A stretch of DNA of 64,000 nt from the NCBI RefSeq assembly GCF_036373705.1, contig NC_089853.1, positions 1,962,001 through 2,026,000 of the forward strand. The letters are read 5' to 3'. The notes below the pieces were generated by a model that saw only the letters and a program-made list of their open reading frames with translations, ran no database searches and was not told the DNA's origin. Of this stretch, positions 1 through 64,000 are shown in pieces (position 1 is the first letter of the stretch; each line of letters opens with the position of its first letter). Source of the DNA: Amia ocellicauda. Taxonomy: Eukaryota > Chordata > Actinopteri > Amiiformes > Amiidae. The translations under genes and the position numbers were made by a program.

Positions 1-231
1 TAGTTTTTAGCTTTTGTATTGTTTTAGTATTTTATTGCCCAGATAATTTTAACTATTTTAGACTGAGCCCTGGGGAATAGCAGACTTCGTGCCCTGCTAG
101 TTGCCCCTTCCCCCTCCTTGTACTGATCGTGTCGTGAATAATTTGCTGTAACTAAATAATAAATATTTAATAAATAATAAATATCCAATAAATATTTTTC
201 TTATTGACTTCTTGAAGTCTGTGGTGCATGT
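1..231. other. AT-rich sequence, no gene seen
   Basis: A low-complexity stretch with repeated AATAAATATT units around 155-200. I see no coding potential here. It could be the flank or the tail of a neighbouring repeat. Confidence 0.4.
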
Positions 232-2035
232 ACCGAGATCTCGAACCTGGGTGGTGGCAAGTCCATGTAGTGGAACTAGGTTTGGGTTCAGTGTTCACTA
301 CCACCAATGATATTTTGTTTTGTCTCAATCCCTTTTGTATGCGCTATACAACATTTTCTCTCTTGATATTTTTTTGCATACCTCTATTAAACCATGTTGG
401 CCCATGTTTTTTGGTCCTCAATTTGCTAAGCTTTGGTACAAATTTCACATGAGCCTCAAGTAAAATATACCCATCCATTTTCAACTGAATTTGTATCCAG
501 TGTGCTCCAGTCTACCTCTTCTAAGTGCCGCCTCATACCTTCAAGGTTTGCTTTTCTAAAATTGTAGTCCTTGTTTTTTGAATGCCTCAAAGCTAACCAT
601 ATTGTGATCACAGTTTGCCATTGGTTCTCTAACTAGTGTCCCTCTGACTCTATCTGGTCATTTGAAAACATCAAGTCAATGCATGCTCTCTCCCGGTTGG
701 TTCCCCGACAAATTGAGTTAGAAATCGGTTATTTACCATCTCAACCATTTCTATTTCTGCTTCTGTATTCCTGACTGGTCTTTCCCAGTCTATGTTTGGG
801 AAATTGAAATTCCCCATTATAAGAGCCACATCCTTGCTACATGCAGTCCTGATTACACTGTACAATGCAACATCTTGATGAATATCTGAGTTGGGTGGTC
901 TGTAACACACTCCTACCACTAATCCTCCAGATCTCTTGTTCAAAAGTTTCACCCACAAAGATTCTGTTCCATTACTGGGATCTAATTTGAGTTCTACTGC
1001 CTCAATGTAATTTTTCACATAATGCTACCTCACCACCTCTTCGATTTTGCCCGTCTCTCCTAAACTGTGTGTATCCTTTCAACTTGTATTCATCCCCATC
1101 ATTTTCTGTAAGCCATGTTTCCGTCACTCCTAGAACATCATAGTCACACACCAGAACTGTGGCTTCTAGGTCTAACATCTTGTTCTTTATACTCCTGGCA
1201 TTGAGGTACAAACATTTCAGGACTTTCCTACTAGCAGTTTCCCTTTTTTTTCTTTCTTTAGTGGAACATCTCCCATTGTCAGAGCTCCCTGTCCCCCTGG
1301 TCCCTAGTTTAAAAGATTCTCAATTACTCTGCACATACACTCTCCCAATGCATTAGCCCCCCTTCTGTTTAGATGCAGACCGTCCAGTTTGTACAAGTCA
1401 CATCTATCCCAGAAGAAAGACCAATGCTCCATAAACCTAAACCCCTCTTCCCTACACCAAGATTTCAACCACGTGTTACACTTTCTAATCTCTGCCTGTC
1501 TCCCTGCCCATGCACGTGGTACCAGAAGTATATCAGAGAAAACCCGTCTACTAGTTGAGGGAGATCTGCAACCTGAGCACCAGGCAGGCAAGATACCATG
1601 CGGGTCTCCTTATCACTAGAACACATTGTGTGATCTACGCCTCTAAGAATTGAGTCTCCTACTATAACTACCTCCCTGTTCTGGGGGGAGTGGGCACCAT
1701 GGTGCTCTGGTGCTCAACTGCCCCTCCATCACCCTCTGAGCTGTCACTGTCCAACTAGGTGTCCAGCAGTTGGAACCTGTTGGGCATTTCTAGCTCTTGA
1801 GATGTCTCTAGGGGTTGTGCGCACCCTTTTCTGCGGTTATGACCTACTGTAAACCAGCAGTTCTCTATGCTGTCCTGCTCTGAGGTCTCAACTCTCCTAG
1901 GTTTTGGCTGCACACCATCTCTATTATGGGCTGATTGACTAATTCTTCTATATCCCTAATATAGTGCAGATCAACAAGCTGGGCCTCACGAACCTTGATC
2001 TCTAGGATTTCAACATGCTGATGTAACTGGGTTAT
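232..2035 (-). mobile_element. CR1-type LINE fragment (ORF1 esterase + ORF2 endonuclease), decayed
   Basis: This is a non-LTR retrotransposon remnant read on the minus strand, 5' end near 2035. About 1950-2030 encodes a helical, leucine-rich stretch like the ORF1 coiled coil. Bases 1304-1560 encode a piece resembling the SGNH-esterase domain of CR1 ORF1, with the segment DGLHLNRRG carrying the C-terminal catalytic-type Asp and His. Bases 1002-1211 begin the ORF2 apurinic endonuclease (LNARSIKNK start, VTETWL motif). Bases 671-1018 continue it (VCYRPPN, then GNFNFPNIDW where GDFN is usual). Reading frames are broken between these parts, and the copy stops near 232 before any reverse transcriptase, so it is dead. 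Family assignment is by motif recognition; the Asp-to-Asn change in the GDFN motif would itself damage the endonuclease. Confidence 0.85.
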
Positions 2036-2302
2036 TGTATTATATATGTATATGTTATTTTATTTTATTTTCTCCTTATCTTGGTGAACTTCTTCAAAAC
2101 TTGAATTGTATCTAGTCAGAAATCAGTTTGTTTAATAAAAAAAGTTGTAAATGGGTTCCTAGTTAGTTTGTTGTAGCTGGGGCTTTATTTCATGATACAC
2201 ATGTTGGTAGCACATGTTAGAGTACTCCATTTTACCTCAGAAGCATTGTGGATGCAGATACGGATAGGATGTGTTTTTCAGCTCTCCTCCATAGTTTTCA
2301 CA

Positions 2303-3681
2303 TACAGTGAGGGAAAAAAGTATTTGATCCCCTGCTGATTTTGTACGTTTGCCCACTGACAAAGAAATGATCAGTCTATAATTTTAATGGTAGGTGTATT
2401 TTAACAGTGAGAGACAGAGTAACAAAAAAAAATCAATCACAGAGGTCATGAGTTTCTTGTAGTTGGCCACCAGGTTTGCACACATCTCAGGAGGGATTTT
2501 GTCCCACTCCTCTTTGCAGATCCTCTCCAAGTCATTAAGGTTTCGAGGCTGACGTATGGCAACTCGAACCTTCAGCTCCCTCCACAGATTTTCTATGGGA
2601 TTAAGGTCTGGAGACTGGCTATGCCACTCCAGGACCTTAATGTACTTCTTCTTGAGCCACTCCTTTGTTACCTTGGCTGTGTGATTTGGGTCATTGTCAT
2701 GCTGGAATACCCATCCACGACCCATTTTCAATGCCCTGGCTGAGGGAAGGAGGTTCTCACCCAAGATTTGATGGTACATGGCCCCGTCCATGGTCCCTTT
2801 GATGCGGTGCAGTTGTCCTGTCCCCTTGATGCCAAAGAGCTCGATTTTGGTCTCATCTGACCACAACACTTTCACCCAGTTCTCCTCTGAATCATTCAGA
2901 TGTTCATTGGCAAACTTCAGATGGGCCTGTACGTGTGCTTTCTTGAGTAGGGGGACCTTGCAGGCGCTGCAGGATTTCAGTCCTTCATGGCGTAGTGTGT
3001 TACCAATTGTTTTCTTGGTGACTATGGTCCCAGCTGCCTTGAGATCATTAACAAGATCCTCCCGTGTAGTTCTGGGCTGATTCCTCACCGTTCTCATGAT
3101 CATTGAAACTCCACGAGGTGAGATCTTGCATGGAGCCCCAGACCGAGGGAGACTGACAGTTATTTTGTGTTTCTTCCATTTGCGAATAATCGCACCAACT
3201 GTTATCACCTTCTCACCAAGCTGCTTGGCGATGGTCTTGTAGCCCATTACAGCCTTGTGTAGGTCTACAATCTTGTCCCTGACATCCTTGGACAGCTCTT
3301 TGGTCTTGGCCATGGTGGAGAGTTTGGAATCTGATTGATTGATTGCTTCTGTGGACAGGTGTCTTTTATACAGGTAATGAGCTGAGATTAGGAGCACTCC
3401 CTTTAAGAGAGTGCTCCTAATCTCAGCGCTTTACTTGTATAAAAGACACCTGGGAGCCAGAAATCTTGCTGATTGATAGGGGATCAAATACTTATTTCCC
3501 TCATTAACATGCAAATCAATTTATAACTTTTTTGAAATGCATTTTTCTGGATTTTTTTTTGTTACTCTGTCTCAAACTGTTAAAATACACCTACCATTAA
3601 AATTATAGACTGATCATTTCTTTGTCAGTGGGCAAACGTACAAAATCAGCAGGGGATCAAATACTTTTTTCCCTCATTGTA
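2303..3681 (-). mobile_element. Tc1/mariner-type transposon with long inverted repeats
   Basis: Terminal inverted repeats of about 110 bp bound the element. The left end begins TACAGTGAGGGAAAAAAGTA and the right end is its near-perfect complement finishing at 3681; a TA dinucleotide at each end fits the Tc1 target site. Inside lies a transposase on the minus strand. A strong hairpin at about 3379-3427 (19-bp arms around a short loop) sits just upstream of the transposase start. The copy is internally deleted in the coding region, so it is probably non-autonomous. Confidence 0.93.
2384..3313 (-). pseudogene. Tc1-like transposase, internally deleted
   Basis: An open frame on the minus strand with the likely start at 3313 (MAKTKELS). 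An N-terminal helix-turn-helix region (about residues 1-110) precedes a DDE catalytic domain. The catalytic motifs are visible: WSDETK (first Asp), QHDNDPNH (second Asp) and [11 protein letters not shown] (Glu). Between the first and second, the text jumps from LFGI straight to [11 protein letters not shown], about 38 residues short of related Tc1 transposases as I know them. The deletion removes the strands linking the first two acidic residues. The C-terminus runs out of the family sequence into the terminal repeat. I infer no activity despite the open frame. Confidence 0.88.
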
Positions 3682-4390
3682 AATGAGTCTCTTTTCGGGC
3701 CGTGCTGGGACCCCAACCAGACTGCAGATAAGAAACAGCTATTAATATAAAGTCTCAGATTGCACAACTCCAGTGTAATTGTTCAATATCTTTCTCCTGC
3801 TCCACAGGCACGCATCTGCACCACAAGGACTGAAAGCAAGCCGAAGCAGATTAGTCTCTACACCCCAACACAGGGACCCTTCTCCATGTGGTAAACAAAC
3901 AGCCTCTTTTGTCACTTCCAGTTTCCAAGGCTTCCTTTATAATCCGTAATTGGGGAGGTCTTCTCCCTATCTGCCACTGCCTCTGCCACTGCCTCTGCCT
4001 CTGCCTCTGCCGTTTACTTCCCTCCAGCCCTGCTCTTGGTTTGGCTCTCCGTGTGTTCAGTAGTAGGTTGCGCCCCGACTGACCGTGTCTCTGGGTTTAA
4101 TACTAACAAAAGAGGTAGGGGTGCAGGTGAAGGCAATCAATGAGACAGTGTGCAGGCAAGTCCATGTAAGAATGCGATCCGGCGGCTTGTGCTCAGCGAC
4201 GAAAGCAATCCATCAAATAAACCAATAATTAACCCAATAACCAATCAACCACAAAAATATAAACAATAAGGAAGTAAAAGGAAAATACTTCATAAATAAA
4301 GCAATCGTGAAAACCAATCAGTGCACAAAACTGTAATTAAGTGAGAATAAATCATAATAAATAAATAAATAGAAAGTGATCAATCAACTG
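3682..4390. other. Intergenic, no gene recognised
   Basis: No convincing ORF or repeat ends were found. A short (CTGCCT)n run lies near 3972-4010 and an AT-rich AATAAA-like stretch near 4200-4380. Confidence 0.3.
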
Positions 4391-4394
4391 CTGA

Positions 4395-4925
4395 TGGTGT
4401 ATGATTTCATCTGTGTTTATCATGACAATCAAAAATCAGTTAATAGATTACATTAACTATTGTACCATGCTTCCAAATATTTGTTGCAAACATGTCTTTA
4501 TAATGCTGCCGGCTCAATCTTTTTTCTTTGCAACGTAAAATTAACAGCGGCTGACTGGAGTACTGAGCTGGAGGCCAGTGTATTCAGTCATGTTGGGAAG
4601 AACTCCGCTGCCTGCAATTCAATTGAACGATAAAACTGAACGAGTCAGTCATTCATGAGTCTTTTTACTTAAGCAAATGTTCGGTGCATGTTTTCATCTG
4701 TGTTTTCCATTAAATCAATAATCAACTAACTACATTCATTGTTGTAGCCTGCATCCAATTATCAGTTATAAACATGTCTTGATCCTGGCTTGATCTATTT
4801 ATCTCTGCGAATGTACACAGACATTGATCGGAGCACTGAGCTGGAGGACCGTGTATGAAGCAAATGATCATGTTGTAGAAATCCGCTGGCAACCGTTCGA
4901 ATGAATAATACAAGTAAATGAGTCA
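4395..4925. repeat. Diverged tandem duplication, unit about 285 bp
   Basis: Two units, about 4395-4660 and 4685-4925, share ordered blocks: CATCTGTGTTT, AACATGTCTT, GCACTGAGCTGGAGG, ATCATGTTG-type and AA(C/A)TCCGCTG. The spacing between blocks is conserved, so this is an old direct duplication. The sequence that follows (to about 4980) includes CGAACTGCACATCACTA, which resembles an end of fish DNA transposons of uncertain class. Confidence 0.65.
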
Positions 4926-5525
4926 CTACAAAGATTTGTTCAAAAAGAACAAATCGTCGCGAACTGCACATCACTAATACGAACTGAGAAATCCGAGTGC
5001 CTGCCACTGATGGTGCTTCAAGCCCGTTCAGAGCACAGCCATTGGAAAGAGTACTGTGAATTTCATTGGCAGCTAACTGGGATAATTACATTTTCTTGTG
5101 GCCGCTTTTAATTACATTTGTGGCCATTTGGAGGGGGGCATTACAGCCACACAAGGGGGCATTGAAGGCCATGGCTGTTGGTGCCGCTCAGAAATACTCA
5201 CCTGGCAGCCTGCGGGCCATATCCAGCTCGCTTGTCAATTTAGAACGGCCCTTTTGTCACCTCCAGCTTCGGATGGGGTACAAGACCCAGGTGCAGAGAT
5301 CAGGCAGCGTCTTACTAACAAAGGGTCTAGGGCCGGCAAACAAGAACAAAGAAGGTCTGGCAAAAGGTGTGGTCAGAAGGCAGCCAGGGGTCAGGCGATC
5401 AAGCAAACAAACTATACTGGGAAATCCAAGAAGACAGGGTTGTAGAAACAAGCAAAGATCAGTGAACAGAGATCGGTCTAGTAAACGGGCATGGGATTGC
5501 TACAGGACATAAACAAAACTTTGCG
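4926..5525. other. Intergenic, no gene recognised
   Basis: Some open frames exist (for example 5066-5512 on +), but they have no recognisable domain and look like chance openings in GC-richer DNA. Confidence 0.3.
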
Positions 5526-5529
5526 AAGA

Positions 5530-7178
5530 CTTGTGGGAACCAACCCTTGACGCCACCTCTCCTCAGAACTACCACTCTGTCTCCCTACTCTCCTTCCTCT
5601 CAAAGACCCTCGAGTGTGCGGCCCACTGTCAGCTCTCTTCATTTGTTTCCCATCACTCACTCTTGGATCCTCTGCAATCCAGCTTCCGCACAGCTCACTC
5701 CGCTGAGACGGCTCTCCTGGCAGTCACTGACTCCCTCAACTGTGCTCGAGCGGCCTCCCTCTCCTCAGTCCTCATCCTCCTTGACCTCTCTGCAGCACCT
5801 GACACTGTCGATCACTCCATCCTCCTCTCCTGCCTCGCTGACCTTGGAATCTCTGGGACTGCTCTCACCTGGTTCTCCTCCTACCTCAACGACTGGACCT
5901 ATCAAGTGACATGGCGAGGTTCCTCATCCACCCCTGAGCCTCTCCTCACAGGTGTTGAATCCAGACTTTATCTGTTTATGGATTATTCCCAATAAATCAG
6001 AACGATGAACCAGAAGTATGTGAAGATAGAAGTTTATTGTGATACAAACAACTGTTGGAAGGATGTGATTACAGAGGCGGTCTCTACGATAGCAGATCCT
6101 TAAAGGTACATTACACACACACATATATTTATATCCAATCCAATCTCTTTATACATGTCAGCCTCTTTAGGACATATTACAGATCTTGTTGCTGGGCAGA
6201 CAGGGAATTTGTCCGTTATCATAACTCATAACACAAAGAGCAGTCCGAGAATATTTTTGACAGTTTCTCTTGATAACCACAGAGAAAAACAACTCCTTGT
6301 ATAATACAGACAGTCTGGATACTTTCTAACAGAGTTAGGTCATAGTTATTCACACAGCACTCCTCATCATAACTTCCTCAAAGTGGATAATTTTTAGAAC
6401 AAGAAACTATGTAACCCTTTGAGCCCCAGCCTCCTCACAGGCGTATCCCAAGGCTCTGTCCTGGGCTCCCTCCTGTTCTCTCTCTACACTCGCTCCCTGG
6501 GCCCCCTCACATCCCATGGTTTATCCTACCACATCTACGCAGATGATGCCCAGATCTTCCTGACCCTCTCATCCCCTCTTGCATCTCTTCCTACTTGTCG
6601 GCTATCTCCGCCTGGTTGCACTCACACCACCTCACATCTCGATCCCCTTGGAATCCACCACACTCTCTTCTTCTTCTTCCACTAAAAACCCTCGATCCTG
6701 CACTCTCCTACACCCAGCACATCACCATGCTGACACACACCTGTAGATTCTTCCTGAGCAACATACGCCGAATCCGTCCCTTCCTCACCGACTACTTGAC
6801 TCAGCTGCTCGTCCAGTCACTGGTCCTCTCCCGCCAGGACTACTGCAACTCCTTCCTGGCCGGCCCGCCTGCATCTACTACCCGCTGCTCCAGCTCATCC
6901 AGAACTCTGCGGCTCGTCTGATATTCTCTCTGTCCCGATTCGCATACGCTACTCCACTGCTCCGCTCCCTCCACTGGCTCCCGATAGCGGCACGCATTCA
7001 GTTCAGGACTTTGACCCTCACCTACTGCTGTCTGGACCACACTGCACCAAGCTTGTAATGTTTGATGCCTTGTACTGAACTGTATTCTTGCACTTTGTAT
7101 TGAGCTTATGTTTTGTAAGTCGCCCTGGATAAGGAATAATGTATTTCTTCTGCCAATAAATAAATAATAATAATAATA
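5530..7178 (+). mobile_element. L2-type LINE, reverse transcriptase and 3' end, interrupted
   Basis: Bases 5531-5956 encode the first part of an L2-like reverse transcriptase (SVSLLSFLSKTLE, then LLDLSAAPDTVDH, where DLSAAFDTV with Phe is usual). After a 460-bp interruption the match resumes at about 6420 with [20 protein letters not shown] and the catalytic box YADDAQIF (about 6534-6557). Frames then shift, and the C-terminal part (LVLSRQDYCNSFLAG; LHWLPIAARIQF) follows to about 7050. The 3' end has the L2-like tail GTAAGTCGCCCTGGATAAG and an (AATA)/(TAA) run ending near 7178. Several frameshifts mean the copy is dead. Confidence 0.88.
5957..6419. mobile_element. Unclassified insertion inside the L2 element
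   Basis: This segment has no reverse-transcriptase match and splits the L2 domain. It is flanked by near copies of the L2 text: GAGCCTCTCCTCACAGGTGT before and GAGCCCCAGCCTCCTCACAGG after, as a target-site or microhomology duplication would give. The inside is AT-rich with no ORF of note. It could be a SINE/MITE or a filler insertion. Confidence 0.5.
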
Positions 7179-7599
7179 ACAGACCGGAATATATAGTGGC
7201 GTAAAGGGCAGGTGAAACTAGAAACAGGTATCTGGGGCAAAGTGATGATAGAGTAGATGAGGAGAAATGGTAAGCAGAGTGTGAATGACATCATGTGGTG
7301 ACAAACAGTACAACATGCGGGAATGTTACACCTTCGATAAATTCTTAGCATTAATACAAAAAAATCTGCAAAAAAATCCTAACAAAAATCGGATGTTTAA
7401 TGACAAAATGAGCCATCATTCAATATCCTCCAATAAAATAATCCGTTTTTCTCTAGTCCCGCCGGTTAAGTGCTGTCAATCAATATCATGTTAGAGCCAA
7501 TCCGAGTTGCCAAATATTCACTGTGCACCGCCGCGGTCTGCAACTGTCTGCCAGCACAATCAAGGTATTTTACAATTGTTTAGCACAAAGTGAATGTAA

Positions 7600-7835
7600 G
7601 CTGGAAACATCATAAGAAACAAGAAAAGTTGATGAAAATAGGCAATTCAAAAGGGAGTGGACTGAGAAATACCTGTTTGTAAAAATGACAGGAGGGAAGC
7701 CTATGTGCCTGCTGTGCAAAAAGACTACAATCTAAGGAGACACTTTAAAACTAAACACTCACAATTCGACATTAACTTTCCAGTTGGTTCAGATGTACGA
7801 CAAAATAAAGTTAAAAACCTAACCACCTCCTATGA
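7600..7835 (+). pseudogene. hAT transposase N-terminal zinc-finger relic (ZBED/GTF2IRD2-type)
   Basis: Broken frames encode a KRKVDEN-like start, then CLLCKK and LRRHFKTKHSQFD, which together form a C2H2/BED-like finger. This is the N-terminal signature of the hAT transposase group related to ZBED5 and GTF2IRD2. The matching catalytic part lies about 3.6 kb downstream (11395-12180), on the same strand. Stops and frameshifts are present in the finger itself. Confidence 0.6.
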
Positions 7836-7959
7836 GCAGAGCCGGGTCACTGGTGCGATGGCCGCGGCCGTGTGGCGCGGTGGTAACAGAAGAGACTTAG
7901 TTGCGGACTCTGGCTGTGAATCAGCGGCCGTTAGAAGTGCAGAAAGCAGGTGATGCCAT

Positions 7960-8407
7960 CGTTAAAGATACACCCGTGTCGGACTCAAGGACAGTCGAAG
8001 CTCTGGCAGCGGAGGTTTTTGAAACTGTTGGACAGACTCATGGACCAGGACTAACTAGGTGACTTGTAATCCATTGATGGTCCATCCACAGAGCACAAGA
8101 AATCCCGGTAGATAAACAGTCCACGTTTGGCTATAATTCCATATTGACATACAGGCCAGTTCGCACTAACAATAGCCTATAAAACGATCATAGCGATGTG
8201 CTTTAGCCATACACACCACAATGCACCAACAAAACACAGGACTAAGACAAGCCCTTTATTTGTAACTCCAGAACCGCCGCACCGCATAATGTGCGACCAA
8301 AACATTAAATACAATAACGTTGGAAAAACGTAATAGTTGTACATATAAACATAACACATTTTCAGTGCAGAAACACTGCATTTACATTGAAAATTATAGT
8401 GTTTTTC

Positions 8408-8448
<41 letters not shown>

Positions 8449-8794
8449 GTAATAGTAGTAGTATTATGTTTTTTAAACTAGGGCATAAACATGACAAATA
8501 AAAAATAAAACAAACAACGCAATAAAGTGTAAACTGGTGTATAAATGGGTATGCACATATCTGAGAAGGGGTTGTAGCATTTTGTGGTCCGAGGTCCGGA
8601 CGTCAGCACAGTGGTCCGCGGAGTCCAGATCACGTAGCGCAAACTGGGATATTTTTTTTTCTTTCTTTTCTTGGACATATCGTCTAAAACACGTTTACTG
8701 TAAAATATGTGGTCGACATATGGAAACTACAAACATAATAATACAAAACATAATAATCATAAACATATAATATTATAGTTATCAACCCTACTGT

Positions 8795-8854
<60 letters not shown>

Positions 8855-9600
8855 TGTTTACTGTTATTGTCCCGTGCAATAACGGGGAAGGCATTAAGTA
8901 TATTAGCCACTACGTAGCCGATATAGTTTTATGCCTTTTAAAAACAAAAACACAAATCAGAACAAATGAGAAAGTGTTCACATGCGCAGTGTCCGCTCCG
9001 GAGCCGAGCGCTGTAGTGCTGCAGCCGCTTTACTCTTTAAACTCCTAAAACTATCCACACTACACTGATGATAATCACACATGTTCATAGTGTCCGTGTG
9101 TCTCTGTGCATGACGAGCACATGTGTCTGAGCCTCAGTGTGTCAGTGCCGTGTTGAGTCTCCAGCGCTGCGGAGGAAAATCTCCTCCATACGGGCCGAGT
9201 CCCAGCGGAGCCCCGAGCGCAGCGCCCGGTCCGGCCATCACAGCGGCGCACAGGCGCTCTGTTTTCACTCTTCCGCAGACACGGGTGCGGTTGTGTCTGT
9301 TAACCGCACAGTACAGCTGTGCTGCTGCAAATGGATATGTTATGCCTTCGTCTGCGTACAATTTCCGAGGTCCGGACCACTGCACTGCACTGCTCTGCCC
9401 GGTCCGGACCAGTACGTCACAGTTACTACAGTTGATTGTATAATATTCTGTCAAAGTTTACAGAAAACTACAGTAGGTATAGTGTATAGGTTTATTCCAT
9501 ATGGGGTTATTTTTAACGCAATGTTTCCATCGGTAACATAACTGTCAAAACGCCACGAGGAAACTGAGACTACTGTACCAGAAGCAGGCTGTATGGGTAA
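7960..9600. other. Filler between hAT parts: microsatellites and a CpG-rich block
   Basis: The stretch holds an (ATT)n run at about 8408-8447 and an (AAT)n run at about 8797-8852. A CpG-rich block follows at about 8975-9430, containing a CATGCGCAGT site. The 14-mer TCCGAGGTCCGGAC occurs at 8588 (13 of its bases) and again at 9364. No supported gene; overlapping ORFs on both strands at 9120-9540 look like effects of base composition. Confidence 0.45.
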
Positions 9601-10796
9601 TATACACTCACCTAAAGGATTATTAGGAACACCTGTTCAATTTCTCATTAATGCAATTATCTAACCAACCAATCACATGGCAGTTGCTTCAATGCATTTA
9701 GGGGTGTGGTCCTGGTCAAGACAATCTCCTGAACTCCAAACTGAATGTCTGAATGGGAAAGAAAGGTGATTTAAGCAATTTTGAGCGTGGCATGGTTGTT
9801 GGTGCCAGACGGGCCGGTCTGAGTATTTCACAATCTGCTCAGTTACTGGGATTTTCACGCACAACCATTTCTAGGGTTTACAAAGAATGGTGTGAAAAGG
9901 GAAAAACATCCAGTATGCGGCAGTCCTGTGGGCGAAAATGCCTTGTTGATGCTAGAGGTCAGAGGAGAATGGGCCGACTGATTCAAGCAGATAGAAGAGC
10001 AACTTTGACTGAAATAACCACTCGTTACAACCGAGGTATGCAGCAAAGCATTTGTGAAGCCACAACACGTACAACCTTGAGGCGGATGGGCTACAACAGC
10101 AGAAGACCCCACCGGGTACCACTCATCTCCACTACAAATAGGAAAAAGAGGCTACAATTTGCACAAGCTCACCAAAATTGGACAGTTGAAGACTGGAAAA
10201 ATGTTGCCTGGTCTGATGAGTCTCGATTTCTGTTGAGACATTCAGATGGTAGAGTCAGAATTTGGCGTAAACAGAATGAGAACATGGATCCATCATGCCT
10301 TGTTACCACTGTGCAGGCTGGTGGTGGTGGTGTAATGGTGTGGGGGATGTTTTCTTGGCACACTTTAGGCCTCTTAGTGCCAATTGGGCATCGTTTAAAT
10401 GCCACGGCCTACCTGAGCATTGTTTCTGACCATGTCCATCCCTTTATGACCACCATGTACCCATCCTCTGATGGCTACTTCCAGCAGGATAATGCACCAT
10501 GTCACAAAGGTCGAATCATTTCAAATTGGTTTCTTGAACATGACAATGAGTTCACTGTACTAAACTGGCCCCCACAGTCACCAGATCTCAACCCAATAGA
10601 GCATCTTTGGGATGTGGTGGAACGGGAGCTTCGTGCCCTGGATGTGCATCCCACAAATCTCCATCAACTGCAAGATGCTATCCTATCAATATGGGCCAAC
10701 ATTTCTAAAGAATGCTTTCAGCACCTTGTTGAATCAATGCCACGTAGAATTAAGGTATTAGTATGGTGTTCCTAATAATCCTTTAGGTGAGTGTAT
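9601..10796 (+). mobile_element. Tc1-like transposon, copy A
   Basis: Perfect terminal inverted repeats begin TATACACTCACCTAAAGGAT at 9601 and end in the complement at 10796. It is about 1.2 kb with one transposase gene. It is nearly identical to copies at 14308-15536 and 51984-53213. A deletion of about 33 bp just before the right repeat distinguishes it from the intact copy. The host site lies inside the older hAT remnant. Confidence 0.96.
9753..10775 (+). CDS. Tc1-like transposase, copy A (altered C-terminus)
   Basis: A DDE transposase of 340 residues that cuts and pastes its own element at TA sites. N-terminal helix-turn-helix: [18 protein letters not shown] and [16 protein letters not shown] (about residues 9-48). 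Catalytic domain: WSDESRF, then [10 protein letters not shown], then [12 protein letters not shown], supplying Asp, Asp and Glu (DD34E type). Compared with the 346-aa copy B, a roughly 33-bp deletion replaces the final [12 protein letters not shown] with a short VLVWCS. All catalytic residues remain, so activity cannot be excluded, but loss of the conserved tail makes copy B the better candidate. Confidence 0.93.
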   Translation: MGKKGDLSNFERGMVVGARRAGLSISQSAQLLGFSRTTISRVYKEWCEKGKTSSMRQSCGRKCLVDARGQRRMGRLIQADRRATLTEITTRYNRGMQQSICEATTRTTLRRMGYNSRRPHRVPLISTTNRKKRLQFAQAHQNWTVEDWKNVAWSDESRFLLRHSDGRVRIWRKQNENMDPSCLVTTVQAGGGGVMVWGMFSWHTLGLLVPIGHRLNATAYLSIVSDHVHPFMTTMYPSSDGYFQQDNAPCHKGRIISNWFLEHDNEFTVLNWPPQSPDLNPIEHLWDVVERELRALDVHPTNLHQLQDAILSIWANISKECFQHLVESMPRRIKVLVWCS

Positions 10797-10799
10797 ATA

Positions 10800-11390
10800 A
10801 CAGTGTAAACTGCATAAAACCATACAAAACCATTTCAAGCATATCAAAAAGGAGCACTGTGCCGCCAGGACCACATCTCTCACAGCTTCATTGCAGTTCA
10901 GACTGCACATGGCTCAGCTCTTGCAATGTCACTGAATCGGGCCAGTGTCTGCTGTGTCGCTCTGTCGTGCGTGCGGTCCCTCTGCGGGCTCCTGGGGGCC
11001 TCAGGCCTGCTGGACATCGTGGTGGCAGCCCCTCGGCGGCCCTCGTTCCCCGATATTATTATTTTACGTTTTTTTGAACTGAAAAATTCAGCTATACACA
11101 TTCGTTTTGTTTCATCGACATGTTTCTTTTCGGCTGTTAGGCTGGTGCATTTGATCAGTCTTAAGAAGAGCACTGATCGTGGCGGGAAAGGGATAAAACG
11201 CTGATCCACCAATCCTGCTCCGAAATGTGTTTATCAAAAAATAAAAAAGCTGCCACACGTCAGATCACACGATAAGTAGTATTTGTGCAGTAACAGAAAC
11301 AGGGCATTTGATTTTTCTCACAATGTGTTAATAGTTTATTTACAATGTACAATTACAGACAGTTTATATACTGCTATATCACTGCTGATG
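10800..11390. other. No gene recognised; GC-rich patch
   Basis: Bases 10925-11065 are GC-rich, with open frames on both strands that match nothing I know. This is probably part of, or inserted into, the old hAT element. Confidence 0.3.
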
Positions 11391-11394
11391 CTCT

Positions 11395-12180
11395 GGTACG
11401 CACAGTGCGCATGGCCACGCTGGGGCCTCTGCTGTTTCGGGAGGACGTGCTGGGCTTAATACCGCTGGAAGGACACACTACTGGAGACATCATTTTGCAG
11501 GAAATTGGCTAGTTTTTCAATGAGAGCGGACTGGATTTGGAGCGAGTTAACATGCTCATCACAGATGGCGCTGGTGCCCTGGCAAACACCATGGGTCAAC
11601 ATCTAGCCTGCAACTGTCTGCTGAAAGACATGTCTGTCGAGCATTATGATCTACTTCTGCACAATGACGTTAGGTGGTTAAGCAAAGGAAATGGTCTCTA
11701 CAGAGTTTGCGAGCTTAGATATTTGTTTTTCTGCGCGATTGCCGCCACAAGAAAGCCAACCCGTATCAAGCAAAAATGCTTGACGAGGAGTTCAAGCACA
11801 GGTGTGTTTTTTGAGTGACATCTTCATTCACTTGAATGGGCTTAATTTGGGACTACAGGGGAGGGATAAAACAGTTATTGACATGATTGAAAACTGACTG
11901 CTTTTCAGAAGAAATTAGTTATTTTCTCTTCTGATGTGTGCCCAAATAAAATGCTCCATTTCCCTACACTTCGCAACTATATTACATTATCATCAGCACA
12001 GATCACCCCCGTAATGTTGGAGTTTATAGATGAATTGAAAACTAACATTTCAATGAGATTTGACGAGTTTAATTTGCCAGCAGAGACCATGCAGTTTGTT
12101 AGGGACCCGTTCTCTACTGATCCAGTGCTACAGGTGCTGATGCCACTCGATGAGCGCTGCCTCCAGCTGGAGCTATAGTG
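11395..12180 (+). pseudogene. hAT transposase catalytic-domain relic (ZBED5/SCAND3-like)
   Basis: Frames scattered by stops encode hAT core text: LIPLEGHTTGDII, then LERVNMLITDGAGA (the catalytic-Asp block, TDGA), then HYDLLLHNDVRWLSKGN (a hAT hallmark), then HLNGLNLGLQGRD, and VRDPFSTDPVLQVL near the end. A deletion joins the TDGA block directly to the LLKDM block, dropping the usual CHxxH-like segment. Together with 7600-7835 it represents one ancient, now broken transposase gene. This is not a host gene: it carries at least two stops or frameshifts. Confidence 0.85.
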
Positions 12181-12339
12181 CCATGCAGGTGTCAGCTCAC
12201 CTGAGGCTGCGTTTCAGTCTGTGGGCTGGGTGAAGGTTTGGACTGAACATATTGTTGCACAGCGAATCTTCATCACTGCCTGCGAGTTGCACTGACCTCC
12301 TTTGTGCTTAACTCTTGCCCAACCTAAAAAGTGCAATTT

Positions 12340-12343
12340 CTCC

Positions 12344-12389
<46 letters not shown>

Positions 12390-12505
12390 GTCATTTAGCT
12401 GACGCTCTTATCCAGGGCAACTTACATTTGTACCCATTTATACAGCTGGGTATTTTACTAGAGCAATCTAAGTGAAGTACCTGCTCAAGGGTACAACAGC
12501 ACCAT
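12340..12505 (-). mobile_element. SINE/L2-tail fragment with (ATT)n
   Basis: Reading the minus strand, the order is a SINE middle (CTTGAGCAAGGTAC-like; seen here as GTACCTGCTCAAGGG), then CCAGCTGTATAAATGGGTA, then GTTGCCCTGGATAAGAGCGT and an AAT run (12346-12389). This is the 3' half of the tRNA-SINE with L2 tail also present at 62352-62557. Confidence 0.75.
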
Positions 12506-13001
12506 TAGTAGTGAAACACCTGTGTGTTAAAAAAGCAGAAACATAACATGTTTAAAAGTTATGTTACAAAGAAAATGTGTGATACATGGGATAAAAGTGG
12601 TTTATAAAACAATTGTTTAAAAAAAGAGCAGCTTCTCGCATTCGAAGGGAAAACCTTGGGCATGTTTATGTTAAGAAGAAAAGTGTAACATAATACGTGT
12701 ATTAGGAATAAATGTGCATTATAAGCTTATAATTGTGTTTGCACTGTTTTTTATAATGGACCTATCAAGAGTAATTGTAGGTAGAAAATGTCTGCTCCCC
12801 CTGACAATAACGTTTTTCAAATCTGGCCCCCGTAAGAATATAGCCGAATAGCCCTGCTGTATAAAATTACAAGGGTAATGCCATCACTGTAAAGAAATCA
12901 TCCACACATCACAGTGATCCTGAAATGATAAATCAAGAGCCCCCAAAAATAAAATAAAATAAAAACATGTCTCCCTTGGCTATCTGTTTGTGTTTAAGCA
13001 G
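12506..13001. other. AT-rich intergenic, nothing recognised
   Basis: No ORF, RNA gene or repeat end was identified here. Confidence 0.3.
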
Positions 13002-13891
13002 TATACACCAATCAGCCATAACATTATGACCACCTGCCTAATATTGTGTAGGTCCCAAAACAGCCCTGACCCGTCGAGGCATGGACTCCACTAGACCTCT
13101 GAAGGTGTGCTGTAGTATCTGGCAACAAGACGTTAGCAGCAGATCCTTTAAGTCTTGTAAGTTGGGGATGGGGCCTCCATGGATCGGACTTGTTAGTCCA
13201 GCACATCCCACAGATGCTCGATTGGATTGAGATCTGGGGAATTTGGAGGCCAAGTCAACACCTTGAACTCGTGATTCATCAGACCAGGCCACCTTCTTCC
13301 ATTGCTCCGTGGTCCAGTTCTGATGCTCACGTGCCCATTGTAGGCGCTTTCGGCAGTGGACAGGGGTCAGCATGGGCACCCTGACTGGTCTGGGGCTACG
13401 CAGCCCCATACGCAACAAATTGCGATGCACTGTGTGTTCTGACACCTTTCTATCAGAACCAGCATTCACTTTTTCAGCAATTTGAGCTACAGTAGCTCGT
13501 CTGTTGGATCGGACCACACGGTCCAGCCTTCGCTCCTCACGTGCATCAATGAGCCTTGGCCGCCCATGACCCTGTCACCGGTTCACCGCTTTTCCCTCCT
13601 TGGACCACTTTTGATAGGTACTGACCACTGCAGGCCGGGAACACCCCATAAGAGCTGCAGTTTTGGAGATGCTCTGACCCAGTCGTCTAGCCATCACAAT
13701 TTGGCCCTTGTCAAAGTCGCTCAGATCCTTATGCTGCCCATTTTTCCTGCTTCTAACACATCAACTTTGAGGAAAAAATGTTCACTTGCTGCCTAATATA
13801 TCCCACCCACTGACAGGTGCCATGATAACGAGATTATCAGTGTTATTCACTTCACCTGCCAGTGGTCATAATGTTATGGCTGATCGGTCTA
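13002..13891 (-). mobile_element. Second Tc1-like family, internally deleted copy 1
   Basis: The ends carry TATACACCAATCAGCCATAA at 13002 and the complement (TTATGGCTGATCGGT) at 13876-13888. The minus-strand transposase remnant at 13038-13517 keeps a helix-turn-helix part ([16 protein letters not shown]), WSDES (first catalytic Asp) and the tail ([13 protein letters not shown]). The middle is deleted, and the [12 protein letters not shown] text sits in a different frame. It is non-autonomous. A shorter relative lies at 24862-25570. Confidence 0.9.
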
Positions 13892-14307
13892 TTAATTTGC
13901 TTTATAGCACCTTCATGATGCCAAAATGCCATTGAAACAAGTCAGTGCTGTTGCAGCATCTCCTAAAATCCATGGAGTGTTCTGGGTACTGGCGCACTGA
14001 TGCAGGGTATGGACCAGTGGCGTAGGTTTGGTTTCCAATTTGGTGGGGACATGTCCACTATGCCTATGGAGCCGGGCACACATTATTGTTCTCTCAACAT
14101 TGGGGGGGACGTGTCCCCCCCGTCCCTCCCTAAACCTTCGCCTGTGGAAAGGACACACTTTACAGAAAAAGTCAGTGAAGTACAGCGGCTGCTGCTTCCT
14201 TTCACCCTTTAGGTTTAGGGCATTGTACAGGTGCTGGAAGAAAGCTACTTCAGCTACTTCCTTGAGCCAAAGTGAACAGGTAGGTAAATGTAGTCAATGA
14301 CAAGCAA
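13892..14307. other. Repeat-like filler between two transposons
   Basis: Contains GGGGACATGTCC and GGGGGACGTGTCCCCCC palindromes near 14044 and 14102, typical of small fish DNA-transposon remnants. Class not determined. Confidence 0.35.
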
Positions 14308-15536
14308 TATACACTCACCTAAAGGATTATTAGGAACACCATACTAATACTGTGTTTGACCCCCTTTCGCCTTCAGAACTGCCTTAATTCTACGTGGCAT
14401 TGATTCAACAAGGTGCTGAAAGCATTCTTTAGAAATGTTGGCCCATATTGATAGGATAGCATCTTGCAGTTGATGGAGATTTGTGGGATGCACATCCAGG
14501 GCACGAAGCTCCCGTTCCACCACATCCCAAAGATGCTCTATTGGGTTGAGATCTGGTGACTGTGGGGGCCAGTTTAGTACAGTGAACTCATTGTCATGTT
14601 CAAGAAACCAATTTGAAATGATTTGACCTTTGTGACATGGTGCATTATCCTGCTGGAAGTAGCCATCAGAGGATGGGTACATGGTGGTCATAAAGGGATG
14701 GACATGGTCAGAAACAATGCTCAGGTAGGCCGTGGCATTTAAACGATGCCCAATTGGCACTAAGGGGCCTAAAGTGTGCCAAGAAAACATCCCCCACACC
14801 ATTACACCACCACCACCAGCCTGCACAGTGGTAACAAGGCATGATGGATCCATGTTCTCATTCTGTTTACGCCAAATTCTGACTCTACCATCTGAATGTC
14901 TCAACAGAAATCGAGACTCATCAGACCAGGCAACATTTTTCCAGTCTTCAACTGTCCAATTTTGGTGAGCTTGTGCAAATTGTAGCCTCTTTTTCCTATT
15001 TGTAGTGGAGATGAGTGGTACCCGGTGGGGTCTTCTGCTGTTGTAGCCCATCCGCCTCAAGGTTGTACGTGTTGTGGCTTCACAGATGCTTTGCTGCATA
15101 CCTCGGTTGTAACGAGTGGTTATTTCAGTCAAAGTTGCTCTTCTATCAGCTTGAATCAGTCGGCCCATTCTCCTCTGACCTCTAGCATCAACAAGGCATT
15201 TTCGCCCACAGGACTGCCGCATACTGGATGTTTTTCCCTTTTCACACCATTCTTTGTAAACCCTAGAAATGGTTGTGCGTGAAAATCCCAGTAACTGAGC
15301 AGATTGTGAAATACTCAGACCGGCCCGTCTGGCACCAACAACCATGCCACGCTCAAAATTGCTTAAATCACCTTTCTTTCCCATTCAGACATTCAGTTTG
15401 GAGTTCAGGAGATTGTCTTGACCAGGACCACACCCCTAAATGCATTGAAGCAACTGCCATGTGATTGGTTGGTTAGATAATTGCATTAATGAGAAATTGA
15501 ACAGGTGTTCCTAATAATCCTTTAGGTGAGTGTATA
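14308..15536 (-). mobile_element. Tc1-like transposon, copy B (intact)
   Basis: The same family as copy A, in the opposite orientation. Full inverted repeats TATACACTCACCTAAAGGAT at both ends, about 1.23 kb. The encoded transposase is uninterrupted, which with the near identity of the three copies suggests recent spread. Confidence 0.97.
14344..15384 (-). CDS. Tc1-like transposase, intact copy B
   Basis: A 346-residue DDE transposase read on the minus strand from ATG at 15384 to the stop at 14344. Paired helix-turn-helix DNA-binding regions occupy about residues 1-110 ([13 protein letters not shown] start; [16 protein letters not shown]). The catalytic domain has WSDESRF (Asp), [21 protein letters not shown] (Asp) and [12 protein letters not shown] (Glu, 34 residues after the second Asp in this family). 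The C-terminus KAKGGQTQY is complete. Length equals that expected for Tc1 transposases. No stops or frameshifts; this is the best candidate in the window for an active enzyme, which is an inference from integrity alone. Confidence 0.95.
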   Translation of the reverse strand: MGKKGDLSNFERGMVVGARRAGLSISQSAQLLGFSRTTISRVYKEWCEKGKTSSMRQSCGRKCLVDARGQRRMGRLIQADRRATLTEITTRYNRGMQQSICEATTRTTLRRMGYNSRRPHRVPLISTTNRKKRLQFAQAHQNWTVEDWKNVAWSDESRFLLRHSDGRVRIWRKQNENMDPSCLVTTVQAGGGGVMVWGMFSWHTLGPLVPIGHRLNATAYLSIVSDHVHPFMTTMYPSSDGYFQQDNAPCHKGQIISNWFLEHDNEFTVLNWPPQSPDLNPIEHLWDVVERELRALDVHPTNLHQLQDAILSIWANISKECFQHLVESMPRRIKAVLKAKGGQTQY

Positions 15537-15539
15537 TTA

Positions 15540-16490
15540 TATATGGGCATCAAAAAGGCACTTATATTAAAATAAAGATATCTGCAGAAGTGAAGTATAC
15601 TCAGTATATAAACTAAGAAAAATAAATGTGATTTAATGTGATCAAAGACATTTTCTTTGTGTTAGAACAGAGCAGGCACTGAAAACGGAGGATGGGCAGG
15701 AGCTGGATACAGAAAATGAGACCATGGCTTCACCGGCTAAAGAGCAATAAAGCCCTCTTAGATCTACCAATTCTACATTATATTGTGCTACTTATATTCT
15801 CTATATTCATACAGTTCACCAAAATAATACATGTTCATTCATTATTGCATTATTAAAACACATGCTTATTTGCATTTCCAATCATAATATATTAATTAAC
15901 ATGTATAAATAGATACTGACTTTTCAACAAGATTATAGGTTGCCTCTTTTTTAAGTGCTGACAAAAAATCTACAATCTAAACAAACAAATAAATAAATGT
16001 GTCACAATGACAATGCATACCCTGGTCTATTCTAACTGAAATTGTTCCTTGATCTCTAAGGAGGTGGTGTTTTGGAGGTGTATGTCAAATGCTCTCATTG
16101 GGTAGAAGCACTAGCTTTTATGCATAGATCCGGCTATCTCTCAGTTAGCCTGCGCTGGAGCAGGTTAAAGATTGCTATAGTCATTTACTCAGCTGGACTT
16201 TAAGCTTGCTTCGAAGAACGGAAAAGGACAGACTTCTGTCAAGTTATCCTGAAAGGTATCTGGCTAACTCTGAAGGCCCTGGACTCTTTCCTGTTGTGGA
16301 ATTGGGCATTTATGCTGAACAAGCACGAATCTGGCCAAGTGGAGCCCTTAGGACACTAGGGGGCAGAATTTGAAAACCTATGTTGCCCACTATTCTAAGG
16401 AAATTATAAATACCTAAAAGCCATAAACTCAGTTTACAAACCATAAAGGTAATTTATTAATCAAATATAATCAGTAATTGTAATTGATTT
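15540..16490. other. Intergenic, no gene recognised
   Basis: No ORF over about 60 codons has recognisable content. Short AT-rich and purine-rich stretches only. Confidence 0.3.
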
Positions 16491-16493
16491 ATA

Positions 16494-16825
16494 GGTACAG
16501 CACACACTTGTTTCCTGTATTAAAAGATGCACAAGGAGATGCATTTTAAATGTATATGTTCTGCTTACAGACAAAAGTGTAAATCTGCTGATAGGGATGC
16601 ATCCCATTCGTTTCAGAAACTGATGTTTTTTTATTACCAATACAAGTGTTGTACTGAAGCACATAATTCCTGTAGTGTCCTTCAAACATATTAAGAGAGC
16701 AAATAAAACTTCACCTGACAGCACCCTACTGCTACCAGCAGGATTTAGTAGCCAAGTAAGCAAATCAATGAATGTTTGTTCTAGGCGGGGCAGGAAGGCT
16801 GTTTCCCTTCATCTCTGTTCTGGAA
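16494..16825 (-). repeat. Unclassified interspersed repeat, inverted copy 1
   Basis: The reverse complement of this segment matches 18555-18870 over about 300 bp. Shared blocks include GGTGAAGTTTTATTTGCTCTC, ACAGGAATT.TGTGCTT, CAGTTT and CCTTGTGCATCTTTTAATA. It has no coding motif. It is a dispersed element of unknown class, diverged by my eye 15-25%. Confidence 0.7.
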
Positions 16826-18380
16826 TAACTGGCCATGGTCCTTTACCTTGCATTAAAGTATTTGTTTTTGTAACTGGATTGCAAAATAGATATATTAGAT
16901 GCAGTTCTGTTTCAGCCCCTCTTAATAAACTTGTAGTGAAGGTATAGTGGGTACAGGTCAGCCACCATTATGCCTGATTCTTTTACGCTGTCCTTTGATT
17001 TATTGAACATAAAATGGAAACTCTCTGTTACGTGGGCTACAAACAACAAGTTAATTCTCTATGCAGCTCTAGATGCCTGTCTACATAACAAACAGAGTTA
17101 TGCACATGAAGGACTTTTGAATGACACAAACCATGAATCAGTAGTGACGTAGAAAAAAAACTACATTATTTAGCAACAAAGAATATGGAATTTAAAAACA
17201 CATCATGCACATACTGTATCCACTCACATCCCCACAGCAGGAGCTTGATATGATCCAAGGGATTCTTTGGTGTTTTTATGTACTAATGTGAGTGTTGACT
17301 TATCTCTAAGCCATTCATGAGAGTGGTTTTTATTTTTCTCATATTTTGTTTTTCACTCTAAGGCTGTGGATCCATAGGAAGAAAAAACGATAGTGGGGAA
17401 GTCTACCTCCTGAAGAATAATCAATTCACACCTCACAGTTCGTGTAGATTGCTATTTCCCACTTCCTACAAGATCAAATCTCATGAACCTTGTGTTTACC
17501 GTGTTCTGCAACATGCTCAATGTTCAAACATATCGTAGTACTGCATCTCATGTATTGTAGTTGTGGGACATTGAACGATATACTTTGTTTCACTGTATAA
17601 CCCATTGATTACTTTAACTTTTTAATGAACTACTCTATATTATGTTTACAAGTTTATAATGCAGATGTGATGCTTATTCTGTCATATATATATATATAGT
17701 TCATGTATATGTAATGGAGATATTCTAAATATAAACATGCTTAAGCCATACTTATTGCAGTGAAGGTGTTTTCTTCAGGTTTTAGAAAGGTTTAGTGCAG
17801 TTAGTTCAATAAAATGTTTTAAATATAGTACAAATTGCACCACCTTGTGTCATATTTATACAGTGTGGTTATGGCGCATTTCTGTCCTCCATTTCCCCCA
17901 GATATCACTCAGTACTGAATTAATCCGTCTCCATCTACTGATCTGCTAAACCGCACTCATGAGCTATCTTAATAGCGTCCAAATTGATCTCAAGCCAAAC
18001 TACTTAAGCATTTATTTATTTAATTTATTGAAGTTGAAACAAAATGTTAAAAATAATAATAAGATAATATTATATGTATAAGATAATTGTGAAATTCAAG
18101 AGTTCATTGTTTTATGTGCAGATCCTATACATTGGCTTTATTAGTTATATTGCAGCCTGAAGGTACTCTTTAAAGACGCACTTAAAATAAAAAAATAAAA
18201 AATAAATAAAAATAAAACTTGATCAAACCTGAAATGTCTAGGTGTCTTTATGACTCATAAACGTGTTAATCAAGTTAGTCTTACAAACAGGCAGCCTAAA
18301 TGTTATGTCTGGCAGCTGAAAATAATGTCAAGAGTCAGCTGGAATTGAAGATTGCATTGCTTATGTACTGTATTATATTA
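16826..18380. other. Intergenic, no gene recognised
   Basis: AT-rich DNA with a (TA)n run near 17684-17698. No supported gene. Confidence 0.3.
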
Positions 18381-18381
18381 A

Positions 18382-19025
18382 CGACTGATGAAATGCGCCC
18401 CAGCTATGTAACCGAAATCCATATGAATACCAGGCACTTTATAGGCCTAGTAAGATTATTTATTTGATTGTTTGTTTAATTATTTATGATGGTGACGTAC
18501 TATTTCACATTCAGCACTGCCTCATGTTTCCTGTACTTACCCTCCAAAAAATAATTATGAAGATGAAGGGAAACAGAGACTTCTTACCCTACCTAGAACA
18601 AACCATCACTGATTTGCTCACTCATCTACTAAATCCTACTGGTGGCACATGGGTGCTGTCGGGTGAAGTTTTATTTGCTCTCTTCGTATGTTTTCTAAGA
18701 AGGATATTACAGGAATTGTGTGCTTACGTACAACATTTGCATTGGTAATACAAACATCAGTTTATGATGCAGATCAGCAGATCTACTCTTTTGTCTTTAT
18801 GCAGAAAATATACATATAATAGGTGTTTCCTTGTGCATCTTTTAATAGAGGAAACAAGCCTGTGTGTACTTTATTATATTATATGATATGAATGACTAAA
18901 ATGCTCTCCATCTATGTAACTGCAATGCATATATAAATCAGGCACCTTACAGGCTTAGTAAGATTATTGATTGATTGATCGATCGATCGATCATCGTTTC
19001 CAGCACTGCCTCATGTGTGCTGTTG
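18382..19025 (+). repeat. Repeat copy 2 with flanking direct duplication
   Basis: Bases 18555-18870 are the plus-strand partner of the repeat at 16494-16825. It is bracketed by two direct copies of a ~130-bp sequence, 18382-18530 and 18893-19025. These share CTATGTAAC, GCAT/CCATAT, CAGGCAC.TTA.AGGC.TAGTAAGATTATT and CAGCACTGCCTCATG. The right copy runs directly into the FAR1 CpG island and carries a (GATC/GATT)n microsatellite at about 18967-18992. Confidence 0.7.
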
Positions 19026-19600
19026 CCCCCCCGCCTCAGCGAGGATGTGCTGCGTAGACGGCGCTGCCGGGGCGGGGTGGCTCGGGCTCGATTAGCTGTC
19101 CTGCGCGCTGAGCCGCTGGCTGATCGACGCTGTGGCGGAGCTGTGGCGCACAGAGCTGGGCTGCGGAGTTACTGGAGAGCCGACGAGACGAGCCCTGCGC
19201 GCACAGGCCCATTATTTCAGGTACGACGACACGTTTTCTAGTGCACTTTCCCCGCGTCTGCGGCGATGTGCGCGCATGTCCAGCTGCTCCCGTCTTCGTT
19301 GCGGCGGTTGAGCCGCGGGGCCGTGTTTCCAGGAAGTGGCTGCTCTCGCAGCCCGCCGGCCTCGCTGGCGCCTCGCTGCCCGCTGTGAAGACGCGAGGCC
19401 GGGTGTGGGTCCGGCTCTGCCTCGCCGGGCCGGGATGTAAAATCCGTGCGTTTCGTCGGGGGTTTCGGAAACGTGCGAGACCGGCGGTGCGCAGGGCTGC
19501 CGCAGGCGGCGGGTGAGCTGTGCAGACGGAGCCGTGGCGCACTGCAAATCACCCGCTGCGCTCCGTAGCAGCCTTTGTGTGCAAATCCAGTGCAATATAA
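18995..19600 (+). promoter_or_regulatory. CpG island: FAR1 promoter region
   Basis: Abrupt rise in GC and CpG content (many CG, GCGC and CCGC sites) in otherwise AT-rich DNA. No TATA box is evident, as is usual for housekeeping genes. It lies upstream of the first FAR1 coding exon and contains a good splice donor (TTTCAG/GTACGA, exon end 19220), which I take as the end of a non-coding first exon. Extra CpG-rich sequence continues at 19930-20050. The link to FAR1 is by position. Confidence 0.7.
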
Positions 19601-20643
19601 AACTAATATAATATAAAGTTCCAGCGCCAGGGTGTAACTTCAGGCGTGTGGCCGTGGCAGGCTTTGCTTAATTAAGGTAATGGGCTTTCCTTAGTTACTT
19701 TCTCTTTATGCCCTCATGTTTGATGTGCTTTTCATTTATTAAACCTGCATTAAAAGCGAAGATCAGTTGGTTCTGCTGGAATTGATTCTCCTCGGTCAGT
19801 TAAGCCTAGTAGTGATTCTTTTTTGTGACACTGCGATTTCTTTAAGCTTAGTTGTGTCGGAGTCAGGATTGATTGTGTGGCTAAACACGCATATTTCTGG
19901 GATGCACAGATTGTCAGTTTGAGAGTCTGACTGCGTGCTGGTTGTGCGCAGTTGTGCGCAGATCTGCGCGGAGAGCGATGACGTGCGCAGGCGGCTCCGG
20001 TCTCTCCCGCAGCTCCGGCTCGGGTCACTGCGGCTCCACCGCAGCTCAAAGCCCGCGTCTCCTGTATGTGGTTTAAAAATAAAGATGCACATTTTCATTG
20101 CGACATTAAGTTTCAATCTCAATGTAATGCATTGATCAGATTATAATCTGCAGTACTAATTTTAGACTTTTTACATTTTTTTAAAATGTATTTATTTTGG
20201 AAACGCGTGCATTTATTACTTGGTTTATGTAATCCCATTTCATCGACCTTGGACATTAAATCCGACGAAGTGTTATAGACTTATAGAAGCAGTTGTTCAC
20301 ATTTTCTAAGCAGGGGGATTATCTTTTCATTGGCTGATTGACTGGGTTACGTCTGTAACATACCCTGTGCTTGCATAGCGCTTCCTATAGCGAGTCTGGC
20401 CCGGGAGTCATTTGTGTTGTAGGGATTGTTGAATTGTTTAATTCTGGTATCGTGTCCCCACCTTCATTTTCCAAGCAATAGACGTTTTAAGACGTTGTAA
20501 ATGAAATGTACATTTTATGCAAATTACCTCCAATAACTAGTTGATAAGAATGAACTAATTCTGTATATGCCCATATGTGTATCTTTATATTTATTTTAGG
20601 GACACCACCTTGAAGAATTTCTGTAATAGTGTCAACTTTTTAC

Positions 20644-20674
<31 letters not shown>

Positions 20675-23600
20675 AATGTTCTTGTTCAAAATGCAGGGCT
20701 CCAGAGTATCAGGAGCCCTCTTAACTATTAACTTTTGCATTATTTTTGAGGCAGTTATGCAAGAGTGGGTGTGGGGGTCTAGGTCAATGGTTCGAATTCT
20801 GAATTACTTAAAACTTGGGGTTATTGATAGCTTGATAGTTCTGAAGATGCTATGCTAGTTTGAGTTTTATGAATGACTGTTGTTATCCAGCGATTAAATG
20901 AGATTCTGTCTTAATATGTCAATGTCAAAATACATCAGCTTTTTGGACTTAAGGACTTAATGTATAACACCTAGCCTATCAAAAGTATTGGGTAGTATTT
21001 CGGAAGTGTTTTCACAAAACATAATTTACTTTATTAAAAAACAAAAACACAACAACAACAAAAAAAAGTTTGCAACCTCAACATGTTTCTCCTTGTGTTT
21101 TCATGTCTGTGTGTGGCTTCCCTGACCTTTAAAGTTAATCAGGCTGATGTCTTTGTGTTACTGGCTTAAATGGTTTCTACTGTAACCGTGATAGTGACCG
21201 GTTTTGTTACACTTTTAAATGTGAATTACAGTCCTTGCTCTCTCATCCGTGTTATCTGTTGATTCAGAATTAGAATGACAAATTGTCCTCAACTGCGACC
21301 AATGTAATATTCAAATAAGCATTGCGTTCTGATGTTAAGACCTGTGTGAGATACTGAAATAATACAAATGTCAGTGTTGTGAGTATGCTCCTTCTGTCTG
21401 CCCTAAATTTAATACAATACTGTATTTTTATAAATAGCTTCCATAAATTAAATGAATAAGGAATTAATATTTTATATCTTTCTCGGTCAGTTACCTCCTT
21501 CTCAGATGAAATGTAAAGCGAGATGATCCTTTTGAGGCGTGCTAGGACCTCTGTTATCAAAATATATTGTCAGAATCTTCCAGAGGTGCCCATTTGATTG
21601 TTTCACTTGAGACAAAGGTGTGTTACATTCATCCTGAGATGATACCATATATGTTATTTCCACACCAAAAGAACTGCTGAGCTGCGTATGGAATTCAAGC
21701 CCAGTTTTAGGCCTCCGTCAGTTGAAAATAACTGACCCTGGACTTAATAACAAAGAAAGAGCCTACATAAGCCTAGCTGCTGTTACCATGAGAGTCCCAG
21801 GTGACACTCGTTAGCATAGTGTTACACCACTGCTGATTGTCTACTGTAAGTCCAGATCAGTCAGATGTATTTCTTTTACCTCAAAGCCAGTCACTGTTTG
21901 TTTAATCCCTTTATTGGACCTCATCTGTAATGTGTCAATCTCATTAAGGAGCAGGAATTGACATTTGTTTATATTGATTTTCGTTTTTTGCGATGGAGCG
22001 CGTTTCATCATTTGGACTGCAGTCCTTATTGCTTGCTAGGGACATTTTTGTAACATTTTAGGGCACTTTGTCTGAAAATCATATCTTTGGAAAATGTCAG
22101 AAGGAGGTGAATTTTTTAAAGCGATATCAATTCATTTAGGTTTGAATATCTGGCAGCCCTTCTTGGATTGTCCCAGAGGAGAAGATCCATTGAGATTAAT
22201 AGTTACACAGTGTCTTCCATCAATAAATAATGCAGATATAAATGACAGAGTACTACAAGCAGTCAAGGGGCATCTGCTTACCTCTGCCAGCTGGTCTGGA
22301 GCCATGAAATGCAGTGCTTTTCTCTGCTTTAAGTCAAGGCAGTGTACAAGCCCCGAGTCCCTTTGCAGTAGTGTAGTGCTGGAAGTATACTGTCACTCAT
22401 TAATATTTGATTGCTCTTTTGGTTGTTTTGTGCCATGTTGCATAGTATTGAATGCTACCTCACTCTTACTGTAGTAACCAATCACTAAAAGGGTGTTTTG
22501 TTAATCATGATTGGATTCCTGCATTCTTCATGGGAAAATCCTTCATATTAGGTGTACAAAACCATAGATGTCATGCATATTGCAAGAAAAATCATTACAG
22601 GACTAAATTACAGGACAATTATTTTCCAGATTTTTACAGAAAACATTTCCTTATGTAATGTTTTAATATTATTAAAGCTATATACATATTTGTTCTTGTG
22701 TTTATATACACCAAATATATTATCAAAGGCCTGTCTATCTTTTGTTTTCATTCAGCATATCTCCAGCCTCTTGTACGTTTTCACAACAGTCTTTTTTGCT
22801 GAGGCTTGGAATTGGCATGTATATGATCCCCACTGCTGTTGTGACTTGGCAGGAAAGTGTTATGCAGTAAAACAATGTCAACTGTATTGACCAAAATGAC
22901 AGTGCGAAAATAGCACTACAGTACCTGCAAATGTCTGCATCTCATGCAGGACACGGACAGCTGTTTACAACCACTACCAACCTATACCTTGAACTACTGT
23001 AACCAGGATTGTTTGTTTTGTAAGCTAGCTTTTGTTTCTTTAGCATTCATCTGTTCCATCTAAAATGTATACATTGTCTTTGAAACAGAAAACTGGATTA
23101 GACACTTCAGGATTTCATAGTTTTGAATGCATGTAACAATTTGAGGATGGTAAAATATCTTCACATGACTGTTCAATAAAACTGTGAAGCTCAGCAGAAG
23201 AGTCCTGACGAAAGCAAAACTGCTTCTTAAGAATAGTCAGCGAGCTTTACTAAAATGGTTGCCGTAAGTTTAGAAGTCCAGATATAGGTGTTTTAAATGT
23301 CTTTAGTGATGGTTCTGGAAGTGGTTTTTAGTGTATATTTATGTTGTACTAGTTGGTTGCTATCTTGTCTTGTCATCTTGGTGGGTTGTTTTACAACCAT
23401 GTGAAATGATAACAACAAATAAAGCATTTTCATTATTCTTAATTTCTAAAATAGTCTCTAGTGGAATGTTACTGATTATTTAATGTTAACTTTTTTTTCC
23501 ATGTTATTAAACTGATCCGACGCAAAACAAACCGAAGGGATTAGGAATGCCTGTTTGGTTCAGTCAGATTAATCAACCCAGAACTAAATCGTAATGGAAA

Positions 23601-26600
23601 ATTGAAATAAAATAGCTGCCTTATTACATGCGAAAAGCTGGATAACAAAAGTAAATACATTGTTCCTGTAAATTCTGTAAAGATGATTGCAACATTCAAT
23701 TCAAACCATTGCAGTCACTAAATATAATATTCTTAAAATGCATTTCTCGTGTGTAGTTAAATCAGTTTTCTGAACCTCATCCAAAGCTTTTTTTACTTTT
23801 AGATCCTGATATTTTACTAGTCAGCATGACAGTGCGTTAAATGCAATAACCACTTATAAACAATGTAAAGTTCACAAGCCTTTTGAAGGAGAGATGGTTT
23901 TACTGCTTTATATAGCACCACCCTCTTGAAATGTCAGGATCTGTGCTGCGTTTGTTGGAAAATATCAAGTTAAAATGTCATCAGTTAACTACAGTTATGT
24001 AATGTCTTTGGAAGATGTTTTTTATTTTATTAATCATTTTACATACAAGAAAGTTGAGTTAAAAAGCTTGTGCTATTTTTTTTTTTCTTCAATTTAGGCA
24101 CTTGCTACACTCACTCAGTAACTCTAGAGCAGGTGTCTCCAACCCTGTTCCTGGAGAGCCTCTATCCTAGCCCCTGGAAGGATTTCATTTTGATCAAGTT
24201 AAGCAGTTTTTTTTTAGTAAATTCAGTCGTTTATAAACCATTGGAGCAATTGTCTGAATACATTCAGCCTATGAATGCAAGAGCTTTCTTGGTTGACTTG
24301 CTTCATTGGTTAATAACTCGCTTGTGTTCCTTGTCTTTAGAAATTGCTGATTTAGGGTGACCTATAAAACAAAGTGATAGAGGATCTCCAGAGCTAGAGT
24401 TGGGGACCACTGCTCTAGACGGTACTAGACAAGCTGAATTTCCAGGACATTCCCTCTGTAAGACTTTGTCTTTTGCATGCTGCAAGTTTGTTTTGTATTG
24501 CATGAATTTATTAAAAATAAAATGTATTTACACTGACTGTTATCTGTGTTTTCCCACTCCATCTAAACTGGGATTATCAGCAAGTCAGAGATGAACTTCA
24601 AGTAATCAGTAGCTGGCCTGCCTGCTTAGTGGTAATATTATAATATACTACCATAGTTGTTCATGTTTTATTTGTATATAGCTCTAATTCGGAAAGTGCT
24701 TTACAGGTACAGTAGGCAGGAGGGAGTTCATTCATAGTCTACTTACTTTATGCAGTTATTCTGGCTGGGAAAAGGATAATTCGAGTGGGAATAAAAACAG
24801 AATTACATGATGATTTATTTAATTTGCATACCATTTCGATGCAGTCAGTGCTTGAGGCTTTTATACACCGATCAGCCATAACATTATGACCACTGACAGG
24901 TGAAGTGAATAACACTGATAATCTTATCATGGCACCTGTCAGTGGGTGGGATATATTAGGCAGCAAGTGAGCATTTTGTCCTCAAAGTTGATGTGTTAGA
25001 AGCAGGAAAAATGGGCAGCGTAAGGATCTGAGCGACTTTGACAAGGGCCAAATTGTGATGGCTAGACGACTGGGTCAGAGCATCTCCAAAACTGCAGCTC
25101 TTGTGTGGTGTTCCCGGTCTGCAGTGGTCAGTACCTATCAAAAGTGGTCCAAGGAAGGAAAAGCGGTGAACCGGTGACAGGGTCATGGGCGGCCAAGGCT
25201 CATTGATGCACGTGGGGAGCGAAGGCTGGACCGTGTGGTCCGATCCAACAGACGAGCTACTGTAGCTCAAATTGCTGAAAAAGTGAATGCTGGTTCTGAT
25301 AGAAAGGTGTCAGAACACACAGTGCATCGCAATTTGTTGCGTATGGGGCTGCGTAGCCGCAGACCAGTCGGGGTGCCCATGCTGACCCCTGTCCACTGCC
25401 GAAAGCGCCTACAATGGGCACAGCTAACGTCTTGGTGACAGATACCACAGCACACCTTCAGAGGTCTAGTGGAGTCCATGCCTTGACGGGTCAGGGCTGT
25501 TTTGGCAGCAAAAGGGGGACCTACACAATATTAGGCAGGTGGTCATAATGTTATGGCTGATCGGTGTATATTGTCTATTCTGAAGTGAACAGTGAATTAT
25601 GTTACTCGTGTTATTTTGTTGTTTCTGTCTCTCCCCCCTTCAGGAGTAATACAGGCTCTCAAGGAACAGGATGGTGTCAATTCCTAAATACTATGAGGGG
25701 AAGAACGTTCTCATCACAGGAGCCACTGGCTTCATGGGCAAAGTCCTGCTGGAGAAGCTGCTGCGATCCTGTCCGGCTGTCAGCACAGTGTACGTGCTGG
25801 TCCGGCAGAAAGCGGGCCAGGCTCCTGCAGCCCGCATCGCCGAGATGGTCAACTGCAAGGTAGGCAGGAGTAGAAGAAAAATTGAGTGTTTACAGTAGGT
25901 TAACACAAATTACATTTTCTTTTTCTTGGCTATATGGGTATTTCAGTGCTGCTTGCAGCTGTTCTGGATTGCTGTGTTTGCACAAATCACAAAACACCTG
26001 ACTGTATTTTCTGTGGGAATAAAGCAATATCTCATTGATCTGTTCCACTGTTAGGTGCCTTGCTTTAATTAAATGTCGAATGTGCGCCAGTTGTACTGTG
26101 GGCATTTTACTGCAATTGTTAAATATACCAAGTTACACAGTTGAAGTATCTTCTATAATTATACCTTTTCATATATCTGTTGTGTCTCAGCTGTTCGACC
26201 GGTTGAGGGATGAGCAGCCAAACTTCCCAGAGAAAATTGTTGCAGTGAGTAGTGATCTGACGCAGCCTGAACTTGACCTGAGCAAAGAAGACCAAGAGAA
26301 GCTCGCCGACTGCATTAACATAGTCTTCCACTGTGCTGCAACTGTCCGATTCAATGAGCCGCTGAAGTGAGTAATTGTAATCACTTTCTGCTATGGTACC
26401 ATTTTACACAGCATGACAAGACAATGCTACAAGATAGCCTGCAGCAGAGGTTCCCACCCATTTCACTACATTATAACCATTTCGCCTTTTTTTGCAGAGC
26501 ACAGTTGTATTCTACTAAAAGCTGCTTCCTTTTATGCGTCTTGTCTCTGATTCCCTTGTTTAAAATCCAAAATAAGTTTTTTTTTTTTTTTTTTAATTGC

Positions 26601-29600
26601 CCAACAAAGGTTCTAGGGGATTTATTCATGTACTTACATTTTTCACACCCACCACCTAACTTGATTAACCTAATTTGATGCATCTAAAGGAGTAATTCTG
26701 AAGCATATGGATTGCTCTTTTTTTCTTCGTACTCCAATATTCATTTGATTTACATTTCCTTTTGTAGAGATGCGGTGCAGCTGAATGTCCTGGCTACCCA
26801 ACAACTCATTGCCCTGGCTCACAGAATGAAAAACCTTGAGGTTCTCATCCATGTGTCAACGGCTTATGCAAACTGCAACCGAAAGCTGATTGAGGAAGTA
26901 GTCTACCCTCCTCCAGTAGATTATAAGAAGCTAATCGACTCTTTGGAGTAAGTTGAAATGTTTTCCCTGCCTTGTTCATTGAAGAGATTTTACATAAACA
27001 CATTTTCTATTTCTCCCCCCCCCTAACCCTAACCCTAACCCCCCCCCCCTATAAAATTGTTCTTCACTCAATATGCAGCATGTGAAGCTTTGTTTTAAAA
27101 GCAGTCCGTCACTGTTGTATCTTCAGTTGTGATCTGTTGTTTATACATTTCCTTTGCCAAAACGGTTTCTGAAGGGGACGTGTCAGAGCTGGGAATGGAG
27201 GAAGTATTTTAAAGTGTTTTACATCTCCTTTTCATATCAAGTATGTTGATTTAAGTGCACTGGCCTTTCTGTGTTTGCTGATGCTCTAAAGTTGCAGTTC
27301 AAAGATTTAACCACTTCAATTTATTTATTTTATTATATGATTGCTGTTCTATATTTTTTTAGTTTTGTGGTTAAAACCAATTACACAGATGCAGACCATA
27401 TATGTTCATTTTGTTTGCTTTTCTTTTGCTTGTTTCTTTTGCTCTTATGGAATGACGTGACATTCATCAGTAAGTTGATGTATCCTTGCTTTACTGTCAA
27501 GTAGATCTACTAGATTTTTAGGCTATTGTAGCTAAATCTTGTTTCTTGTTTTGGTCCCAGCACACAGAGATCTACTGAAAATAAGTATAAGTATTAAAGA
27601 ACCTAGATCTACTTTATTGTTTACAGTTGGTTTTGCATTCACAAAGATTGAATCGGGTACTTAATACTTCATAAAAAAATAAATACACAATACCAATGTA
27701 ATTTTAATGTAACAATCATTGAATTGATAAGCTTAAAGCTTGTTTTGATTGTTTTTGGCCACACTCACCTCTGTTTCATGAGGGACTACATATTGTCTTC
27801 AGTAGAATCCCTTTTAGATGCACAGTAGCACTTTAAACTTAATTTAGCAACACTATTAATTATAGACATTGCAGCTAACCAAGACATTTGAATTTGTTAC
27901 TGTCCTGTTTTACCTTTTCAAACTCTTACATTACTCTGAAGTCTATTAAAAGTCTTTCCATTATCGTTATAACAAATCAATATTCAAGCCACTTCAGAAA
28001 ATAATCAAAACTGCTTACATGATTGAAAGAGATGGTTTTACATGGTAGAAATCCATCAGCGGTAAACAATCTTGGTTGAGCGCCAGTGCTTCCCCCCCCC
28101 CCAGTCCCCCCCCTGACCAATCTTCTTTCTCTGTCTTGCTAAATTTGCAAAGGATTGCAGCTGTGGTTTTAAAGAATGAAATGTGAAATTCTTTAAAGGT
28201 TCTTAATTTTATTGGCTTACATATTTCCCAGATTTAATTCCATTTAAAAAAAAAAAAAATGTAGCCATGTAATATTAATCTCCGTAATAATTCAATACTT
28301 CTTGTTTTCAGGTGGATGGATGATAAACTAATTAACGAAATTACACCAAAACTTATTGGCGAAAGGCCTAACACTTACACCTATACAAAAGCTCTGGCAG
28401 AATATGTTGTTCAGCAGGAATGTGGGAACCTGAATGTGGCAATCATTAGACCCTCTATTGTGGGGGCGAGCTGGAAGGAGCCATTTCCGGTACGTATACT
28501 GAAGAAAATTGGGGGGGGGAAAGCACAATTTACATTTAATAAACCAAATGAACAGGTTCTTACTATAACTCTTAACACAATCTATGTAAAATACAACTTG
28601 CTGTCGTAGGCAATTTAGCTGGAGGAAACAAAATTTGAAAGTGTTGACACATCAACTGTGTGTCAGCATCAGGAAAAGGAAATGTACAATTATAGTGCAG
28701 TGATAAAACCCCACGATGTAGGCTTACTTACAGACCAATTTAACTCTTATTTTTGCCCTCGGTGTTTATTTACCCCAGTCCAGCCTTCTCTGGGATACAA
28801 GGGAAGCCATCCATTGCCCGAAATGGATGGCAATCTGACATTTGTCTACCAAGAAGGACTGCATTAGAGCACTAAAGAAACGCAACATTTTAAATGTTGC
28901 ATCTATTCTTTAATCCATATTGATTGTCCCAGACAATGTACATGAAACATGCTTGAATAAGATTTTATTTTAGGCAATGGGATTACTGGGAAATCCCCAC
29001 TGACTCTAAACTTGAAAAGATGGAAAGTTCCTTCGTTGTGCATGATGCACAATGTGAGAAGTTGACGCAGGATTTTGCATATCTTGTTTGGTATTTGTGT
29101 TTCTGTATAGCACCCTTTAATGACTGCATGTTATTACAGGCATGCCATGTTGGAGATCTGAGAAACTTTTTTTTTTTTTCCTCTCTATTATAGGGTTGGA
29201 TTGATAATTTCAATGGACCTAGTGGAATATTCATTGCTGTGAGTATGTTGTTTGGCTCTCGTATGGTCTTCTTCCCCCTCTTTGTCTTAGAGGTTTCAGT
29301 TAAGAGAACTTTAGTTAAATCATTCTTTGGAAGTTTTTCAGCAGTTTGAATGGGTCTTAATTCTTTTCATTCAAGAATGCCAACAATGTCCTTGAAATGG
29401 CTGATTTTGCAGTACTGTGTTGCTTGTAGGCTGGTAAAGGAATCCTTCGTACGATGAGGGCCTCTAACAATGCAGTGGCAGACCTGGTCCCAGTGGACGT
29501 GGTCATCAATACCACACTGGCTGCGGCCTGGTACTCTGGAGTTCACAGATACACCAGGTGATTATTAAACCTTTATTCTTAACTGTTTGAGCCTAAAACA

Positions 29601-32600
29601 TCTAACACCCCAAAACTAAAGAGGGCTCAAGAGCTTATAAAATATACTACCCTTAACTTAATTCATATGAGTCACAAACTAAATGAACATTATCTTGTAT
29701 ACAGCATATTAATAATGGACTATAGTGATATTTTAATATTTGTTAAGTTTAAATAAATGTTTAAATGTGAAATGACAGTGCTGTATATACTTTGCTTTCC
29801 CATGAAGCAAATATTTAATTTACAAAAAATTGAATGCCTTCCTGTCCACCGAGAAGATGTTTCCGTAATATTGCACAATGCTAGTATAATGGTAAATGCA
29901 AGGCCTTGCTGTAATGTGCAATTTTGCTTGTCTTTGTAGACCCAGAAGTGTGCTTGTGTACAACTGCACTACAGGAGGCGTTAACCCTTTTCACTGGGGT
30001 GAAGTCGGTATGGAAACATTTTCATCTACAATTTTGAAAGAAAAGAATATAAACTAGATTAATGAGTAACTAACAAAGTTATCCAATACAACAAAGGAAA
30101 ACAATTAAATTGTCATGGCCATTGCATTGGATGTAAACTTCCATATGGTTATGGATCACTTTTAATGAGTGTGAATCTGTAATTATGAATCCTTAATTTA
30201 AAAAACAAAAAACAAATAGAGATGTAGTTTCCAGCTCACACCAACACCCAGTTTCAAATTTGTCCCACAAGAGAGTGAAGGACAGTGCAGGCCTGTGAGA
30301 GCCATGTCTCGGCCATCTGCTCCTTTCACCTGGTCTGCATAAATTGCTTACACAGTGAGAGGAAACTGCTGAGTTACATTTCCAGATGGCTTTCTGTGTG
30401 TTCTTAGTCAGGTATGCTATAGCAATCAAATAAATAAACTATTCTTTTAATTTCCCTGCTTTACACTTGAGTTTCTTGTGGAGACCTGTGAATGGGATTT
30501 TATCTTGAGGTTTCACTCAAGACTCATCGGCATCGTAGCACCAAGTGCAGAATGTTCCAGGAGGTCCCACTTTTTGTAGTTGGTGTATACAATTGCTCTC
30601 CCATTTAAGGGCTGTAAAGCTTTTGGCTGAGACTCTTTTGCAGTACAAATAGGTCAATTCCTTTTAGAAACCTAAAAGCTTCTAATTATTTATTTTCCCA
30701 GAGGCTTTGAACAATCGCATCGTTAGTTCAAATGAAAGGTCCTATTCAAATAAGTGAGTTATTATTTGTACCTAGTCGGATCTTGTTCTTGGTGTTCCCT
30801 GAATGACCCTTAAAAAATACTTGTTAAAGAATGCTACGTAATGTTTAATGTTGTTGCTCTACAGAGCTTTTTTCTCACTCAAACTATTCCTAGCAGTGAG
30901 GGTGTGAAGTCCATTGTATGTTAGAGATTCAAACCTCTGCATTTACTTGAATATTATTGCCCTGCTTTAAACAATGACTCAACGTGTTTTATGCTTAACA
31001 ATATGAAGTGCAATCTTTTTTTTTTTTTTTTTCTCCAAACTTGAGGCTAGAGATACTTTGAAAACTTTATACTATTGCAACATTTTTCTCTCTTAGAGTA
31101 CCATGTTATATCCACTTTCAAGAGGAATCCTCTCGAGCAGGCCTTCAGACGGCCCAATGTTAATCTCACATCCAATCACCTTATCTATCAGTACTGGATT
31201 GCTGTAAGCCATAAGGCACCAGCATTCCTATATGATCTCTACCTCAGGATAACAGGAAGAACACCAAGGTAAATGTGACTTGCTTAGCCCACTGTTGTAT
31301 TATCCTTTCAGCCCATTTGCCCTTCCAGTGCAGTCCAATGTTGTTGTATTCATGTGTCTGATGATGCATAGGGGTAAGGATGTATAACCACAAGGATGAA
31401 CAATGTCTCTGAATTGGGCAGATAACACTGCCAAAAGAGACCAAATCCTCTTTTGAAGGATCAGCTTCCTACAGGTGGTGTGACAATCCACTTGCCATGG
31501 TTCTGCATTCTTACCTGTATGGCCTGTTTTTTTTTTTGTTTTTTTTTAAATCTGTTCATGTTTAAAGCTCTGATATATTTTTTCTGCAGAGTATTATGTA
31601 AATGTGTCCTTCAAGATGAACCCCTTAGAACAGGCTTTCAGGCGCCCCAATGTTAACCTCCGGTCCAACCCCTTTACGAATCAGTACTGGACCACAGTCA
31701 GTCACACAGTGCCTGCACTACTCTATGACGGGTATCTAAGGTTGACAGGTCAGAAACCCCGGTAAGGTGAACAGTGCTGCAGTCCACCCTGGTGCTGGTT
31801 TTGTAGTGGTGGAGGAGGCAAGCAAAGATTGCTTGACTTCATGGCATTGGACTTGGCATCATGCTGTTAACACTGCTGTGAAATGACGCATGGGAATGGT
31901 TTCGCTTCCTAAGAGAGAGCATGTCGAATATGGCTTTGTCGTCCGATAATTAAACTAATGCATTGTGGGAATAGAACTGGACAAAGAACCATAATCTCCC
32001 ACGAAGTAACTAAAACCATGCAGTTGAATTGTTTTGCATTGAGTGTGATCAGATTGAACTTTGGTGATGCAAATTAATGCCATTTCATTCCCCGTGTTGG
32101 TTCTGTTGGGTCAAAGTAACACAGAAGCCATTCCTTAAGTAAGCCATGCCATCAAGTCTTCAGGCGTGACCTCAAAACTATCTGCTACAGTGCCATTCTC
32201 CTCCTCTTTCAATCTGGCACTGTTCTGAGGGACTTGCATATTCTTCAGTAGGGTTTGACTGATACAGGATACCAAGCATTTGATAATATTGGCTGGTTTC
32301 CCGATTTTTATTGGCCTTCTATATTTTTTTGGACCAATACCAGAGACTTTGTTTGTACAGAGGACACCATCTTGGTTTAGCTACCTTTTCAATTAATGTT
32401 CACCGACTACGCCTAAGATTATTAAGAAAGGAAAAATCGATTGGCCACAGAAGAGATTCCTACTTCTTGGTTTTAATACATTTTTATGTACAGGAAAGCA
32501 TTTGACTTTGACTAATATATGTAAAATCTATGTCTTGCTTATTATTTGTCGGGTTCAAGTGTATTGCTTTTTTGAGTTATTCATGAAACCCATGCAAAAT

Positions 32601-35600
32601 TGCGCACTAAGAATGAAAAGCTTTTAATAGTATCTGAAAAAAGAAACCAGTTTATAGTGAAGTCTTAGCTATCGAATATCTAGGAAAAAATTGTTTTCTT
32701 TGGAATTACAGTAGTACTGTTAACATTAATTGTATTATAATTATAGAACTGCTATAGAAAGACGTTAAATTAATTTGTCTCTGAATCTGACTTGAACAAA
32801 GGAAATTCACTTGATGAAATCCATTCTCTGGTTAAGGAATGACGCACTATTTAATAAAATGTGCTGCAGTATATTTGAAGGTGGCAGCACCATATGGGAA
32901 TAACAGTTGTTTATCATGAGTACTTTAAAAACTGATTGCCTGTTTAACTTGTGAAACCCTGCATTTCAGATTTAGGTACTAGAGTTAAGTGAGAAGTGTC
33001 TTGTAGAAAGTGGTATCAGTCCAACCTTATTCTTAAGAAAGCAAATGATTTTCAAGCATGTTGGCAATCTGTTGGCCGCCCTCAATGAAAAGAGCGCTGA
33101 TTGATATGAAAAATCAGTTGTCCATGGCAAGGCAAACCTATATCTCGATCACAATTTGCAGCAATCAACAGCTCCCATTGTCTTTAGTTACATTTTTCTA
33201 ATCACCTCTAGATAGAAACATAGGCCCAAATGTAGTAATTTAAAACCTGACAATGCATTCTAAATTATAATAACTAAGCAGAGCAAACATGAAGGATGAA
33301 TGTTTTCAGGGATGCTGTTTTGTTAACTCATGTCCCCTCGTTTGTATTGCATTGTTTGAATGTGTACATCATTTTCCCCCCCCATCCTCCCTTCATGCTC
33401 TGCCCCCCTCTTGAAATGTAAGGGATTGGTCACCTTTCAAAAGAAATAACACGCATTGAAAAGGGGGGCTTTTGAGTAGAGTTTGCTGATTTGGAAGGAC
33501 TAGAAAAATGTTCACATTGTTTCATTACAATCATTTCACAGATGTTTGCAGTTTAGTATTATTTGTAACTGAGGTCCATGAGAATGGGAGTGTATTTTGG
33601 AGGGGAAGTGAACAAGGAAAGTGTATTTTGCCAATCAAATTAACATGCGTCTTAAATAAATCAGTGGCATTTTAGCATAAAATATGAGTACATTTGAAAT
33701 GGTTCACTTTCTCTCCAACTTTTTACAGGTCTTCCTGTTTCCACTGGACATGGTGTATATGTTTCTTAAGCATAGTGTCACTTTATATGTAGTCTTGGAC
33801 ATGAAAACACAGATGTCAAGTTGGGACAGGAATACCTTGAGCATTGATTTGTATTTGTTTTCTGAAGGCTGTATGTAAAACTGACTAGCTCCAGTAAACC
33901 AGTCCAGCTTTATAATATTTACTAGCATAAAAAGCTCTTTTTAAAAATAAATAAAATAGCTGTGCACCTCCTGTCTGTTTCAATTTTCAAAATACTGGAT
34001 TCACTGTTATTGAATATAGTATTCTCCATGGTGATTTTTTTTGTAGTTGAAGTAAACGCTCTAGTAAACTATCATATTTTTTCCCCCCATTTTTCCTAAA
34101 TAATAGTTTTTTTTGTTTTTTTTTTAATGGTTTGCAATTTACCAGCATTTCAGTTGTTCTGTGTGTGACTATATTTAGTTCTTACATTTTAAAAACTCCC
34201 AATTCTGTATTTCTTAAACATAACAGACATTGATTTGCACACTAATTACATAACTTTGCCATTTTTGCATTTGAGACTTGACAGCTGTGTGCGCAATAGA
34301 TTTCACCTCCTTACCATAGGCAAGTCAACGCTTTGATTCCTGTCATGGCAAGCACATTTTAGGAGCGTCTTAACAGAATCCAGTATGTTTAGAAGATGGT
34401 GCAGAATTGTTTGTAGATTTTATATAGCTATTTAAAAGACATCCACCCTGGATTGGTGAAATGGAGAATTGGGGTGTTCGCTTTGTTACTGTTTATGATG
34501 CATTTTGCTTCTGTGTAACTTGACATGATCTAGAATGATGAAAACGATCACCCGCCTCCACAAAGCCATGATGCTGCTGGAATATTTCACCAGCCACTCC
34601 TGGGTGTGGAACACTGAGAACACCACCATGCTTCTGAACCAGCTGAACACGGAGGACAAGAAGGTACGTAAACTTGTGAACCTTTTTTATGTGTCCCTTC
34701 CTTTCAAATCACAATGCTAGAGAGCTCTAAGTCTGTCTGCATGTAGAACTTTTATACTCAAATACATATGAAGTTACAACAAATGACAGTTGCAAATGTG
34801 AAATGTTGTTGGTCTCTAATGCATAATTAGACGCCTCGCGTGAGTGACCACTTCTTGGACAATCGAGAAATTCACAAATTGCATATAAAGGGGCTTGTTT
34901 TATATGAATGGAATCATTGTGTCTGAAGGCAGCCGAGTCTGTGGACTGTGCAAAATCTGCATTGAACTATGGGTTGCATTTATTTGTATAATTAAATGCT
35001 CAGTGTTTGAAAGAAAAACGCTTTTTTTTTTTTTTATACTCGAACAAGTGGTTATTTTGTAATCTGAACGTTACACAAACATTGTGGAATATAGATGTTG
35101 AAGATTTTGAAAATCTGAAATCTTTATTAATTCCAGCTTTGGGGAGGGGAGGTGGGGGTGGAATTAAACAGATACCTTGTCTGAATATATATTCATGTTC
35201 AAACACATTTTTAAACCAGATACTTTTATAAAGCATTATGAGTTGCAGATTGTCCTTATAGAACAAGATTCCACCTGGGAATTCCATGGACGCTGATGTT
35301 TGTGCCTTTGACATTTTTAATTTCCATAACAAATCTTATTTTCTTGTTCAGGTTTTTAACTTCGATGTCAGGCAGTTACACTGGGCTGAGTACATGGAGA
35401 ATTATTGCATGGGAACCAAAAAATATGTGCTGAATGAAGAGCTCTCTGGACTTCCTGCAGCACGGAAACATCTGAACAAGTAAGCGGTCATACACTTTGT
35501 CTGGTTCAACATGATCATATACTTAATGAAAACAAAGCAGGAAAACCTAAAGTGTTGAATATCTTCCACTGGGAAAATTTGGTAAAATAATATATAGTTT

Positions 35601-36084
35601 ACATTTCACAATATAGTGGTTATGGTGTATATCAAGATATTTTAACCCACTGTTATTTTGGAACTGAAGACCAAAATATTAAGTGTGGCGTTGGATGAAA
35701 TGGCACCATTTAATTATACTCAGCCGACTCGGTACGTACTGCTTACCAACAGACTCCTATGTGTGGGATCGGTATTGGATTTGTAATTAATTTGGTCTCT
35801 CTTGCAGCATTGTCAGTGTAGAATCTCAGATCTTTCACAGCAAAATGTGAAAGGTCTGCGTTTGTGTGTTGTATATCTCTAATCAGTCATTTTCTATTTC
35901 CCCCTCCTCTTTATCTTTCAGACTGAGAAACATCCGGTATGCTTTCAATACCATCTTGGTGGTCTTGATTTGGAGGGTGTTTATTGCACGGTCACAGATG
36001 GCGAGAAACATCTGGTATTTCGTGGTCAGTCTGTGCTTCAAGTTTTTGTCCTACTTTCGAGCATCCAGTACCATGAGGTACTAA
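19150..36084 (+). CDS. FAR1: Fatty acyl-CoA reductase 1 (11 coding exons in the main model)
   Basis: FAR1 reduces long-chain acyl-CoA to fatty alcohol with NADPH for ether-lipid (plasmalogen) and wax synthesis, at the peroxisome. Putative non-coding exon 1 ends at 19220. Coding exons: 25671(ATG)-25859 (exon from 25644), 26191-26366, 26768-26947, 28312-28489, 29194-29238, 29430-29557, 29940-30007, 31097-31268 (or alternative 31590-31761), 34534-34663, 35352-35479, 35922-36084 (TAA). Total 1557 nt, 518 aa; human FAR1 is 515. Visible features: TGATGFMGK dinucleotide-binding loop (residues 16-24), HVSTAYAN, catalytic YxxxK as Y204 and K208 in [13 protein letters not shown], and the C-terminal FAR domain with [13 protein letters not shown] hydrophobic tail around residues 466-505 should anchor it in the peroxisomal membrane. 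All junctions are GT-AG and in phase. Relative to human (from memory), three residues (YTR) are added after SGVHR. Confidence 0.96.
20085..24120 (+). other. FAR1 intron 1, first part
   Basis: Non-coding; poly(T) at about 20650-20674. No conserved exon, RNA gene or full transposon recognised. Short ORFs (for example 22094-22474) lack domains. Confidence 0.45.
24122..24420. mobile_element. hAT-type MITE, 283 bp
   Basis: Element 24130-24412 begins CAGGTGTCTCCAACCCTG and ends with the complement (GTTGGGGACCACTG), about 45 bp of imperfect inverted repeat. It is flanked by 8-bp duplications CTCTAGAG (24122-24129) and CTCTAGAC (24413-24420), the target-site length of hAT elements. It has no coding capacity. 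Located in FAR1 intron 1. Confidence 0.88.
24862..25570 (+). mobile_element. Second Tc1-like family, deleted copy 2
   Basis: Inverted repeats TATACACCGATCAGCCATAA and the complement at 25547-25570. Remnant transposase text [20 protein letters not shown] (about 25235-25294) reads on +. The central catalytic part is missing, so the copy is about 0.7 kb. It ends only 73 bp before the first FAR1 coding exon, next to the branch-point region. Confidence 0.92.
27021..27040 (-). repeat. Short interstitial telomere-like repeat
   Basis: Three tandem CCCTAA units within a C-rich run, in the FAR1 intron after the exon ending at 26947. It is too short to be more than a seed or a repair scar. Confidence 0.8.
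31097..31268 (+). CDS. FAR1: FAR1 alternative exon, version a
   Basis: 172-bp exon, acceptor TCTTAG, donor AG/GTAAAT. It encodes residues 322-379 ([20 protein letters not shown]...), matching the exon of the main mammalian FAR1 form. It enters in phase 1 and leaves in phase 2, exactly like its downstream partner. Confidence 0.9.
31590..31761 (+). CDS. FAR1: FAR1 alternative exon, version b (paralogous to a)
   Basis: A second 172-bp exon 321 bp after exon a. Acceptor TTTCTGCAG, donor CG/GTAAGG. It encodes [20 protein letters not shown] then [18 protein letters not shown] and ends LTGQKPR. It has the same length and phases as exon a and clear homology ([30 protein letters not shown]). Including both exons shifts the frame and hits TAA after about 22 codons; skipping both gives GAA TGA at once. 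Only one of the two can be used per mRNA. It might alter the acyl-chain pocket, which is inference. Confidence 0.85.
31769..34530 (+). other. FAR1 large intron
   Basis: About 2.8 kb between alternative exon b and the next constant exon at 34534. No coding exon recognised. Small ORFs (32311-32505, 33684-33878) show no domains. Poly-C and poly-T tracts at about 33375-33383 and 34106-34126. Confidence 0.45.
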
Positions 36085-38950
36085 GAAGAGCCACACTATG
36101 CCACCCTGATAGCTATGCATTTGATCGAATGCTTTACAAAGCCCGGATGTCGGTGTCGGTATCGTCTGTATACTGACAATGTGACATTTCATTTTTTCTG
36201 TGTTATCTGTATTTCTATGTAAGTTATAACTTGACCTTCAGCATTACATGTAGAAAACACAATTTGGAGTAAACTTTAAGGTCCTGGAAGTGCCCTGTAA
36301 CCTATTTATCAGTGTCCTGGCAACATAAGTATAGGTGTAAACCTGAATACTGAATTTACAGTATTTACAGAAGTGTGGACTTCAGGAAACAACTTTCATT
36401 TTCATAAGCGTGAAGTACAAAGCTGCTTTGCTGAAGGTGGCAGTGGTCCCTGTTCTCCACCCTCTCGTTTCTCCACGGGATTGGGGTTGCTGATGGCAAT
36501 ATATTTCGGTTCCAATTTCTGTGTGTAACCGAAACGTACTGTGGATGAGATGCATGAGTCAGTGCCTAAATATGGAGTCAGCCTTTTTCGTTGATTTTGT
36601 TTGCTTTTCCATGTATTCCAATATTTTTATATATTATTTTGCTTTGTCCATTGTTTTCACAGCTTGGTGACAATTTTAAAGCTCTATTTAAACCACCACC
36701 TAAACATTTCTCTATTTAACAATCCCAATTCCTTCAATCCTCCAAATTAATCTTCCCAATTTACCATGATTTTCTTTTCTTATAATTCTGGGCAATTTCA
36801 CCAAACGTATTGAAACGCACGACCATAGATCTTATAGCAGAGTTGCTCGGGTTACACAGCTGTTACTAAGCAAAATAATTTTGTCTTGATTTCCCTTGTT
36901 TTTATTTAGAGATCAGTAACCCCCATCTCCTGCAAGTGATTAGTTCAAGCTGCTTTATTGTGGGCATTTAGTCTTCTCTTTGCAAATTCGGACTTGATCC
37001 AAAATCCCAGGAAGCGTCTGTATCCGCTCCCTGATTCAGTCATCTTCAAAGCACTTAACTAGAACATCGAAGCACAGATTGAGAGCATTTCGTTAAACAT
37101 TGATTGACAGAAGAAATATTACCTTCCCCTGTTTCATTACATTTAATTGTCTGTCACATTTATATTGCCCCCTCATTAATATGAGTAGTGGTGATGGTTA
37201 CATGTTTATTTGAAGTTTGAGACCATTTGTAGTGGCATTTTTAGCTTTTACTCTCCATGTTTACCTTCCTCTTACTCAATGTACATAGTCAAAAATCATA
37301 GAATGGAAGTTTGGTCTTTTTTCATATTTGTGAGCGTTTCACTTTGTAATACTCTGGAAGAGGGAATATTGGGCTTTGTCCTCCCATTTTAATGTACTTA
37401 TGATATATTGCAAAAGCAGAGCTTTCATTTACTTGTTCTAACAATGATATAAAACTAGTCTGGGTATGTGTAGATGCTAAAAGACATTTGAAAGGTGTGT
37501 GAAATGTGCCTGATTTTATTTTATTTTTTCTGATGTTAAAAACAAAACAAAAAAAACAGATCTATGTTTTCTAACCGGTTTGTGTAAAACTCTATTTAGG
37601 TAGTTACGAATCAACTTTAAAATTAGAGAGGTTTGTTCAAAAGCTGAGTTATAGAAGAAACTTTTATTTTTGTGCTTAGAAAAATATGAAGTGATGTATT
37701 TATTTACAAAAAGGAAAAAAAAATGTTCAAGTAAACTATAAGAACAAACTTGTTGGAAGATTCCTATACCCTCTTCATTAAGAGCCAGTTCTTATTTTCA
37801 GATACTGTACATCTGCAGCTTAACCACATCTACAGAATATGTAACACCATGTAGATCAGTTGTTTCATAACATTCATTATATCAATTTATTTGCGATCCT
37901 GTTTGAGATGTTTTTTCTTTGATTAATGGTAACTTTTCTAGACCTCCTAAAGCTAGTGTTTCAGAATGTAAATACTACTCTACTTCCTCAGCCTAAATAT
38001 TTGCACAACTGAAGAAAAAAAAAATGCTCAAAGCTAACTACTGTGTAATTTCCGAATGGCAATTAATTTGCATATTCAGAATATTGTTGATCCATCAATA
38101 TACATTTTTTTTTTCCTGAAGTATAATGTCATTTTTGTGTATTTAGTTATAAGATGGGGGACCATATCTGAAAGGGATGCAAGAATCATTTCCAGTCAAA
38201 TAACTTTCTTCTTTCAGTTTCCCCATATTATTTTGCCAGTGTAAAATAATTTCAGAGTTAAAAACCATAAACGTGCAATCCTCCAGGCAGTAACGATTTG
38301 ACCCTGTTGGAAGCTTTATCGAAGACGAAACAATGATTTGATACCTTTTGCATTGAAAGCATTGTTGTTCCCTTGGTATAACTGAGCGAACCTGCACATT
38401 TTTAATTCTCTCAAGAAATTAGATTGTGATTTGGTAAACTGTAAATCCCAACTGATTTGTCTTTACATCCCATTAAGAATCAACCATGAAAAGTAGCTGT
38501 AATTTGGAGTTTTCCCCAAAGCTAATACTAGTATCCAAAAATAGAGGGCATTACACATGTGTATTAAACACTAAAATCTGATCTGTATTTTTTCTTTTCA
38601 GTAAGTGTTTTTTTCTTGTGGGGTGGGGGTGAGGACGGGGGTGTTAAGTATGGTTTAACCCTATTTTGCTTGCAAAGTGGTTGTAATATGTTGTTCTTGC
38701 CCCAGTACAGTATAGGTATCCTGCCTAATTTATTACTGTGTAGTGCCCAAATCATTTAATGAATGTATCCCCCTTTTGTTTTTGCTGTGTACACAATTCA
38801 ACTGCAATAGAAAAGCTCTGGTTTGCCATCTTTAGTGATGTAAAATGGGTAAATAAAAAGAGACTATTGCTGGACCTTCATTGTTAATGGAAAATTTATG
38901 GGTGCCTTTGTTTGTAAACCAAAAAAAATAAAATAAAAACTTAGCAAAAT
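36085..38950 (+). other. FAR1 3' UTR (probable)
   Basis: AT-rich sequence without coding exons after the FAR1 stop. It ends at clustered poly(A) signals (AATAAA at 38852 and about 38927). A UTR of about 2.8 kb is in keeping with known vertebrate FAR1 transcripts, but the end is inferred. Confidence 0.6.
38852..38938 (+). terminator. Poly(A) signals, FAR1
   Basis: AATAAA at 38852-38857 and overlapping AATAAAATAAA at about 38927-38937. These are the first dense cluster after the stop that is followed by non-repetitive DNA. Confidence 0.55.
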
Positions 38951-38959
38951 CCCTGTTTT

Positions 38960-40345
38960 GTTTATGCTGTTTTGATTTTCTCTAGCTTACATATGAACTT
39001 AGTTGCCTTGATGTTTTGTTTAAAACTATTGCTTAGTATAATATATCATTTTAATAATGTTCAAATAACCATATATAGAAATGTAGTCAAAAGATGTGAT
39101 TCAAATATCTCTGTATAATGGATATTTTGTACACCTTTATAGTTGAATTGCAGCTTATGGCATCAAGTTGACCCATTGTATGAGGCCAGTATTTAATAGC
39201 ATTTAATGATTGAATCATAATGAGCAAGTGTTGATTTTCACGATTTATTTATTTTTTAACTGATTTATTATGTTCAATTTTGAAGGGTTTTAATTTATGT
39301 ACTTCAGGTAAGTGTTGTAATCGCGGTCTTGTCAGCACGTTCACAAAGTACTCGCTCTACTGATGAGTTTGTTCACAGTCAGTCAAAAAAGAGAACGCAT
39401 GCTGAAAGTAAGAGGCAAGGGTTAGTTAACATATTTGAACTGTATGAGGGACTTGGCCTTTATAGTTCCTGAAGTGAATTATTAATCTGTCCTTTAAAAT
39501 AAATACAACATGTCATTGTATATTTGGATAGCGTTTGATTTAAAGTTTTTACTTCTGAGTACTCTCTTTAAAAAGGCACACAAAACCGAATGTATTCCCA
39601 TACGACACTTCTCAATGCTAAAAATAAACGTGTTCGGGGGAATTTGTATTCACTTGCCAATAATTCACACTGCATGTTAAGAGATGGCATTTGTTCCATT
39701 GAATGAGCTGCCGAGGTCATCCCTGTCAAAGTGGAACACATCTGTGGATTAAACGAATCTTTTGAGCTTTGATTCGGAGTACGTTCATTCTTGAAATGCT
39801 GTATGAATATACATACGTGGTTTGGGTTTCTCGAACACTCTCCTCTCAGAGATGGGTTGCAAAACAGTGTCGGCAAAGGGTGCCACACGTCTTCCAAAGG
39901 TACCCCAGATGTATTAATTCAGATTTCAGAGTTCAGGTGAAGACTCCCTAGCCTGCCGACTCATTCATCACTGAGGATGTGGGGATGGATGACTGGTGGT
40001 GTTCATTAAAATACAAGTGTTTTGAAAAATTAATACAGGGGCTGCAAAGAGTGCAGTGGTGAATCTGGAGATGTTTTCTCGTCAAGCTGTGAACTAATCC
40101 CTGTTCAGAGAGCAGGGCTTGGAAGAGATGTGTGGAAGGCGTATGCACTTCCATGTCGCTGTAGCAGGAGCTCTTGTCAATGGTCAAGTGGGACCGAGTC
40201 CACGTTGGACTAAACAGTCCCTAAATGAGTGCTTTGAAGTTCTGGTACCTGTTGTGGCTCATATACGTCATCACATCACTGCTTGGCGTTGCCTAGTGCT
40301 GCATACCTCTCTGCTGCTGTGGTTGACAGTGAGTTTGCCAAGAGA
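38960..40345. other. Intergenic between FAR1 and OVCH2, no gene recognised
   Basis: GC content rises at 39,700-40,340, with open frames on both strands (for example 40119-40349 on +). I recognise no family in them. They could be a decayed element. Confidence 0.3.
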
Positions 40346-40349
40346 ATAG

Positions 40350-40672
40350 ATAATATTCATCAATTAACAAAAAAATGCAAAGTGAGTGAACAGAAGAAAA
40401 ATCCACATCAAATCCATATTTGGTGTGACCACCCTTTGCCTTCAGAACAGCATCAATTCTTCTAGGTTCACTTGCACACAGTTTTTGAAGGATCTCGGCA
40501 GGTAGGTTGGCCCAAACATCTTGGAGAACTAACCAGTTCTGTGGATTTAGGCCGCCTCAGTTGCTTCTCTCTCTTCATGTAATCCCAGACAGACTCGATG
40601 ATGTTGAGATCAGGGCTCTGTGGGGGCCATACCATCACTTCCAGGACTCCTTGTTCTTCTTTATGCTGAAGA
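40350..40672 (-). mobile_element. Tc1-like fragment, 5'-truncated
   Basis: The minus strand encodes [20 protein letters not shown] (catalytic Glu region), followed by ANLPAEI-like and RRIDAVL-like text and KGGHTKYGF, then AT-rich repeat sequence. This is the C-terminal third of a third Tc1 subfamily. The 5' part is absent. Confidence 0.82.
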
Positions 40673-41815
40673 CTGCTGCATTAACTTTTCAGGGTGATGC
40701 CAAGTGCCTGAAACCTGCTCGTTGCAACACCCCGTCGGCTCATGCGCACTTCGCTTCGCCACGGCACCTCGGTGTGCTGATGTTGCTAGGTAACCTTAGA
40801 GGGGAGATTGTGTGGCTCGAGTTACACAGAGGTTTTATTTTACAGCCACAAATGTTGTGGAAACTAGATGAACTTAGATGAACTTGCTTACACTGTAAAC
40901 CTTTTGCTTGGAATGCTCATTTATAAGTGGCATATAAGACTAACTTGCTCTGGTTTCTAAGTTTAGTAATAAGGTTTGAATTGGCTTGGGACATGTCACA
41001 GGGTCTGAAATGAGATGAGCGGTCTGAAACAGTAACAATTCAGTTATGTGGTTGAATTATTCTTTGGTTTGTATAGACACTTTTTGTTTCTTAATTGTTG
41101 TCTTGTTACTTAATACATGCAGATAAATAACATGCATTCAAGTATGTGCCTTGAAGTCCAGGAAGGAATATTGGATTGCATTTATTTATACTGTATTTAT
41201 ACTGTATTAGATATTTTTTCTGTACAAACTGGTTTTTGGTTGCACAAGTCTTTGAAATAAACCCCACCCTATTTTCTTTTTTTTTTTTTTTTTTACTTTT
41301 CTGTTCTCAGTCTCTACACCACTAACGTGGATGATCTAAATCTTTTGTTGAATCTTCATTGTACCAATTACATTTTCCATGTGGTGCGCTGCTGCTTTTG
41401 TTAGATCAGTGAATGTCACCTTTGTCTACTTGTTCTTGTAATATGAAAGTCTTCTGAGTTGACTGCCATCATTTCTCACTGCCATCTAGTGGGCAGCTGA
41501 CTGAAAAAGAGATCGAGCATTGATATGTTAACCAACTAAGATTTTCATAATACATCTGGCTTATGTGCCAATATGTAGCAAGTCTGCCAAGTTGTGCTTT
41601 TTTCAGAGACATTTTCTCATGTGATCAAGCAATGGCAGGTCTCACTGTTTATTAGTGATACACTTTTAAACTTTATGAATTTCTGATTTCATGTTTCAGT
41701 ATTGTCTAAAATATTGGGTTTTATTTGCATTTAAGATATATGTCATTAAAAGGGGTTGTGTTTTAAAGCATTTTTATGGACTTTATTAACTTTAATTGAA
41801 GCAAACATTGAAGAT
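40673..41815. other. Intergenic, no gene recognised
   Basis: Poly(T) at about 41277-41294. The sequence CTGCCATCTAGTGGGCAG at 41479 is a weak CTCF-like site. Nothing else supported. Confidence 0.3.
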
Positions 41816-41817
41816 TA

Positions 41818-43497
41818 AACATAAGAACATAAGAAAGTGTCCAATCGAGAGGAGGCCATTCGCCCCATCGTGCTCGTTTGGTGTCCATTAATAACTAAGT
41901 GATCAAGGATCCTATCCAGTCTGTTTTTGAATGTTCCCAAATTGTCTCTTCAGCCACATCGCTGGGGAGTTTGTTCAGATTGTGACGCCTCTCTGTGTGA
42001 AGAAGTGTCTCCTGTTTTCTGTCTTGAATGCCTTGAAGCCCAATTTCCATTTGTGTCCCCGGGTGCGTGTGTCCCTGCTGATCTGGAAAAGCTCCTCTGG
42101 TTTGATGTGGTCGATGCCTTTCATGATTTTGAAGACTTGGATCAAGTCCCCACGTAGTCTCCTCTGTTCCAGGGTGAAAAGGTTCAGGTCCTCAGTCTCT
42201 CAGTAGGACTTTCCCTTCAGACTTGGAATAAGTCTGGTTGCTCTCCTCTGAACTGCCTCTAGAGCAGCGATATCTTTCTTGAAGTGTGGAGCCCAGAACT
42301 GTCCACAGTATCCAGATGAGCTCTAACTAGTGCATTGTACAGTCTGAACATTACTGCCCTTGTTCTCAATTCTACACTTTTGACAATATACCCTAGCATT
42401 GTGTTTGCCTTCTTTATTGCTTCCCCACATTGTTTGGATGGAGAAAGTGAGGAGTCCACATAGACTCCTAGGTCTTTCTCATGCGTTACTTCATCTAGTT
42501 CTATTCCTCCCATAGTGTAATTATAGTGGACATTTTTGTTACCTGCATGTAATACCTTGCACTTGTCCACATTGAATTTCATCTGCCAGGTGTCGGCCAT
42601 AACTGAATATTATCTAAGTCCCTTTGAATAGCTTGTGCTGCTGAGATTGTATCTGCTGAGCCACCTATTTTAGTATCATTTGCAAATTTGACAAGTTTGC
42701 TAACTATCCCATAGTCCAGATCATTAATATATATTCAAAAAAGCACAGGCCCTAGTACTGATCCCTGTGGAACTCCACTAACAACCTCACTCCAGTTAGA
42801 AGCGACTCCTCTAATCAACACCCTCTGTTTCCTAGACATCAACCAGTTCATAATCCATCTACTTACATTACCCTGAATGCCTACAGCTTCCAATTTGAGG
42901 ATCAGTCTTTGGTGTGGAACCTTATCAAAAGCTTTTAGAAAATCTAAGTATATCATATCATCTGCTTTCACATGATCTACAGCTGCAGTTGCACGTTCAA
43001 CAAATTCCAATAAATTAGTAAGACATGATCTGCCTCGTCTAAACCCATGTTGACTATCTCCAAGAATATGGTTTTCATTAAGATGCTCCTCTATTTTCTG
43101 TCTAATCATTTTTTCCAACAATTTATAGGTGATGCAGGTGAGACTGATTGGTCTGTAATTTCCTGGCTCAGTTTTGTCCCCTTTCTTGTGGATTGGTATG
43201 ACATTTGCTGTCTTCCAGTCAGTTGGCACATCCCCTGTTCTAAGTGTAATTTGGAATAATTGAGTTAGCGGCCTATAAATAATTTCCCTCATTTCTTTAA
43301 GTACTGGTGGAAATATACCATCTGTTTGTTTTTAATTCTGCTAGTCCCTTTAGTACCTCCTCCTCATTTATCCTGATCTCTCTTAGGGTTTGACTGGACT
43401 GATTGTTAACCTATGGCATGTTATCTGTCTTTTCTTTTGTAAAAACCTCTGTGAAATACTCATTTAGAACATTTGACACATCTTGTTCCTATTCCAA
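41818..43497 (-). mobile_element. CR1-type LINE fragment: reverse transcriptase and 3' end
   Basis: Minus strand, 5' side near 43497. Bases 42735-43292 encode the RT fingers/palm: WKTANVIPIHKKGDK, NYRPISLT, HGFRRGRSCLTNLLEF, DFLKAFDKVPH, and GVPQGSVLGPVLF. The catalytic box that follows reads FANDTKIGG where FADDTK is expected, so one of the two catalytic Asp is Asn. Bases 42259-42600 give the thumb (WQMKFNVDKCKVLH, EKDLGVYVDSSLSPS). The 3' end has the GAACATAAGAA-type terminus near 41820. Stops and frameshifts show it is dead. Confidence 0.9.
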
Positions 43498-43499
43498 GA

Positions 43500-44860
43500 T
43501 AAACAAATGGAAAAAGAAAAACGACATGCACTTCTCTCAGGTGTGATGTGTTCAACACTAGATAGAATTTGACCACTGAGCTGCTGCTTTGGAAACTATT
43601 CATGCTATAAATAAAGGATGAGTACCTTGACTTTTATAGCAAGATTGGAAGTCACTAAATAATTTTAGAAAAATAGAGATGAGGAGGTTTTAGCAGGGTG
43701 GTGTTTGGGTTGTTCCTGCTATTATCAAGAATACTGCATAGCCACTGAAGAATGGACAGTGAGTGGCTTTTTTGTGTGCCTGTTTTACTGAGGAGTGATT
43801 TTAAAGGATTTTATTTCGACAGCCCAAGATTGTACTAGTTACTTTTACTTTTGAAACATAGAAAGGGAAATAAATAAATATAGGCTGTTTCCTGTGCAGA
43901 TCCTCCTAAAAGTTTTACTCAAATGTCAGGGGGCAAGACATCAAAGGAAGGCCTTTGTGAAAAGCATTTCTAAGACCTGATGGCTGTTTTACAGTAGAAA
44001 CTGAATCACTGGTCGAGGCTAGCCGTAAAACATGTGATCCCTAGATAGTTTATTTAGTAAGATTACTAATGATAAACAACAGTGAACAGCACAACATAGT
44101 TTCCTGTCGTGGGGAACATGGGTTTAAAAAGAATGTGAGATTGTAATCTTATGTCAGTGTGATCTTATAAGGCCTACAGTTCTTTTTTAAGCTTTTATGT
44201 GGTTTTTCTTGCTCAGGAGCGCAAAGATCTCACAAGCGGGTCAGTAGTTTTGGGATTATAGATTTCTGTTCATGATTCTCTTTTTTAATCAAATCAAGGA
44301 GCTTGTTGTTCAAAGACAGTTTTCAATGATATTTCATTTTCGAAGAGAGATTTTTACTTTTGAGTGAAAAGGGGTCTAATACAGTCCCACTTATGCTGGA
44401 GTTCAAAACTAAAACCTATAGAAATGTGTACACTTTCAAGAAACAGAGAACTCCAGTTTCATTTATGTATTTATTTATTTAAATGCATACTTCCAACATA
44501 GGTAAAACAATGTTATTAACACCGTATGTTGAAATTGTGACTTTAAATTCGACCTCGGACACATATATTAACCCCCTGTAATGCTGCACTACAAATTTCG
44601 TTAGTGGTGTGTGACGTGCACTGCTTTCTGGACGTCCAGGCCGGTTCCTGTAAAAATGGGGCTTGGTCGTTTACTGAGGAGAGGAACAATAGCTCAGGAT
44701 CTAAATGTCACAGAGAATGGGCCTTGGGTGGCGTTGTGCTTGATTAACGTTACAACACCTCACTGTGCCCTGCTTAATGCCCCGTGTCCTGGTTAACAAA
44801 TAACTTCCCCCTCCTAATTAAATGATTTTGGCTCTCCTGCTGCGAGAAGTGTCCTGTCTT
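43500..44860. other. Intergenic upstream of OVCH2
   Basis: No gene recognised; one small ORF (44611-44796) lacks any domain. May hold OVCH2 regulatory sequence. Confidence 0.35.
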
Positions 44861-44864
44861 CCTC

Positions 44865-44870
44865 TATAAA
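44865..44870 (+). promoter_or_regulatory. TATA box of OVCH2
   Basis: TATAAA, 41 bp before the ATG at 44911. This suggests a transcription start about 44895 and a very short 5' leader, as is common for tissue-specific secreted proteases. Confidence 0.65.
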
Positions 44871-44910
44871 TGCTCTGCTATTTTCTGCTTGCACCCAGCA
44901 CAGACACAGG

Positions 44911-47900
44911 ATGCATTGGGGTGCAGTGAAGGTCTTTTTTGCGCTCCTGTCATTGTGCTTCTGCTCTCAGACTTGCACAGCCTCCCTGCTGAACGAAAAA
45001 GGTAAGATGTTCAGATAGATAAAAACAGGATTATTTTATACAGAATATATCATTGTTATTTTCTACCCTTTATAAAATATCCAGATTTTCTTAATGGAAA
45101 TAAGAATAATACACTATTTGTAATTTTTGTTCTTTACTTGTGTGTTTGTTAGTTTTTTAATTATTATTTTTTGGCAGACTGTAGTTAAAAACACATTGAA
45201 TGTTTCTGTTGTCTATGGCAAGCTGTGACATTTAATCAATAATTGCTGATATCAAAAATTCAATTTCTGATTTCAATAATGCAATTGCTGATATCAAGAA
45301 TGATCTGTTATTTTTGGTATCAACAATTGTATTTTTGATATCAGCAATTGTATTTTGGATATCGGAAATTGAATTCTTCATATAAAAAATGCATACTAAT
45401 TAACATCCGCTTAAGGATTAAATGTCACAATGGTGTACCATGAATTGCTGGTATCAGCAATTGTATGTTTGATATCAGCAATTATGCATTAAATGTCACA
45501 ACGGCTTGCCATACTTGTCATTTGTACCAGTCCTGCTTGTGCTTTGTTTCTTATATCTCCAGGGTCTAAATGTGGGAAAGTACTTGTGCAAAGCCCTTTG
45601 GATCAGTCGTTGAGAATCGTGGGTGGGAATAAGGCTGTGTATGGTTCACACCCATGGCTGGTATGGTAACAGCAGCCTGTATCTATCCATCTCTCCATTA
45701 TTTATCTCAAACTTTATTAAAAATAAAAGGGAAAAAGTTACTGTTACCGGCAGGCTTACTTAAACCTACTAATCTGTTTTTACACTTTCAAAGGCACTCA
45801 TACCTGCGCTGTCTCTCAGTTACTTAACAATATAGGAACAACCAATTAATAATAAATAATACATTTGAAAAATACTTTAAACATGTTTCTATAATCTGTA
45901 AAGAAATTACAGGCAAATTTAATATTTTTTGTGTGGCAAAATTCTGTAAACCCCTTTAATCTCGGAGGATGTGTTAGTAAGACCTCTTGGCTTGCTAGAC
46001 ACTTAGGTCTAACTATCACATCCTCTTCAAAACCAGGCTGTTTATCTATCCATCTATCCAACCATCCATCCATTGCTCAATCTTGAACTAGCTGTATAGA
46101 TGTTTTAGCAAACAAAATAGCGTGTATTTGTGTATGTATGTGTATTTCAGCCTTCATATTGCACTATGTCTGTTTAAATGTGTTTGAAGGCATGTTAACC
46201 TACATTTTCTGATGTTTCTTAGGTTTCTCTGAAGTTTAAGGGGGAACACTTTTGTGGAGCATCAATCCTCAATGACAAATGGTTGCTGTGTGCTGCCCAT
46301 TGCTTTTCTTCATTAGCAAAGTAGGTAAACATCTTCTGGAAGTGGAAGTAATGTTGACCATTAACTCACATTGACTCACATAATATTGTTTCCTTTGCAG
46401 TCATCCATTCATTTTATTACTGACATTTTTATCTTATAATCTCAATTTCTTCCAGACAGTCTTTAACATATGTATTAATTGTTGTCGGTGAATATGACCA
46501 GAGAACTTTAGATGCCGGAGAACAGAGACTAAAAGTGAAAAATGTAAAAATCCACAAAGATTTCATGACATCCAATGCTGTGATCAATGATATCGCAGTC
46601 GTGGAAGTAGACGGACGGATTACATTTGGTAAGCCCCATTTTCTCAAATAAACTTAATGTTAAGTGTCTCAAACCAACAGATGTGGGACATTAATAGCAG
46701 GATTTGGAATTATCACACCACTGTAGTCAACCAGAGTATTGCACATCTATTACAAAACAATATAATTGACTGCTACTCTAGGATTATTTATTTTATTTGT
46801 ATAGGACTTTTTATTTTATTTTATCAATCAATGTTAATCCTTTATCATCGAATTGTAACCTTTAAGTCCTCCTTTCCCAATGTTAGGGAACTTTTACATT
46901 TTCAGTAATATTTAGCTAATGGTAAAAAAACACAGAAACAAGCAAACCTGCAAACATCAGAAAGAAGTTCAAGACGCACACCAAGGAGCTTGCTCATTAG
47001 CTATTTTGATTTCCCTTTTCTGAAGGTAATTACACCCAACCGATATGTCTGCCTCTTCCTAGTGAGGAGTTCAAACCTGGAACCAGTTGCGTTGTGAGTG
47101 GATGGGGTCGTTTGAAAGAACGTAAGGACTTTTACTGCACAGAATCTGGAACCCAATGGTTTTCTTTCCACCCCAGATCATAATGGCTTAATTTCACTAA
47201 TTGTTTAGATAATAAGTCAAATCATGTGTCAGATCCATGTATCAATCAGTTGCTAATTGAAAGCTACGTCAAAAAACATCAAGTACTGGAGCTGCCCATC
47301 CCTGTTTTAGAGTGTAGTAGTCATACATGTTGATATGTCTGAACCTGGTCCCCCTATAATGTTTGACAGAACTGAGTAAGGGGAGCAGACGAGTTCTAGA
47401 ATAAATTCTTAATGAAGATATGAAGCATTTTTCTAATTGAATTGCGGGTTCCAGCTAGTGAAAGATGTTCAAACCAGTTGGCAAAATTGTTGTTTTAATG
47501 CTCGTTGATACTATAAAACGGAACTCTTTCATTTATTATAGGGTTTACCACAGTGCAGTTATTGCTCTCTTTTTGACTGCAACTTAACTTCTGACATCAG
47601 AGAGACTTTTGTCCTTAGGTCCTTTTAAGTGTAAAAGGTTTTACCTCTCTTGTATTAGAGGTATTATCAACATTCAGGCTTTAAGGGATAATTTAAAGTA
47701 TCCTATAGAAATATATATTTCACAAATAAGGACTACATACAAATGTGATAGAAATTTCAAATCCTATTTTAATATTATTTTCCATTCAGGTGGACCACTA
47801 CCTGACATTGTCCAAGAGGTGCAGCTAAACCTCATTGATCCAAGAACGTGCAGTAATGTCATATCAACTGTAAGGCCCAACAAGAAACTTTTCTCTGTCT

Positions 47901-50900
47901 TATGCGCCGGCCCAGAGACAGGAGAGAAAGATGCGTGTCAGGTAAGGAGAATATTATCTGGTTGGGCTGTGAGCAGAGTGCTATGTATTTTTGGGTGGGT
48001 GGAGATGAGTCTCTATTGTCTCTGCTACAGGGCGATTCTGGAGGTCCCATGGTCTGCCCCAGAAAGAATGGACAGTGGACCCTTGTTGGCGTGACGTCAT
48101 GGGGTAAAGGCTGTGGCCGTAGCTGGATTGATAATGCTAGTAAACAGATGTCTAATAGGGGGTCTCCCGGGGTCTTCACCGATGTAAAACAGTTCCTTCC
48201 GTGGATACTGGGAAACATGTATACAGGTAATAAAAAAAAACATGATTTCACAGTGAATTAAGCAATACTGAGTACTGAGCTTGTACTGTATTGCAGAGGT
48301 TTAATTTGTTGTTTGTTTTTCAGACACACAACCAAACAAAAAATCTGCATCAAGTAAGTTCACATTTAAAATGGAAGTACACAGCATAAGTATTACATCA
48401 TCTGCCAGCAACATCCAAGAAGGAAATACGAGAATTGGGTCAAATTAAAATTTACATTTTAAGTTGAATGCTTGTCAACCTGGATTCATGTAATGCCTTT
48501 TCACTGTGTCAATATTTTGACAAAAGATCATCAAAATAAAACGAACCCATTCCTGAATTTTCTTTATAACCTAAAGATGATTATTTATTTTTTGGGGGGG
48601 GAAATAATAATTTAGTAATTGGAGTCTGACTTGTTAAAAATGTCTCTACTTTCTCTACCATTCTTAAGAGCTATGCAGCACGGCAGATGGTACAATAACA
48701 GGTACAGAAGGCCTGATACGAAATCCAGAAAAGCCCTACAATAACTACGAGAACAATGAGTAAGTAATGCACATGATGATGCATTTGTTTCTGAGAAATA
48801 TATCTTCAAATATTCTGTTATTGTTGCTGCAGTCGTTAGATTTACTCACCACTGCTCTATTCCAGACTGTGTTTCTGGTCTATAAGAGTCCCAGCTGGGA
48901 AAAACATTCTGCTGGAGTTTTTGGAGTTTGATTTGGAAAATGATACTTATTGCAGCAGTGACCAGCTCTCTGTATTTGCAGGAACAGAGAATCTAGTGGG
49001 TGAGTGTGGTGAAACAGGAGCCTTCACAGCAATGCTCTTCTCTCTCTTTTCTGACGTGATAGCACTGCAAACCTGTCTTACTGTTGCAGGTCAATTCTGT
49101 GGCAGTGTACTACCATCTCCAATCCTAATCAGCTCAAGCAGCGCCACCATCAAGTTCACATCTGATTTCAACGGCTCGGGGGCTGGATTTTCAGTGACAT
49201 ACAAGGCCATTGACCCAGATTCGCTTCTAGGTGAGATTTCACGATTCAACGCTATTACATTTTTTTATTTTGTGTATGATTTCCAGTTCTAATACCTTTA
49301 CTATAAGCATAACAACAAAGTAAAATATGCAGATTTCGCATCATAGACCACATACTTACACAAATCGTACATCATACAGAAACCATCGTATGATTATTTA
49401 TTGGCCTAAATGTATTGGCCTGTGCCCTCCCCCTACCTCACAAATACCCCTTTTTCAATACCTTTGGAAGACAAGAAGAGAATAATAGAGCATATTTTTT
49501 GTTTCTGTTATATTTTTCTTAAGAAAGTATAATTCCATTTCCCCGTTTTTTAGTATATTTGTTTCCTAAACTTAATATTATTTACATTGACAATGTCGAC
49601 TAAATTGGCATTTGCATTAAATATAAAAGTAGGTAGTCATGACACTTTTCATGATACGGGTTAGGCTATGTTTATCGATTTCTAAAATTATAAGGAGAAC
49701 TTCCTTTTCCCCACACAGTCCATATGCCTTTTGCTGAGGATTTGTTAATCTGAATTAACCACTGAAGTCCTGTCAGATACAGTGATCGACTCCAAGAAAG
49801 GCAGCTAAGCTGACACGAAGTGGAGTCCTCATGTTTACAGTCAGGCAAAGGCAAGCGGGACCCTGGAGTATGATTTCACAATGGCACTATGGTTACCCAT
49901 CCCAAAAGAGTCAATACAGCTGCTTATCAACACGAATAGCAGATGTAGAGGCTTAAAACAAGAGCAACCAGAAAAAATTAACTTAGTTTTATCCTGGGTC
50001 TGGATGCTAGTTCAGTATTCCAAGACTCGTATTACAATTTTATTTAATTGCACAAATTCTGTATTTTAACAGCTGTAATTCTACCTACATAATAATAACA
50101 TGTATCCACCAGTCTAAGAAATGCTCTATGGCTTTCTGCCTTTCCATTATAATATACTTATATCGAAGACACCTGTTGCTGGAAAATTGCCTTTGATTTT
50201 TTAAACACCCTGGTTTATGGCCCGTTGATATAGAATCTCAGGTCTCTCTGTAATAACTGTCCTTTGTATAATTGTAGCCTCCGGCTGTGGGGCGGTGGCA
50301 GTGCTCCAAGCCGAGGGAGTTGTTCAGAGCCTGCGCCATCCAGACCTCTACAGCAACAATGCTGCCTGCCGCTGGATAATCTATGCGCCACAAAACCATG
50401 TTATTAAGGTAACATCAGATTTATTTAGTCAGCTTACTTTTATACTGAAGGCCTGGCCGTGCTCAAAAATAGATTTCCCCAAATACAGTGAATATCTTGA
50501 GAGAACTACATACTGAATATAAGAATATTATGCTAAATTATATCCTTCTGTTTACCAATCTCACTGATCAGTAAGATGTACTAATGATTGATGGATTGAA
50601 GCCATCCTTACTAACTTGGGCAACAGCCGCAGTTACACAACAATTGGAGCAAGTGGGCTTGAACAAATTATCAAGATTTACAGTGCTTATTATGTATTTA
50701 TTGTCAAATTAACAAAATTAAACTAAAACTAAACTGTTCATTTAAGAATCATTCATAGTCAATATAAAACAGAAATGTTCTTTGGATTGCTAGATTGTTC
50801 GTTAGTATGGCAAGCCAAATGATCATTTAAAGATATCTTCAAATATTTAAAGATATCTCTAAATCATTTAAAGATATCTCATTTAAAAGTACATTTAGAG

Positions 50901-53900
50901 ATATCTGCAAATCATTTAGAGATATCTTCAAATGACTTCCTGTATGTAGCCCAAGATTATCACTTCCTGTTAACTTGTTCATTCATTTCTATGTAACTGA
51001 ATAAGGAAACAAGAAGTGATAATCTCAGACAAAATACATGAAGTCATTTGAAGATATCTCTATAAGATTTGCAGATATCTTTAAATGATTTAGAGATATC
51101 TTCAAATCATTTAGAGATATCTTTAAAAAGCACCTTATTTAGATACCTATAAACCATTTGCAGATATCTCTAAATCATTTATAGATATCTTTAAATATTT
51201 GAAGATATCTTTAAAAGCATTTAGAGATATCTCTAAATGATTATTTGGCTTGCCATAAGTTAATCTTGAGAGTTAGTCTTGATGTATGAAATTGTCCAAT
51301 AGTTGCCTGGATATTCTTTGTCACCACAAATTGTGTGTTTTGGATTTGAGTTTCTACTTCTAATCCCGTTTTTCAGATGGAGTTTGAAGATTTTGAGCTG
51401 GAAGAGTCAAGCGATTGTGGGTATGATTCACTCACCGTGTTTGGAGATGTGGAGGAAAGAGAAGAAATAGGTACTTAAAGATAGGGTGCCAACAGCACAG
51501 CATTTTATTTTCAGCATGAGGATAATTGGAATCTAATCAAAGAAAATGTGTCTCCCAAAGCTTTTTTAAGATAATGTGCCAAAACAAAAAAATCCAATAC
51601 ATATTTTCTATTGTCATGAACTTGCTGCTTTTTGTTTGTCTTAATGTTTCAGCATGTATTCAGGGTGTAAACTGGAGTATTGCACTGAATGAAACTGAGA
51701 AAAATGAAGATGTTTCCCAATAACTTTCCTCACTTCCCGTTTCAGCAACACTGTGTGGAACAAGCATTCCAGTCCCTGTGCTCAGTTATGACAATGTGAT
51801 GGTTTTGCAGTTCATCTCTGATGGCAGCATTTCATATAAAGGATTTAGTGCTATCATATCCTTCATTCGTAAAGAGGGTGAGTTTAATTGTTGAAACAAT
51901 TTAAAAATTTGGTATAAATGTAAACCTCAGTGTTTTTCAGAACAAAACATGAAAATGTACTTTATGTTCAGAACATGTGATAATATACACTCACCTAAAG
52001 GATTATTAGGAACACCTGTTCAATTTCTCATTAATGCAATTATCTAACCAACCAATCACATGGCAGTTGCTTCAATGCATTTAGGGGTGTGGTCCTGGTC
52101 AAGACACTCTCCTGAACTCCAAACTGAATGTCTGAATGGGAAAGAAAGGTGATTTAAGCAATTTTGAGCGTGGCATGGTTGTTGGTGCCAGACGGGCCGG
52201 TCTGAGTATTTCACAATCTGCTCAGTTACTGGGATTCTCACGCACAACCATTTCTAGGGTTTACAAAGAATGGTGTGAAAAGGGAAAAACATCCAGTATG
52301 CGGCAGTCCTGTGGGGGCGAAAATGCCTTGTTGATGCTAGAGGTCAGAGGAGAATGGGCCGACTGATTCAAGCTGATAGAAGAGCAACTTTGACTGAAAT
52401 AACCACTCGTTACAACCGAGGTATGCAGCAAAGCATTTGTGAAGCCACAACACGTACAACCTTGAGGCGGATGGGCTACAACAGCAGAAGACCCCACCGG
52501 GTACCACTCATGTCCACTACAAATAGGAAAAAGAGGCTACAATTTGCACAAGTTCACCAAAATTGGACAGTTGAAGACTGGAAAAATGTTGCCTGGTCTG
52601 ATGAGTCTCGATTTCTGTTGAGACATTCAGATGGTAGTCAGAATTTGGCATAAACAGAATGAGAACATGGATCCATCATGCCTTGTTACCACTGTGCAGG
52701 CTGGTGGTGGTGGTGTAATGGTGTGGGGGATGTTTTCTTGGCACACTTTAGGCCCCTTAGTGCCAATTGGGCATCGTTTAAATGCCACGGCCTACCTGAG
52801 CATTGTTTCTGACCATGTCCATCCCTTTATGACCACCATGTACCCATCCTCTGATGGCTACTTCCAGCAGGATAATGCACCATGTCACAAAGGTCGAATC
52901 ATTTCAAATTGGTTTCTTGAACATGACAATGAGTTCACTGTACTAAACTGGCCCCCACAGTCACCAGATCTCAACCCAATAGAGCATCTTTGGGATGTGG
53001 TGGAACGGGAGCTTCGTGCCCTGGATGTGCATCCCACAAATCTCCACCAACTGCAAGATTCCAAACCTATCAATATGGGCCAACATTTCTAAAGAATGCT
53101 TTCAGCACCTTGTTGAATCAATGCCACGTAGAATTAAGGCAGTTCTGAAGGCGAAAGGGGGTCAAACACAGTATTAGTATGGTGTTCCTAATAATCCTTT
53201 AGGTGAGTGTATATAAAAGCCTGGATTAATTTTAGTAATGTCTAGTTTCCTTTGATTGATTAATTTGCATTTTGTCTTGTATAGGAAAGTTTATATTATT
53301 GTAAATTAAAACAGACATATGGATAAACAGTCTAAACATACAGTATAAATAAATAGCATTACACAACTTTTAATGAATTAATGTATTTAGTACAATATTA
53401 TGATATCGACAAATGATATACCTTTTTACATTGATGGAAAAGCTATTTCAGGTGAGACTGACCAGATTACACACTTCAATCCACAGATTTGCATGCTGGA
53501 GGCCCTGATGAATCTAAAGAACACTCCTCGAAGGATTTCGACATGTCAGCCCCAGAGAACCCCTTAGGTTTGTTCAGTTAGGTTGGGAGTGTTTGTGCAC
53601 AGGAGGATCTGCGAAGTTGGGGTGATGTCAGTTGCACGTCTTTGTGAACCCTGTAGAATAATACATATTTTTCTAATACGTTTTGTGTAACCTTTCTTCT
53701 GTAGCACTACTTTGGCATTGATGTTTTATAAAAGCTACACGTGAACGTTTCCATTTCTGAGGAGATTGATATTCAGGGCAAAGCAGAGGTTCAGATGCCT
53801 CCAGACTGAGAGAGGGAGCGTGCTCAGACTTGCTCCAGCACTAACGCGCAGGTCCTCCTCAGATGCCTGTGGAATGCCTCCTGTCGCTGCCAGGTTCGTG

Positions 53901-56407
53901 CTCAGTCGCATCGTAGGGGGAGAGGAAGCCATCCCCCACTCCTGGCCCTGGCAAGTCAGTGTAGGTGTGGTCAATGAGCACATCTGTGGAGGCACTGTCA
54001 TCCACCCTGAGTGGATCCTGACGGCGGCTCACTGTGTGTATGGCTTGTAAGTCTATTGCAAATCCATACTACATTGTACACTGATATTTAGTTATTTTAA
54101 GAAGAAGTAGAAGCCAGAAAGGGTGCATTGAGAACATAACCATTATAACTGAGAAATCAAAATGTTTTAGGAGCAGAGGTTTAACATTTTAACAGATATT
54201 ATGTTATTTCATTAAGTAAGAAGGAAAAACTCTTCAGATGTATGCTGGTTTTCTAGTGTGAAGACTGCGTTCTCATAAAAGGAAATCAGAAGCCCTGGAT
54301 GCAGACCTGTATTTATGTGTTTGCCTTATGTGTGTGAGTGATTAAAGAGAAGATATGCCTATTTAGACCCTCTGTTTTGAATGTTAAAACCCTTAATGGG
54401 GGGTTTGTCAGATTTGTTTTTAATATGCTGTCATAATTTCTGTCTTACTGAACATTCATGGGTATTATTCTCTTTTTCCTCAAGTGAGAAGAAATATCTT
54501 GACTTGCTGGTAGTTGTTGCTGGAGACCATGACATCACCACGAAAGACCCAGAAGAACAAGTAATGGGACAATACATCATGTCACATATTCAGATGATGA
54601 CTTTATTGACTCCTTATCCTAAATAAATTGTTCAAACTCTTTTTTTCCTCCATCAGAAAAGATCTGTGAAAGAGGTCATCCTTCACCCGGGATATAATGA
54701 CATTTCATTAGATTATGATGTTGCCCTGCTCCAGCTGGCCACTCCACTGGTGTATAATAACTACGTCCACCCAGTCTGTCTTCCAAGCAAAAGCCAGGAA
54801 GTAAACTACTCTGGCTCTTGCACTGTGTCTGGATGGGGGAGTAAACAAGGTAGGTAGAGTATATGGGCTTAATGGGGTTTGAGGGGAATATGACAGTAAG
54901 TTCAAAGCTTTAAAATGTCCAGTGTACTTAATTCTAAAAAATCTATCTATTTACACATATACAACAGGCTCAATTCAGATTAGAATCAGACTCCTAACTT
55001 GTATGTTTGTTTTTTCCTTTCAAACTCTATTTTAAATGGCCAGATGTCTTCCTATATGCAAATTGTGTATTTGTGCTTTTATAATGCATATCTGGACACA
55101 ACAGTGAATAGCAATTAATTCATAATTTATTTCCACAATTACAAAGTAAAGCAATATTAATATTCAAGTTTATGCCAAATAAAACTGATACTGGTTAAAT
55201 ATTTAGTACAACAACAGGGAAACATTTATAGTGGTTTTGTAATAATAATAAACAATAAAGAAAAGTTATAGTGAGCCATATCAATCAATCCCTTTTCACA
55301 TCTTTGAGGTACTTTCTGATGCATATAATCCTATACGAACATGAGACCAGACTTTTCTCTTTGTCAGGTGGGTATTGGAACAGTACTCTGCAGCAGCTGG
55401 AGGTTCCAGTTCTGACAGCGGAGGATTGTGGGTCTCTGTACCCAGGCAGGATCACGGAGAGCATGCTCTGTGCCGGCTCTCCTCTGACCGAGGGACAGGA
55501 CACCTGTATGGTAAGGATGTCTCAGGACACTGTTATACAAACATCTGATTACAGGCTTAGAGAGATGGTTGTTTTGTTTTCATAATAACACGGCCATCTG
55601 ATCAGAGTGCAAACAATCCGCTGACTTGAATGTATTGACAGAGACATCTATTGGAGATTCCAGGTATTGCACCTAGCTGACTTGAACACTGTCACTGTCA
55701 AGGACAAATGATGGATGGGATCAGGAACTATCTTTCTTTTTCAGGGTGATTCTGGAGGCCCGCTGGTCTGTCAGTCAGAACAGTCCACTTACTTCCTCTA
55801 TGGGGTTACGAGCTGGGGCTTCGGCTGCGGGCAGGCCCGGAGGCCAGGCGTTTACTCATCCGTGCAGGTCGTCAGGGAGTGGATTCTCAGTCGTAAGTGT
55901 AGAGATCTCAGATGATCTCATCTCTGGCTTTTAGTCAGTGTCACCTTCCTTGTTCTGCCAGTAATTGTATCTGTGGGATACATTTATCTGAGATGCTTAA
56001 CTTGCAAAATTGGATGCGCTTAGGTTTTCTGTTTTTAGGGTCAGCCTTGTATGTGAGCGATGATATGAAGAGTTTGAATTAATAAACCAAAAATACCTGT
56101 CATTGCTTTTTTTCCCCATCGGTTGGTTTCTCAAGGAGATTTTTGGTTTGTTTGTGTTTTCATTTTCTGCAATACAAGAATTGTTGGTAAAGCCATGTAG
56201 AATAATCTGCTTTAATTGTCTTTCACTACATAGATTTTTTTTCAGCAAATTAATATATGCAATAAATACATTCTGGTCTTTTTTTTTTTTTTAGGTGTAG
56301 GTCAGGTGACAGATTCCACAAAAACAGCAACATCTGAACCTAAAACGTTATCACCGTGGATGAAGATTAAAAACAATATTGCCAAGAAATCATCTGTAGG
56401 AGGTTAG
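44911..56407 (+). CDS. OVCH2: Ovochymase-2 (oviductin-like): two trypsin-like domains and two CUB domains
   Basis: A secreted serine protease of the oviduct/egg-coat type; the family processes egg envelope glycoproteins. Exons: 44911-45001, 45563-45660, 46223-46320, 46456-46628, 47026-47121, 47790-47941, 48031-48226, 48324-48353, 48669-48759, 48866-48999, 49090-49230, 50278-50408, 51377-51470, 51746-51877, 53487-53567, 53839-54046, 54485-54560, 54657-54849, 55368-55510, 55745-55892, 56295-56407. Sum 2619 nt, 872 aa. Signal peptide residues 1 to about 24. Protease 1: R48/I49 VGG activation site, triad H89, D141, S239, with D233 giving trypsin specificity. CUB1 about 314-427; CUB2 about 437-550; linker 553-579 (exon 53487 is the least certain). 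Protease 2: R603/I604 VGG, H644, D695, S789, D783; M786 replaces the usual Gln before GDSGG. Both triads are intact. Intron 14 holds a Tc1 insertion. The last exon is a 37-residue Lys/Ser/Thr-rich tail ending in TAG. Confidence 0.93.
45216..45511. mobile_element. Foldback MITE 1 with GATATC repeats
   Basis: Ends TGGCAAGCTGTGACATTTAA and the complement (TTAAATGTCACAACGGCTTGCCA), flanked by TA on both sides. The interior is an array of palindromic motifs, mainly ATTGCTGATATCA and variants. Located in OVCH2 intron 1. It has the same end signature as the element at 50808-51255. Confidence 0.72.
45515..45545 (+). other. Short intronic sequence, nothing specific
   Basis: Between the MITE and the OVCH2 exon 2 acceptor. 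No motif beyond the polypyrimidine tract that follows. Confidence 0.3.
50808..51255. mobile_element. Foldback MITE 2 with GATATC repeats, 448 bp
   Basis: Ends TGGCAAGCCAAATGATCATT and the complement (AAATGATTATTTGGCTTGCCA), flanked by TA. Both arms hold many copies of AGATATCT spaced by about 10-18 bp of AAAT-rich sequence. The centre carries a further inverted pair (AAGATTATCACTTCCTG and CAAGAAGTGATAATCT) around GTTCATTC. In OVCH2 intron 12. Confidence 0.78.
51984..53213 (+). mobile_element. Tc1-like transposon, copy C (in OVCH2 intron 14)
   Basis: Full inverted repeats TATACACTCACCTAAAGGAT and the complement at 53181-53213. Same family as copies A and B. It inserted in the intron between the CUB2 and linker exons, in the same orientation as the gene. 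Confidence 0.96.
52136..53177 (+). pseudogene. Tc1-like transposase, copy C, frameshifted
   Basis: The protein is split into at least four frames: 52136-52366, 52354-52653, 52631-53092 and 52995-53177. Causes visible against copy B are an extra G in the CTGTGGGGGCG run near 52315, a 3-base-scale loss near 52634 (GGTAGTCAG where copy B has GGTAGAGTCAG), and an altered stretch near 53060 (ATTCCAAACC). The catalytic text ([27 protein letters not shown]) is retained in pieces. Not functional. Confidence 0.93.
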
Positions 56408-56632
56408 CTTTGTTAGGCCAAGGAGTAGTTATACAATGCAGCAGAGTATTTGTACTTGTTATTCTTTTTAATCCCTTTGTATATTGTATATGATTTCACA
56501 AATGTTAATTTTAGCAATGATGTGCATTTTTCATAGCTGTAGTACTGTATTAGATTGGTAAAATCTGTAACCTTTTACTTTAAATTAATATTAGAAGAAA
56601 GCTTTATAACTGGCACGTGTGAAATAACTAAT

Positions 56633-56638
56633 AATAAA
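56633..56638 (+). terminator. Candidate poly(A) signal, OVCH2
   Basis: AATAAA about 226 bp after the TAG at 56405-56407. If the transcript instead reached the CUB-like exons downstream, another signal would be needed. Confidence 0.5.
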
Positions 56639-57092
56639 ATAATGATTTACCTTTTTTGACCCTCTGGATATTGTTTAATTTCTGTTCCTCTTTCATACAT
56701 ACTGTATAAGAATACTTATACAAAATGTGTGTTGAACTGACTACAGAAAAATGTTCTTGGCAACTATGCAGGAAAATGAATTTAAAAATCTGACTAACAA
56801 ACATCCTTCAGTCAATCTGTATTCAGATCCGGTCCGATCAGATTTGGTGCCCCCTGATTTTGCCGATGGTTCTGATGTTCTTCAGGGTGTAACAATATTG
56901 TTTGACTGCAAAGAAAAAGATACACAATCTCCTCAACTACCCACAACATGAATCCAATAATCTGAGCCTGGAGTTTAATTTTAATCACAATTCTAATTTT
57001 TATACGCATTTTTGATTTACCAGTTTCCCATTTCTTCTGTGTTTGTATGAAGCTGAATATGAAGCTCAATTAAATTAACATTCTCATTAAAA

Positions 57093-57150
57093 AAAAATCA
57101 CAGTTTAATCTTGTGACAGAAGGTGGAATCTGCTATGATTATGTGTTGGT
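57093..57150 (+). pseudogene. Relic of a CUB3 exon of OVCH2 (first half)
   Basis: Acceptor-like AAATCACAG, then phase-0 reading FNLVTEGGICYDYVLV followed by TGA. The CYDYVLV text fits the CUB C(x)YD(x)L(x)V signature and aligns with CUB2 [10 protein letters not shown] 2-bp loss would explain the stop (GTATGACCCT where GTATATGACCCT would read VYDP). Homology is weak over such a short length. Confidence 0.4.
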
Positions 57151-57536
57151 ATGACCCTCAGTAATCACTGCCTTGCTTTTTGTTTTGTCTTGCTTTCTTT
57201 CTCAGCAAAGCTTCTTGAAAAGAGCACCGTCTCTGCTTTCAAACGGCTCCCTCTAGCACTGATTACAAAGATTTGAAGATTAATTTTATAGGACATTGAA
57301 GGAGATTTCCTACTTGACATTCTGTCTGAAAGACTTAAATACATTCCTGTGTGGAGACTAAGGGGATAGAATTGGCATTATCTAGTCAGAGGCCGCAACA
57401 CTATCTGCTCTCCAGTCCACCCACCTCCCTCTTGCATAAGCCATGCCAGGGCTTTTTGATGTTGATTACTGACATGCCCACTGGTATGGCAACTCCAGCT
57501 GGGGCTAAGATGTGTGTTTTCTCTGTTCTGCAGAAA

Positions 57537-57745
57537 AGCTATGTGGCGATACAAAGCCCATTCCAGTGTGGTCCAGTGACCCTCCCTTACTGTTCAGTTT
57601 AGTGGTAACTCGTGTAGATCATCACTGGAGTGTCAGCTACACACTGTGCAGCATTCAGGGTTCAAGACAGGATCAGCTTTGTTCTCCCCTGCCTGGCCTT
57701 TCTGTATTAGAAGTTGAACATACGGATCTCTCTGTAAAGATTTGA
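57537..57745 (+). pseudogene. Possible CUB3 second-half exon of OVCH2
   Basis: After a good acceptor (TTCTCTGTTCTGCAG), phase 1 gives EKLCGDTKPIPVWSSDPP, then LLFSL and WSVSYTL. This follows the CUB pattern LCG...P.P..SS....L.F.SD......F..SYT and has the same splice phase as the equivalent CUB1 (49090) and CUB2 (51746) exons. The frame runs on to a stop at 57743-57745. No donor was assigned. It may be a remnant or an exon of a longer isoform. Confidence 0.45.
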
Positions 57746-57749
57746 AACG

Positions 57750-58470
57750 AGTCACATTGAATCAAACTCGTCACTCTTCAGAGATAATATTTGTTTTTTT
57801 TTTCCATATTAAGAAAGAAACATGCTGCTATGAAAACATGCAGACAATTTTTTCATCTTGTTTTCACTTTGATGCCATATCTAATTTTGTGTCACAGCTT
57901 ACATGATTCAAAACATGTTGCAAATGAACCAAATCTTTGTATATACTCAAGGTCACCAGGTTTGGACGCTATACTATTTAAACTTTGGAAACATCTGTCA
58001 CGTGCGTCTTCATTTCCAAAGTTTTACATTTAAAATGTATCCTTTTTATAATGAAGAATTTAGTACAATACTGGTCAAGTTCATTTTTGTAATACGCATG
58101 TCTTGCAGCCCAGTTCCACAATCAGGGCCTTGTGGCAAAGCAGTAACAAGCTTTCCTGTAGAAATTAGAGCCTCCGTTCTTCTCCTGCCACGCAAAACTT
58201 AGATACACATTGATAGTGGTGTGATCAGCCTGCTTATCTGACATGCATACGATTATTGATTTGTGACCTTGTTTAAAATGCTGTATCATGCTCTCACTGT
58301 AGGCAAAGAAAGAGGACTTCACTCTCTAGGGCAGGTCTGTAAATGACAAACCCAGAGATGTATAATTCCCCGCTTGTGTGTTTGTGCCCTCGCCGCCGTG
58401 TGCAAGCTGAATGTTCTCCTCCCACAATGCACTCTGACCAGTGTGAGCAGGCATCTGGACACAGAAGACA
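57750..58470. other. Intergenic, OVCH2 to CYB5R2
   Basis: No gene. CpG content rises at 58385-58440, immediately before CYB5R2, suggesting its promoter. Confidence 0.4.
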
Positions 58471-58472
58471 CC

Positions 58473-61400
58473 ATGGAGCAGAGTTTGGTATGGCTGGCCA
58501 CGCTTTATGAAATTACCTTTTTTTTAAACATGCATGATGAAAAATCTTTTACCACAGAGGTTCAACTTGTTCACTTATTTATTTTTCTCCAACCATTTAA
58601 GTTAAACCACGTATTAAAGTACAGCACTTGGTACCTGTGGCGTTTTGCTTTTATCTAGTATCATGTTTTGTTCCTTTATTTCATTATTTAAATGCATCAG
58701 TTTTTTACACAAAATGTCAAAATGAATTCTTCTAAATCTTAGCATGCAGCACAGTGTCACTGTACTATAGGACTGACTACAGCTGCTGTATCTGTGACAG
58801 GAGAAGGAATTTGCTACACGCAGTCCCAACAATGTTTGCCTTTGTTTCTGTGGAAGAGGACTGTTTGAGCTTTGTATATACCAGTGATACTTTATGTTTA
58901 GCACACAACACATTATTCAGCATTTATTTTTCCCAGTAAAGGTCTTAGGAATTGAATAATGCCACCGAAAACCCACTCAACACTGAATAGAAGAGGAGTC
59001 TGAATTCTTCTTTCGTTGGCAGTGAAATAACAAAGCAGAATGTGTTGCTATTGTCTGTACTCTGTGTGCATGTGTAGGATTAAGCTGCAGTCTTAAGGAG
59101 ACAGGCCTGTGTTTTTTTTGTTCTGTTTTCTTCGCTCAAGATATTCTAAACAATAATTTTCCTAAAATGTTTGCATAGACCCATTTAATTAATGACAACA
59201 AAAACATGTCCTAATTGCTACAGTAGAGTAATAGCACAATTCAGGGAACTGATCTTTTTAGAAAGTTAAAAAACCACCCACCAAACAAACAAACCTGCCA
59301 ATCTTTAGTCTAGTGGGATATGTATTATACAGGTTGTCTCAATCTGCAATTAATAACTTTTTATTCCTAGACATTTTGGGGATTGCGTTTGAAAGCTATT
59401 TCAAAGAAATGACTTGTATCTAGTGTCAGTAGTGCCTAAATATGCAATTATAATAATTCCTCTGAAACAGGCACAGTAAATTCTAATGTGTATCAAATCA
59501 GCATGAATTACAATGCATTGAGGTCAGTGAATTAGAAATGCAATGTAATATTTGTATGAATGAAAAGGCAATATACTTCCCAATTATCTTACTTACAGTA
59601 CTGCACAGATACGTCAAAGGGAACTTGAGGCGATTCTTTAAAAAATGAAGAGTACATCCATGTTCAATGTTCTTAGTATGGACCACTGTCCTTTAAACAG
59701 AATATTGGATGTATTATATAGTTTTCCAAAGTGAAAAAGACTTTATCGTGTTGGACCCTTGAATGTTTTATATATGACTGTCTTTGTATTTCCAGGGGGT
59801 TTCCATGCTGATTGGAATATGTGTTTTTGTTCTCACCGTGCTCTACATGCTCTTTCAATCAGTGAGTTTGAAAAATACAAATAAAGGAAAGAAATCCCTC
59901 ATCACATTGCAAGATCCCACTGCAAAATACTCTTTGCCTTTAATAGAGAAAGAGGTAAGATTTTGTTTAATGAATATAACTTGAATTTCATATGAGAAGA
60001 TATTTCTTTATCCTGGCAGTGAAACAGTCAGATGCATCCATTTATATGTTTTGACTTTGAAAATAACTCAATATAGTCTGTAATGTCTGCATACATATAA
60101 TAACAAAATATACAAAACGTTGTGAAACTAATATCAGGTTCTTTGATCTCTTTGCAGGAAATTAATCATGACACCAAGAGGTTCAGATTTGGCCTCCCAT
60201 CCTCAGATCATGTATTAGGCCTCCCTATAGGTAATATTCATAAACAAGTCAACCCAAACTGACAGATTTAACAACTGAGGGGTTTGAATATATGAGTATT
60301 AAAACAGTGGCAGGAAAAGACTTTAACTGCATAACATACATAATGAAGTGCTATATATGTCATAAGCTTTGCTTTCGAGGCCTATATAATAAGCAGAGTT
60401 AGCGCACTGTAATAGTTTATAATGGCAATAAATGACAATAGTGTCCATGCCATTCTCTTTATTTAATCGATTTGCATTGTGTAAGTACTGACAACCACAA
60501 ATATCAATACATTCATGTTTCAGTTTAATATCAATGTTTTTCTCAAGGGATACAACAGGAATACTCTGCACTAACTACCTGTTTGTTATTCAGGACAACA
60601 TGTGTATCTGTCTGCTAAAGTGAATGGAAATCTGGTAATCCGTGCCTACACTCCCGTTTCCAGTGATGAACACAAAGGTTTTGTTGATCTTGTTATAAAG
60701 GTATCATTTCTATATAATCTGTTTTTGTTCCTTACAAAAGCTCTATGGCAGGAAGTAGGTATCTAACAGTCTGTTCAGACCGATCAGCTGCACGTGATTT
60801 AATCTGTTTCACAAAGGAATAGAAGACTTGAAAAAAACAACTTCCCCTTAGATCTGTTAATGCAGTTTCTCAAGACGATAAAGTCAATTCTATGTGTTCA
60901 TCCAGGTGTACTACAAAAACACTCACAAAAATTACCCTGAAGGAGGAAAGATGTCCCAGTATCTGGACAACATGAAAATCGGAGATGCAATAGATTTTAG
61001 AGGACCCAATGGACTACTAGTGTATCAAGAGAAAGGTGAGTGTGTATAAGTCAGGATAAATTATCCTGATAGGTATAATGGCAATTTTATGTATTAATTT
61101 GTGGGAAAAAATATTTGTAAAAATAATAATAATCGACTGTATTAAAAATTCTGTATGTTAGCAATATATTGAATACTTAAGATCCTTGATTAGTGTTAAA
61201 CTATGGAGATTTGGTCATTCACAGCAAATAATGAGAAATATTGCAGAATGGGATATTTAATTGTTTAATTATGCCAGAATCAAATGCTGAACCTTTGGAA
61301 GGAAAGAGTCATTTATGTCCAGCAGGTGGCGCTGTTTCATTAGAGATGGAACATATCAAAAGTATTTTACTTTTGTGGTCAGTTTCTACCTTTCTTTGGA

Positions 61401-62520
61401 AATATTTAGGTTAATCGTCCATATATAATAGGTTTATGTGGACCATTGTACTGCATACTAATAACCAATCTTAATTTGTCATGTGTTGCTTTAAGGAAAA
61501 TTTGAAATCCGTCCAGACAAGAAGTCAGCAGCTAAGATCAAACACATTAAGCATCTTGGAATGATAGCAGGAGGAACAGGTAAAAACATTCATAATATCT
61601 CATAAAATATATGGTGTAGTAGATAGAATGGATTTTTAAAAATAATTCACATAACTTTCAGAAATTACAAATTCAAACAGTTTAAGGACACTTCAAATAC
61701 CCATTTTAAAACCCCAGAGTAACAACAGAGTAACCAGGATGTTTTAAAAAGTAGATGATCATTATTTAGTAATGTGGTTTGATGCTCCTGTTCGTGCAGC
61801 TGAAAGTATTTTCCATGCAGGCATTACTCCGATGCTCCAGCTGATTCGCCATATAACAGCAGACCCCAAGGACAACACAAAGTGCTACCTCATCTTTGCT
61901 AATCAGGTTTGTAAACACGATTATGAAAAACAATGATCATATATGGAAATTATATACTTTTTATATATAATACAATGGCAATATGTAGAATGGCCATCAA
62001 AGCCACTACTTTGTGTGCTTTGTGTGTCTGTGTCAGATTAGAAGAAGTGAAAGTCTGTGATACGCCACAGAACAGATTCAGCATTTGCAAACCGGTCAAA
62101 CCAGGTCCTTGACATCTTTCTTAGCTCTTAGGGAAGTGGAAACCAAACGTAAGATGTATATGTTTTTTCCTCTATGAACTGTTTTTCACACCCCTCCCAT
62201 TCCATCTCCTGGTTTGATCACATTGCACCCTTAAAGACTGTGAATTGTGGGTGTAAGAGAGACCTAGTGGTCATGCATTTTATTAGTGTGGAACTAGGGA
62301 GAGCGATTCATAGTTTTGCTACATAATCAGATATGAAGTAATGAATGAATGCAGGCCGCAGTGTGGAGCAGTGGTTAGGGCTCTGGACTCTGGATGAGGG
62401 TCGTGGACACTCCTGTTATATCCTTGAGCAAGGTACTGTACCTACATTGCTCCAGCAAAAACACAGCTGTAGAAATGTGTCATTGTATGTAAAAAGGGTG
62501 TCTGCTAAGAAATGGTAGTA

Positions 62521-62557
<37 letters not shown>

Positions 62558-63416
62558 AGCAGGATATCATTAACAAAAGCCAAATGGTGAGAACTAAGTC
62601 TCTCATGTGTCCAGACTGAGAAGGATATCCTCTTACGGAGGGAGCTGGAAGACGTGGCCAACTGTCACCCTGGTCAGTTTGAGCTGTGGTATTCGCTGGA
62701 CATGGCCCCTCAAGGTAAGAGTCGCAGCCCTGGCTACACCAGGCCACGGTTACCTGGTATTTGCACAACAGTTCAAACACTACTGTGTGAAAGCACAGAA
62801 AAACTGGCATTATTTTGAAAAATATGTTTTCTGATCACAGAGAATGCATTCTTTATTCTAATCATAATGCAATCATACAGCAGACTAGTCACTGGCAGAA
62901 CGGGCGCTCCAAGGTCACCGGGGGTGTGATAGCCTGCCCATGCTCATTTGTTTATTTTAGTACATATTGTGCTGGAGAAAAAGCATTTTAAAGCAACCCG
63001 TTTTATTTTTTCACTACCGTGTTCACAGCTTACAGTTTCCTCTCTCTTCTGTTTACATTTGCATGACAGTTTTCAGACTGACTGTCATTGTGTAATTTGC
63101 AAAATAAGCAAGACTGAATTTAGACCCATAATTTCCATACAGCTGTGAAAAAAAGTGGGTTCTACAGCCAATATAATATTTTGTGTGTTTAAAGATCTGA
63201 AAACCCCAAACATGGTGACTAGAATGTGTGTTTTCTCTTACAGATTGGAAGTACAGCACTGGGTTCATTAACAGTGACATGATTAAGGATCACTTGCCCC
63301 CTCCTACCAGTGATGTTCTCATTGTTATGTGTGGCCCTCCACCCATGATTCAAAATGCATGTCAACCAAATCTGACCAAACTGGGGTACAAGACTGAGGC
63401 CATGTTTGTGTACTGA
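58473..63416 (+). CDS. CYB5R2: NADH-cytochrome b5 reductase 2, membrane-anchored
   Basis: Flavoprotein that moves electrons from NADH through FAD to cytochrome b5 for lipid desaturation and related reductions. Exons: 58473-58487, 59796-59954, 60158-60230, 60594-60700, 60906-61035, 61496-61579, 61821-61906, 62615-62714, 63244-63416 (TGA). Total 927 nt, 308 aa. Residues about 6-25 are a hydrophobic anchor ([15 protein letters not shown]). FAD motif RAYTPVSS (R99-S106), then [12 protein letters not shown] motif GGTGITPMLQ (G187 onward) and CGPPPM (281-286). All junctions are GT-AG and in frame. The human CYB5R2 protein I know is shorter (276 aa) and lacks this anchor, while CYB5R3 has one. I call CYB5R2 on text similarity and the OVCH2 neighbour. 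The first exon codes only 5 residues and is the least certain. Confidence 0.94.
61319..61334 (+). promoter_or_regulatory. CTCF-like site in CYB5R2 intron
   Basis: CCAGCAGGTGGCGCTG matches the CTCF core consensus (CCASYAGRKGGCRS-like) at all core positions by eye. It stands alone in the intron between exons 5 and 6. Confidence 0.5.
62352..62557 (+). mobile_element. tRNA-derived SINE with L2-like tail
   Basis: Begins GGCCGCAGTGTGGAGCAGTGG with a tRNA-like head (A-box-like GTGGTTAGGGCTCTGGACTC; the B-box region GTCGTGGACACTCC is degraded). A middle block follows (CCTTGAGCAAGGTACTGTAC), then GTAAAAAGGGTGTCTGCTAAG and a (TAA)n run at 62521-62555. Located in CYB5R2 intron 7, just before exon 8. 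Confidence 0.82.
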
Positions 63417-63870
63417 TTCTCATACACACCCTACTGCCAGTAGACTTAGCGCCTACTATGTACCCAGATTTGAAAGTATAAAAATGCAATATCCAATGGA
63501 CTTTTGTGTTGTTTCATTATTAATGTTTCATGGTCTTAAAATGCCTGCATACATCTGCGTCTACACAAGCACACATCAAATTAATTGCGTGGAAGATTTG
63601 TTTTTAAGTGTGTCAACTCTATTTGAATAATGAGTTACTCTGAAGTCATGTGTGCGTATTTCATTTATTGGTTACATCTTTTATAGATTAAGACAATATG
63701 TGAATTTTAATATCCAGATAAACATACTTACATTGTCTGAATGTGTATGAGAACGTTCATACTCCATTGTTCATAACTCTTGGGCATGCATTTCAACAAC
63801 ATTTTAGATTAAGACAACAAATAAACCAATCTCGGCATTGGAGGCATTGGAAATAAATTTGCAAATAAAA
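63417..63870 (+). other. CYB5R2 3' UTR (probable)
   Basis: Follows the TGA. AATAAA signals occur at 63820, 63852 and 63864. No competing gene. Confidence 0.65.
63820..63869 (+). terminator. Poly(A) signals, CYB5R2
   Basis: Three AATAAA hexamers (63820-63825, 63852-63857, 63864-63869) about 400-450 bp after the stop codon. Confidence 0.6.
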
Positions 63871-64000
63871 TGTTTACATTTTCCCTTAACTGTCTCCCCT
63901 TTCCATCTAGACACCAATTAAAAATATATTAGTGATTAACATTATGTATATAACAATTGTTTAACTAAAACTGTAGAATATTTAACTTCTAATTAATTAT

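Follow-up and report, generated by a model that had tools for sequence, protein, structure and literature searches.

Two homologous FAR1 exons in Amia ocellicauda, a probable fish counterpart of the mutually exclusive human exons 9a and 9b

Why does a single fatty acyl-CoA reductase gene hold two versions of the same exon side by side, and does the choice between them alter what the enzyme does? We addressed these questions in a 64,000-nucleotide stretch of the Amia ocellicauda genome (contig NC_089853.1; hereafter the window, meaning the whole stretch that was analysed). FAR1, encoding alcohol-forming fatty acyl-CoA reductase 1, occupies positions 25671–36084 of its forward strand, where twelve coding exons could be placed, including the pair that we call exon a (the canonical exon) and exon b (the alternative). 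Plasmalogens depend on FAR1 for their fatty alcohol, and neurological disease follows when the enzyme is lost or misregulated (PMC9471318, PMC5740500). Our analysis indicates that the pair is very probably the fish version of the exons 9a and 9b already known from human FAR1, an ancient duplication whose two products probably carry out the same reaction and more likely differ in their regulation.

Table 1. Placement of the FAR1 coding exons and of the intron between the paired exons, in window coordinates.
Feature	Position	Strand	Basis
FAR1 coding exons upstream of the pair	25671-25859, 26191-26366, 26768-26947, 28312-28489	+	spliced translation
FAR1 coding exons upstream of the pair, continued	29194-29238, 29430-29557, 29940-30007	+	spliced translation
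Exon a, 172 bp, canonical FAR1 exon	31097-31268	+	spliced translation; grouping with A exons of other FAR1 in the exon tree
Intron between a and b, 321 nt	31269-31589	+	
Exon b, 172 bp, alternative exon	31590-31761	+	spliced translation; 58/58 match to the Lepisosteus oculatus FAR1 isoform X2 model
FAR1 downstream coding exons, with terminal TAA	34534-34663, 35352-35479, 35922-36084	+	spliced translation

The predicted protein has the domain plan of a fatty acyl-CoA reductase. Pfam matches were obtained to NAD_binding_4 (PF07993; residues 15–284, 2.5e-85 in both isoforms) and to Sterile (PF03015; residues 360–451, 5.8e-35 for isoform b and 1.5e-33 for isoform a). The TGxxGxxG and YxxxK motifs are present as TGATGFMG at residue 16 and YTYTK at residue 204, and hydrophobicity over 19 residues peaks in a stretch that begins at residue 469. 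FAR2 shares this domain plan and has a homologous exon at the same place. A tree of 42 chosen proteins, from which exon 9 had been removed, split at 100/100 into a FAR1 clade of 30 rows (29 with exon b and one with exon a) and a clade of 12 rows without b. All three rows named FAR2 fall in the latter, together with several that are named FAR1 at source, for which we followed the tree placement; only a-like exons were seen in this clade, and every one of the 29 b carriers lies in the FAR1 clade. The window sequence is not itself a row, and we assign it to FAR1 because its isoform b is identical at 497 of 518 residues to the spotted gar (Lepisosteus oculatus) FAR1 isoform X2 (P0010), which is a member of the FAR1 clade. 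The domains, the motifs, the gar match and the tree bear out the gene identity given in an earlier note made from the window sequence.

We then considered how the two exons fit the reading frame. Both are 172 bp long (1 mod 3), begin and end in the same phases and are bounded by GT–AG sites, with acceptors ...ctctcttag/AG (a) and ...ttctgcag/AG (b) and donors AAG/gtaaat (a) and CCG/gtaagg (b), the slash marking the exon boundary. In the spliced translation, the seven exons 5′ of the pair sum to 964 nt, that is, residues 1–321 plus one base, and either exon alone, joined to the ten other coding exons, gives an uninterrupted protein of 518 aa in which residues 322–379 are swapped. Because the length is 1 mod 3 and the phases are equal, exactly one copy is usable; including both or neither shifts the frame and leads to an early stop. 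On translation, double inclusion reaches its first stop at codon 401, the 22nd codon after residue 379, and double skipping reads GAA TGA and so ends at codon 323. From these stops it is a further 363 and 253 nt, respectively, to the last coding-exon junction. Stops well upstream of the last exon junction generally expose a transcript to nonsense-mediated decay (NMD), which is the fate to be expected for the products of double inclusion and double skipping alike. The earlier description of two homologous 172-bp exons with matching phases and good splice sites, 321 bp apart, was right to the base, and its claim that exactly one must be chosen agrees with these translations. It had also assigned the swapped residues 322–379 to the FAR C-terminal domain. 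The residue numbers stand; the domain assignment holds for the last 20 residues, which lie in the Sterile match, and fails for the first 38, which sit between the two Pfam matches. Judging from the gene sequence and from related species, A. ocellicauda itself presumably makes use of exon b.

Several devices that could enforce the choice of one exon were evaluated. The 321-nt intron speaks against a steric block (< 50 nt), since the a donor is separated by 287 and 302 nt from the two branch-point-like motifs closest to the b acceptor. RNA structure was likewise rejected as the switch, as this intron folds no better than its shuffled versions (z 0.08; 50 of 100 shuffles were as good). The surrounding introns hold ten inverted-repeat pairs, five of them A-rich/T-rich runs and the other five inside the intron after b. 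For two of the A-rich/T-rich pairs, whose arms are near 30200 and 31530, pairing would place exon a in a loop; this is probably chance low-complexity pairing. Scored with consensus frequencies, the donor that immediately precedes the pair (29940-30015, TCG/gtatgg) is the lowest of the gene's eleven coding-exon donors, at 4.5 bits. Given the 321-nt spacer, the ordinary fold of the intron and the weakest donor lying just before the pair, the choice would presumably be made by splicing factors. As a separate observation, a weak donor common to both outcomes could ease regulated choice.

Direct comparison of the two exons points to a long separation. At the protein level 39 of 58 positions are identical, at the nucleotide level 113 of 172, and the base differences fall 13, 12 and 34 at codon positions 1, 2 and 3, so that third positions account for 34 of 59. 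Among the 39 codons for residues common to both, 22 differ synonymously, and the NG86 method gave a dN of 0.21 with dS undefined, as happens with saturation. A tblastn search of the 64-kb window with exon a recovered itself (3e-37) and exon b (2e-23), followed by a match at 0.016 with a stop inside; no third copy of the exon was found within the window by this search. For scale, 200 shuffled peptides compared in six frames reached at most 15 of 58 identities. We regard exon b as no chance open reading frame, because it has a full-length identical match in the spotted gar and relatives across the vertebrates, and the pair as an old coding duplication under constraint.

How widely is exon b distributed, and how old is the pair? 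Three protein searches produced 142, 18 and 15 matches; the listings gave 120, 18 and 15 of these, or 139 proteins after overlap removal; most of the named b records among them are automatic gene models. These 139 listed proteins contain at least 121 b-type segments (92 different), a count that omits two records below the score threshold (P0138 and P0139), as well as 11 a-type segments, two of them chimeric, and 14 FAR2-type segments. The b type was seen in gar, bichir, many teleosts, a catshark, salamanders, frogs and a caecilian, and also in turtles, lizards, marsupials and placentals. Many of the fish b records already bear the name isoform X2 at source. Two full-length b-type proteins, P0089 and P0094 (515 and 518 aa), are encoded on contigs just 1877 and 1999 bases long, which are most likely assembled transcripts because they are too short for a multi-kb gene. 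The absence of birds among the matches listed is uninformative, since the database was clustered at 90% and the a and b isoforms are ~96% alike. Recognisable a and b segments are both present in 9 of the 139 models (P0001–P0009), which shows orthologous pairs in other species; we rejected these as cases of double inclusion, as their joins are altered and they look like prediction artefacts.

We further built a tree of 49 exon segments, from which identical segments, the chimeric a segments of P0006 and P0107, and all b records other than those with 29 selected ids had been dropped. All 30 b segments, including that of the catshark, fell on one side of a branch supported at 100/99, with the a and FAR2-type segments opposite. 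This tree has no outside root, and the shark is represented in it by its b exon. Since a duplication within the bony fishes would have grouped a with b and left the shark exon outside, the a/b pair is at least as old as the jawed vertebrates, and the tandem duplication of one exon very probably predates the ancestor of their living members. A pair of jawed-vertebrate age would be over 400 million years old.

Exon b has diverged more than its partner. Across seven species, comprising the window and six of P0001–P0009 (P0004, P0006 and P0008 were omitted for damaged joins), exon b was more divergent than exon a in 21 of 21 species pairs, with at least 1.5 times as many changes in every pair; between the window and Apodemus, for instance, 24 of 58 residues differ in b and 5 of 58 in a. 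Such rates, along with the damage seen in two catarrhine records, could be taken as signs that exon b has no function and is decaying as a relic. We consider this extremely unlikely, as b is open, of the right length and in the right phase in most of the gar, teleost, bichir, shark, amphibian, reptile and mammal records examined. Moreover, the window and the spotted gar P0010 share all 58 of its residues (the only 58/58 match among those listed), while 21 of their 460 other residues differ, and koala b retains 39 to 49 of 58 residues in common with the b of 11 other mammals. For the mammals as a group (12 of 15 records, omitting P0128, which has the same segment as P0127, and also P0138 and P0139), b was identical at a mean of 49.6 of 58 residues over 66 pairs, with a range of 39–56. 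In the exon tree, five mammals share a long common b stem of 0.57 changes per column, followed by renewed conservation.

Residues specific to b are also retained. Among the 92 different b segments, N326 occurs in 84, R346 in 75, T361 in 78, L365 in 85 and K377 in 79, while R339, P341 and D368, the last of which we take as the counterpart of human D365, each occur in all 92. The comparison of a with b, both trees and this b-specific conservation bear out the earlier proposal of an old tandem exon duplication retained under constraint; when the protein records were searched for signs that exon b is missing from other vertebrates, or randomly changed in them, nothing emerged that would refute the proposal. 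Separately, the last b residue seen is mostly R in fish but mostly W in tetrapods (63 R and 26 W of 92), a difference that hints at a split-codon change at the exon 9/10 junction (34534) between lineages.

Exon b looks damaged in the two catarrhine monkey records listed. In Macaca nemestrina (P0138) and Rhinopithecus bieti (P0139), exon b is five residues shorter at its end (...LLLDCTHVDR), and W355 and P363, each present in 91 of the 92 other b segments, are replaced; a lemur record (P0129) has a normal b. Both monkey records are automatic models seen at the protein level, and P0139 is altered upstream as well. This pattern suggests that exon b has decayed in catarrhines and that its importance may differ by lineage; the 9b of humans or monkeys may then say little about what the exon does elsewhere.

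The pair has precedents in two published studies. Hatje et al. (2017) reported human FAR1 exons 9a and 9b as mutually exclusive using RNA-Seq; exon 9b was novel at the time and was eightfold lower in the same tissues, and it was proposed to ease the disease mutation D365G, which lies in 9a (PMC5740500). The human and window pairs agree in gene, in exon number 9 and in having two exclusive copies. They differ in that the human pair has RNA evidence whereas the window pair is known from sequence alone, human 9b being likened to exon b by its published description; exon a is taken as the counterpart of 9a. Together with the mammalian b records, the human pair substantiates what the earlier note had only supposed, namely that mammalian FAR1 has a similar alternative form. 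Hellenbrand et al. (2011) cloned a chicken FAR1 splice-variant cDNA whose product was enzymatically active and in which 58 residues (319–376, exon 9) give way to a segment of equal length that derives from the intron (PMC3265415). The available text of that paper describes no mutually exclusive homologous exons. From its length and place, we infer that the replacement segment is exon b; the interval 319–376 corresponds to the position of the exon in a 515-aa turtle model (P0121). The pair is therefore already known, from human and, as a splice variant, from chicken, and the fish case is a further instance. A different Far1 isoform, without the membrane segment, has been described in zebrafish (PMC8919083).

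The chicken enzyme also bears on what the exchange does. The earlier note had suggested that the isoforms might differ in chain-length preference or interaction. In a chain-length switch, exon b would reshape the acyl pocket so that different fatty alcohols are made. Such a switch would be in keeping with the 19 of 58 residues that differ between a and b, the conservation of the b-specific ones, and the difference in chain length between bird FAR1 and FAR2 (PMC3265415). When the alcohols made in yeast were compared, however, the two chicken forms GgFAR1 and GgFAR1db, which differ by the 58-residue segment, gave results that the authors call "very similar", the data for one form being absent from the paper itself (PMC3265415). 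Furthermore, the FAR2-type exons seen, from the family that prefers C18 in birds, are a-like, so the type of exon does not obviously track preference. The suggestion is thereby weakened, and we now judge a chain-length switch to be distinctly unlikely.

Alternatively, exon b might mainly set the amount of enzyme, with exon choice or unproductive splicing tuning the FAR1 level and the two proteins differing little. Both wrong splice products would be NMD targets, the amount of FAR1 is one of the regulated points in plasmalogen synthesis (PMC5341075, PMC9471318), and the low human 9b level noted above is compatible with such a role. A pure dosage role, however, needs no conserved b-specific residues, and we hold it to be a possible but rather unlikely account. 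Our preferred reading remains that of an old exclusive pair whose two products share their chemistry. Because the NADPH-binding, YxxxK and tail parts and Asp 368 are kept unchanged in both isoforms, both probably catalyse the same conversion of acyl-CoA to alcohol. Consistent with the published chicken assay, isoform b is more likely to differ in how it is regulated, how stable or active it is or which partners it has than in chain length, although a difference in regulation or partners is speculative. FAR1 is degraded in response to plasmalogens (PMC5341075), and stability is therefore a sensible first property to compare. An AlphaFold model of the spotted gar isoform X2 proved too poor to place the exon residues relative to the active site (mean pLDDT 59.9, with blocks of 35–42 in the first two thirds of the exon, rising to 63–69 at its end).

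In the literature searched, which includes few subscription journals, we found the pair in the two studies above and none for fish or sharks. By word counts, the available text of a 2022 plasmalogen review and of a 2026 FAR1 paper contains neither "splice" nor "exon", and that of a 2025 mouse Far1 knock-out paper contains neither "splice" nor "isoform". That an alternative exon has been retained all the way from shark to mammals implies that FAR1 has a second form, which has seemingly been little studied. Going further, the a/b pair could rank among the oldest mutually exclusive pairs in vertebrate lipid metabolism, with b differently regulated, for example through feedback degradation or partners, and lost or degraded in Old World primates. 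We offer this as a long shot with only a minor chance of holding in full; if true, the loss in Old World primates would speak against the published proposal that human 9b makes up for mutations in 9a.

Finally, other features accompany FAR1 in the window. Downstream of it, at 47857–55582 (+), lie pieces of a serine protease with CUB domains (Pfam Trypsin and CUB), probably ovochymase-like. Human FAR2 has OVCH1 nearby, which would fit two paralogous FAR–OVCH blocks. Two very similar, uninterrupted Tc1/mariner transposase ORFs are present at 9753–10772 (+) and 14347–15384 (-), encoding 340 and 346 aa, and a Sleeping Beauty-type transposase ORF at 2387–3430 (-); these elements are possibly young.
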